Source of the DNA: Treponema sp.
GTDB taxonomy: Bacteria; Spirochaetota; Spirochaetia; Treponematales; Breznakiellaceae
Length of the DNA stretch: 41,988 nt
NCBI GenBank assembly: GCA_009787835.1
Contig: WQSN01000022.1
Span: 1 to 41,988, forward strand
Reading direction: 5' to 3'
Shown: piece by piece, positions 1 to 41,988 of the stretch
How the letters are laid out: every line of letters begins with the position of its first letter
How positions within the stretch are numbered: the stretch's first letter is position 1
The notes under the pieces: model-generated
Told to the model about the DNA's origin: nothing
Database searches by the model: none
The model's input: the letters and a program-made list of their open reading frames with translations, nothing else
Translations under genes and position numbers: made by a program

Positions 1-1055
1 GCGCAGGCGATATTATGCTGCATCAGATTTTCCGGTCTTAAGAAGAACCTGACATATTCCCACGCGGCTTCGGAAACTCTTGAAGATTGAGGTACGCACA
101 TACTCCAGCCGGTTTCAGCGGGGAAAGCTTTGATTGTGCTGTAAAACGGGAATTCGATAAAATCAAAATCGACGCCCAATGTTTTTCCGTACTCTTCTTC
201 AAGCAGGGCAATTACCCATGGCCCGCGAGGAACCATCATGGCGTTGTTTTGTCCAAGGAAGTGAGCGCCGTCAATTTCATCGCCCTGCGCGCCGGTCGCT
301 GAATCTGTATTTGTCAGGCGATCGACCACCACATAATCTACCAGTGTTTTTAGGGCGCGTTCCGCTTCCGGGGTTGTAAGTTTAAATTTGCCGTTAACCC
401 AATACTCTCCGCCCTGGGAAAGAATCATGGAAAGGAATGTAGTGGTAAGCGTATCATCGGTTGTAAAATCAAGACCGCGCATTGTAAAGATGTTTCCGTT
501 TCTTGCGGTTGTTCTGCGCGCTACATTTATAATTTCATCCCAGGTCTTTGGATACGGAATTCCAAGCCTTTCAAATTCAACTTTATTTACCAGCATTCCG
601 CCGTATTCATTGTTGAACTCAAGCGGTACGCCGAAATATCTTCCGTTTACATTAAAAGCGCCCATAACCGGATCATAACAATCATTCAGAAGGTCTGATA
701 TTAAATCAGCCGGTACCTGACTAAGCGCACCCGATTTTGAAAAATCAAGACCCCATCCGCCCCAAATCTCGTACAGATCAGCCCCTGCGCCCCGCGCCAT
801 TAATGAGGTTTGAATTTTCGCCTCAAAGTCATCATAGGGGAAGAAAGTCGCGACAACCTCGATCCTGTCCTGGGATGCGTTAAATTTCTGGATCATTTGC
901 CTGTGGGAGTTGTTCCATGCTTCATTTACATGGCCCCAAAATTCCACTCTGATTTTTTCACCGGCTGCCCTGCTAGTACCGCTTTCCTTATTACAGGTTG
1001 TAAACAGCGATAATACAATCGCAAGAACAACGAACATTACCAATGTTCTTTTCAT
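1..1055 (-). CDS. Extracellular sugar-binding lipoprotein of an ABC importer (family 1), C-terminus cut off by the window edge
   Basis: The minus-strand frame stays open from an ATG at 1055 to the window edge, giving about 351 residues. A GGAGGAAT ribosome binding site lies just upstream of the ATG. The N-terminus is a lipoprotein signal (Lys-Arg, hydrophobic stretch, then LFTTC with the lipidated Cys at about residue 21). The mature part begins IRVEFWGHVN and later has typical family-1 binding-protein patches such as VPLEFNNEYGG and PKTWDEI, and near the edge AWEYVRFFLRPEN. It should sit on the outer face of the inner membrane and deliver a sugar or oligosaccharide to a CUT1-type transporter. 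Its permeases are not adjacent in the window and may lie to the left. The substrate cannot be read from the sequence. It is divergent from the GatZ-like gene. Confidence 0.9.
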   Translation of the reverse strand, partial: MKRTLVMFVVLAIVLSLFTTCNKESGTSRAAGEKIRVEFWGHVNEAWNNSHRQMIQKFNASQDRIEVVATFFPYDDFEAKIQTSLMARGAGADLYEIWGGWGLDFSKSGALSQVPADLISDLLNDCYDPVMGAFNVNGRYFGVPLEFNNEYGGMLVNKVEFERLGIPYPKTWDEIINVARRTTARNGNIFTMRGLDFTTDDTLTTTFLSMILSQGGEYWVNGKFKLTTPEAERALKTLVDYVVVDRLTNTDSATGAQGDEIDGAHFLGQNNAMMVPRGPWVIALLEEEYGKTLGVDFDFIEFPFYSTIKAFPAETGWSMCVPQSSRVSEAAWEYVRFFLRPENLMQHNIAC

Positions 1056-1206
1056 ATTGGATTCCTCCTGATTAAATTGTTAATTTTCACGGACAATTAA
1101 CTATGTAAAATTATGAAGTTGGAGTTAAAATATGTCAACTGTTTAAATATGAAACTAAATAACACTTCATCTGAAACTTACTCTGATGAACAAAGCCTTC
1201 TAATCA

Positions 1207-1235
1207 TTGCCAATGAAATTGATATATCATATAAG
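1207..1235 (+). promoter_or_regulatory. Sigma-70-type promoter of the GatZ-like gene, predicting a leaderless mRNA
   Basis: TTGCCA at 1207-1212, a 17-nt spacer and TATAAG at 1230-1235. The ATG is at 1241, so transcription would start at or next to the start codon. No ribosome binding site is visible. This is inference from consensus matching. Confidence 0.5.
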
Positions 1236-1240
1236 TAATT

Positions 1241-2521
1241 ATGTCATCGGATATTTTAAAAAAAATTGTTGATAAAAACCGAAGCGGTCAGCAAACCGGT
1301 CTTTATTCGGTTTGCAGTGCGAATGAAATTGTGTTAAGGGCGGCAATACGCCATGCCGTTATGCGCAAGTATCCGCTTGTTATAGAAAGCACCTCAAATC
1401 AGGTAAACCAGGATGGCGGCTATACCGGAATGCGCCCGCATGAATTTGCAGCTCAGGCGCGAAAAATAGCCGCGGAAGAAAACATGGCTCAGGAAAACCT
1501 AATTCTGGGCGGCGATCATCTTGGACCTTTGATTTGGCAGAAAGAACCTGAAGAAACAGCCATGAAAAATGCCATGGAAATGGTTCGTTCCTATACTCTT
1601 GCGGGTTTCACCAAAATACATATTGATACCAGCATGAAACTGGCAGGCGATCCTCCGGGGCCGCTTGAAATAAACGTCTGCGCCCGGCGTGGAGCAGTTC
1701 TGGCGAAAGCTGTATACGAATGTTTCGCAGGTATGAGCGATCAAACACGGCGGCCTGCGCTTGTTATAGGCAGCGAAGTACCCATCCCAGGAGGCAGCCG
1801 GGAACATGAAGACAGCGTTACCCCCACAAAAGCCGAAGATTTCCTTGAGCAGGTCAGGATTTTTAAGGATGAATTTGGCAAAGCAGGCGTTAATTTTAAC
1901 GATGCAGCCGCCTTTGTGGTTCAGCCTGGCCTGGAATTCGGCGATGATTTTATCTGTCATTACGATTCACAAAAAGCAGCGGAATTGACTGAAGCCTTAA
2001 AGTCAACACCCGGCTTAGTTTTTGAAGGCCATTCCACAGATTACCAGATGCCTGAAAAACTTTCAGAAATGGTCAGGGACGGCGTTGCCATCCTTAAGGT
2101 AGGGCCGGCTCTGACATTTTCACTGCGGGAAGGGCTTTTTCTTCTGGAAGCCGCCGAAGAGATTCTTGTTCCCTCCTCCTTGCGATCAAAATTTAAAACA
2201 ACGCTTCTGGAAGAAATGGAAAAATCAAAACAGTATTGGGAAAAATATTATTCAGGCTCCAAAGTTGAAGTTGAGTATAAAAAATTTTACAGCTATTCAG
2301 ATCGCTGCCGATATTATTTTCCCTTAAATAATGTTCAAGACGCCATGCAAACTCTTTTCCGTAATTTACCGGAAGTCCCCGCAGCCCTTTTAAGCCAATT
2401 TTTCCCGCTGCAGTACTGTAAGTACATGGAAGGAAAACTGATAAATGACCCGATTTCCCTGATATGTGATCGTATTGGAGATATATGCAATGGCTACGCT
2501 GTTGCGTGCGGATTTAATTAA
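1241..2521 (+). CDS. gatZ: Tagatose-1,6-bisphosphate aldolase class II, non-catalytic subunit (GatZ/KbaZ family)
   Basis: The product has 426 residues, the same as E. coli KbaZ, with family blocks through its length: GLYSVCSANEIVLRAAIRHA near the start, STSNQVNQDGGYTGM, LGGDHLGP, and FEGHSTDYQ in the second half. In enterobacteria GatZ or KbaZ stabilises the catalytic GatY or KbaY aldolase that splits tagatose-1,6-bisphosphate in galactitol or amino-galactose breakdown. No GatY/KbaY partner is in the window, so it may act with a distant subunit or have another role. It sits between a binding lipoprotein and a permease-binding protein operon, which fits a galactose-type sugar locus. The ATG at 1241 has no ribosome binding site but follows a good promoter very closely. 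Confidence 0.88.
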   Translation: MSSDILKKIVDKNRSGQQTGLYSVCSANEIVLRAAIRHAVMRKYPLVIESTSNQVNQDGGYTGMRPHEFAAQARKIAAEENMAQENLILGGDHLGPLIWQKEPEETAMKNAMEMVRSYTLAGFTKIHIDTSMKLAGDPPGPLEINVCARRGAVLAKAVYECFAGMSDQTRRPALVIGSEVPIPGGSREHEDSVTPTKAEDFLEQVRIFKDEFGKAGVNFNDAAAFVVQPGLEFGDDFICHYDSQKAAELTEALKSTPGLVFEGHSTDYQMPEKLSEMVRDGVAILKVGPALTFSLREGLFLLEAAEEILVPSSLRSKFKTTLLEEMEKSKQYWEKYYSGSKVEVEYKKFYSYSDRCRYYFPLNNVQDAMQTLFRNLPEVPAALLSQFFPLQYCKYMEGKLINDPISLICDRIGDICNGYAVACGFN

Positions 2522-2530
2522 TTTTAATTG

Positions 2531-2568
2531 AGGTTGTGACAAAACTAACCGAGTTTTTGAAACAACCT
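2531..2568. repeat. Small hairpin repeat, family 2, copy 1
   Basis: AGGTTGT (2531-2537) pairs with ACAACCT (2562-2568), and inside it AAAACT (2541-2546) pairs with AGTTTT (2552-2557) around AACCG. It lies just after the GatZ-like stop codon and may act as a terminator or 3'-end element. Closely similar sequence recurs at 31198-31236, and more weakly at 41530-41570. Confidence 0.6.
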
Positions 2569-2604
2569 AAATTATGTCATTTATAAAACATTCTATTTAC
2601 TTTA

Positions 2605-2633
2605 TTTACAAATCAGCTTATCAATGTTAGAAT
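2605..2633 (+). promoter_or_regulatory. Sigma-70-type promoter of the permease operon, predicting a leaderless first gene
   Basis: TTTACA at 2605-2610, a 17-nt spacer, TAGAAT at 2628-2633, then seven bases to the ATG at 2641. No ribosome binding site lies between. Confidence 0.5.
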
Positions 2634-2640
2634 TCTCATT

Positions 2641-3567
2641 ATGCAGGTAAAAGCGCAGTTTAGAGAACTGGGAAGAAAGATCATTGTACAGCGCTACCTG
2701 CTGCTGCTGTCAATTCCGTTTATTGTTTGGCTGTTTATTTTCAGGTACATCCCCTTAATCGGATGGATAATGGCGTTTCAGGATTATAAACCGCAGCTGG
2801 GGTGGTTCGGCTCTCCCTGGGTAGGTTTCAAGCATTTTACAGATTTTTTCAGGCACAATCTTTTTTCAAGCGTCATGCAGAACACGCTTGGCATGAGCGT
2901 CATGATGCTTGTTTTGGGCACTTTCATGGCAATTACCTTTGCCGTTCTTTTAAATGAGCTTCGTTTTCTGCCGTTCAAGCGTTTCACGCAAACAGTTTCA
3001 TATTTGCCGCATTTTGTTTCCTGGGTAGTTGTCGCCAACATTGTTACGCAGATGATGGCCATAACCGGCCCTGTAAATGATCTGCTCCTTGCGCTGGGCA
3101 TTGTAAAGGAACCTACCAATGTAATGATAAAGCCGGAATATTTCTGGTGGATTGTTGTGTTAGCTGATATATGGAAAGAGATGGGCTGGAACGCGATTAT
3201 TTATCTGGCCGCCATGGCGGGAATTGATTCCCAGGTGTATGAAGCGGCGGAAATTGACGGAGTTAACCGTTTTCAGAAAATATGGTATGTTACACTGCCC
3301 GGAATACAGGGCACAATCATAATTCTTTTAATTCTTAGCATCGGTAACATTATCAACATCGGTTTTGAAAGACAGTTCATGCTGCAGAACGCGGTTACTT
3401 TTCCAAAATCCCTTACGCTGGATTTTTTCGCGTTCAGATACGGTTTATCACAGTACAGATATTCGTTCGGCACAGCCATCGGCATATTTAAATCCGTGAT
3501 TAGCATTATAATGCTTTTCCTGGCCAACTATTTGGCCAAAAGATCCGGCACAGGAAGATTATTTTAA
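2641..3567 (+). CDS. Carbohydrate ABC transporter permease, LplB/UgpA type (CUT1 family)
   Basis: The 308-residue membrane protein has about six hydrophobic segments, the first at roughly residues 20-40. The N-terminal block YIPLIGWIMAFQDYKP and the loop EAAEIDGVN...LPG, which is the EAA motif that docks on the ATPase subunit, are typical of LplB/YtcP-like permeases. It should form the channel with the next gene and import the sugar captured by the lipoprotein at 4514. No ATPase is present in this operon. CUT1 systems of this type commonly share one MsmK-like ATPase encoded elsewhere, which is the likely case here. The start has no ribosome binding site and follows a promoter directly. Ten bases separate it from the second permease. 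Confidence 0.93.
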   Translation: MQVKAQFRELGRKIIVQRYLLLLSIPFIVWLFIFRYIPLIGWIMAFQDYKPQLGWFGSPWVGFKHFTDFFRHNLFSSVMQNTLGMSVMMLVLGTFMAITFAVLLNELRFLPFKRFTQTVSYLPHFVSWVVVANIVTQMMAITGPVNDLLLALGIVKEPTNVMIKPEYFWWIVVLADIWKEMGWNAIIYLAAMAGIDSQVYEAAEIDGVNRFQKIWYVTLPGIQGTIIILLILSIGNIINIGFERQFMLQNAVTFPKSLTLDFFAFRYGLSQYRYSFGTAIGIFKSVISIIMLFLANYLAKRSGTGRLF

Positions 3568-3577
3568 AGGAGAAATT

Positions 3578-4465
3578 GTGGCGTCCATTTATAAAAAAAA
3601 TTATATTGATGTCATTATTCTGGTCTTTATGATAATAGTGATTATAATAACGCTTTATCCTTTTTTAAATGTAGCTGCCAAATCATTAAACGATCCGATA
3701 GATACTGTAAAAGGCGGCGTTCATATCTGGCCGCGCGTTCCCACATTGCAGAATTATATCGGTCTTTTTGAGGCGGGAAGCAATTTACCGGTTGCTTTCC
3801 GCAATTCCGTATTGCGCACTGTAATAGGCGCGGCAAGCGGCGTGCTTTGCTGCGCCATGTTCGCGTTTGTGCTTAGCCGCAGGGATTTTATTTTCAGAAA
3901 GAGTTTTACAATCTTCCTTGTTATTACCATGTATGTATCAGGCGGTTTAATTCCTGATTTTCTGCTTATCAGAAGTCTTGGCCTTATCAATACTTTCTGG
4001 GTTTATCTGCTTCCCGGCCTGATTAACGCTTTTAATGTTATTGTGATCCGCGCGTTTATGGATACGCTTCCCCTGTCATTGCAGGAGTCCGCGAAAATTG
4101 ACGGAGCGAATGATGTCACAATTTTTTTCGCAGTGATCCTTCCGCTCTGTAAACCTGTTCTGGCGACGATTGCTTTATTTATCGCGGTTGGTCAGTGGAA
4201 CAGCTGGTTTGACACTTATATATACGCGCGCGGCAATACTCAGCTTTCCACCCTTCAGTATGAACTGATGAAGGTTCTGGACAGCGCTCAGTCGGTCGGA
4301 AACGCAGCGGATATTTACTCGCAGAATTTGCGCACGGCAAGACGGAGTCCTGAGGCCATAAAAATGGCAATTACCGTTATCGCGACAGTTCCAATTTTGC
4401 TGGTATATCCGTTTTTACAGAAGTATTTCGTTTCAGGCATTACGCTTGGAGCGGTAAAAGAGTAA
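3578..4465 (+). CDS. Carbohydrate ABC transporter permease, YtcP/UgpE type (CUT1 family)
   Basis: The 295-residue product has about six membrane segments and the second-permease signatures: TLYPFLNVAAKSLN near the N-terminus, the EAA-like loop QESAKIDGAND, and the C-terminal ending YFVSGITLGAVKE. It starts at GTG (3578) with a strong AAAGGAGA ribosome binding site, which decides the start. It pairs with the preceding permease to form the transmembrane pore. The operon continues 48 bases later with the binding lipoprotein. Confidence 0.93.
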   Translation: MASIYKKNYIDVIILVFMIIVIIITLYPFLNVAAKSLNDPIDTVKGGVHIWPRVPTLQNYIGLFEAGSNLPVAFRNSVLRTVIGAASGVLCCAMFAFVLSRRDFIFRKSFTIFLVITMYVSGGLIPDFLLIRSLGLINTFWVYLLPGLINAFNVIVIRAFMDTLPLSLQESAKIDGANDVTIFFAVILPLCKPVLATIALFIAVGQWNSWFDTYIYARGNTQLSTLQYELMKVLDSAQSVGNAADIYSQNLRTARRSPEAIKMAITVIATVPILLVYPFLQKYFVSGITLGAVKE

Positions 4466-4513
4466 TTAACTTTTAATTTATTAAAAGTTAAAATAAATTT
4501 AAGGAGATGAAAA

Positions 4514-6172
4514 ATGAAAAAACTTGCTGTGTTTTGGGCGGTTATGGCAATTGTCATTACATTGCTCATTGTAACAGGATGTAAAAAAGCAAGCGGCGCC
4601 GCCGCTTCAACCTCGGGCGGAAAAACCCCGATTACATTTACATTCTTTAACGCGGATGCGACAGAAGACCTGCCGTTTAACGATCCTGTAGCGAGGGAAA
4701 TCACCAGGCAAACCGGTGTAACCCTGAACATTGATCGCCCTGTAGGCGGCAATTATCAGGAAGTAGTGGGTCTCATGATTGCTTCAGGAGAACTTCCGGA
4801 TTTGATTTTCGCGAAAGGCGATCTCACCATGCTCATTGACGCAGGTATGGTAATTCCGCTGGATGATCTGATTGAAAGAAAGGGCAGCAACCTGAAAAAG
4901 TTATACGGTAATATGCTGGGCAGGTTGAAAAATACTACTGAGGATCCCCGGATTTACAATGTTGGAACCTATGCAGTGCATAATGGCATGTGGTCTACAG
5001 ACGGAATCATGCAGATTCAACACGCTGTTTTAAAGGAACTTGGCTATCCCAGAATGAAGACCCTGCAGGATTATGAGAACGCGATCAGAACTTATTTGCA
5101 GAGGAATCCAACCATAAATGGGCGCAGGACAATCGGTTTCTCCCTGTTGATTGACACATGGCAGTGGTATATCGACCTTTCCAATCCTTCATGTTTCCTT
5201 CTTGGATATCCTGATGACGGTCAATGGATCGTAGATCAGAATACATTGGAAGCCTATTACAAGTTCTTCCATCCACAGGCAAAAGAATATTACAAATGGC
5301 TGAACCGCATAAACGCGGAAGGGATTCTGGACCCTGAATCGTTCACACAGACAGAGGATGAATGGAGAGCAAAAATCGCGTCAGGCAGAGTCCTTGGCAT
5401 CGCGTATCCGCTCTGGGGTTATGAAGAATCCAGGCAGTCTCTTGTCGGCGACGGTATGCAGGAAAGAACATTCGCATATCTTCCCATAACGCTTAATGAG
5501 AATTATCAGGCCGCATCCCTTATGGATCCAGGATTCAGCGGAGGCTGGGGGGTAGCGATCACTACATCCTGCAAAGACCCGGAAAGAGCGTTTGAATTCC
5601 TTGACTGGATGGCGTCCGAAGAAGCGCAGGTACTTATTAACTGGGGAATTCAAGGCACCAATTACAATATTGTTAACGGAAAACGCGTAATGATTGAATC
5701 TGAAAGAAACGCTTCCGTATCAGATCCCAACTGGGGCAGAAGAACAGGCGTCGGCATTTATCAGCATCCATTCCCGATGTACGGCCGCGGCTTTATTGAT
5801 TCGACAAACAACTTTATAACCAGGGACAGCCCGGAAACCATCAGGGAAAGATATCTCGATGTTGAGGTGGAAACATTGGCGGCTTACGGAGCCGAAATGT
5901 GGACTGATCTTTTCCCGCCGACAGAATCACTTGGCGTTACGCGCCATGGCCAGGCCTGGCAGTACGCGCTGCCGCCAGAACTGAACTCGCTCATTTCCGA
6001 AGCGGATGACTATGTAAAGACCGCGTTATCCAACATGGTGCTTGGACGTCCTGCGGACTTTGACGGCGCGTGGGACAGAATGCTCACCCAACTGCGCCGC
6101 ATGGGCGTAGAAAACGCGCACTCGGCAATGACGCAGCTTGTCAGAGACAAGGTAAGGCTGTGGGGTAACTGA
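4514..6172 (+). CDS. Extracellular oligosaccharide-binding lipoprotein (LplA-like)
   Basis: The 552-residue product starts at an ATG with an AAGGAGATG ribosome binding site and has a lipoprotein signal peptide ending LIVTGC (Cys 23). The size and features such as NDPVAREITRQTGV and SGELPDLIFAKGD match the long LplA/YtcQ-type binding proteins that accompany LplB/YtcP permeases. The protein should be anchored outside the inner membrane and hand substrate to the two upstream permeases. The neighbouring cytoplasmic glycosidases suggest a branched plant oligosaccharide as substrate, but that is inference. The gene is convergent with the GH95 gene. Two hairpins follow its stop codon. Confidence 0.92.
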   Translation: MKKLAVFWAVMAIVITLLIVTGCKKASGAAASTSGGKTPITFTFFNADATEDLPFNDPVAREITRQTGVTLNIDRPVGGNYQEVVGLMIASGELPDLIFAKGDLTMLIDAGMVIPLDDLIERKGSNLKKLYGNMLGRLKNTTEDPRIYNVGTYAVHNGMWSTDGIMQIQHAVLKELGYPRMKTLQDYENAIRTYLQRNPTINGRRTIGFSLLIDTWQWYIDLSNPSCFLLGYPDDGQWIVDQNTLEAYYKFFHPQAKEYYKWLNRINAEGILDPESFTQTEDEWRAKIASGRVLGIAYPLWGYEESRQSLVGDGMQERTFAYLPITLNENYQAASLMDPGFSGGWGVAITTSCKDPERAFEFLDWMASEEAQVLINWGIQGTNYNIVNGKRVMIESERNASVSDPNWGRRTGVGIYQHPFPMYGRGFIDSTNNFITRDSPETIRERYLDVEVETLAAYGAEMWTDLFPPTESLGVTRHGQAWQYALPPELNSLISEADDYVKTALSNMVLGRPADFDGAWDRMLTQLRRMGVENAHSAMTQLVRDKVRLWGN

Positions 6173-6206
6173 TCCAATAAGAAATGCATGCCTAAAAAAT
6201 TTATTT

Positions 6207-6266
6207 GGGGGCCTGTCAGCGGCCAAAAGTAACGTGCATGCACGGCACTTTTGCCGCTGCCACCCC
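6207..6266. repeat. Large hairpin with a perfect palindrome in its loop
   Basis: AGCGGCCAAAAGT (about 6218-6230) pairs with ACTTTTGCCGCT (about 6247-6258) with one bulged base, and flanking G-rich and C-rich stretches extend the stem. The loop contains the perfect 12-bp palindrome CGTGCATGCACG at 6233-6244. It lies about 35 bases after the binding-protein stop and may end that transcript or protect its 3' end. Confidence 0.5.
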
Positions 6267-6330
6267 TCAAGTACATTATTAGGTATGAATTTCAAATTTC
6301 AACAAATCAAAAAAATTGTAAACTGAGGAT

Positions 6331-6370
6331 GTTCCAAATCTTTCGAACCGCAGGTTCGCGTTTTTGGAAT
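6331..6370. repeat. Interspersed palindromic repeat, family 1, copy A
   Basis: The outer stem is GTTCCAAA (6331-6338) with TTTGGAAT ending at 6370. The inner stem is CGAACC (6344-6349) with GGTTCG (6353-6358), with loop GCA. Clear copies are at 31029-31070 and 36428-36470. This copy sits between two convergent genes, four bases from the GH95 stop. Confidence 0.7.
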
Positions 6371-6374
6371 AGCT

Positions 6375-8750
6375 TCATATAATTTTTATATTTTCTTCAG
6401 GTTTCAGAAGTAACTTATGTTCATGATTAGGTTCCAGCAGTAAGATTGAAATTTCATTTTTGTTTTTATTTATGATTGTCAGTGATTTGATCTTTCCGTT
6501 TTGCCACACAAATTCCAGTTCCAGGTTACCTTTTGAGCGTACTCCTTTAATGCTGCCGCTTTGCCATTCGCGCGGAAGGGCGGGGAGAAGATCGATTATT
6601 ACATGGAAGGAGTTTTCATTGTATCGTATCCGGCTTTGAAGCAGCATTTGGGTGATGCCTGAAAGCGCGCCGAAATTTCCGTCTATCTGGAACGGAGGGC
6701 CGTTGTTAAATAGATTTGGAAGAGTATATTCACCCAGCAGGGTGCTGAGGCTTTTTCGCGCCGCTTCTCCGTTTTTAAGGCGGGCGTAAAAATTAATGAG
6801 CCATGCGAGGCTCCAGCCTGTGTGTGCGCCGTTAAATGACAGGCGTCGGTCTATTGTTTTTCGCGCGGCTTCAGCCAGTTGCGGGGTTTCATCTAACGTA
6901 ATACTGTCTCCGGGCCAGAGCGCCCACAGATGTGAAAAGTGACGGTGTCCCGGCTCAGCTTCTTCGTATTCTTCGTTCCATTCGCGGATTGTACCGTTAC
7001 TGTGAATGGCGGGAGATGGTATACGCTCCAGAACAGAAGCGAACTGTTTAGTGTCAGTATCCTGAATGTTTAAAATCTCCGCCGCGCGGACAGCGGACTG
7101 GAAAAGTTTGCGCAGAATTTGGTTGTCCATTTCGCAGCCCGCGCAAAGACTGACAGTTTCATTATTAATTATGAAACTGTTCTCAGGCGATGAAGAAGGA
7201 GAGACAATCAGGTAAGGTTCGCCGTTTTCATTTTTAATTTTACCTGGAACTAAAAAATCAACAAAAAAGACACAGGCTTCCCTTAATAAATAAAAATATT
7301 TATTAAGAAAATTTTTATCCTGCGTGTACTCATAATGTTCCCAGATGTGAATACAAAGCCATGCGGCGCCCAATGTCCAGTATGAAGCCGGTATCCAGTA
7401 ATCGCGCGGAGAAGCGTCCCCCCAAACATCCGTGTTGTGGTGAGCGGTAAAACCGCGGCAGCCGTACATGACTTCGGCTGTAACTTTCCCGTTAGGATAC
7501 ATCCGTTCTGTCAGGTCAAACAGGGGCTGTTCAGTTTCCAACAGATTGCACATGCCCGCAGGCCAGTAGTTCATCTGCGTATTAATATTGATGGTATAAT
7601 CACTGCCCCAGGGAGGATCAAAATACGGGTTCCATATACCCTGCAGGTTCGCAGGCAGGGACCGTCTGGCTCCGAAATTTTGATGATCCGGCGAAGGCTC
7701 TCCTTCGTATGAAGGAGAACTGCACGCCATTAGCAGATAACGGCAGAAATTAAAATAGCGCATAACATCTTCACCGTTATTTTTTATATCGAGCGTCATG
7801 CGGTTATACAAACCGGCGTGTTTGTCAATGTGCCGGGCCAGTAACTGTTCCCATATCCGCGTAACGCTCTCAGGACAAGGAATACCAAAGACGGTATTAT
7901 CTGCAACACCGGCGATACTTTTCATGCAGGCCTTAAAATAATCCGTCTCGCGAAAACCTGTGCGAATGTCAGCTAACAACAGGGCTTCATCCGCTTTCTC
8001 CACGGTAATAAAACCGCCGCAGCCCCGCCGCGTGCCGCCCTTTTGAATGACTTTTATCATGGCGCAAAAAGGAATGCCGCTGTCCCTTGTGATAAAAGCG
8101 CAATCTTCTGTATTTCCCCTGCGATCCAGAAAAACACCGCGATCAAGTGAAGCGCGAAAAGAAATTTTTCCTTGTTCAGGTTTCTGGTCAGCGTTGACTG
8201 CCGTGAAACGCAGCGCCAGCAAATCTTCAGAAACGGAGATAAAACATTCCCTTGTGAATAATGCGCCTTCATGTTCAAAAGAAATGGTGTGTAAAGCGCG
8301 CGATAAATCCAGTTCGCGGCGGTAATTTCGCACCCCTGTATCACAGCCAATCATGCCTGATGAAGAGACATCTTTAAATAGCGGGCCTGCTCTGGTTCCT
8401 GAAAACCGGTGACCAAACATTCCTTCAGGAGAAAAATCAATTAACAGTTCACCCGCACTCTGATAAACGCACTGAGTCGCCGGAATGCCGGAAAAAGTTT
8501 CAAGGCAGAGTTCTTCAGCTTCTGCGGCGCGGCCTTCGTCCAACAGCATTCTTACTTTGGGCAAAGCGCCGAGCGCACTGGGATTGTTACGATCCCTGTA
8601 CTGCCCCGACCAGATTGAATCCTCGTTTAACTGTATCTTCTCCCTGTAAGGCGATCCGAAGATCATTGCGCTTAACCTGCCGTTTCCAAGAGGCAAAGCT
8701 TCTTCCCATTTTTCGGCGGGTGAGTTAAAAAAAATTCTGTCAGATGTCAT
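6375..8750 (-). CDS. GH95 alpha-L-fucosidase (alternatively alpha-L-galactosidase), cytoplasmic
   Basis: The 791-residue protein has the GH95 N-terminal block (WEEALPLGNGRLSAMIFG, then QLNEDSIWSG) and the (alpha/alpha)6 catalytic part. Recognisable active-site regions are NINTQMNYWPA with Asn388 and Asn390, IREWNEEY with Glu590, and FQIDGNFG with Asp690. They match the places of the catalytic Asn, Glu and Asp of the Bifidobacterium AfcA enzyme. The family removes terminal alpha-1,2-fucose, for example from xyloglucan or host glycans, and some members act on alpha-L-galactose. No signal peptide is visible, so it should act on imported oligosaccharides. It starts six bases after the GH31 stop without a ribosome binding site, so translation is probably coupled. 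Confidence 0.9.
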   Translation of the reverse strand: MTSDRIFFNSPAEKWEEALPLGNGRLSAMIFGSPYREKIQLNEDSIWSGQYRDRNNPSALGALPKVRMLLDEGRAAEAEELCLETFSGIPATQCVYQSAGELLIDFSPEGMFGHRFSGTRAGPLFKDVSSSGMIGCDTGVRNYRRELDLSRALHTISFEHEGALFTRECFISVSEDLLALRFTAVNADQKPEQGKISFRASLDRGVFLDRRGNTEDCAFITRDSGIPFCAMIKVIQKGGTRRGCGGFITVEKADEALLLADIRTGFRETDYFKACMKSIAGVADNTVFGIPCPESVTRIWEQLLARHIDKHAGLYNRMTLDIKNNGEDVMRYFNFCRYLLMACSSPSYEGEPSPDHQNFGARRSLPANLQGIWNPYFDPPWGSDYTININTQMNYWPAGMCNLLETEQPLFDLTERMYPNGKVTAEVMYGCRGFTAHHNTDVWGDASPRDYWIPASYWTLGAAWLCIHIWEHYEYTQDKNFLNKYFYLLREACVFFVDFLVPGKIKNENGEPYLIVSPSSSPENSFIINNETVSLCAGCEMDNQILRKLFQSAVRAAEILNIQDTDTKQFASVLERIPSPAIHSNGTIREWNEEYEEAEPGHRHFSHLWALWPGDSITLDETPQLAEAARKTIDRRLSFNGAHTGWSLAWLINFYARLKNGEAARKSLSTLLGEYTLPNLFNNGPPFQIDGNFGALSGITQMLLQSRIRYNENSFHVIIDLLPALPREWQSGSIKGVRSKGNLELEFVWQNGKIKSLTIINKNKNEISILLLEPNHEHKLLLKPEENIKII

Positions 8751-8756
8751 GATAAT

Positions 8757-10778
8757 TTAAATCTTCGCGCCGGGTCTTACCAAAAGGGGCATACTGAAAA
8801 AACCGCATTTTTCCGTAATCCACCGGCCGCCCTTGACAGTTTCATCAGTCAGAAGGTTTTTCCATTCTCCTTCAGGAACATAATATGTAACTTCATCTTC
8901 GCTGAACACAGGCGCTACCAACAGATCCCCTCCCAGCATATACTGCCGGTCAAGATACGCGCAGGCGGGATCATCCGGGAATTCCAGAAACATCGCGCGA
9001 AGAACGGGAATGCCTTTTTCATGAGCTTCCATGCCCGCTTTCATGATGTACGGTTTTATACGATTTTTTAGTTCTGCGAAGAAACGGCAAACATCTGCGG
9101 ACTCTTCATCAACGCTCCACGGCACACGGTAAGAACTGCTGCCATGCAGCCGCGAATGGGATGATAATAAACCGAACGCAAGCCAGTGCTTAAACAATGC
9201 GGCGTTTGGTGTTCCTTCAAAACCTCCGATGTCATGGCTCCAGAAACCAAAACCGGAAAGTCCAAGCGAGAGTCCGCCTCTTAATGTTTCAGCCATCGCT
9301 TCAAAAGTTGATTCGCAGTCGCCGCCCCAGTGCAGCGGATAACGCTGGCTGCCTGATGTGGCGGATCTCGCGAACAGGCACGCTTCACCTTTTCCGCGTT
9401 TTCTTTCCAGCAATTCAAATACCGCTTTGTTGTACAGATATGTATAATAATTATGATGACGATGTGAATCACCGCCGTCAAAATAATTTGCATTCTCCGG
9501 AATTCTCTCGCCGAAGTCAGTCTTGAAACAATCAACTCCCATATCCAGCAATTTTTCCAGATGGTTTTGATACCACTTAACAGCCTGCGGATTGGAAAAA
9601 TCCACAATTGACAATCCCGCCTGCCAGTCATCGGTTTGATAAACAGAACCGTCGCGGTTCATAAGAAGATATCCGCCTTTCTTCCCTTCTTCAAAAAGCG
9701 GAGAACGCTGCGCGATATACGGATTGATCCAAACGCAGATTTTTAAACCTTTTGCTTTTATTCTCGACAGCATACCCGCGGGATCGGGGAATGTTTCTTT
9801 ATCCCATGTAAAATCGCACCAGTTAAAACCTTTCATCCAGAAGCAGTCAAAATGAAAAACAGACAGAGGTATTTTTCTCTCTTCCATTCCATTAATGAAA
9901 CTCATAACTGTTTTTTCATCGTATGAAGTTGTAAATGATGTTGAAAGCCACAAACCGTAACTCCATTCAGGCAGAAGAGCGGGCCTTCCTGTAAGCGCGG
10001 TGTAATGCTCCAGAATTGTTTTTGGCGAGGGACCGTAAATGATAAAGTACTCCAGAACTTCACCCGTTACGCAAAATTGCACGCGGGTAGTTTTTTCGCT
10101 TCCGACCTCAAAAGAAACCTTATCGGGAGTATTTATAAATACTCCGTAACCTTTATTTGTCATATAAAAGGGAATATTTTTGTATGCCTGTTCGCTTGCG
10201 GTACCGCCGTCCGCGTTCCAGATATCGATTGTTTGCCCGTTTTTTACAAGCGGTCCGAAACGTTCTCCGAGCCCGTATACAAGTTCGCCCACAGAAAGAG
10301 AAAGCTCATCTTTTAAATATGCTGTTTTAGGTTTATGCGGACCCCATCCCTGACTTACCATATACCCAAGAGATTTGCCCTGATTTTTGGTCAGTATTTT
10401 TTCTTCGCCGTAAAAAGTATTATTCCATCTATCGCCGCGATCAACTGATACTGAAAGAGCGCCGCTTTCCAGAACAGATTTGTTTTCCGTTATGCGAATA
10501 ACAGGTTTAAAATCGGAATCAATCTCCAGCGGGAAATGAGGTCCCTTATCCTGAGTCCCTTCAAAATGCGTAATCCTTACCTTTATTATGTTTTTCAGCG
10601 GACTGGAATAACGAACCGTTAAAAGCTGCATATTAAGCGTATCGCCCCGGTGCCGCACAGGTCTTTCAGGCGCGTACACAACAAGTTCATCTCCCTGCTG
10701 CTCAACCTCAGCGGCGCAGCCTGCGAAGTGCGCCTGAATGCCGTCTTTTATCAGCCAGTATCCGTTTGTAAATTTCAT
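8757..10778 (-). CDS. GH31 alpha-xylosidase (YicI-like), lacking the usual C-terminal domain
   Basis: The 673-residue product matches YicI-type alpha-xylosidases. It has the nucleophile motif KTDFGERIP (Asp421), the acid/base in HWGGDCES (Asp487), and the downstream GFGFWSHDIGGFEG block. It should remove alpha-1,6-xylose from the non-reducing end of xyloglucan oligosaccharides such as isoprimeverose. There is no signal peptide, so it acts in the cytoplasm. The start is set by a CAGGAGAC ribosome binding site. The protein ends at LLVRPGAKI, where YicI (772 residues) goes on with roughly another hundred residues of beta-sandwich, so that domain is missing here. It is the first gene of a two-gene operon with the GH95 enzyme. 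Confidence 0.92.
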   Translation of the reverse strand: MKFTNGYWLIKDGIQAHFAGCAAEVEQQGDELVVYAPERPVRHRGDTLNMQLLTVRYSSPLKNIIKVRITHFEGTQDKGPHFPLEIDSDFKPVIRITENKSVLESGALSVSVDRGDRWNNTFYGEEKILTKNQGKSLGYMVSQGWGPHKPKTAYLKDELSLSVGELVYGLGERFGPLVKNGQTIDIWNADGGTASEQAYKNIPFYMTNKGYGVFINTPDKVSFEVGSEKTTRVQFCVTGEVLEYFIIYGPSPKTILEHYTALTGRPALLPEWSYGLWLSTSFTTSYDEKTVMSFINGMEERKIPLSVFHFDCFWMKGFNWCDFTWDKETFPDPAGMLSRIKAKGLKICVWINPYIAQRSPLFEEGKKGGYLLMNRDGSVYQTDDWQAGLSIVDFSNPQAVKWYQNHLEKLLDMGVDCFKTDFGERIPENANYFDGGDSHRHHNYYTYLYNKAVFELLERKRGKGEACLFARSATSGSQRYPLHWGGDCESTFEAMAETLRGGLSLGLSGFGFWSHDIGGFEGTPNAALFKHWLAFGLLSSHSRLHGSSSYRVPWSVDEESADVCRFFAELKNRIKPYIMKAGMEAHEKGIPVLRAMFLEFPDDPACAYLDRQYMLGGDLLVAPVFSEDEVTYYVPEGEWKNLLTDETVKGGRWITEKCGFFSMPLLVRPGAKI

Positions 10779-10797
10779 TTTTAGTCTCCTGTGTTAT

Positions 10798-10825
10798 ATA
10801 ATAACATTTTAAACTGAATATACAA
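10798..10825 (-). promoter_or_regulatory. Probable promoter of the GH31-GH95 operon
   Basis: On the minus strand, TTGTAT (10825-10820), a 16-nt spacer and TATTAT (10803-10798) precede the ribosome binding site of the GH31 gene. It is placed by consensus only. Confidence 0.4.
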
Positions 10826-10889
10826 CGGTTCATTACAGGACTAACAGATTTTTCACCAATGCAATTTTACAGGAGAAAAAAAACAGACT

Positions 10890-11279
10890 CTAAATAAAAA
10901 CATCATCTTCATCTTCATCTTCTGTTTTATCATCGGATAACGGCAAATCAGTGTAGGAATTCAACACCATGCCAATTATCCGTGAATTTATGCCGGACTG
11001 TATCAAAAGCGCCGCTTCTTTTTTGATTACTTTAATGAGATGCGAATATTCATCGGTATCCTGCGCTATAATGTTAGAAAGTATTTTATTGATAATCTCC
11101 GAATCGGTTCCATCTATTACCAGACTAATTCCGTATTGGAATATATCCCTCGCGTTAACTTTATCAGTTTCCAGTTCGTCTTCCAGAGACAATAACCCTT
11201 CCCTGCGTGCCTTATCGGCCAACGCAAGAGCCTGTTTAGAAAAAACCTGATATTGCCAGATAAATTCGCTGCGATTCAT
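10890..11279 (-). CDS. Soluble protein resembling the cytoplasmic FliG-binding loop of MotA
   Basis: The 129-residue protein has no membrane segment. Residues 15-70 resemble the cytoplasmic loop of MotA stators: ADKARREGLLSLEDE followed by FQYGISLVIDGTDSEII. In E. coli MotA this loop carries Arg90 and Glu98, which contact the rotor protein FliG. Here Arg25 and Glu33 keep that spacing (R, eight residues, E). The tail is very acidic (DDKTEDEDEDD). All four MotA membrane helices and the proton-channel part are absent, so it cannot be a stator itself. Its ATG overlaps the end of the preceding FliG-like gene by four bases, so the two are translated together. It may bind the rotor or its partner, but the function is unknown. 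Confidence 0.65.
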   Translation of the reverse strand: MNRSEFIWQYQVFSKQALALADKARREGLLSLEDELETDKVNARDIFQYGISLVIDGTDSEIINKILSNIIAQDTDEYSHLIKVIKKEAALLIQSGINSRIIGMVLNSYTDLPLSDDKTEDEDEDDVFI

Positions 11280-11767
11280 GGTATTAACTCTCCTTCCGCC
11301 GCTATTATTATTTCAGCGGTACTTTCCAGATGATGTATAACAGCAATGATTTTCTCCTGCGCCTTTTCAACGTCCTTCAAACGTACCGGCCCCATATACT
11401 CCATATCTTCTTTTAACATACATGCCGCGCGTTTGGACATATTTTTAAATATCTTGTTCTGTACTTCCATACTCTCACTCTTGAGCGCCAGCGCCAACTC
11501 CTGGGAATCCACTTCGCGCATTATCTTCTGAATGGAGCGGTCATCTATTTTTAAAATTATATCAAATTTTACAGGTAAAAAATTATCAAGAATGTAGTGT
11601 GCGCCGGGACATATAACTTTGGCGGTTATCCACGATGCACCTTCCAGATGCAGACTGTTTATTGTATCGCAATAACTGGCAGCATCAGCCAAAATACTTA
11701 TAGAGAATTTTTCGATTGTTTTATGGCGTCCGCATACAGTTACAACAACATTATTATCATCGCTCAT
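11276..11767 (-). CDS. Truncated FliG-like protein carrying only the rotor C-terminal domain
   Basis: The 163-residue reading starts at the ATG at 11767, chosen because GGAGGTG lies six bases upstream. A longer frame reaching 11827 has no such site. Residues 68-150 match the FliG C-terminal domain: FDIILKIDDRSIQKIMREVD, then NMSKRAA and GPVRL. The charged residues that E. coli FliG uses against MotA (Lys264, Arg281, Asp288, Asp289, Arg297) appear as Lys96, Arg113, Glu120, Asp121 and Arg129. The first 65 residues match nothing I recognise. FliG's N-terminal FliF-binding and middle domains are absent. It is far shorter than FliG (about 330-345 residues), so it is a separate protein, not the main rotor subunit. 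It is co-transcribed with the MotA-loop-like gene. Confidence 0.75.
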   Translation of the reverse strand: MSDDNNVVVTVCGRHKTIEKFSISILADAASYCDTINSLHLEGASWITAKVICPGAHYILDNFLPVKFDIILKIDDRSIQKIMREVDSQELALALKSESMEVQNKIFKNMSKRAACMLKEDMEYMGPVRLKDVEKAQEKIIAVIHHLESTAEIIIAAEGELIP

Positions 11768-11798
11768 ATAACACCTCCTGCATGTCTTTGTACTGGTT

Positions 11799-11827
11799 AT
11801 TATATTATGTTTCATCTTTATATACAA
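11799..11827 (-). promoter_or_regulatory. Sigma-70-type promoter of the FliG-like/MotA-like operon
   Basis: Minus strand TTGTAT (11827-11822), a 17-nt spacer and TATAAT (11804-11799). The predicted transcript start gives a short leader holding the GGAGGTG site. It stands back to back with the hprK promoter, 24 bases away. Confidence 0.55.
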
Positions 11828-11851
11828 TAATTTTTAGGAGGCATTCCCTGA

Positions 11852-11880
11852 TTGCATGGTTTAAAAATATACTATAAAAT
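11852..11880 (+). promoter_or_regulatory. Sigma-70-type promoter of hprK, predicting a leaderless mRNA
   Basis: TTGCAT at 11852-11857, a 17-nt spacer and TAAAAT at 11875-11880, then six bases to the ATG. No ribosome binding site is present. Confidence 0.5.
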
Positions 11881-11886
11881 ACTGGC

Positions 11887-12876
11887 ATGGCGGACAGGGT
11901 TTTTACAGTACTCGACCTTATCGACCTGGATCTCAAGGAACACAATTCATTGAATCTTCGCTGTATCGGCGGCAGAAAAGGTCTTGTGAGAGTTATTGAC
12001 ATCCCCGACCTGAACCGCCCCATGGGCGCGATTATGGGTTTCTTCGAGGATTTCGCCTATCAAAGAATTCAACTTTTTGGCCGGGGGGAGGTTTCCTATT
12101 TAAGGCGGCTTGAAAACGCGAACGAAACAAAAACAATCGAAGAAATGTTCGCCTATCCCATGCCCTGCTGTATCTTTACCCATAATTTGTACCCTCATAA
12201 AGATTTTTTTGAAGTAGCTGAAAAAACCCAATGCCCCATTTTACAGACGGATCTGGGATCCGCAGATTTTACCGCGAGAATTATGCGGATACTTTCACGG
12301 GTTTTCTCTCCGCGTCAGATTGTTCATGGCGTACTTGTTGAAGTATACGGTCTTGGTATTCTGTTACAGGGGGATTCGGGCGTAGGCAAAAGTGAAACCG
12401 CACTGGAGCTAATTCACCGGGGCCACAGGCTGGTAGCGGATGATGTTGTAGAGCTTAACTGCATTTACGGAAATACGCTGATGGGCGCGGGAGCGAATAA
12501 AATCATAGGGCATCATATGGAAATCCGCGGACCGGGCATCATCAATATAACGCATCTGTTCGGGGTAAGGGCCATCAGGGACCGCAAAGAAATCCAGCTT
12601 GTCGTTGAACTTGAAGATTGGAATTCATCAAAAAATTATGACAGGCTTGGAATGGAAAATCCTACTGTTGAATTATTAGGAGTTACAATACCCAGATTAA
12701 CAGTGCCGGTAAAACCGGGCAGGAATATACCAATCATTATTGAAACCGCCGCAATGAATGAAAGGTTAAAATCAATGGGGTATCACGCCGCCAAGGAATT
12801 TAATAAAAACATCCTCAGATGGATTGAAAGCGGCTCTACCCGTTCAGTCTTCTTTGGAGACGATGATATTATTTAA
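11887..12876 (+). CDS. hprK: HPr kinase/phosphorylase
   Basis: The 329-residue protein has the usual two-part layout: an N-terminal domain (about 1-130) and a C-terminal catalytic domain with the Walker A loop GDSGVGKS (162-169), then the family signature around HHMEIRGPGIINI. It phosphorylates and dephosphorylates a serine of HPr, linking metabolic state to regulation. The next gene is HPr itself, with its Ser46 target present. No sugar-specific PTS enzyme II is in the window, so the pair may be purely regulatory here, as in other treponemes with incomplete PTS. It heads a six-gene operon that includes a nitrogen-type two-component system and lexA. The ATG has no ribosome binding site and lies six bases from a -10 box. 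Confidence 0.96.
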   Translation: MADRVFTVLDLIDLDLKEHNSLNLRCIGGRKGLVRVIDIPDLNRPMGAIMGFFEDFAYQRIQLFGRGEVSYLRRLENANETKTIEEMFAYPMPCCIFTHNLYPHKDFFEVAEKTQCPILQTDLGSADFTARIMRILSRVFSPRQIVHGVLVEVYGLGILLQGDSGVGKSETALELIHRGHRLVADDVVELNCIYGNTLMGAGANKIIGHHMEIRGPGIINITHLFGVRAIRDRKEIQLVVELEDWNSSKNYDRLGMENPTVELLGVTIPRLTVPVKPGRNIPIIIETAAMNERLKSMGYHAAKEFNKNILRWIESGSTRSVFFGDDDII

Positions 12877-12887
12877 GGAACGTATTA

Positions 12888-13154
12888 ATGATAGAAAAAA
12901 CAGTAAAAGTTATAAACAGGGCGGGTATTCACGCCAGACCTTCGGCATTACTTGTTCAAACAACAAAAAACTTTAAATCATCGATATATTTTGAAAAAAA
13001 CCAGGATCGCATTAACGCAAAATCAATCATGGGTATAATAACTTTGGGCGCGGGTTACGGAGCGGAAGTAAAATTAATCGCCGAGGGAGAGGATGAAAAA
13101 GAAGCGGTAGAAGCCCTGGTAAAACTTTTTGAGTCCAAGTTCGAAGAAGAGTAA
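12888..13154 (+). CDS. ptsH: Phosphocarrier protein HPr
   Basis: The 88-residue protein carries both HPr phosphorylation sites: His15 in NRAGIHARPSA, used by PTS enzyme I, and Ser46 in INAKSIMGI, used by HPr kinase. It is cytoplasmic. With HprK encoded 11 bases upstream, Ser46 regulation is the clearest role. Whether the PTS phosphotransfer through His15 is active depends on an enzyme I not seen here. A GGAACG sequence precedes the ATG. The nine-base gap to the next gene shows a continuous operon. Confidence 0.96.
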   Translation: MIEKTVKVINRAGIHARPSALLVQTTKNFKSSIYFEKNQDRINAKSIMGIITLGAGYGAEVKLIAEGEDEKEAVEALVKLFESKFEEE

Positions 13155-13163
13155 GGAGCGCTT

Positions 13164-14945
13164 TTGAAAAAAGCCAAAGCCCGTCCTGAATATTCAATAA
13201 TCAGCGTGCGGTTTATGATACTTATCTATGCGCTTCTTTGCATTCTTACCATTCTTTTTTCCCGTGATTTTTTTATTGATACCCTTTATGAAGGAAAAGT
13301 GCCGGACCGTTTAAGCCTGATTGTATTCTTTACCGTTCCATCGGTATTAATTGTTGTCCTCGCGATTTCATTTGTCGGCCTTCTCGCGGATATTGTATCC
13401 AGCCGCCCGGGAAGCAGATTTCAGGCAAGGCTTTTGGCGTATTTTATAGTAATAGTCATTTTCGCGGCAGCGCCGGTAATAGTTATGACAAGCGCGGCAT
13501 TAAATGAAATTGTCCGGTTCTGGCAGAGTATAAACACTTCTTCCGCTACACGGGCGGCAAACAGTTTTGTAGCGGAGAATTACACGCTGCATCTGGAACG
13601 TTTTGAAAATATCCTGAAAGAAAACAATTTTACGCGTCCTGATACAGGATTAAACCTGCCGCAGGATATTGCCGCCGTGCAGGTCTTCCGCAGCGCGGAC
13701 GGTGATTGGACAGAAAATTCATTCTCAGGCGACGGGCGGTTTTCCCTCGCTTATCCGCCATCGCTGGAAAGCGGATTTACAACAAGGGAACTGCCAAGGG
13801 ACAGGGATACAATCCGTTATGTGCAAAGACCGGCGCAAAATACGCTGATTGTAATTAATTATAACCTTGGCGGTGAATTTGACGCGGGAAGGAACGCTCT
13901 GGAAAATCAGACGGAACGTTTTGAAACAATTAATACATTAAGAGCCAACATCCGCCCGCTTATCATATACTATTACGGGGTATTTTTTCTTCCCACGCTG
14001 CTTATGACAGTAATTGTCGCCATTTCATTTACGCGGCGCATAACTCACCCGATTGTGGATTTAACAGAGGCGACACGGCGCGTCGCGGACGGGGATTTTT
14101 CAATCCAGATACTCTCCCGGCGCAATGACGAGCTTGGTCTTTTAATCCGTTCGTTTAACGCCATGGTGCAGGACCTGGAAAAATCCCGCGCCGCTTTGGT
14201 AAAACATGAAACAATTTCAATCTGGCAGAATATGGCGCAGCAGCTCGCGCATGAGATAAAAAATCCGCTAACGCCGATAAAACTTTCCGCGGAACGTGTG
14301 CTGCGCAGGTGGCGCAATGACCCCGGGAACATCAGCGATATTCTTGAAAATTCCATGATGGCGATAATTCAGGAAACAGAAGGGCTTTCCGCCCTGTTAA
14401 ACGAATTCAGAACATTGTCAAAACCGATGGAACCGTCGCAGTCATGGACCAGCCTTAATGCCTGCATTGAGGAAGTAATCAGCACATATTCAAACACATA
14501 TCCGCGCGTGGAATTCAACACAGAGTACGCGAAAACGGATATACAAATAAAAATTGATAAACACCGCCTGTCGCAAATACTGACAAATCTTTTTATCAAT
14601 GCGATTGACGCCATGAGCGGAAAAGGCATAATAGAAATACGAACAGACCTTGTCAAAAAAAGGGAAGTTTGTTATTGTAGGATAAGCGTTAAAGATTCAG
14701 GCATTGGTATTGGCAAACAGGAAGGTCAACTCGTCTTTACTCCGTATTTCACTACAAAAGAATCCGGCACAGGTCTTGGGCTTCCAATCGTTGAAAGAAT
14801 TGTAAACGATCACGGCGGTTCTATCTGGTTTGATTCGGCGGAAAACATGGGATCAACATTTTATATAGATTTACCTGCAGAACAATCTGCGGTCAGCCAT
14901 CGTACCGAAAGTCCGCCTGATGAAGGTTCTCTCGCGGAGAGTTAA
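13164..14945 (+). CDS. NtrY-like membrane sensor histidine kinase
   Basis: The 593-residue protein starts at TTG with an AAGGAG site just upstream. It has three hydrophobic segments before residue 115, an extracytoplasmic region of about 160 residues, another membrane segment near 275-298, a HAMP linker, the phosphorylation box AHEIKNPLTP with His363, and a C-terminal ATPase domain with DSGIGI and GTGLGLPI. This layout is that of NtrY kinases. It should phosphorylate the regulator encoded next, two bases after its stop. NtrY-NtrX pairs respond to nitrogen, redox or envelope signals in other bacteria. The signal here is unknown. Its place behind HprK-HPr suggests coupling to carbon status, which is inference. 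Confidence 0.92.
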   Translation: MKKAKARPEYSIISVRFMILIYALLCILTILFSRDFFIDTLYEGKVPDRLSLIVFFTVPSVLIVVLAISFVGLLADIVSSRPGSRFQARLLAYFIVIVIFAAAPVIVMTSAALNEIVRFWQSINTSSATRAANSFVAENYTLHLERFENILKENNFTRPDTGLNLPQDIAAVQVFRSADGDWTENSFSGDGRFSLAYPPSLESGFTTRELPRDRDTIRYVQRPAQNTLIVINYNLGGEFDAGRNALENQTERFETINTLRANIRPLIIYYYGVFFLPTLLMTVIVAISFTRRITHPIVDLTEATRRVADGDFSIQILSRRNDELGLLIRSFNAMVQDLEKSRAALVKHETISIWQNMAQQLAHEIKNPLTPIKLSAERVLRRWRNDPGNISDILENSMMAIIQETEGLSALLNEFRTLSKPMEPSQSWTSLNACIEEVISTYSNTYPRVEFNTEYAKTDIQIKIDKHRLSQILTNLFINAIDAMSGKGIIEIRTDLVKKREVCYCRISVKDSGIGIGKQEGQLVFTPYFTTKESGTGLGLPIVERIVNDHGGSIWFDSAENMGSTFYIDLPAEQSAVSHRTESPPDEGSLAES

Positions 14946-14947
14946 TA

Positions 14948-16351
14948 ATGTCAAAAATTTTAATTATAGATGATGAGCCAGGAATCAGAAAAACACTCGC
15001 GTCAATTCTTGAAGATGAAAAATTCAGGGTTTTTACCTGCGAAGACGCGCTGTCCGGCATTGAAATATTAAAACGCGAACCAATTGATTTAATTTTTCTT
15101 GATGTACTGCTTCCGAAACTGGGCGGCATTGAAGCGCTGGAAAGAATACGGAAAGAATGGCCGATGACAGAAATAATCATGATTTCGGGCCATGCAAATA
15201 TCGACATGGCGGTCCGCGCTGTAAAATTGGGAGTCTTTGATTTCCTTGAAAAACCGCTTTCTCTGGAGAAGGTTCTTACAGTATGCAGGAACGCGCTTGC
15301 AATAAAAAAACTCCGTGAAGAAAACAATAATCTAAAAAAGATAAGCCGGATTGCAAGCGAGGACATAATCGGAACAAGCGCCATTATCAGAAATATCAGG
15401 GAAACCGTAAAACAGGCAGCCGAAAGCGATGCCCGTATTTTAATAACCGGCGAAAACGGCGCGGGAAAAGAAGTTATCGCAAGAGCGATTCATCAATGTT
15501 CATCTCGCGCAAACAGTCCGTTTATAGACGTTAACTGCGCGGCGATACCGGAAACGCTGATAGAAAGCGAACTATTCGGCCATGAAAGAGGCGCATTTAC
15601 AGACGCGGTATCTACACGCAAGGGGCGGTTTGAACTGGCGCACGGAGGAACTCTCTTCCTTGATGAGATAGGCGACATGAGCCTTTCAGCGCAGGCTAAA
15701 GTGCTGCGCGTTATTCAGGAACAGAAAATCGAACGTCTTGGCAGTGAAAAAACAATTGAGACCGATGTGCGCATAATAGCCGCGACCAATCAGGATCTGG
15801 AAAAAGCCTGCGAAGAAGGCCGCTTCAGGCGGGATCTTTTTTTCAGATTGAATGTTATCCCCATTCATGCCCCGCCGCTGCGGGAACGATCTGAAGATAT
15901 AATTATGCTGCTGCACAATTTCCTGAATACGCTTAATAAGAATTTAATACTGGAAACCGACGCTCAGGAACTTCTTGCTTCCCATGACTGGCCGGGAAAT
16001 GTAAGGGAGCTGAAAAATCTGGCGGAGAGGATCGCCGTAATGCACCAGGGTGATTACATTACAGGATCCGAACTGCAAAAACTGCTGAACAACAATAAAA
16101 AAAGCAAAAGAAAAACATCTTCCAATGACGCATCTCTGGCAGGATCGCAGACAGGTCTGCCTGAAGGCATTCTGGAAAAAAATTACAATGAAGCAAAGGA
16201 AAATTTTGAAAAATTTTATCTGGAGTTCCAACTTTCAAAAAATGGTGGTATAATAACAAGAACGGCGGAAGCAATCGGCATTTATCCAAGTAACCTTCAC
16301 GCCAAACTCAGAAAACACAGCATATCAACTGCAAATGTAAAAGAAGAATAG
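14948..16351 (+). CDS. NtrX/NtrC-like sigma-54-dependent response regulator
   Basis: The 467-residue protein has a receiver domain with phospho-acceptor Asp52 (IFLDVLLPK), an AAA+ domain with Walker A GENGAGKE (168-175), and a C-terminal Fis-type helix-turn-helix (TRTAEAIGIYPSNLHAKLRK). The sigma-54 contact loop is GAFTDA (215-220), not the canonical GAFTGA. That change occurs in NtrX-type proteins and may alter sigma-54 activation. It is paired with the upstream NtrY-like kinase. It should drive or modulate transcription of target genes, which are not identifiable here. No sigma-54 promoter was recognised in the window. Confidence 0.93.
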   Translation: MSKILIIDDEPGIRKTLASILEDEKFRVFTCEDALSGIEILKREPIDLIFLDVLLPKLGGIEALERIRKEWPMTEIIMISGHANIDMAVRAVKLGVFDFLEKPLSLEKVLTVCRNALAIKKLREENNNLKKISRIASEDIIGTSAIIRNIRETVKQAAESDARILITGENGAGKEVIARAIHQCSSRANSPFIDVNCAAIPETLIESELFGHERGAFTDAVSTRKGRFELAHGGTLFLDEIGDMSLSAQAKVLRVIQEQKIERLGSEKTIETDVRIIAATNQDLEKACEEGRFRRDLFFRLNVIPIHAPPLRERSEDIIMLLHNFLNTLNKNLILETDAQELLASHDWPGNVRELKNLAERIAVMHQGDYITGSELQKLLNNNKKSKRKTSSNDASLAGSQTGLPEGILEKNYNEAKENFEKFYLEFQLSKNGGIITRTAEAIGIYPSNLHAKLRKHSISTANVKEE

Positions 16352-16385
16352 GGTTATTCGATACCCGGATGAGACAGAGGATAAT

Positions 16386-16991
16386 ATGAAGGAATTAACA
16401 AAACGCCAGAATGAAGTACTCACCTTTATAGCCGCATACATCAGGAAACATTCGTATCCTCCGACCATCAGGGAAGTAGCGGAAAATTTTTCCATATCAG
16501 TCAAGGGAGCGCATGATCACATAACAGCCGTAAAGAAAAAGGGTTATATTAAACAGAATGGGAAATGCCCGCGGACAATGGAACTTACGCGTGTGGAACG
16601 CGATGAAAATTCTGATTTAGCGGAGATTCCCCTTCTGGGCAGAGTCGCAGCCGGTATTCCGCTTCTTGCGGAAGAAAATTTTGACAGAACAATTGTTATG
16701 CACCGTTCCCTTCTGAAAAAAAACAAAAAGTACTTCGCGCTGAAAGTTGTCGGCGATTCAATGTCAGGCGCAGGCATACTGGAAGGCGACACGGCGATTA
16801 TTGAAAAGCAAAGCACGGTGCGCAGCGGTGAAATCGCCGTCGCGGTTGTGGACGAAGCTGTCACGCTGAAGCGTTTTATCAAAGAAAATTCAAAAATAAT
16901 GTTAAAAGCGGAAAATCCGGCTTATGAGCCCATTTACGGCCAGGATGTAAAAGTAGTCGGGCGGCTGTTTATTATTTTGCGCAGTTACTGA
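16386..16991 (+). CDS. lexA: LexA SOS repressor
   Basis: The 201-residue protein has the N-terminal winged helix (TKRQNEVLTFIAAYI, then YPPTIREVAE) and the C-terminal self-cleavage domain. The cleavage bond is Ala89-Gly90 in RVAAGIP. The catalytic pair is Ser125 (GDSMSG) and Lys162 (VTLKRF). It represses DNA repair genes until RecA filaments trigger cleavage. The recognition helix reads FSISVKGAHDHITAVKKKG, unlike the E. coli version, so the operator is probably not the E. coli SOS box. It sits inside an operon with holA downstream, 34 bases after the NtrX-like gene, which offers a chance for its own promoter. An AGAGGAT site precedes the ATG. Confidence 0.95.
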   Translation: MKELTKRQNEVLTFIAAYIRKHSYPPTIREVAENFSISVKGAHDHITAVKKKGYIKQNGKCPRTMELTRVERDENSDLAEIPLLGRVAAGIPLLAEENFDRTIVMHRSLLKKNKKYFALKVVGDSMSGAGILEGDTAIIEKQSTVRSGEIAVAVVDEAVTLKRFIKENSKIMLKAENPAYEPIYGQDVKVVGRLFIILRSY

Positions 16992-16998
16992 AAAAATT

Positions 16999-17997
16999 AT
17001 GAGCGCGTATATTTTCCTTGGCCCCGAACTGGGAAAAAAACAGGATGCCGTCAATAATATAAAAGAAAAATTTCCAGGCGCTGATGAAATTGTTTTCTAC
17101 GCGGGAGAGACAAACTCAGGGGCAATCGCGGACGCAATGCAAAACCGTAATCTGTTCGCTGACGCGCAGATCGTTATCGTAAAGAACGCGGATTTAATCA
17201 AAAAAAAGGACGAAATAGATCTGCTTGTTTCATGCATCAATAACACAAAAAATTCAGATAACGCTGTTTTAATCCTGCTCTCGGATGAACTAAAACTCGC
17301 AGCCGCTCTTGACAACGCGGTCCCAAAAGCCAGCCGGCAGGTTTTCTACGAATTGTTTGAAAGGGAAAAAAATGAATGGCTGCGGGAGTTTTTCAGGCGC
17401 GAAGGTTTTATTATTGACAGGGACTGTACCTCCACAATTCTGGAAATGGTAGAAAATAATACAGAAGCCTTAAGGAGGGAATGCTCGCGTCTTGTTCAGT
17501 TCCTGCGCCGCAGTGAAAACCTCCCGCAGGAAAACGGCCATCAAACAGGATCAAAAAACCGTCCTGTAAAAACTGAAGACATAGAAAAATGGCTTTCACA
17601 TAACAGGGAAGAATCGGCCTTTACGCTGTTTTCCCGCATCGCATCAGGCGATCTTTGCAAAGCGCTTGAGTCCCTGTCTGTAATGCTGGCGGCAAAAGAA
17701 AGCGCTCCAGGTATCCTCGCGGGGCTTGCATGGTGTTTCAGGAAACTGGGCGACTATATCGCGCTGCTTGAAAAAGGAGAGCCAGGTTATCCTGAACTTG
17801 CGAAAATCGGACTGTCTTCGCCAAAAGTTAAAAGCGATTATGTCGAAGCCGCCCGCCGCTACAAAACGCAAAGCGTAGAGGCATGTCTTGCTCTGACGGC
17901 GGAATATGACTTATTGCTGCGCTCGCCTGTCGCAGTAATGGAAAAAATTTTAATGGATAAATATATACTGGCTGTTTTTAAAGCGGGCGCTTCCTAA
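16999..17997 (+). CDS. holA: DNA polymerase III delta subunit (clamp loader)
   Basis: The 332-residue length and the start MSAYIFLGPELGKKQDAV match HolA proteins, which open the sliding clamp within the clamp-loader complex. Typical features are the internal ENNTEALRRECSRLVQF helix region and the collar-domain end with a run of helices. The gene follows lexA by seven bases and closes the operon. Its TAA stop overlaps the TAG stop of the hybrid kinase on the other strand within a four-base CTAA, so the two transcripts must converge here. No terminator hairpin fits between them. Confidence 0.88.
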   Translation: MSAYIFLGPELGKKQDAVNNIKEKFPGADEIVFYAGETNSGAIADAMQNRNLFADAQIVIVKNADLIKKKDEIDLLVSCINNTKNSDNAVLILLSDELKLAAALDNAVPKASRQVFYELFEREKNEWLREFFRREGFIIDRDCTSTILEMVENNTEALRRECSRLVQFLRRSENLPQENGHQTGSKNRPVKTEDIEKWLSHNREESAFTLFSRIASGDLCKALESLSVMLAAKESAPGILAGLAWCFRKLGDYIALLEKGEPGYPELAKIGLSSPKVKSDYVEAARRYKTQSVEACLALTAEYDLLLRSPVAVMEKILMDKYILAVFKAGAS

Positions 17998-20900
17998 AAA
18001 TTTTTTATATAATCATCAATTGCTTTTGCAATTTCGTCAAATTCGCTGTGAAGCAGATATTCGGCGATTGCGCTCAGGAGTTCCCTGGCTGCGGGTATCC
18101 ATGTTTTTTGCTTTAATTCTGTCAGCGCTTCCCTGGCGGCTTTTTTGTTATACGCGGCACACGCGCCCTGAATGGCAAGCAGTTTTTCCTTTAAATACGG
18201 GCTGTTTCCCTCTGCTTCCTGCGCTGATTCAGCGGAATTGACGATCCCTTCAAATTTATGAATTACGCCGGACAACTGTTCAATGAATGACGGAAGCTCG
18301 CTGAAAATCAATTCTTTATCCTGATCCCTGCCCGCCTGTTCAAGTTTTGCAGCCAGAGAAGAAAGATCGCTTTCGCCGATATTCGCCAGAGCGCTTTTCA
18401 TCGCGTGGATGTTGACGATAAACAGGGCCAAATCATCGTTTCTGCGGCACTTGTTGACACATACCGCTTCCAGAATCGCCGAGGCTTTTTTCGCGTCGCG
18501 GATAAAAACTTCCGCCAGCTGTGAATTGACGGATCCGGATTGTTCTGCGGTATACAAATTGTTTTTTTGTCCGCGCGCCTCTTCAATTATTTTGGATGAT
18601 TGTTTATCGCGGATCAATTTATTAAGAATGGAATTCAACTGGCGGCTGTCTATGGGTTTGGAAATAAAATCATCAAAACCGCTTTTGATAAACATCTCCG
18701 CCTGACCGGCGAGCGCATTGGCTGTTAACGCGACAATCGGATGAGTGTAACCCATTTCGCGGATTATTTTTGTTGTTTCAATGCCGTCCATTCTGGGCAT
18801 CATGTGATCCATGAAAATAATGTCGTAATGGCTGCCTTCCCTGATTTTTTCAATTGCGTCAAAGCCGCTCAGGGCGGTATCCATTGACAATCCGTAAGGA
18901 GCCAGAAGTCCTCTTGCGACATATAAATTTGTTTCAACATCATCTACAACCAGAACACGGCCGTACGGCATGAACTCCCGCTTTAACTGTACAGTTCTGA
19001 TTTTGGAAACATTGTTAAAGTTAAGCAGCATAAGATTATCCGCCAGTTCTTTGCCAATAGTGCCGACAGTTGTAAATTGCTGAGGCAGTTGAATTTTAAA
19101 TGATGATCCAAGACCGGGCGTGCTTTGTATGGATATATTGCCGTTCATAAGCTGAATCAAACTCATTGTAATGTTCATGCCAAGGCCTGTTCCCTGGGTT
19201 TTACGGTTTGCTTCCATGTTAAAGCGCGCGTATTCACTGCCCAATTTTTCAACCTGTTCCGGCGTCATACCCTGCCCGGAATCACTGATAAGGAAAGTAA
19301 GCGCAATATTGGAATTTTCATCCCCGTCAATCTGCTCGACAGAAACTGTCAGATTAACAGTGCCTTCTTCGGTATATTTGAACGCGTTGGAAAGTACATT
19401 GTTTAAAATTTGCTTGATGCGAAGTTCATCGCCAACCAGCAATACAGGCAGATTTTCATCCACATGCAATGAAAATTCAACCGGTTTGCTTTCGTAGCGC
19501 ATAATATTAAGCTGAACCGTATCATGAATTAAACTCGCGATGTCGTATTGATCCAGTAAAAGTTCCAGTTTTCCAGCTTCAATTTTTGAAAGATCCAGTA
19601 TGTCGTTAATAATTCCAAGCAATAAATCGCCTGAGCTGTAGATTCTTTCCATCGCGTCTTTCGAGCTTTGCGCAAGCGATTCATTCTGAAGCTGAATTTC
19701 GGCAATACCAAGAATTGCGTTCATGGGCGTCCGAATTTCATGGCTCATTCTGGCAAGAAAGTTGCTCTTCGCTTTGCTGCTCTCTTCGGCAACTTCGGCT
19801 TTCCGCATTTCAGATATCATTGCCTTTTGCTCTCTTAAATCCCTGATGTACTCTGTAACCGTATATTCATCCTTGTGTCTGACGCGTATACAGATAATGT
19901 CCGCCGGTATGGATTCCCCGTCTGATTTCTGGTGCATCCATTCAAAACGGCTATAACCCTCATCCAGGGCTTTCCTGACAAGCAGCGATCCTTTTTCTGA
20001 CGACAGCATTCCATCAGGCTGATACTCAGGCGACAGAAAATTAAATTTGTCAATGAACTCCTGTTTGTTTGACAGGTCAAACATTTTTACCGCTTCCTGA
20101 TTACAGTCAATCAGTTTTAAATTTTTATCCCAGAAGATGGCGCAAAGGGGCGCGGCGTCAATCATTATCTGCGTGCGTTCTTCCGCATCGCGCGTTTCCA
20201 GAATCTGAATGTTGCGGTTAATGGCGCTGCTTATCATTAACCCCGCGGAAGTAAGTATGCTGATTTCATCATTGGAAAAAGTATGCTCAAGACGGCAGTC
20301 GGAAATACTGAAAAGTCCCCAGAAATAATCATCCAGAAACATCGGGATAATAACAATTGATTTTAACTCGTAGTAGCCAAAAAAATTCCTGGCTTCCTGC
20401 GACAGTTGGGAAACAGGCGCGTTTATAAATTCACCCTGTAAAAATAATTTGTTCCATTCATCTTTTAATGTGTTGGGAAAATGCAATCCGGCCGGCACAG
20501 GCCTGCATTCCCTGCCGTATCTGCTGAGCCACTGGTATCTTAAAACAAAACATGTTTCGTTTTCGATTGTTTCATTGCACCAAATCTGGACGCGATCGAT
20601 ATTCAGGCAGGTTCCCAAAAGTTCAAAACTTTTTAATATCAGTGTTTCAAAGGAATCTGCGCTTTTGCTTGATAAAAGCAGTGTCGCGGCGCTGTTCACA
20701 GTGTTAAGCAGCTGCGTTCTTTGCGCGATTTCCTTTAACATTTTATTTTGTTCGCGCATGTCGCGCGTGTATCCTACAATTATGTATTCATCCTTGTACT
20801 TAACGCGGTTCAGGGTCACTTCGCACGGCACAGGTTCCCCGTTAGGTTTCTGCTGCGTCCATTCAAGCCGGGCAAAACCTTTATTCATAACATTACTGGT

Positions 20901-22085
20901 ATATTCGGCTATAATATCATTTGACCAGCTTCCGTCAGGCTGATACTCAGGCACAAGTTCCTTAAACCTCTGAATATATTCCTGTTTGCCGGGCAATCCA
21001 AACATCTCAATGGCTTTCTGATTGCAGTCTATAACATTAAAATCCTTATTCCAGAAGTTAACGGCGAAGGGAGTGGCATTAATCATAATCTGAGTACGCT
21101 CATCCGCCTTGGCTTTTTCAATGGAAATACGCATCAGAATCCATATAAGCAGAGCCGCGAAAAACGCGCCCAGTACCGAAAGAATTGCGGCAAGATCCCT
21201 TGTGCTGTGAAAATAATAATTTCCGGGCGTAACAACTCCCATGTACCAGCCGTTTTCCAGCCTATGAACAAAAACAATGGATTCGGTGCCGCGGTAATCG
21301 GTAGTTGTAATTTCCGAGAGTACGCCTTTAAGCCTGATCTCTTCGGTAAATTTACTGATCCCGCTCACAACCTCGCCGATTGGCATTCCAATCATCGAAG
21401 GTTCAGGATGCGCGATTATTGTCAGATTCTGACTCAGCAAAAATCCGTAACCGTCTTTGACAAATTGCGTACTAACAACATGTTCCCTGATTCTGTCGAT
21501 CAGCACATCAAGGCCGATAACTGCAAGCGGTTTGCCTTCGCCGTCCTGAAGAAGGCGTGAAAATGTTATGGAGATTTCGTTTGTAAATATGTTAACATAA
21601 GGCTGAGTAATTCCTATATCGCCCGCGGCGTAAACAGCCGCCGAATACCAAAGACGGCTTGCCGGATCATAATCATACGGCGCAATCCAGTCCCTGTTGC
21701 CTGTCAGAAAAACATCATCATAAACAGGGAATAAACCGAAAAATCCGGTAGTTCCAATCATCCGCTCATTGACGCCTGAATGCAAAAAATCGGTGATGAA
21801 AGTGAGATACTCATGCACATCTTTTTCTGAAAGTCCGTTCAATATCATATCGCGGATTGTTTCGGAAATGCTTCCCAGCAGCGTTTCAGGTTCAAGTAAA
21901 TCGGATTTAATGTTAACTTCTGTATATGATATGGCGTTATTCGCGTATCTGCGTAGATGATCGCGTTCCGTATTGCTGATAAAAATATAACTTGATATTA
22001 CCATCAGCGCGAATGCGATTAACACCAAAAAAACCTGACCGTACTTGACCAGAAATTCCTGTGTTATCCGCATTATGGAACGCAT
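17994..22085 (-). CDS. Large hybrid sensor histidine kinase (Cache-PAS-GAF-PAS-kinase-receiver-HPt)
   Basis: The product is about 1363 residues. In order: a membrane segment (about 15-35), an extracytoplasmic Cache-type sensor to about 295, a second membrane segment (about 298-318), a PAS domain, a GAF domain (about 460-620), a second PAS domain, a kinase core with His782 in SHEIRTPMNA and ATPase motif GTGLGMNI, a receiver with Asp1093 in MDHMMPRMDG, and an HPt domain with His1227 in NIHAMKSALA. A full internal phosphorelay is therefore present. The ATG at 22085 shares a base with the upstream stop (TGATG) and has AGGCAGG before it, which decides the start over a TTG one codon earlier. It is coupled to the HD-GYP regulator, a likely output partner. 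Confidence 0.93.
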   Translation of the reverse strand: MRSIMRITQEFLVKYGQVFLVLIAFALMVISSYIFISNTERDHLRRYANNAISYTEVNIKSDLLEPETLLGSISETIRDMILNGLSEKDVHEYLTFITDFLHSGVNERMIGTTGFFGLFPVYDDVFLTGNRDWIAPYDYDPASRLWYSAAVYAAGDIGITQPYVNIFTNEISITFSRLLQDGEGKPLAVIGLDVLIDRIREHVVSTQFVKDGYGFLLSQNLTIIAHPEPSMIGMPIGEVVSGISKFTEEIRLKGVLSEITTTDYRGTESIVFVHRLENGWYMGVVTPGNYYFHSTRDLAAILSVLGAFFAALLIWILMRISIEKAKADERTQIMINATPFAVNFWNKDFNVIDCNQKAIEMFGLPGKQEYIQRFKELVPEYQPDGSWSNDIIAEYTSNVMNKGFARLEWTQQKPNGEPVPCEVTLNRVKYKDEYIIVGYTRDMREQNKMLKEIAQRTQLLNTVNSAATLLLSSKSADSFETLILKSFELLGTCLNIDRVQIWCNETIENETCFVLRYQWLSRYGRECRPVPAGLHFPNTLKDEWNKLFLQGEFINAPVSQLSQEARNFFGYYELKSIVIIPMFLDDYFWGLFSISDCRLEHTFSNDEISILTSAGLMISSAINRNIQILETRDAEERTQIMIDAAPLCAIFWDKNLKLIDCNQEAVKMFDLSNKQEFIDKFNFLSPEYQPDGMLSSEKGSLLVRKALDEGYSRFEWMHQKSDGESIPADIICIRVRHKDEYTVTEYIRDLREQKAMISEMRKAEVAEESSKAKSNFLARMSHEIRTPMNAILGIAEIQLQNESLAQSSKDAMERIYSSGDLLLGIINDILDLSKIEAGKLELLLDQYDIASLIHDTVQLNIMRYESKPVEFSLHVDENLPVLLVGDELRIKQILNNVLSNAFKYTEEGTVNLTVSVEQIDGDENSNIALTFLISDSGQGMTPEQVEKLGSEYARFNMEANRKTQGTGLGMNITMSLIQLMNGNISIQSTPGLGSSFKIQLPQQFTTVGTIGKELADNLMLLNFNNVSKIRTVQLKREFMPYGRVLVVDDVETNLYVARGLLAPYGLSMDTALSGFDAIEKIREGSHYDIIFMDHMMPRMDGIETTKIIREMGYTHPIVALTANALAGQAEMFIKSGFDDFISKPIDSRQLNSILNKLIRDKQSSKIIEEARGQKNNLYTAEQSGSVNSQLAEVFIRDAKKASAILEAVCVNKCRRNDDLALFIVNIHAMKSALANIGESDLSSLAAKLEQAGRDQDKELIFSELPSFIEQLSGVIHKFEGIVNSAESAQEAEGNSPYLKEKLLAIQGACAAYNKKAAREALTELKQKTWIPAARELLSAIAEYLLHSEFDEIAKAIDDYIKNF

Positions 22086-23104
22086 CAATCGCCTGCCTTT
22101 ACGGCCTTAAATAAATCCCTGACTTCATAGAAAACCTGCGCAATTCTTGGATCATACTGTGTGCCGGCGTTTTCCATGATGGTTTTAACAGCGTCTTCAT
22201 GCGCAAACGGTTTCTTGTACGGTCTGTCTGAAACAAGCGCGTCATACACATCGGCGATTGCCATAATGCGCCCCTGTAAAGGGATTTCTTCTCCCTTTAG
22301 TCCGTGCGGGTATCCTTTCCCGTCCCAGCGCTCATGATGACAGCCCGCGAACAATCTGGCGTTACGCAAAAATTCTCCTTCGCCGGTGCGGGCGATAATT
22401 TCATCAATTATCCTTTCCCCTTCCTGCGCGTGGGTTTTCATCACCTCGTATTCTGCGTCTGTAAGCCTGTCAGGTTTATTAACAATGATATCAGTTATTG
22501 ATATCTTGCCAAGATCGTGCATACGCGCGGATGAAACAATTTTCTCCACATCCCAATCGCGGATTTCATTGACATATATTCCGCGATCCTTCATTCCGCT
22601 TATCAGAATTTTTATATATATTGAAGTGCGTTCAATATGCCCGCCTGTTCCCTTATCGCGGTTTTCTACCATGTCCGCGAGAACAGATACAATACTGTTC
22701 TGCAGCCGGTGAAGCTGCGCTGTCCGCTCGCGGATTATCTCGTCAATATCCAGATGAGTTTTTATCCTGTTAAGAAGAACAGGTCCGGAAAACGGTTTCG
22801 TAACAAAATCAATCGCGCCCATCTCAAAGCCGCGGACTTCCACTTCCTCATCGGTGCGGCCTGTCAAAAACATTACGGGTATATCAGACCATTTTTCCCT
22901 GGACTTTAAAATACTCAGCGCTTCAAATCCGTCCATTTCAGGCATTTCAATATCCAGTAAAATCAAATCGGGGGAGACTTTATTCAAAAGCCTGAACATG
23001 GTAGAAGCGGACGGCATGGTCATTACACGGTAGTGATCATCAAGCGCGGACTCGGCCATGGATAAATTTGTATCGCTGTCATCAACAATAAATATAGTTT
23101 TCAT
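22085..23104 (-). CDS. Response regulator with HD-GYP cyclic-di-GMP phosphodiesterase domain (RpfG-like)
   Basis: The 339-residue protein joins a receiver domain (phospho-acceptor Asp51 in LLDIEMPEMDG) to an HD-GYP domain: the HD pair at His196-Asp197 in RMHDLGKI and the GYP motif in GKGYPHGLKG. HD-GYP proteins degrade cyclic-di-GMP to pGpG or GMP. Phosphorylation by a partner kinase, most simply the hybrid kinase translated right after it, would control that activity. In spirochaetes cyclic-di-GMP affects motility and host adaptation, so a link to the upstream chemoreceptor is plausible. AAGG lies a few bases before the ATG. Confidence 0.94.
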   Translation of the reverse strand: MKTIFIVDDSDTNLSMAESALDDHYRVMTMPSASTMFRLLNKVSPDLILLDIEMPEMDGFEALSILKSREKWSDIPVMFLTGRTDEEVEVRGFEMGAIDFVTKPFSGPVLLNRIKTHLDIDEIIRERTAQLHRLQNSIVSVLADMVENRDKGTGGHIERTSIYIKILISGMKDRGIYVNEIRDWDVEKIVSSARMHDLGKISITDIIVNKPDRLTDAEYEVMKTHAQEGERIIDEIIARTGEGEFLRNARLFAGCHHERWDGKGYPHGLKGEEIPLQGRIMAIADVYDALVSDRPYKKPFAHEDAVKTIMENAGTQYDPRIAQVFYEVRDLFKAVKAGD

Positions 23105-23217
23105 CAGTACCTTAACTTAATATATTAATAATAATTCCAGTATTTTAACGCATATTCCGCAGATACCAGGAATATTATATTCCAGTTTGCGGGATTCGTC
23201 AATTTTATTATTCGTGA

Positions 23218-23288
23218 GCCTGGTTTAATACCGCGCTGCACTGGCGGCAGTAAAAATAAAACTTTCAACTGAATGGCATTAAACCAGA
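23218..23288. repeat. Inverted repeat between the chemoreceptor and HD-GYP genes
   Basis: CTGGTTTAAT (from about 23219) and ATTAAACCAG (ending about 23287) are exact inverted copies about 50 bases apart, in a 254-base gap between two genes read on the minus strand. It could be a transcription attenuator or a binding site. No T-run fits a classical terminator. Confidence 0.4.
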
Positions 23289-23358
23289 CGATATAATTTA
23301 TTTCCTTACAAATGAGCCTCCGCGGAAATTAAAAAGTTTTTTAGCTTTAACAGCGAAA

Positions 23359-25536
23359 TCATTCAACCTTAAACCTGGAAACCTCTTTAATGAGCGCGTC
23401 AATGCCTTCGCGGTTCATGGCGGAAATTTCACTGACATGATTTATCGCGTAGTTTATCTGATTAGCGCCTGAGGCCATTTCATTCATGCCTAAAGTAATT
23501 TCCTGGGTGATTATTTCCAGGTTTGAGCTTTCCTGTATTACTTCTTTCGCTCCCTGCAGCATTTCTTTTGAACCGCCTTTTACATGGCGTGTAATCTCAT
23601 TAACCTTACCGATGCCATCGAGTACCTGCTTGCTTCCTTCCCCCTGCTCTTCCATCGCGCTGCGGATACTGTCTTCCTGTTCCGCTACGGTTTTAACGCT
23701 CGAATCAATCGCTTCAAATCTATTCATGACATTTTCAGTTGAGACAGTAATTTTGTCTATTGAAGACTTGATTTTTTTCAGCACTATACTGATGGTTTTG
23801 GATTGTTCGCTGGAACTCTCCGCGAGCTTGCGGATCTCGCCTGCAACAACTGCGAAACCTTTACCTGCGTCTCCCGCGTGGGCGGCTTCTATCGCCGCGT
23901 TCATCGACAGGAGGTTGGTCTGACCCGCGATGTTTTCCATAACGGAATTAATTTCAAGCAGCCCTTCCGATTCACGGGCGATTTCCTGAATGTCAGACGC
24001 TACATCATGTAAACCTGTTCTTCCCGCTTCCGAAGCGTCGCGTAATGTTTTAACATTTGATGAATTCTTTACAAGAGTGTATGTAACCGACTGCACATTC
24101 GCAACCATCTGTTCTATGGCCGCCGATGCCTGCGATATATAGATACTTTGTTCTTCGACATGGTTGTTCAGTTTATGAATATTCGCAGTTACCTGTTCCA
24201 TTGTAGCGTTTGTTTCGGTAACGCCGGCGCTCTGGTTTATTACCCGCGCTTTAATGCTCTGAATGTTAGCTGTAATCTGATTCACGGCGGCCGCCGTTTC
24301 ATTCATGTTACTTGCAAGATCATGGCCGATGCCGGATAACTTTAAGGCTTCTGTCTTGATACTGACAACAAGGTTTTTAATTTTTTCCAGAGTATTGTTA
24401 AAGTAACGCGCAAGATCACCTACTTCATCTCTTGAGTTATTGTCAATCCTTCTGGTTAAATCGCCTTCTCCTTCTGATATATCCTTGAGCGTATGGGTTA
24501 CGCCGATTATCGGTCTTACGACATTATGCACAACAAAGAATATTATAACGGAAGCTACCACAAGTATTATCACCGCGAAAATAATGGCGAATGTTGTCAT
24601 CTCGCGGATAGGTCTGTTCATTTCATTTAAGGGAATGCCAAGCATGAGACTCCACGGCGTGTCCATGCCGTTAACCCTGACAGGCTGAAAGATCACATGC
24701 AGATTCGTTCCCATGTACGATGAGTACCGCGTCAAAATTACTGATGTCCCGTTTTTAATTGCCTGAACTACCCGGTTCTGTTCGTTTCCAAGCAGATCTC
24801 TTTCTGACGGGTTTATGCTGATATAGTCTTTAATTCTGCTTTCATCGTAATGCGCGGCTATTAATCCGTCATTGGCGTAAACCGCGGCGACTCCCCTGCC
24901 GTTGTACAATTCCTTGACAATCTCATTAACTATTTCCTGTAAATCGCTGACATAATTAATGCCCAAAAGCCCTATAGGTTTGCCGTTTGAATTTTTAATG
25001 GGGTACATAACCGCGATTACAGGAACATTTCCGTAATTATAAATATCCCTCCAGACAGGAGAAGCGATCTCCGGGTTATTTGTCATGTTCGCCAAAAAAT
25101 CCTTCCAACCTTCATAACCTTCTTCTACATATTCCACCAAACCTGTTCTTCTGCGTGAATAAAATGAATAATACTGTCCCAGCTGTGCATCCCGCCTGTC
25201 TATTGTATCCGGCAGCCATGCTGTCCAGATACCCATAATGAGCGTATTTTGCTGAACTGTGCTGCGTAAAAAATCATTATAACTTTCACGGCGCGTATTC
25301 TCCGCAGTGTTTTCATAATCGCTTAATATAAGCGCCAATATTTTTCCGTAGTTGACATACGTTTCTATGCGCCGCTGAATTTCAATGGAATTGGCTTTTG
25401 CCATCTCCGCCGCGAACTGAAACGTCGTCTCAGTCTGTAAACTACTTGATCGCGTAAGCGTAAAAACCGACAAAATTACAATAACCGCCAATATCATAAT
25501 AAAAATGATTGAAGTTAGTTTTATCCTAAGACTCAT
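23359..25536 (-). CDS. Methyl-accepting chemotaxis protein with Cache sensor
   Basis: The 725-residue receptor has a membrane segment near residues 8-28, a large extracytoplasmic Cache-type ligand domain, a second membrane segment near 311-333, a HAMP linker, and the signalling domain. The conserved hairpin tip reads AGQTNLLSMNAAIEAAHAGDAGKGFAVVA. It should pass ligand binding to CheW-CheA and so to periplasmic flagellar rotation. The ligand is unknown. An AGGAGGAAT site sits just before the ATG. The gene precedes the HD-GYP regulator and hybrid kinase on the same strand, though a 254-base gap may separate the transcripts. Its leader contains a small hairpin, TACCAT-CGCT-ATGGTA (25558-25573). 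Confidence 0.95.
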   Translation of the reverse strand: MSLRIKLTSIIFIMILAVIVILSVFTLTRSSSLQTETTFQFAAEMAKANSIEIQRRIETYVNYGKILALILSDYENTAENTRRESYNDFLRSTVQQNTLIMGIWTAWLPDTIDRRDAQLGQYYSFYSRRRTGLVEYVEEGYEGWKDFLANMTNNPEIASPVWRDIYNYGNVPVIAVMYPIKNSNGKPIGLLGINYVSDLQEIVNEIVKELYNGRGVAAVYANDGLIAAHYDESRIKDYISINPSERDLLGNEQNRVVQAIKNGTSVILTRYSSYMGTNLHVIFQPVRVNGMDTPWSLMLGIPLNEMNRPIREMTTFAIIFAVIILVVASVIIFFVVHNVVRPIIGVTHTLKDISEGEGDLTRRIDNNSRDEVGDLARYFNNTLEKIKNLVVSIKTEALKLSGIGHDLASNMNETAAAVNQITANIQSIKARVINQSAGVTETNATMEQVTANIHKLNNHVEEQSIYISQASAAIEQMVANVQSVTYTLVKNSSNVKTLRDASEAGRTGLHDVASDIQEIARESEGLLEINSVMENIAGQTNLLSMNAAIEAAHAGDAGKGFAVVAGEIRKLAESSSEQSKTISIVLKKIKSSIDKITVSTENVMNRFEAIDSSVKTVAEQEDSIRSAMEEQGEGSKQVLDGIGKVNEITRHVKGGSKEMLQGAKEVIQESSNLEIITQEITLGMNEMASGANQINYAINHVSEISAMNREGIDALIKEVSRFKVE

Positions 25537-25767
25537 GGGATTCCTCCTGAAGTATTTACCATCGCTATGGTACGAGAAAAATTTTTATCGCGATACTTAA
25601 ATATAAAAAGAATAGATATTGATCAACAAGGAAATAAATTACGTTTTATAAGAATAAATTCAGAAAATGCGATAAGAAAATAATGCTGTTATCCGCAAAC
25701 AGGGTTAATATTAAATTAGCGCGTGTCCATAATACTGTTCAGAAACGGAAGTTCCGGAACAAAGCCA

Positions 25768-27801
25768 TTATTTTTCCAGAATCAAAACAGAAGCCGCCGG
25801 TAGCATATAACATTCTTCAGGTGAAAATATTTTATTGGTTATAAGGTCACGGCAGGCATAAGGAATGGAAATTTCACTCTCTGCGGTATTGTGATTTAAA
25901 ATAAAAATGTATTCTTTTTCTCCCTTAACGCGGCGAGCTGCTTCTATTCCTTCCTTTGCGCGTAACACAGGCTCAATCCCGTTTTCTTCGCAAATCATCG
26001 CGGAAAAACGGTATAAAAAATCAGAGCGCAGTTTTGCGCCGAAATACCAGACACGGCCTTTGCCGTAATCATTGCGGCATAAGGCGGGCGTTCCGGCGTA
26101 GAAATCGCTTTCATACAGCGCGACAGCCAAAGCTCCTTCGCAGTGGATAATATCACATAACATTTCGGCTTTCCATGTTCCGGCGATTTTATCCCATGGC
26201 CCGTCCTGAACCGCAAAACCGTTTGTCCTGTCCGGCAAAAGCGCGTCTGTTTCTTCTACCCACAGGCCGCAAAGCCGGCGAAGTTCGCCAGGGTAGCCAG
26301 TCATCGTCACAAGATCATTTTCGTCCGTCATGCCGGAGAAGAAAGTAGTAACAAGAACGCCGCCGTTACGCACAAATTTATCAAGCTTGTCCGCAAAGCC
26401 GGGTTTGATCATGTAAAGCACAGGAGCGTAGAGTATTTTATAATTATCCAGGGGAGCGTCAACATCAATAATATCCGCGCTGAAATTCTGACCCGCCGCA
26501 GAATCATAAAAACGGAATATTTCTTCAGGATAATTTATCCCGGTTGTGGGGCCTGAAGACAGCGCTGTCGCCCACCAGTTATCCCAGTCGTATAAAAACG
26601 CGATCTTTGAATCGATACGGCTGTCCAGGAAAGTATTTCCAAGTTTAATTAATTCCTCTCCCAGAGCCGTTACTTCGCGGAATACACGGGTATTTTCATG
26701 GCCGCAGTGATCGATAACCGCGCCGTGGAATTTCTCACAGCAGCCGCGGGAACGCCGCATCTGAAAAAACATCACCGTGTCGGAGCCGTGAGCCAATGCC
26801 TGATAACTCCACAATCTCATAATACCCGGCCTTTTTATCGCGTTATACGGCTGCCAGTTCTGTACGCTGGGAGTTTGTTCCATAAGGGAAAAAGGTTTCC
26901 CTCCTCCGCAGCCGCGCATAAGAGCGTGATTCATCGCGGTGCGCGTATATGGACAATTTGGATAAGGGTAACTGTCCCATGAAATAAAGTCCATGCGCCT
27001 GCCCCATTTAAAATAATCCAAATCCCAAAATGTGCCCATTAAATTCGTGGTTACAGGAATGTTAGGTGTAATCTCCTTCAGAATGTCCGCTTCGATAAGA
27101 TAACAATCCAGAAGGCTGTCTGAATTGAAGCGCCTGTAGTCTATTGATTGAATCTGACAGCTGGACCGGTTTATGGGCCATTCTCCGCCCAGATTACCCG
27201 GGATAACAATTTCTTCCCAGTCATAATAGGTATGACCCCAAAAGGATGCATTCCAGGCTTTATTTAAGGTTTCAATGGTTTTATATTTTTTGACAAGCCA
27301 CATGCGGAACGCGTTCTGGCAATTATCGCAATAGCAAAAACCGCCGTATTCGTTTGAAACATGCCAGGCGGCGATATTATCCAGTTTCCCATAACGTTCG
27401 GCCAGTTTGCGCGCCAGCATGCCGGAAAACATTCTGTAAATACCGCTGTTGGGACATGAATTCTGCCTGTCGCCGAATTTTCGCTTGGAGCCGTCCGAAT
27501 TAACGCGCAGAACTTCAGGATATTTGCGTGCCATCCATGCAGGATGAGTCGCGGTTGATGTCGCAAGGCAGATCTTCATTCCCGCGCCGCTTACCATTTC
27601 AATAATTTCGTCTAACACTGAAAAGTTGTACTCATTTTCTGACGGCTGCAGCATCGCCCAGCTAAAAACATTTATTGTTACAATATCAATATTCGCGAGT
27701 TTTAAAAGCCGCATATCTTCCGCCCAGATTTCCCTGGGCCACTGTTCCGGATTATAATCCCCGCCGTAGAGAACCTTGTTAACATTACCCGCTAAATTCA
27801 T
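25768..27801 (-). CDS. GH42 beta-galactosidase, cytoplasmic
   Basis: The 677-residue protein has the GH42 start (YGGDYNPEQWP), the acid/base in WHVSNEYGG (Glu151) and the nucleophile in SLMEQTPS (Glu308), followed by the glutamine-amidotransferase-like middle domain and a short beta C-terminal domain. Length fits the family (about 650-700). It should release terminal beta-galactose from oligosaccharides. No signal peptide is present, so the substrate must be imported. AAGGAAGG lies upstream of the ATG. With the GH31 and GH95 enzymes it would complete the removal of a fucosyl-galactosyl-xylosyl branch. It lies downstream of the thioredoxin and CcdA genes on the same strand, with a 36-base gap. 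Confidence 0.94.
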   Translation of the reverse strand: MNLAGNVNKVLYGGDYNPEQWPREIWAEDMRLLKLANIDIVTINVFSWAMLQPSENEYNFSVLDEIIEMVSGAGMKICLATSTATHPAWMARKYPEVLRVNSDGSKRKFGDRQNSCPNSGIYRMFSGMLARKLAERYGKLDNIAAWHVSNEYGGFCYCDNCQNAFRMWLVKKYKTIETLNKAWNASFWGHTYYDWEEIVIPGNLGGEWPINRSSCQIQSIDYRRFNSDSLLDCYLIEADILKEITPNIPVTTNLMGTFWDLDYFKWGRRMDFISWDSYPYPNCPYTRTAMNHALMRGCGGGKPFSLMEQTPSVQNWQPYNAIKRPGIMRLWSYQALAHGSDTVMFFQMRRSRGCCEKFHGAVIDHCGHENTRVFREVTALGEELIKLGNTFLDSRIDSKIAFLYDWDNWWATALSSGPTTGINYPEEIFRFYDSAAGQNFSADIIDVDAPLDNYKILYAPVLYMIKPGFADKLDKFVRNGGVLVTTFFSGMTDENDLVTMTGYPGELRRLCGLWVEETDALLPDRTNGFAVQDGPWDKIAGTWKAEMLCDIIHCEGALAVALYESDFYAGTPALCRNDYGKGRVWYFGAKLRSDFLYRFSAMICEENGIEPVLRAKEGIEAARRVKGEKEYIFILNHNTAESEISIPYACRDLITNKIFSPEECYMLPAASVLILEK

Positions 27802-27837
27802 AAATTACCTTCCTTAATTAAATTATTATAAAATGTA

Positions 27838-28395
27838 TTAATTACTTTTCAGAAGCGCTTCAAACCCTGAAATAACCCTCTGCGAATCCCACTGGATGCT
27901 TCCGACAATCCTGCTTATAATTTTTCCGCTGCGGTCAATAATGAATGATGTGGGAATTGCTTCAACTCCGTAAAGGGAACCTGTTCTGCCGCTCTGGTCC
28001 AGGAAAACAGGAAAAGTATAATTATTGCTTCTTAAAAATTGCTGTACTGCGGAAGATGTTTCTCCAATATCAACCGCCAGAATTTCCAGTCCCTGATTTT
28101 GCAGACGGTTATACAGAATTTCCATGGATGGCATTTCCGCCCTGCACGGCGGACACCAGGTAGCCCAAAAATTTAAAATTACAACTTTTCCTTTGTAAGA
28201 AGAGAGAGTTCTGGTTTCTCCGTTAAGCATTGGCAGAGAGAAATTAATTGCATCAGGCCGCTGCCCAAGAACGCGGATATTGGCCGCCAGCAAAGCCCGT
28301 ATCGCGTCAGATGAAACCTGCGCTTCCGCTGATTGCGGACCGGTAAAAGAAACCATAATAACAAGATAAAGAAGAATAAAGAATTTTTTATTCAT
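27838..28395 (-). CDS. Exported TlpA/ResA-like thioredoxin
   Basis: The 185-residue protein has an N-terminal export signal (about residues 1-26) and a thioredoxin fold with the redox motif WCPPC (Cys81 and Cys84) in FWATWCPPCRAEMP. The cis-proline region is present in AIPTSFIID. It should be a periplasmic thiol-disulfide enzyme kept reduced by CcdA, encoded seven bases upstream. In an anaerobe without obvious cytochrome c genes nearby, its job may be reduction of exported protein disulfides or peroxide defence, not haem delivery. The ATG has no ribosome binding site but follows a TATAAT box by six bases. Confidence 0.9.
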   Translation of the reverse strand: MNKKFFILLYLVIMVSFTGPQSAEAQVSSDAIRALLAANIRVLGQRPDAINFSLPMLNGETRTLSSYKGKVVILNFWATWCPPCRAEMPSMEILYNRLQNQGLEILAVDIGETSSAVQQFLRSNNYTFPVFLDQSGRTGSLYGVEAIPTSFIIDRSGKIISRIVGSIQWDSQRVISGFEALLKSN

Positions 28396-28401
28396 AACAA
28401 T

Positions 28402-28430
28402 ATTATAGATTTAACAGCCATTCAAGCCAA
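28402..28430 (-). promoter_or_regulatory. Possible internal promoter for the TlpA-like gene, leaderless type
   Basis: Minus strand TTGGCT (28430-28425), a 17-nt spacer, TATAAT (28407-28402), then six bases to the ATG. It overlaps the end of ccdA. Confidence 0.35.
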
Positions 28431-29197
28431 GAGCCGAAAACCCTGAAGGGCAGGGCTTTATCCGCCGACCAGTCAATATACTGAAACTGCCATCTTTGCA
28501 GAGTTATATTCAGCGCGGAAAAACGGCCTGTTAAAATAAGTATGCCAATAAACAACAGGAGGATTCCGCTTGCAATTTTTATTACCTGCGCATGATCCCG
28601 GAACCATTTTTTAGTAACAAGGAAGCGGTCAAAGAAAGCCGCTGCAAGAAGAAACGGAACGCCAAGCCCGAAAGAGTAAATGGCAAGATAAAGGGCCGCT
28701 AACCCAGCCCTGCCGCTTTGTCCCGCGAGAAATAATACGCTTGCAAGAATCGGACCAATACAGGGAGTCCAGCCCGCGGCGAAAGCGGCTCCTGTTAAAA
28801 ATGTTCTGACATGCCGGAAGCGCGCATTTTTTCCTGTTATGCGCAACTTTTTTTCATAGTTCAGAAAAGACAAAAAATCAAAAATAACATTCAGCCCCAG
28901 GACAATTACGGTAATTCCAGCAGCGATTCGTATATATTTTGATATTCCCCCCATAAGCCAAAAAGTAGCGGAAATAATTATGCTAAAAAAAATAAAAACC
29001 GCGGTAAATCCAAGAATGAAACTGACAGTGGCGGAAAGCAGACGGAAACGATTCGGTCTTTCGCCGTTTATTTCACCTGATACCGGAACGCCTCCAAGAA
29101 CGCTTAAGAATGAAGGTATTAGGGGAAGCACGCAGGGAGAGAAAAAAGAAAGAAGCCCCGCGATAAAAACCAAAACCAGCGATGGGTATTCACTCAC
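28403..29197 (-). CDS. ccdA: CcdA thiol-disulfide transmembrane electron carrier
   Basis: The 264-residue membrane protein has about six hydrophobic segments. The two conserved cysteines lie in FFSPCVLPLIPS near the N-terminus and in AGWTPCIGPILAS in the middle. CcdA carries reducing power from cytoplasmic thioredoxin across the membrane to an exported thioredoxin-like protein, here the downstream TlpA-like product. The start is GTG at 29197. No ribosome binding site is visible, and a strong promoter ends six bases upstream. It forms an operon with the thioredoxin and perhaps the GH42 gene. Confidence 0.93.
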   Translation of the reverse strand: MSEYPSLVLVFIAGLLSFFSPCVLPLIPSFLSVLGGVPVSGEINGERPNRFRLLSATVSFILGFTAVFIFFSIIISATFWLMGGISKYIRIAAGITVIVLGLNVIFDFLSFLNYEKKLRITGKNARFRHVRTFLTGAAFAAGWTPCIGPILASVLFLAGQSGRAGLAALYLAIYSFGLGVPFLLAAAFFDRFLVTKKWFRDHAQVIKIASGILLLFIGILILTGRFSALNITLQRWQFQYIDWSADKALPFRVFGSWLEWLLNL

Positions 29198-29203
29198 TTT
29201 TAA

Positions 29204-29232
29204 ATTATAATAATCTGTTATTTATCCTGCAA
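29204..29232 (-). promoter_or_regulatory. Sigma-70-type promoter of ccdA, predicting a leaderless mRNA
   Basis: Minus strand TTGCAG (29232-29227), a 17-nt spacer and TATAAT (29209-29204), then six bases to the GTG start. This is the best consensus match of the set. Confidence 0.55.
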
Positions 29233-29309
29233 CTGCACGCTATAATAAATCGCTCAAAAAGACTAAACCTGACATATACCTTAGGAGTGATTTTTTTGCG
29301 GCGCGATAT

Positions 29310-29315
29310 TATAAT
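29310..29315 (+). promoter_or_regulatory. -10 box of the DNA methylase gene
   Basis: TATAAT, with six bases between it and the ATG at 29322 and no ribosome binding site. No good -35 box is seen. The 26 bases upstream match a repeat motif also present near 33046. Confidence 0.4.
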
Positions 29316-29321
29316 CATAAT

Positions 29322-30461
29322 ATGAGTAAGCAGCCTCATTCTTCGGATACTGAGACGGATACGGTCAAGAATGAAAAGAAGGAATACCTGACTCAGCAGC
29401 TCATAACATATATCGGGAATAAACGTTCTTTGCTGAATTTTATTAATAATGGAATAATAACAGTAAAACAAAAATTAAATAAAAATAAATTAAAAATTTT
29501 TGACGTTTTCAGCGGATCGGGCATCACGGCAAGATATTTCAAGCAATTTTCTGATTTGCTGATTGTAAATGATTTGGAAAATTATTCGTATGTAATTAAT
29601 CAATGTTACTTGTCCAACGAAGATAAAATTAATTTTTCTTCTTTACGCGAATACTACAAAGATATAACCGCAGAATCAAACAGGGAATTAAAGCGCGGAA
29701 TCATAAGCGAACTATACGCTCCAAAAGATGATGAAAATATTAAACCCGGCGAAAGGGTATTTTACACAACCGGAAACGCGATGATAATTGATACTTTAAG
29801 GCAGTTGATTGACAAAATCCCGGAAAAAGAACAGAAGTTTTTTTTGGCGCCCTTGCTTTCCGAAGCGTCAATACACGCAAATACATCCGGAGTGTTTAAG
29901 GGATTTTATAAAAACAGCGAAACAGGCATAGGGCAATTCGGCGGAAAAAACAAAAAAGCGTTATTCAGGATAACAGGCGGCATAAATTTACCTTTCCCGG
30001 TTTTCAGCAATTTTAACTGCGATACCATTATATGCAAAGACGATTCAAATAAAATAACAGGCGATCTGCCGGAAGTTGATCTCGCGTATCTTGATCCTCC
30101 GTATAATCAGCATCCCTACGGTTCAAACTATTTTATGTTAAACTTAATTCTTGATTATAAATATCCAGAAAAAATCAGCAGTATATCCGGCATACCGGAA
30201 AACTGGAATAGATCATTTTACAACAGGGGAAATCACGCTTTATACTCGTTAACGCATCTTATCGAAAATATTAAAGCGAAGTACGTTTTAATTTCCTTTA
30301 ATTCGGAAGGCTTTATAACCACGGAACAAATGAAAGAAACACTCAAAAAATTCGGGAAATTTGAAGTGCTGGAAAAAAAATACAACGCGTTCAGGGGAAG
30401 CAGAAATTTGAATACAAGGGATATTCATGTAAAGGAATATTTATACTTACTGGAAAAGTAG
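29322..30461 (+). CDS. DNA adenine-N6 methyltransferase, D12 class
   Basis: The 379-residue protein has the D12-class layout: YIGNKRSLL (30-38), the S-adenosylmethionine-binding motif FDVFSGSG (60-67), the acidic NDLE after it, and the catalytic DPPY (258-261) in YLDPPYNQHPYG. It should methylate adenine in a specific DNA sequence, which cannot be predicted from the text. No restriction endonuclease lies directly beside it. The nuclease-like sce7726-family gene is 2.8 kb to the right, past repeat-rich DNA. It may be an orphan methylase or part of an island defence set. Its base composition is more AT-rich than the genes to its left, which suggests acquisition. Confidence 0.9.
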   Translation: MSKQPHSSDTETDTVKNEKKEYLTQQLITYIGNKRSLLNFINNGIITVKQKLNKNKLKIFDVFSGSGITARYFKQFSDLLIVNDLENYSYVINQCYLSNEDKINFSSLREYYKDITAESNRELKRGIISELYAPKDDENIKPGERVFYTTGNAMIIDTLRQLIDKIPEKEQKFFLAPLLSEASIHANTSGVFKGFYKNSETGIGQFGGKNKKALFRITGGINLPFPVFSNFNCDTIICKDDSNKITGDLPEVDLAYLDPPYNQHPYGSNYFMLNLILDYKYPEKISSISGIPENWNRSFYNRGNHALYSLTHLIENIKAKYVLISFNSEGFITTEQMKETLKKFGKFEVLEKKYNAFRGSRNLNTRDIHVKEYLYLLEK

Positions 30462-30473
30462 AATAATTATTAA

Positions 30474-30607
30474 ACGCGGGCTGCGTAAATCCCTGTCAGG
30501 GCCATAAACGGCCGTGAGCTTCTACAACGCATGCTTTGGCATGGCATTGTACGTGATCCACGCCGAATGCCCCTGCCAGAGATTTACGCAGCCTGCTTTA
30601 ATGTTAA
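30474..30607 (-). repeat. Large stem element 1 with conserved core
   Basis: Long self-complementary arms (for example GCTGCGTAAATCCCTG left, and its near-complement CAGAGATTTACGCAGC right) enclose about 75 bases. Read on the minus strand, the enclosed core contains GGCGTGGATCAC, then ATGCCAAAGCATGCGTT, then CTCACGGCCGTT. The same core occurs on the plus strand in the next element, but the arms there are unrelated. Inside the core GGCGTGG can pair with CCATGCC. It starts 13 bases after the methylase stop. Confidence 0.7.
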
Positions 30608-30680
30608 TAAAATTTTATAGGTCATATTTCTATTCCCAAAAAAATAAATTTTTCTCAAAAAAATTTAACCAATAAATAAA

Positions 30681-30830
30681 TTACTCCCAAGGCGTGTGCG
30701 CGAAACTCTACCGGCGACATATGGCGTGGATCACCTAGATGGCCACGCCAAAGCGTGCGTTATGCAAGGCCACGGTCATTAGGAGCCGGTAGGGTTTCGC
30801 GCACACGCCTTAGGAGTGACCATCATCACT
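30681..30830 (+). repeat. Large stem element 2 with conserved core
   Basis: Arms of about 34 bases (AAGGCGTGTGCGCGAAAC on the left, GTTTCGCGCACACGCCTT on the right) are near-perfect inverted copies. They enclose the core GGCGTGGATCAC, ACGCCAAAGCGTGCGTT and CCACGGTCATT, which matches element 1 on the opposite strand. In the core GGCGTGG (30723-30729) pairs exactly with CCACGCC (30743-30749). The right arm's outer part recurs alone near 33035-33060. Confidence 0.7.
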
Positions 30831-31028
30831 ACTTGACAATTACTTCGCAGTACTATTGAAACTTACGCGTGTAAGTGATATATTTCCCATAATGGCAGGA
30901 ATACACCCTATTTCTGATAAAAATAATACTCTGACTGCTGGAAATAAAACGGTGAAAATAAATTGGGGTTTACGCGCTTCTGAGGCTGGTAATCGCGGCT
31001 TTGGGGTAGAAAAACACTTAAAGTTGGG

Positions 31029-31070
31029 GCTGTTCCAAAACTTTCGAACCGCAGATTCGCATTTTTGGAA
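31029..31070. repeat. Interspersed palindromic repeat, family 1, copy B
   Basis: CTGTTCCAAAACTTTCGAAC continuing through ATTCGCATTTTTGGAACAG, the same plan as copies A and C. The similarity to copy C extends about 15 bases past the palindrome (AGC.GCCTTGGAT type). Confidence 0.7.
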
Positions 31071-31102
31071 CAGCAGCCTTGGATGTAATGGAAAAAGCGG
31101 GC

Positions 31103-31178
31103 GCGAACCGCGAACCGCGAACCGCGAACCACGAACCTACAGTTCGATGGTTCGATGGTTCGATGGTTCGATGGTTCG
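31103..31178. repeat. Facing complementary tandem repeats (7-nt and 8-nt units)
   Basis: Four GCGAACC units plus one ACGAACC (31103-31137) are followed by a short spacer and four ATGGTTCG units (31147-31178). The unit cores CGAACC and GGTTCG are complementary, so the two arrays can fold on each other. They share the inner-stem sequence of the family-1 palindromes. Confidence 0.75.
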
Positions 31179-31197
31179 GTTAGGCCGCTTTTTAAGA

Positions 31198-31236
31198 GAT
31201 TGTTCCGAAACTAACCAGGTTTTGAAGCAACCTCAG
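31198..31236. repeat. Small hairpin repeat, family 2, copy 2
   Basis: TTGTTCCGAAACTAACCAGG and onward to GAAGCAACCT, which closely follows the 2531-2568 copy (shared AAACTAACC, GTTTT, CAACCT). Pairing is weaker than in copy 1. Confidence 0.5.
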
Positions 31237-31337
31237 TTATTCTCTTTTTCAAAATTTAGGATAAAAGACGGAAACGGGTCTATAATTCGGCGTACCGGAA
31301 GTTCGCCGGATCAAAAACCCGCCCGTATTTTATATTG

Positions 31338-31431
31338 CCCCGTTGGGGTTAAGTCTGCCCTTTAGGGTAGTTAATCTATGGCTTCCCAGAAGCCCGGACC
31401 AAGTCCGTATGGTTACCTGCCTGCGGCAGGT
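31338..31431 (+). promoter_or_regulatory. Array of five tight hairpins in the lipoprotein leader
   Basis: Five short hairpins follow one another: CCCC-GTT-GGGG (31338-31348), CCC-TTTA-GGG (31358-31367), GGCTTC-CCA-GAAGCC (31380-31394), CGGAC-CAA-GTCCG (31395-31407) and ACCTGCC-TGC-GGCAGGT (31415-31431). Then come a run of A and the GGAG site of the lipoprotein gene. A structured 5' leader or small RNA is likely. It matches no riboswitch that I recognise. Confidence 0.55.
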
Positions 31432-31454
31432 GTCTTAAAAAAAGGAGTGTTTTT

Positions 31455-32954
31455 ATGGGAAAAACATTAAAAATGTTTGGGATTATCGCTTTTGCGCTGA
31501 TAATCGGACTTTCTATGACAGCTTGTGATCTAGGAGATGACTGTGTTCATGAATATCCTGCTAATTGGACTACTACTGCGGCAACATGTACAGATGCTAG
31601 TTCACAATCGAAGGTTTGTACTCTATGCGGCGGCGGAAAAGTATTTGACCTAACTTATACACCAACCCTCGCTCTTGGTCACCAACGCGCTGGTGCTTTA
31701 GACGGTCATAATGAAAATTGGTGCACCACTCCAAATCAAATATGTTCGCGGACAGATTGTACTGTAGCTTTACCAGCTTTACCGCATAGACCTGGACCAT
31801 CTCATTCTGGTTCTTGTACTAATGGCTATACATGTTATTATTGCGGTGGTGAGGGAATTACATCACACTCACCAACTGGTATTAATCCGAAATCAGCCAC
31901 GTTTATAAGTTGTATTGAAACACATCAAATATGCGCATATTGTGGGTTTACAGGTTCATCATTCAGTATATGGCATGAATACGACAGTAATAATGGTAAA
32001 TGTATTAGGTGTGGTATGTCAGAAGAGAATGCAGGTACACCCCCAGAAGAAGGCGAAGGTGAAGGTGAAGGTGAAGGCGAAGAAGGCGCGCCTACGAATA
32101 TGTACGCTATTTTTAAAATTGCTGATACTTTCTATGTTATCAAACCTATGGAATTACCAGAAGATTTACTAGATGTGGAAGAAGAAGAAGAAATAGATAT
32201 AGATGCTATACTAGCTGTTATGATAGAACTTAAGCTTTCAAGTTCTTCAAATATAGATCAAGTTGTTAGCGATATACTTAAAGACGTTATTGACAATGGA
32301 TTTACATCATGTACCATATATCTTGGTGATAGAGGTGAATTTACTGGTAATGTAAAGTTAGATATCGGTAATAATCGTATAGACTTTGGCAATGGTTGGA
32401 GTAATAAATTAATTAATCTTGGCGGAAGTATAACATCATCAAACACTGCCAGCACGTCAACAGCAATGGGCACAATAAGGATTACCGGAAATAATGTTAC
32501 TATCAACAGCGACGCTGATATAGAATGCACCGGACCTGCGAGCAGCGCGATTCAATTCAACGGTACCGGTAATTTAATTATCACCGGCGGCACGATTTCG
32601 TCTTCTCCTAGTACACAATATACAACAATACACTCAATTAATACTAATGATCATAATAGTACTATGACCGATAGTAATGTAAATATCTTTTTAGGCGGTA
32701 CTCCTACAATAACAGGAACTATATTCCCTTCAGGCAGCGATAAACTGTCTGTATTTACAAGCGGTTACGACGAATTTCATCCTGATGATAATGTGTACAA
32801 ACTTCATTATTATCCTTATGCAGCGGGAATAATTGCGGTAGTAAACGGCAAAAACTACATAGATAGTTTTACAGTAAACACTGGATACACATTGGTTGAA
32901 GACGGTAATAATTTAAAGATGGTACCAGCGCAACAGGAAAGCAGAAGAAGATAA
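31455..32954 (+). CDS. Cys-rich lipoprotein with CxxC motifs and a repetitive beta-rich C-terminus
   Basis: The 499-residue protein starts at ATG with an AAAGGAGTG site. It has a lipoprotein signal ending GLSMTAC (Cys24), so it should be membrane-anchored outside the cytoplasm. Residues 30-190 carry four spaced CxxC pairs, often followed by Gly (Cys55/58, 127/130, 160/163, 183/186), like degenerate zinc-ribbon repeats. A Glu-Gly tandem run (about 199-209) links to a region with Asn, Thr, Gly and Ser-rich short repeats from about 280 on (such as GTIRITGNNVTI and NLIITGGTISS), which suggests a beta-helix or beta-solenoid surface protein. I recognise no enzyme. Low GC compared with the metabolic genes and the repeat surroundings suggest accessory DNA. 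Confidence 0.8.
   Translation: MGKTLKMFGIIAFALIIGLSMTACDLGDDCVHEYPANWTTTAATCTDASSQSKVCTLCGGGKVFDLTYTPTLALGHQRAGALDGHNENWCTTPNQICSRTDCTVALPALPHRPGPSHSGSCTNGYTCYYCGGEGITSHSPTGINPKSATFISCIETHQICAYCGFTGSSFSIWHEYDSNNGKCIRCGMSEENAGTPPEEGEGEGEGEGEEGAPTNMYAIFKIADTFYVIKPMELPEDLLDVEEEEEIDIDAILAVMIELKLSSSSNIDQVVSDILKDVIDNGFTSCTIYLGDRGEFTGNVKLDIGNNRIDFGNGWSNKLINLGGSITSSNTASTSTAMGTIRITGNNVTINSDADIECTGPASSAIQFNGTGNLIITGGTISSSPSTQYTTIHSINTNDHNSTMTDSNVNIFLGGTPTITGTIFPSGSDKLSVFTSGYDEFHPDDNVYKLHYYPYAAGIIAVVNGKNYIDSFTVNTGYTLVEDGNNLKMVPAQQESRRR
32047..32088 (+). repeat. Hexanucleotide tandem repeat inside the lipoprotein gene
   Basis: GAAGGT/GAAGGC units encode the Glu-Gly linker. Changes of whole units keep the frame and would alter linker length. 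Confidence 0.7.
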
Positions 32955-32990
32955 AGCGTTAGCTGCAACCGTTATCAGGTTTTAAAGACT

Positions 32991-33020
32991 GCCCTGCGTT
33001 ACCGCAGGGCGGTTTTTTTT
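32991..33020 (+). terminator. Rho-independent terminator of the lipoprotein gene
   Basis: Perfect 8-bp stem GCCCTGCG (32991-32998) and CGCAGGGC (33003-33010) with loop TTAC, followed by GG and eight T. Confidence 0.93.
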
Positions 33021-33034
33021 GCGGCAGGGGAGGA

Positions 33035-33070
33035 GGTTACGCACACGCCTTGGGAGTGACTTTTTTGTGG
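33035..33070 (+). repeat. Solo right-arm sequence of large stem element 2
   Basis: TTACGCACACGCCTTGGGAG repeats the outer right arm of element 2 (CGCGCACACGCCTTAGGAG) without a matching left arm. The following GTGACTTTTTTGTGGC resembles the stretch at 29284-29304 before the methylase gene. Confidence 0.55.
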
Positions 33071-33221
33071 CTGGTTTAGGGGAAGAAGGGGAAGGATGAG
33101 AATATATATTTATCCGTGGACTATATAAGATGTTGCGGGTATAATTGGCATGTATAGTGTGGAGTGGGGAACCATACAAAACACCTGAATGAAATCTGTG
33201 AAACAGGGGGATTGTAATAAA

Positions 33222-33806
33222 ATGTCAATTTTACTTGATAAAGACATTCGGGAGATTTTTACAGTACATCATGCTAAAAGATATCCCAGGAGCATTCTGT
33301 TGAGTGAAGTTAGAGTAAATAATGGGTTAGCAATCGCCGATTTGGTATCAATAGGCGGTAAGACTTCGCATTGTTATGAAATAAAAAGCGATCGGGATAA
33401 AATTTCCCGTGTTCTTGAGCAGTCAAAATCTTATGAAGTCGTTTTTAAAAAAATCAGTCTTATCACAACGTATAATTTATATAAAAAAGCTCTGGTTACT
33501 ATACCTTCATATTGGGGTATTGTTATCGTAAGTAATACGCCAAAAAACAAGGTTTATTATTGCCGTAAAGCGTCTGTCTCACCGTATTTTTCAAAACAAG
33601 ACGCTTTATATACTTTATGGCGCGATGAATTATTAAAAATTTTATTAATGAAAAATATAACGGAAAAATCATCCGGCAGGGCGAGCCGCAGTATGCTAAT
33701 AGATACATTATGCGGTAAATTAAGCAATTTAGAAACATGTAAATGGGTGAATTATTTTTTATTAAACCGGCAGTATAATCAGCGAAAAACAAGCTGGTTT
33801 AAATAG
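33222..33806 (+). CDS. sce7726-family protein, likely PD-(D/E)XK nuclease fold
   Basis: The 194-residue reading starts at the ATG at 33222, because family members begin close to this MSILLDKDIREIF block. A longer frame from 33189 has no better ribosome site. The core has IADLVSI (Asp40) and YEIKSDRDK (Glu53 and Lys55), an arrangement of D then ExK typical of PD-(D/E)XK nucleases, followed by the family pattern of a Gln-rich helix and Tyr. It is known only as a family of unknown function usually found next to sce7725-type proteins. The sce7725-like gene lies 18 bases away on the opposite strand. The low GC and the ImmA and GNAT neighbours point to a mobile or defence module. Confidence 0.78.
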   Translation: MSILLDKDIREIFTVHHAKRYPRSILLSEVRVNNGLAIADLVSIGGKTSHCYEIKSDRDKISRVLEQSKSYEVVFKKISLITTYNLYKKALVTIPSYWGIVIVSNTPKNKVYYCRKASVSPYFSKQDALYTLWRDELLKILLMKNITEKSSGRASRSMLIDTLCGKLSNLETCKWVNYFLLNRQYNQRKTSWFK

Positions 33807-33824
33807 AACCTGTCTATAATGCGG

Positions 33825-34889
33825 CTAGATAGAGCCTTTTATTATTTCGTTTATCATAAATTTTATATGAGCGTTAACAGTAGGTCCGATTATAGATGAT
33901 GGAGTGATTTTTTTTGTTTTTTGTTTCGTTCTTTCATGGAGATAATTATCTCCCCATGAGAAATTTTTTCCTCTGAAAAATTTCTCGTTAATAATTGTTT
34001 TGCCCTGTGAGAAATACTGGTCAAAACCATGTGTCTTTATTTTATGCCCTCTTATAATATATTGTGATTCAAGTGTTGAATATATTATTTTTGGAGTAAT
34101 GACATTTAACATTGCTTTAGGGTCGATATTTATCTCCGAATAACCGGGATCAACAATTGTATAATCGCCAAAGATTAAATTTAATTCAGGATAGTAATTT
34201 AATATTTCTCCGAATAATTTAATTTCATGCCTGTTTATTTTGACATAAGTGCCGGTTTTTACCTTATCGCCGATTGGGGTCGGAAGACTGGAACCGGTAA
34301 TTACAAAATTTGTGAAATTTTCCATGTTTTTTAAATAATCCAGTATCCTGATAATATTAATTTTGCATTTTTCTGCAATGGCGTCATTATCAATATAATT
34401 ACAGTCTAATAATGCAATAATATTTACATCAGATTTAATTCTTTTTATTATATCATTTAAATCTTTTTTATATGCTAAAAAACCGTCAAAATAGTCCTGA
34501 GTTATTCTGAGCGCAATCTTTCTTGTTTTGTAATTGGCATAATCAATGCAAATGTCCTTATGGGTTTGTACTCTGTCAAATCCAATAACCGGAATAATAT
34601 CAAAGTTGCTGAATGAATTTAACAGGTATAAATAATTATTATCGCCATTAATGGTAATTTTATCCGGCACTTCAAGATTATCAATAAAGAATGAGAAAGA
34701 TGATTCCAGCTTGCCTGACATTCTTTTTGAGCATCTGTCAATTTTTGTCTTTAATGTAATTTCTGTTAATTTATCATCTCTTGAAATTTCCAATAAAGGT
34801 ACAATACTGTTTCTGTCTGCTATATCCAAATTAAAAAGCGCGGTAAGTTCACCGTCCTTAAATTTCAGAAAAGGACTGTATTTATTCAT
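33825..34889 (-). CDS. sce7725/Beta family protein (T4 beta-protein-like)
   Basis: The 354-residue reading starts at the ATG at 34889, with family-typical beginning NKYSPFLKFKDGELTALFNL and then IVPLLEISRD. A longer frame to 34931 is unlikely because it lies inside the preceding gene. The start overlaps the stop of the ImmA-like gene by eight bases (ATGAATAA), so translation is coupled. Proteins of this type resemble the phage T4 beta family and occur in pairs with sce7726-like proteins. Biochemical function is not known to me. Here it is the last gene of a three-gene minus-strand operon. Confidence 0.72.
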   Translation of the reverse strand: MNKYSPFLKFKDGELTALFNLDIADRNSIVPLLEISRDDKLTEITLKTKIDRCSKRMSGKLESSFSFFIDNLEVPDKITINGDNNYLYLLNSFSNFDIIPVIGFDRVQTHKDICIDYANYKTRKIALRITQDYFDGFLAYKKDLNDIIKRIKSDVNIIALLDCNYIDNDAIAEKCKINIIRILDYLKNMENFTNFVITGSSLPTPIGDKVKTGTYVKINRHEIKLFGEILNYYPELNLIFGDYTIVDPGYSEINIDPKAMLNVITPKIIYSTLESQYIIRGHKIKTHGFDQYFSQGKTIINEKFFRGKNFSWGDNYLHERTKQKTKKITPSSIIGPTVNAHIKFMINEIIKGSI

Positions 34890-35691
34890 ATAAATCATTT
34901 CTATTAATTTTAATTTTTTGAATAATATCATTGAAAATTCGGTAATTATTGGTATCTTTACGTATTATCCCTGCAAGTAATGCCGGATGAACATTATATT
35001 CTGCTGCAAACTTTAATAAATCAGATGAAATTTTGGTTTTTTTTGGTTTACATACTCGGTAAATCTCAGGACTAATTATCGAATCTTTTGCAAGTCTGTT
35101 TGCTTCCAGTTCAATTTCTTCCTGTGAATCTGTAATACTCACAATTCCGCCGGTTAAGTGTTGCTTATGTAATATTATATGTGATAATTCGTGCAAAAGC
35201 GAGAACAAAAGATGATCCAGCCTTTCAAACCTTACTGTTAGTCCTACTGCAATTGAAGATGAGCCGGTTATGTAAACTGCTCCATCTATTTTTGTACCAA
35301 TCAGGGGTTCAATAAAATAAAGTGAAATTCCCCTTGCATTCAGGAAATTTTTAATTTCAGCAACAATATTTTCCTTAAAACAAATATTAATAATTTCCTT
35401 TAAATCGCCTTTATCCAGCGAAGAAATATTATTTACGGAAAAATCATCATTATAATTTTCCGCCATGTCAATAAAACGCAATGTCCAGAATTCCTGTAAA
35501 GGTTTATTTTTAATTTCATTTTTTTTAAACATCATTTTGTTATCAGTATCCTGCAATAATACTTTAAAATGCTGTTTTAAATAATTTTCAGGTATGGATG
35601 AGCTTTTAAAATAATTATACCTGTCAATTACTGTATTAATATTAATATTATTAATATTATTACTTACAAAAAAATCATCAATATCAAACAT
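34882..35691 (-). CDS. ImmA/IrrE-family metallopeptidase
   Basis: The 269-residue reading starts at the ATG at 35691, which has a GGAGA site upstream. The longer frame to 35760 lies inside the GNAT gene. The zinc site is HELSH (167-171) in LFSLLHELSHIILH, with the downstream glutamate motif ELEANRLA (about 194-201). ImmA/IrrE peptidases cleave repressors or antitoxin-like partners when triggered. No helix-turn-helix is visible in this protein and no repressor gene is beside it. The first 130 residues are of unknown type. It overlaps the GNAT gene by eight bases (ATGTTTGA) and the sce7725-like gene by eight, so all three are probably made in fixed proportion. Confidence 0.88.
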   Translation of the reverse strand: MFDIDDFFVSNNINNININTVIDRYNYFKSSSIPENYLKQHFKVLLQDTDNKMMFKKNEIKNKPLQEFWTLRFIDMAENYNDDFSVNNISSLDKGDLKEIINICFKENIVAEIKNFLNARGISLYFIEPLIGTKIDGAVYITGSSSIAVGLTVRFERLDHLLFSLLHELSHIILHKQHLTGGIVSITDSQEEIELEANRLAKDSIISPEIYRVCKPKKTKISSDLLKFAAEYNVHPALLAGIIRKDTNNYRIFNDIIQKIKINRNDLYE

Positions 35692-36358
35692 TATTACTCT
35701 CCAGAAAAGATATTGCATTTTCCCTGTTAATTTCATAGAATAATAATCCATCTTCATCATTATATTCAGGTAAGTTAACCATTCCTATCTTAATATAATA
35801 TTCATGTGCTTGTGGAAGGGAATGCAGGCAAAATCCATGATTATAATGATATTTTCTGATAAAATAAAATTGAACCTGTTTTAATATTTCTGTGCCAATA
35901 CCTTTATATTGGCGGTCATGTAGTGAAGAATTTCTATTCCACGGAGCGCTTGATAAATATTTGATATAAAAAATATTAACGCTTTGGAAAACAGATTTTT
36001 GTGGATGATATGTTAAACATACACCCTGAACGCCATCTGAAGTTCTCAGGAAAAACCAATTATACTCTGATGTATTGAAAAAAAACGCTTTCTTTGACCA
36101 GTTCCATTTAAAATCTTCAAGCATAATATAATTCTGAAGTATTTCCCTGTAACTGTTCACTTCAGCGGCATTGACTACATACTGTAAAATTATATTAGTT
36201 GTAAAATCTTTCCATCCATTGCATTCAAGAATTGAAGATTTGCTTAATCCCAATTCAATTGAGTATGGAACGCTTTCTCCATTATTCTTGGGAACTGATC
36301 CATTACATATTATTTTAGGAGATGAATATGCGTCTAAAAAATCAGTACCTATACGCAT
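35684..36358 (-). CDS. GNAT-fold acetyltransferase
   Basis: The 224-residue reading starts at the ATG at 36358. A longer frame begins at GTG 36421, but a promoter (TGGACA, 17 nt, TAAAAT) ends seven bases before the ATG, which favours the short form. The C-terminal half has the GNAT fold: a beta strand with IFYIKYLSSAPWNR, the acetyl-CoA loop QYKGIGTEIL, and the following helix-strand pattern ending in IKIGMVNLPEY. It could acetylate a protein or a tRNA-linked amino acid. The substrate is unknown. It is the first gene of the operon with the ImmA-like and sce7725-like genes. Confidence 0.72.
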   Translation of the reverse strand: MRIGTDFLDAYSSPKIICNGSVPKNNGESVPYSIELGLSKSSILECNGWKDFTTNIILQYVVNAAEVNSYREILQNYIMLEDFKWNWSKKAFFFNTSEYNWFFLRTSDGVQGVCLTYHPQKSVFQSVNIFYIKYLSSAPWNRNSSLHDRQYKGIGTEILKQVQFYFIRKYHYNHGFCLHSLPQAHEYYIKIGMVNLPEYNDEDGLLFYEINRENAISFLESNNV

Positions 36359-36365
36359 ATTAACT

Positions 36366-36394
36366 ATTTTATAACATTTAAATTTTTTTGTCCA
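36366..36394 (-). promoter_or_regulatory. Promoter of the GNAT-ImmA-sce7725 operon, leaderless type
   Basis: Minus strand TGGACA (36394-36389), a 17-nt spacer and TAAAAT (36371-36366), then seven bases to the ATG. It decides the start of the GNAT gene. Confidence 0.5.
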
Positions 36395-36427
36395 GATCTC
36401 GCATGAGAGAACCAGAAACACAAATGA

Positions 36428-36470
36428 GGCTGTTCCAAAACTTTCAAACCGAAGGTTTGCGTTTTTAGAA
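36428..36470. repeat. Interspersed palindromic repeat, family 1, copy C
   Basis: CTGTTCCAAAACTTTCAAAC and on to TTTGCGTTTTTAGAACAG. The inner stem is CAAACC with GGTTTG, where copy A has CGAACC with GGTTCG, a compensated pair change. It lies between the DUF368 stop and the GNAT operon. Confidence 0.7.
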
Positions 36471-36500
36471 CAGCAACCTTGGATTTAGATAACAGCCAAA

Positions 36501-37343
36501 TTATCTGCTGTACTTTCCGCTGACCTTGCACATCCAGAAAGAGAAAGCTCCGCCAGCGATAAATGTAACAACACAGGCAATCGCGCCGGTTTGTAAATAA
36601 TTATAGTAGCCGCCTTCCTGCTGCCAGCCGGAAGCGATTGCGGCTATAAGAATGGCGGAAGCGAGGACAAATCCGATAATAACATGGAAAAATCCGGTAA
36701 ATAATTTTTTTAACAGGAACTCTATCAGTTTGGAAAATGGTATGACAAAAGCTCCCATGCCCAGAACGAATGGCAATAACACGGCGAAATTTAAGCTTCT
36801 GTAAGCGTCTATCATCTGGCCGTACAATCCGAAAAGCACAAGAAAATTGGAAGAGCTGAAACCGGGTATGAGCGCGATAAACGCGACAATCCCGCCTGAA
36901 ATAAACGAAGTTAAAGGATTTAGTTTTAATTCGCCGAATGCCCAGCTTCCGGAGAACAGCAGAAAGAACGCCGCGAAAATAAAAGTACAAATCATTATTA
37001 TAATGTGCATGGGCTTTCTTCCCTTTTCTCCGGACTTTGACCAAAGTTCCGGCATTGTTCCCAGAATTGCGCCCGCGAAAAACCATAAAAACGGTGTCTG
37101 GTAATTGTCTTTTAAAAAACTTATGGGATGAGAAACAAGGTAGATTCCAGAAAGCGCGCCAAGCCCTACAGGGAGAAAAAACAAAAGGTTTTTAATAAAA
37201 TCTTTTCTGATATTCGCGATAAACGTGACAATCTTTTCATATAATCCAAAAACGACAGCTAACGCCGCTCCGCTGATTCCGGGAAGAACAAAATCCATCC
37301 CGATAACCGCTCCCTTAAAAAATCTTAAAACCCAGTCAATCAT
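36501..37343 (-). CDS. DUF368 membrane protein, likely undecaprenyl-phosphate translocase
   Basis: The 280-residue protein has multiple membrane segments and the DUF368 start VIGMDFVLPGISGAALAVVFG, repeated in a related form in the middle (GIVAFIALIPGFSSSNFLVLFG), as expected for two inverted halves. DUF368 proteins (PopT) return undecaprenyl phosphate across the membrane for cell-wall synthesis. The ATG at 37343 has GAGGTG with good spacing and is preferred over a GTG two codons earlier. It follows dnaJ on the same strand by 42 bases. Confidence 0.88.
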   Translation of the reverse strand: MIDWVLRFFKGAVIGMDFVLPGISGAALAVVFGLYEKIVTFIANIRKDFIKNLLFFLPVGLGALSGIYLVSHPISFLKDNYQTPFLWFFAGAILGTMPELWSKSGEKGRKPMHIIIMICTFIFAAFFLLFSGSWAFGELKLNPLTSFISGGIVAFIALIPGFSSSNFLVLFGLYGQMIDAYRSLNFAVLLPFVLGMGAFVIPFSKLIEFLLKKLFTGFFHVIIGFVLASAILIAAIASGWQQEGGYYNYLQTGAIACVVTFIAGGAFSFWMCKVSGKYSR

Positions 37344-37385
37344 TGTCACCTCTTTATCACGGCGTAGCCTGATCAGGGGATACGC

Positions 37386-38531
37386 TTATTCAGATAACTG
37401 TGAAAGAGGAATTGGTTTGGGGCTGTCGTTTTGCCCTTCAACTTTGGCAAGTTCTTCCAGCAGTTCCTTTCCTTTACGGGATAACCTTTCCGGTATTTGT
37501 ATTATCAGCTTGATGTAAAGATTGCCGCGTGCGTTGCCAGCAAGCGAATTTCCTGATGGAACTCCCTCGTCACGGATACGGAGCATTTTTCCGTTCTGGA
37601 TACCGGCCGGCACTTTTACCTTGATTGTCTTGCTGTCCAGTGTCGTTACGTGAATATCCGCGCCGAGAGCCGCCTGCGTTATGGAAACGGGAACGGCGCA
37701 GTAAAGATCATAATCCTGTCTTTCAAAATATTCATGCGCCTTTATTCTGATAAAAACATACAAATCCCCCGCCGGTCCTCCGTTGGGGCCGGCATCTCCC
37801 TGTTTGGGAATTACCACGCGCTTTCCGTTTTCCACTCCGGCGGGAATTGTTACCATTATTTTCTGCCGTTTTTTCTGGGTTCCCGAACCGCCGCAGTCTT
37901 TACATGGTTTTTCAATTACATACCCTTCGCCGTTACACTGATGGCAGGTAGTGGCGACAGAGAAAAATCCCTGACTGTGGCGAACCTGTCCCGAACCGCG
38001 GCAGACAGGGCAGGTTTTCTTTCCTCCTCCGTCCGATGTTCCGGCTCCGTTACAGGTTGAGCATGATTCATTATGTGAATATTGAATTTCCACTTTTGTG
38101 CCGAAGACCGCATCCTTAAAAGGAATTTCAATATCGTAACGGAGATTGGAGCCCTGTCTTACCCCTCCGCTTCCCGATGAACTTCTGCGGAAACCGCCGC
38201 CGCTGCCTCCGAAAAAACTTTCAAAAATACTGCCAAAACCGCCTTCGCCGAAAATATCTTCAAAGCCCCGGAACACACTGGAATAATCACCCTGCCCGCC
38301 CATTCCTTCCACTCCGGCAAATCCAAATTGATCGTAAGCGGCTTTCTTCTGATCGTCGGCGAGAATTCCAAAAGCTTCCGCCGCCTCTTTAAATTTTTCC
38401 TCGGCCTGTTTATCGCCGGGATTCTTGTCAGGATGGTACTGAAGAGCGAGTTTCCTGTAGGCTTTTTTTATGTCATCTTTGGATGCGCTTTTATCAACAC
38501 CGAGAACTTCGTAATAATCGCGTTTAGCCAT
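37386..38531 (-). CDS. dnaJ: Chaperone DnaJ
   Basis: The 381-residue protein has the J domain with HPD (YHPDKNPGD, about 33-41), a Gly-Phe-rich region (about 75-130), four zinc-binding CxxCxGxG repeats ([32 protein letters not shown]) and the substrate-binding C-terminal domains. It stimulates DnaK ATPase and hands over substrates. No ribosome binding site is seen: the bases before the ATG are CTCCCTACCAAAA, the end of a heptad repeat array. It is downstream of dnaK on the same strand. Confidence 0.98.
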
Positions 38532-38539
38532 TTTTGGTA

Positions 38540-38659
38540 GGGAGTGGGGAGCGGGAAGCAGGGAGCAGGGAGCGTTGTTAGAAAACTAAACGTATAATTA
38601 TCACGCTCAGATTGCGAACAACAATCCCTACTCTCTACTCCCTGCTCCCAACTCCCATT
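38540..38659. repeat. Facing complementary heptad repeats between dnaK and dnaJ
   Basis: Five 7-nt units of GGGAGNN type (38540-38574: GGGAGTG, GGGAGCG, GGAAGCA, GGGAGCA, GGGAGCG) are followed after about 50 bases by five units of the complement type (38625-38659: TCCCTAC, TCTCTAC, TCCCTGC, TCCCAAC, TCCCATT). The two arrays can form a long imperfect hairpin in the dnaK-dnaJ mRNA. It may set the ratio of the two proteins. Confidence 0.75.
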
Positions 38660-38664
38660 ACCCC

Positions 38665-40623
38665 CTATTTTTTATCGTCGTCCACAACTTCGTAGTCCGC
38701 GTCTTCGGCGCCTTTGGTGTTGCTCCCGCTGTCTGTAGATCCGCCGCCCATGTTTGGGTTAAAGCCGCCGCCCATATCGGGACCCGGGCCGCCCTGCTGA
38801 CCTGCCGCGCCTGTGTTCGCGCCCTGTTGTTTGTAGATTTCTTCGGCGATTTTATAGGAAGCCTGTTTAAGAGCTTCGGTCTTGTCTTTAATTAATTGTA
38901 GGTCTGTGCCTTCCAGCGCTTTGCGCAAATCGGCAATGGCTTCTTCAACTTTGGACTTGTCCGCTGGATTTACCTTGTCGCCAAGGTCTTTAATGTTCTT
39001 TTCGGTACTGTAAATCATCGAGTCGGCTTCATTGCGGACTTCGGCTCTTTCGCGCTCTTTTCTATCTTCTTCGGCGTGGAGTTCCGCTTCTTTCACCATG
39101 CGGTCAATATCAGAATCGCTTAAACCGCTGGAACTTTCAATGCGGATCTTCTGCTCTTTGCCGGTTCCAAGATCTTTCGCACTGACATGAACAATGCCGT
39201 TCGCGTCAATGTCGAAGGTTACTTCAATCTGCGGAACTCCGCGCGGGGCGGGCGGTATGCCGACAAGATCGAAACGGCCCAGAATACGGTTCTGGTTCGC
39301 CATTTCGCGCTCGCCCTGCAAGACCTGAATGGAAACTGCAGTCTGACCGTCTGCGGCCGTGGAGAAAATCTGGCTCTTGCGTGTCGGGATGGTTGTGTTA
39401 CGTGTAATGAGTTTTGTCATGACTCCGCCGAGCGTTTCAATGCCGAGCGAAAGCGGAGTGACATCCAGCAGCAGTACGTCTTTAACATCGCCGCCGAGGA
39501 TACCGCCCTGAATCGCCGCTCCTACCGCGACAGCTTCATCGGGGTTAACGCCCTTGTTTGGCTCTTTTTTGAACATGTCTTTTACAATCTGCTGCACTGC
39601 CGGAATTCGGGTGGAACCGCCGACAAGGATAACCTCGTCAATTTGATCCGCGTTAAGTCCGGCGTCCGCGAGCGCTTTCTTACAGGGTTCTTTGGAACGA
39701 TCAAGCAAATCTCCCACCATCTGCTCAAACTTTGCCCGTGTCAGGGATTTTTGCAGGTGTTTGGGGCCGCTCTGGTCGGCGGTGATAAACGGCAGGTTAA
39801 TTTCTGTCGTCTGCATGGCCGATAATTCAATCTTTGCCTTTTCAGAAGATTCACGAAGCCGCTGCAGCGCCATACGATCCTGACCCAGATCGATGCCTGT
39901 ATCCTTTTTAAATTCCGCGATAAGCCATTCCATGATTCGGCGGTCAAAATCATCGCCGCCCAGGTGAGTGTCGCCGTTAGTGGCTTTTACCTCAAAAACG
40001 CCGTCGCCCAGTTCAAGAATGGAAATATCGAAAGTGCCGCCGCCAAGATCATAAACGGCGATTATTTTATCTTTTTTGGAATCCTTGTTAAAACCGAAAG
40101 CTAATGAAGCGGCGGTCGGCTCATTGATAATTCTCTTTACTTCCAGCCCCGCAATTTTACCGGCATCCTTGGTTGCCTGGCGCTGAGCGTCATTAAAATA
40201 CGCCGGAACTGTAATTACCGCTTCGGTAACAGATTCGCCCAGATAGTCTTCCGCGGTTTTCTTCATTTTTTGAAGCACAAAGGCGGAAATTTCCTGCGGC
40301 GAGTACTTTTTGCCGTCAATGTCCACACGCACATCGTCGCCCTGTTCAGCGATACGGTACGGAACCAGCTTCATTTCATTGGAAACCTCGGAATAACGGC
40401 GTCCCATAAAACGTTTAATCGAATAGACGGTATTCTCCGGATTAGTGATCATCTGGTTTTTTGCCGGGGCGCCGACAATTCGCTCGCCCTTGCTGGTAAA
40501 CCCAACGATAGAGGGGGTAGTGCGCCCGCCTTCGGAACTTTGAATAACAACCGGCTCTCCTCCTTCAAGGACGGATACGCATGAGTTTGTCGTTCCTAAA
40601 TCGATACCAATAATTTTTCCCAT
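38665..40623 (-). CDS. dnaK: Chaperone DnaK (Hsp70)
   Basis: The 652-residue protein starts [20 protein letters not shown], with the phosphate-binding motifs of the ATPase domain ([17 protein letters not shown]), the substrate-binding domain with [16 protein letters not shown], the helical lid, and the acidic tail ending EVVDDDKK. It folds and protects proteins with DnaJ and GrpE. AAGGAGC is placed correctly before the ATG. It is the middle gene of the grpE-dnaK-dnaJ cluster; the 77-base gap from grpE is AT-rich. Confidence 0.99.
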
Positions 40624-40700
40624 TTTATTGCTCCTTAAATTTATATATTAAATATATTTATTTTTAATGAATTAGGGAATGGGGACAGATTTCCCTCCCC

Positions 40701-41327
40701 TTACGCTCCTGTTTCTTCCGGCATTAATACCTTTACTTTCGCCGCTCTAATCACCCTGTCTTTCAGAAGGTATCCCTTCGCGAATTCCTCCTGTACAGTA
40801 GGCTCGCTTACATCCGGGGATTTTTCCATCATCAAAGCTTCGTGGATGTTTGGATCGAACAGCTCTCCGGCGCAGTTAAAACGTTTAAGTCCCCATTTGC
40901 CTTCAAGCTGGCTTGTAAGCCGTTTTTCAATCATTTTTATGCCATCCAGAAAGCCCGATAAATCTGTCGAGCTTTCTCCCGCCTGAATCGCGCGTTCAAA
41001 GTCGTCAATTACAGGAATTATATCCAAAAGCAGACTTTGATTGGCATATTCTATCGCGCCCTGCTTCTCCTGGTTCATCCGTTTGCGGAAATTCTCAAAA
41101 TCCGCAGCCTTTCGCAGCAGTTGATCGCGTATTTCCGCGACTTGCGCTTCCAGGGTTGCAATTTTTTCCTCCGCAGTCAGCGGCTTGGCGTCCGTCACGG
41201 CGGCTTCCGCCTCCTGAGGCTGGTTTTCAGGCTCGTTTACGCCTTCCGCGGACATTTCCGCCCCGTTTTCATCAGCCTGATCTTTTTCTGCGTCCGGTAT
41301 TTCGGACTGTGTTTCCTTTTTAGACAT
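40701..41327 (-). CDS. grpE: Nucleotide-exchange factor GrpE
   Basis: The 208-residue reading starts at the ATG at 41327, preceded by GGAAG at good spacing. A frame four codons longer (41339) has no site. It has a very acidic, disordered N-terminus (about 1-55), the long coiled-coil (RKAADFENFRKRMNQEK), and the C-terminal beta domain ending with VKVLMPEE. It releases ADP from DnaK and acts as a thermosensor in other bacteria. hrcA, often first in this cluster, is not upstream here. Confidence 0.97.
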   Translation of the reverse strand: MSKKETQSEIPDAEKDQADENGAEMSAEGVNEPENQPQEAEAAVTDAKPLTAEEKIATLEAQVAEIRDQLLRKAADFENFRKRMNQEKQGAIEYANQSLLLDIIPVIDDFERAIQAGESSTDLSGFLDGIKMIEKRLTSQLEGKWGLKRFNCAGELFDPNIHEALMMEKSPDVSEPTVQEEFAKGYLLKDRVIRAAKVKVLMPEETGA

Positions 41328-41359
41328 TACATCTTCCATATAGTAATAAAATGTAAATT

Positions 41360-41371
41360 GGGAAATTTCCC
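41360..41371. promoter_or_regulatory. Perfect palindrome at the predicted grpE transcript start
   Basis: GGGAAATTTCCC is a perfect 12-bp dyad lying about five bases downstream of the predicted transcription start. It is a candidate operator. No CIRCE heat-shock element (TTAGCACTC inverted pair) is present. Confidence 0.4.
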
Positions 41372-41382
41372 CATCTACTTAA

Positions 41383-41411
41383 AAAATACAAAAAAACTGC
41401 ATTTGGGTCAA
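41383..41411 (-). promoter_or_regulatory. Sigma-70-type promoter of grpE-dnaK-dnaJ
   Basis: Minus strand TTGACC (41411-41406), a 17-nt spacer and TATTTT (41388-41383). The transcript would have a leader of about 50 bases. Confidence 0.5.
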
Positions 41412-41445
41412 GGAAATTCCATTGAAATTTTAATATTTATGAAAG

Positions 41446-41491
41446 GCAGAAATGTATGCTTTGTTATTTATTTTTAAGCATACATTTCTGC
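41446..41491. repeat. Perfect 16-bp hairpin upstream of the grpE promoter
   Basis: GCAGAAATGTATGCTT (41446-41461) and AAGCATACATTTCTGC (41476-41491) are exact inverted copies with a 14-base AT loop. It lies 35 bases upstream of the -35 box. Because the flanking genes diverge, a terminator role is not expected. A protein-binding site is more likely. Confidence 0.6.
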
Positions 41492-41639
41492 ATTTTATTA
41501 GTTAATACTTCAGTCAGCGTACTGGCGTAATTGTCCGGGACAACCAACAAGAGTTTTGGAAAAACCTCAGCTAATAATATTATTCCCTAAAGGTATTTAC
41601 TGCAAATCCGATATTAATATTGATGTGGGAGAAATTAAT

Positions 41640-41673
41640 AAAAGCATATTGCTTGATAAAGCAGAATGCTTTT
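41640..41673 (+). repeat. AT-rich hairpin upstream of flaB
   Basis: AAAAGCAT (41640-41647) pairs with ATGCTTTT at the right end, with TGCT/AGCA inside and a loop of TGATAA. The 3' side ends in TTTT, so it could terminate reading from the left and insulate flaB. Confidence 0.5.
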
Positions 41674-41809
41674 AGCACACCTGGTACAAAGTTTTAATAA
41701 GCAAGCTCCCCTCTGTATTAAATTGTAAGCCCGTTGGGTATTGGAATTTTATCACGGCGTGGAAGCCGCGGCGTATAAACGACGCCGAAAAAGCCAAAGG
41801 AGTGAGTAT

Positions 41810-41988
41810 ATGATAATTAATCATAACTTAAGTGCAATGTTTGCTGACAGGACCCTCAAGACTACCCAGAATTACCTGGATAAAAATATGGAGAAACTGT
41901 CCAGCGGACTACGCATCAACCGCGCCGGTGATGATGCTTCGGGGCTTGCTGTATCAGAAAAAATGCGGTCTCAAATTCGCGGGTTAAA
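41810..41988 (+). CDS. flaB: Flagellar filament core protein FlaB, N-terminal part, cut by the window edge
   Basis: The ATG at 41810 has AAAGGAG upstream. The 59 visible residues ([20 protein letters not shown]..., then [20 protein letters not shown]) are the conserved N-terminal coiled-coil of spirochaete FlaB flagellins, which form the core of the periplasmic filament. The rest lies beyond the window. No flagellar sigma-28 promoter could be placed with confidence. A GC-rich small stem lies just before the ribosome site. Confidence 0.97.

What the first reader, a model, noticed from the sequence alone, without database searches (positions are those of the whole stretch)
10890..11767. Soluble mini rotor/stator pair: FliG C-terminal domain plus MotA cytoplasmic loop in one operon
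Two overlapping genes encode a FliG-like protein with only the torque domain and a MotA-like protein with only the FliG-contact loop. Neither has membrane segments. The charged residues known from E. coli to form the electrostatic rotor-stator contact are kept on both sides: Lys96, Arg113, Glu120, Asp121, Arg129 in the FliG-like protein and Arg25, Glu33 in the MotA-like one. A pair that keeps the interface but not the motor suggests a regulator, such as a brake, decoy or assembly factor for periplasmic flagella, or a repurposed module. They sit back to back with hprK, hinting at a link between motility and carbon status.
Basis: partly seen in the sequence, partly recalled or inferred. Interest (0 to 1): 0.82.

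Follow-up and report, generated by a model that had tools for sequence, protein, structure and literature searches.

The report
Membrane-free flagellar rotor–stator protein pair
A spirochaete carries two overlapping genes for loose, membrane-free copies of the two protein surfaces that drive its flagellar motor, and relatives fuse and shuffle the same two pieces; the two proteins likely bind each other and would act as a soluble clutch or docking pair, a use of the motor contact that our searches did not find described.

The parts
11276..11767 (-). Gene A, 163 aa: N-terminal beta-beta-alpha-beta domain plus FliG C-terminal torque domain
   Evidence: AGGAGG at 11774-11779, six bases upstream of ATG
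11570..11767 (-). N-terminal domain of A (residues 1-66), no family found; conserved YC..IN.L and W
   Evidence: matched in 7 of 39 genus genomes
11303..11569 (-). FliG_C domain of A (residues 67-155)
11429..11431 (-). A Arg113, counterpart of FliG Arg281 (salt bridge to MotA Glu98)
   Evidence: role from PMC6680979
11405..11407 (-). A Asp121, counterpart of FliG Asp289 (salt bridge to MotA Arg90)
   Evidence: role from PMC6680979
11276..11279 (-). ATGA overlap of the stop of A with the start of B (coupled translation inferred)
   Evidence: sequence; the same 4-base overlap in G013, G007 and G035
10890..11279 (-). Gene B, 129 aa: MotA cytoplasmic domain without transmembrane helices
11055..11237 (-). 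[quoted passage not shown]
10941..11024 (-). B residues 86-113, counterpart of the MotA C-terminal helix after TM4
   Evidence: weak by sequence alone (6.9 bits)
11205..11207 (-). B Arg25, counterpart of MotA Arg90
   Evidence: 115 of 120 in A1
11181..11183 (-). B Glu33, counterpart of MotA Glu98
   Evidence: 108 of 120 in A1, 10 more Asp

Best explanation
Two overlapping genes encode a membrane-free FliG torque domain (A) and a membrane-free MotA cytoplasmic domain (B) that likely bind each other through the kept rotor-stator salt bridges and are predicted to compete for the MotA-FliG contact in the flagellar motor, as a soluble clutch or decoy. Shown: domain identity, absence of membrane helices, selection, repeated pairing and fusion, retention of the contact residues. 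Inferred: B grips FliG_C as MotA does. In the solved complex FliG_C is held between two neighbouring MotA cytoplasmic domains (PMC11302681), so B would act as a dimer, or as the tandem B-B found in six proteins (one of them in the window's own genome) and the triple in one. Free B would then occupy FliG_C on the rotor and free A would occupy MotA on the stator, slowing or uncoupling the motor; the A-B complex would be the neutral store. Untested: binding, location, the signal read by the N-terminal domain of A, and any effect on swimming.
For: Domain identity and fold. 26 of 96 true MotA match the B profile in exactly two pieces, around TM3-TM4. Purifying selection: window against G013, A dN 0.122 / dS 0.65, B 0.202 / 1.18. 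Pair kept with different flanks in 6 loci (window, G013, G007, G035, G010, G271). 14 of 57 A-type database proteins sit on contigs whose exact length also appears among 120 listed B-type proteins, three of the 14 being the window, G013 and G007; shifted lengths give a mean of 1.6 and at most 5. FliG_C fused to, or within 5 kb of, a soluble B module in 15 of 35 loci, 6 of them fused; for scale, FliG_C occurs 4 times in the whole own genome. Single-chain MotA-FliG_C proteins in spirochaete families f18, f31, f39, f49 and f52. In 22 loci with both halves: Arg25 in at least one module in 20, Glu33 in 20, Arg113 in 19, Asp or Glu121 in 20 (Asp 17), Glu120 in 21; Lys96 in 16, Arg129 in 12. Six proteins with two strong tandem B modules, one with three, fitting the pincer grip. 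FliM-core-like genes (by eye) or FliM-N-like motifs in some B loci. Precedent: YcgR touches both MotA and FliG; EpsE is thought to act on FliG.
Against: No binding or motility data. Only 12 of 39 genus genomes, many incomplete, hold a soluble B module at 62.8 bits or more, so it is unlikely to be required for flagella. Apart from a chemotaxis receptor near the G013 pair, no flagellar or chemotaxis gene was recognised around the six pairs by eye. In fused modules the contact residues decay: Arg25 17 of 27, Glu33 12 of 27. G027 has lost both on its one B module; G271, G202 and G157 have lost Arg113; G288 and G064 have lost Asp121. In G021 the A and B homologues lie on different contigs. Retention may be inherited: true MotA and FliG have these residues nearly invariant. 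The 22 loci are not independent (L227-L229 are near-copies) and were chosen for holding both halves. The fold match is not fully independent, as the predictor was trained on solved structures.
Confidence: 0.42

Rival explanations
1. Exapted docking pair: the FliG_C and MotA contact surfaces have become a soluble protein-protein interaction code that joins scaffold proteins and no longer touches the motor.
For: Modules are shuffled onto LRR, Sel1/TPR, MORN and DUF4116 scaffolds, and more weakly matched ones onto Sel1/ankyrin. Contact residues drift in those members. None of 19 window genes scanned is a flagellar structural gene (genes from 31455 on were not scanned). No signal or enzyme domain in A or B.
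Against: Stand-alone pairs and most single-chain fusions keep the motor salt-bridge residues, so cross-binding to the cell's own FliG and MotA would be hard to avoid. Other switch-complex parts (FliG_M, FliM, FliM-like motif) recur in some of the loci.
Confidence: 0.32
2. Auxiliary soluble switch complex: A, B and FliG and FliM paralogues build a cytoplasmic assembly related to the C-ring but not anchored to the M-ring, perhaps reading CheY-P.
For: Own genome has a second FliG (435 aa, FliG_M and FliG_C; its only FliG_N hit is 0.0014, under the cut-off) followed by a second FliM (425 aa frame), 1.6 kb from a B-B-MORN gene. B proteins on the T. saccharophilum contig carry EIDxLL motifs like the FliM N terminus.
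Against: In the five other pair loci no FliM-N-like motif was found. No oligomer evidence.
Confidence: 0.12
3. Assembly or stoichiometry factor: A and B act as chaperone-like caps that hold surplus FliG or MotA before motor assembly.
For: Soluble mimics of both partner surfaces; sporadic distribution as expected of an accessory factor.
Against: No link to fli or mot operons seen by eye; no chaperone-like feature beyond the mimicry.
Confidence: 0.09
4. Non-functional remnants of fliG and motA duplications.
For: G020 has a B copy with stops inside and G028 an A copy split over two frames.
Against: dN/dS about 0.2 for both genes, a MotA-type fold, and 191 B-like proteins in the database (the search admits only 71-226 aa).
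Confidence: 0.03

Closest known systems
FliG C-terminal domain (PF01706) of the flagellar switch
   Same: Sequence, fold and torque-helix charges of residues 67-155 of A
   Different: A shows no FliG_N (FliF anchor, recalled) or FliG_M (FliM contact) and carries a different N-terminal domain; its branches are much longer than those of the near-invariant FliG of the genus
MotA stator protein (as in 8ucs, MotAB bound to FliG_C)
   Different: No transmembrane helices, so no MotB channel, ion path or membrane anchor; own branch against 42 sampled MotA
YcgR-type flagellar brakes
   Same: Proposed action at the MotA-FliG contact; YcgR touches both sides
   Different: YcgR is a PilZ c-di-GMP effector; A and B have no PilZ hit
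EpsE clutch of B. subtilis
   Same: Soluble protein thought to disable FliG
   Different: EpsE resembles glycosyltransferases; no such hit in A or B
Engineered C. sporogenes MotA-FliG fusion used for 8ucs (figure legend)
   Same: MotA and FliG_C in one chain
   Different: Here the fusion is natural and lacks the MotA membrane part

Membership tests
FliG (flagellar switch protein) | FliG_C torque domain | tested here: met
   7.6e-33
FliG (flagellar switch protein) | FliG_N and FliG_M domains for FliF and FliM contact; equivalog score | tested here: not met
   only FliG_C above cut-off; TIGR00207 121.5 bits against a cut-off of 226.7
MotA (stator protein) | cytoplasmic FliG-contact domain | tested here: met
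MotA (stator protein) | four transmembrane helices | tested here: not met
   highest 19-residue hydropathy 1.14; matched pieces skip TM3-TM4
MotA (stator protein) | partner MotB | not tested
   no MotB search was run
MotA (stator protein) | equivalog score cut-off | tested here: not met
   best 41.9 bits against 394
YcgR-type brake | PilZ domain | tested here: not met
   no PilZ hit up to E 1
Flagellar clutch or brake, by function | binds FliG or MotA and lowers torque | not testable with these tools
   needs binding and swimming assays

The most novel reading that the evidence does not exclude
The moving rotor-stator contact of the flagellar motor has been lifted off the membrane and turned into a soluble docking code: MotA and FliG torque surfaces occur as a gene pair, as a single chain, in tandem and on LRR, Sel1, TPR, MORN and ankyrin scaffolds, a separate kind of protein-interaction toolkit in spirochaetes.
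Probability: 0.35. Interest if true: 0.86.

Novelty: new variant of a known kind. Interest (0 to 1): 0.73.

Why it matters
The MotA-FliG contact is studied mostly inside the membrane-bound motor, where it is moving and hard to purify. Here nature supplies both halves as small soluble proteins, as natural single-chain fusions and as tandem MotA domains matching the two-MotA pincer of the solved complex. If they bind, they give a direct handle on how FliG_C is gripped, and may show a motor control that uses copies of the motor's own surfaces instead of a second-messenger receptor. If they do not act on the motor, they show how the contact of a rotary machine becomes a general docking module.

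Full report

It is a maintained pair. dN/dS against the nearest relative is about 0.19 (A) and 0.17 (B); most other comparisons are saturated at synonymous sites. The adjacent pair occurs in six loci: the window, G013, G007, G035, G010 and G271. Flanks differ and none of the other five has hprK in the 9-16 kb fetched. Four of the six have the same 4-base overlap. A further genome, G021, has A and B homologues on different contigs. Database proteins agree: 191 B-like proteins (120 listed; the search admits only 71-226 aa, so full MotA is shut out by length) and 57 A-like proteins that I aligned out of 120 listed (694 found; those dropped are mostly FliG pieces covering only the torque domain).

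It belongs to a wider family. In the genus, 12 of 39 genomes have B modules at 62.8 bits or more, while true MotA reach at most 51.4; three longer proteins with weaker B matches (20-44 bits, in G022, G033 and G027) were not counted. One of the 12, G020, is interrupted by stops. Other genera of the family and a second family (including the T. saccharophilum contig) have them too. Five of 59 relatives have no FliG_C match; four of these have no B match and one, G046, a weak 24-bit one. Of 43 B-bearing open frames examined, 25 are short single modules, six carry two tandem modules at E under 1e-10 and one carries three. Pfam confirms fusions to MORN, Sel1 with TPR, LRR, DUF4116, FliG_M and FliG_C, and of weakly matched modules to Sel1 with ankyrin. 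Outside the order, seven of eight fetched loci, in five spirochaete families, encode a single chain with a MotA domain followed by FliG_C; the eighth, L230, has a B module alone. Six of the seven have no stretch over 1.6 in hydropathy; L234 has one. A similar 258-aa protein is filed under a Desulfobacterales MAG, which may be a binning error.

Trees. With seven of 48 rows left out, 41 soluble modules and 42 true MotA (a pick from 96, TM parts cut out) separate with support 100/99. With all 48, one 880-aa protein falls among MotA. Adding eleven phylum-wide sequences keeps soluble and stator proteins on two sides of a branch but with support of only 63/96. So an early split is likely within Treponematales and open for the phylum.

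Contact residues. MotA Arg90 and Glu98 pair with FliG Asp289 and Arg281 (PMC6680979, passages). The spacing of eight residues is the same in B (25, 33) and A (113, 121). Among 120 B proteins Arg25 is kept in 115 and Glu33 in 108 (10 more Asp); among 57 A proteins Arg113 in 52 and Asp121 in 54, whereas Arg129 is kept in 41. Across 22 loci with both halves (one FliG_C per locus, any B module counted) the four bridge residues are kept in 19-20 (Asp or Glu counted at 121), Glu120 in 21, Lys96 in 16 and Arg129 in 12. Against this, fused modules drift: Arg25 17 of 27, Glu33 12 of 27.

How it likely works. In the solved complex FliG_C is sandwiched between two neighbouring MotA cytoplasmic domains (PMC11302681, passages). 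That makes the tandem B proteins telling: a pincer in one chain. I infer that B, as a dimer or tandem, grips FliG_C, and that A offers FliG_C. The simplest result is an A-B complex whose free halves compete at the motor, B on the rotor and A on the stator, as YcgR (PMC12713396, abstract; PMC11800159, passages) and EpsE (PMC3000366, passages) are thought to do by other means. The rival is a docking pair that has left the motor. Residue retention in pairs and fusions favours the first; scaffold shuffling and residue drift favour the second. No call tests binding.

Novelty. Searches (listings only; open-access library; one search was mostly off-topic) listed no paper whose title or abstract start describes a soluble MotA family or a natural MotA-FliG_C fusion. 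Subscription papers and preprints were not searched. Where the B-like proteins have a source name, it is hypothetical protein, flagellar motor component MotA or chemotaxis protein MotA (one cut-off name aside), so some database names already point to MotA.

Noticed in passing
L211 (G107:C12), 7085-8023 and 8401-8937; neighbours 11104-11946 and 13827-14681: Soluble MotA-module proteins end in EIDALL / EIDELL motifs like the FliM N terminus (recalled as the CheY-P site), and two neighbours carry the same motif. In control loci the pattern was in 50 of 7690 frames, by eye mostly FliM/FliY N termini, four rows being the same contig again.
   Followed up: partly
L065 (G000:C35) 6480-9058; also L085, L090: A second FliG (FliG_M and FliG_C, no FliG_N above cut-off) directly followed by a second FliM, close to a B-B-MORN gene in the window's own genome.
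   Followed up: partly
L071 (G013:C57) 7317-11184: A B+Sel1+TPR protein with a FliM-N-like motif, followed by a protein that looks by eye like a FliM core.
   Followed up: no
L091 (G008:C4) 7224-8837: FliG_C fused behind eleven DUF4116 repeats, without a MotA module.
   Followed up: no
L203 (G064:C1) 4602-15189: Two similar 1027-aa B-module genes (DUF4116 repeats confirmed in one) beside a FliG_C-LRR-B-B gene in a one-contig genome, by recalled length a cultured species.
   Followed up: partly
L087 (G015:C2) 6780-7928: A protein with two copies of the A-type unit (N-terminal domain plus FliG_C), the second degenerate, with no B module in the 15 kb fetched.
   Followed up: no
window 22085-25536: A response regulator with an HD domain and a chemotaxis receptor lie 10 kb away; homologues sit near the pair in G010, G271 (HD type) and G013 (receptor), but not consistently.
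   Followed up: partly
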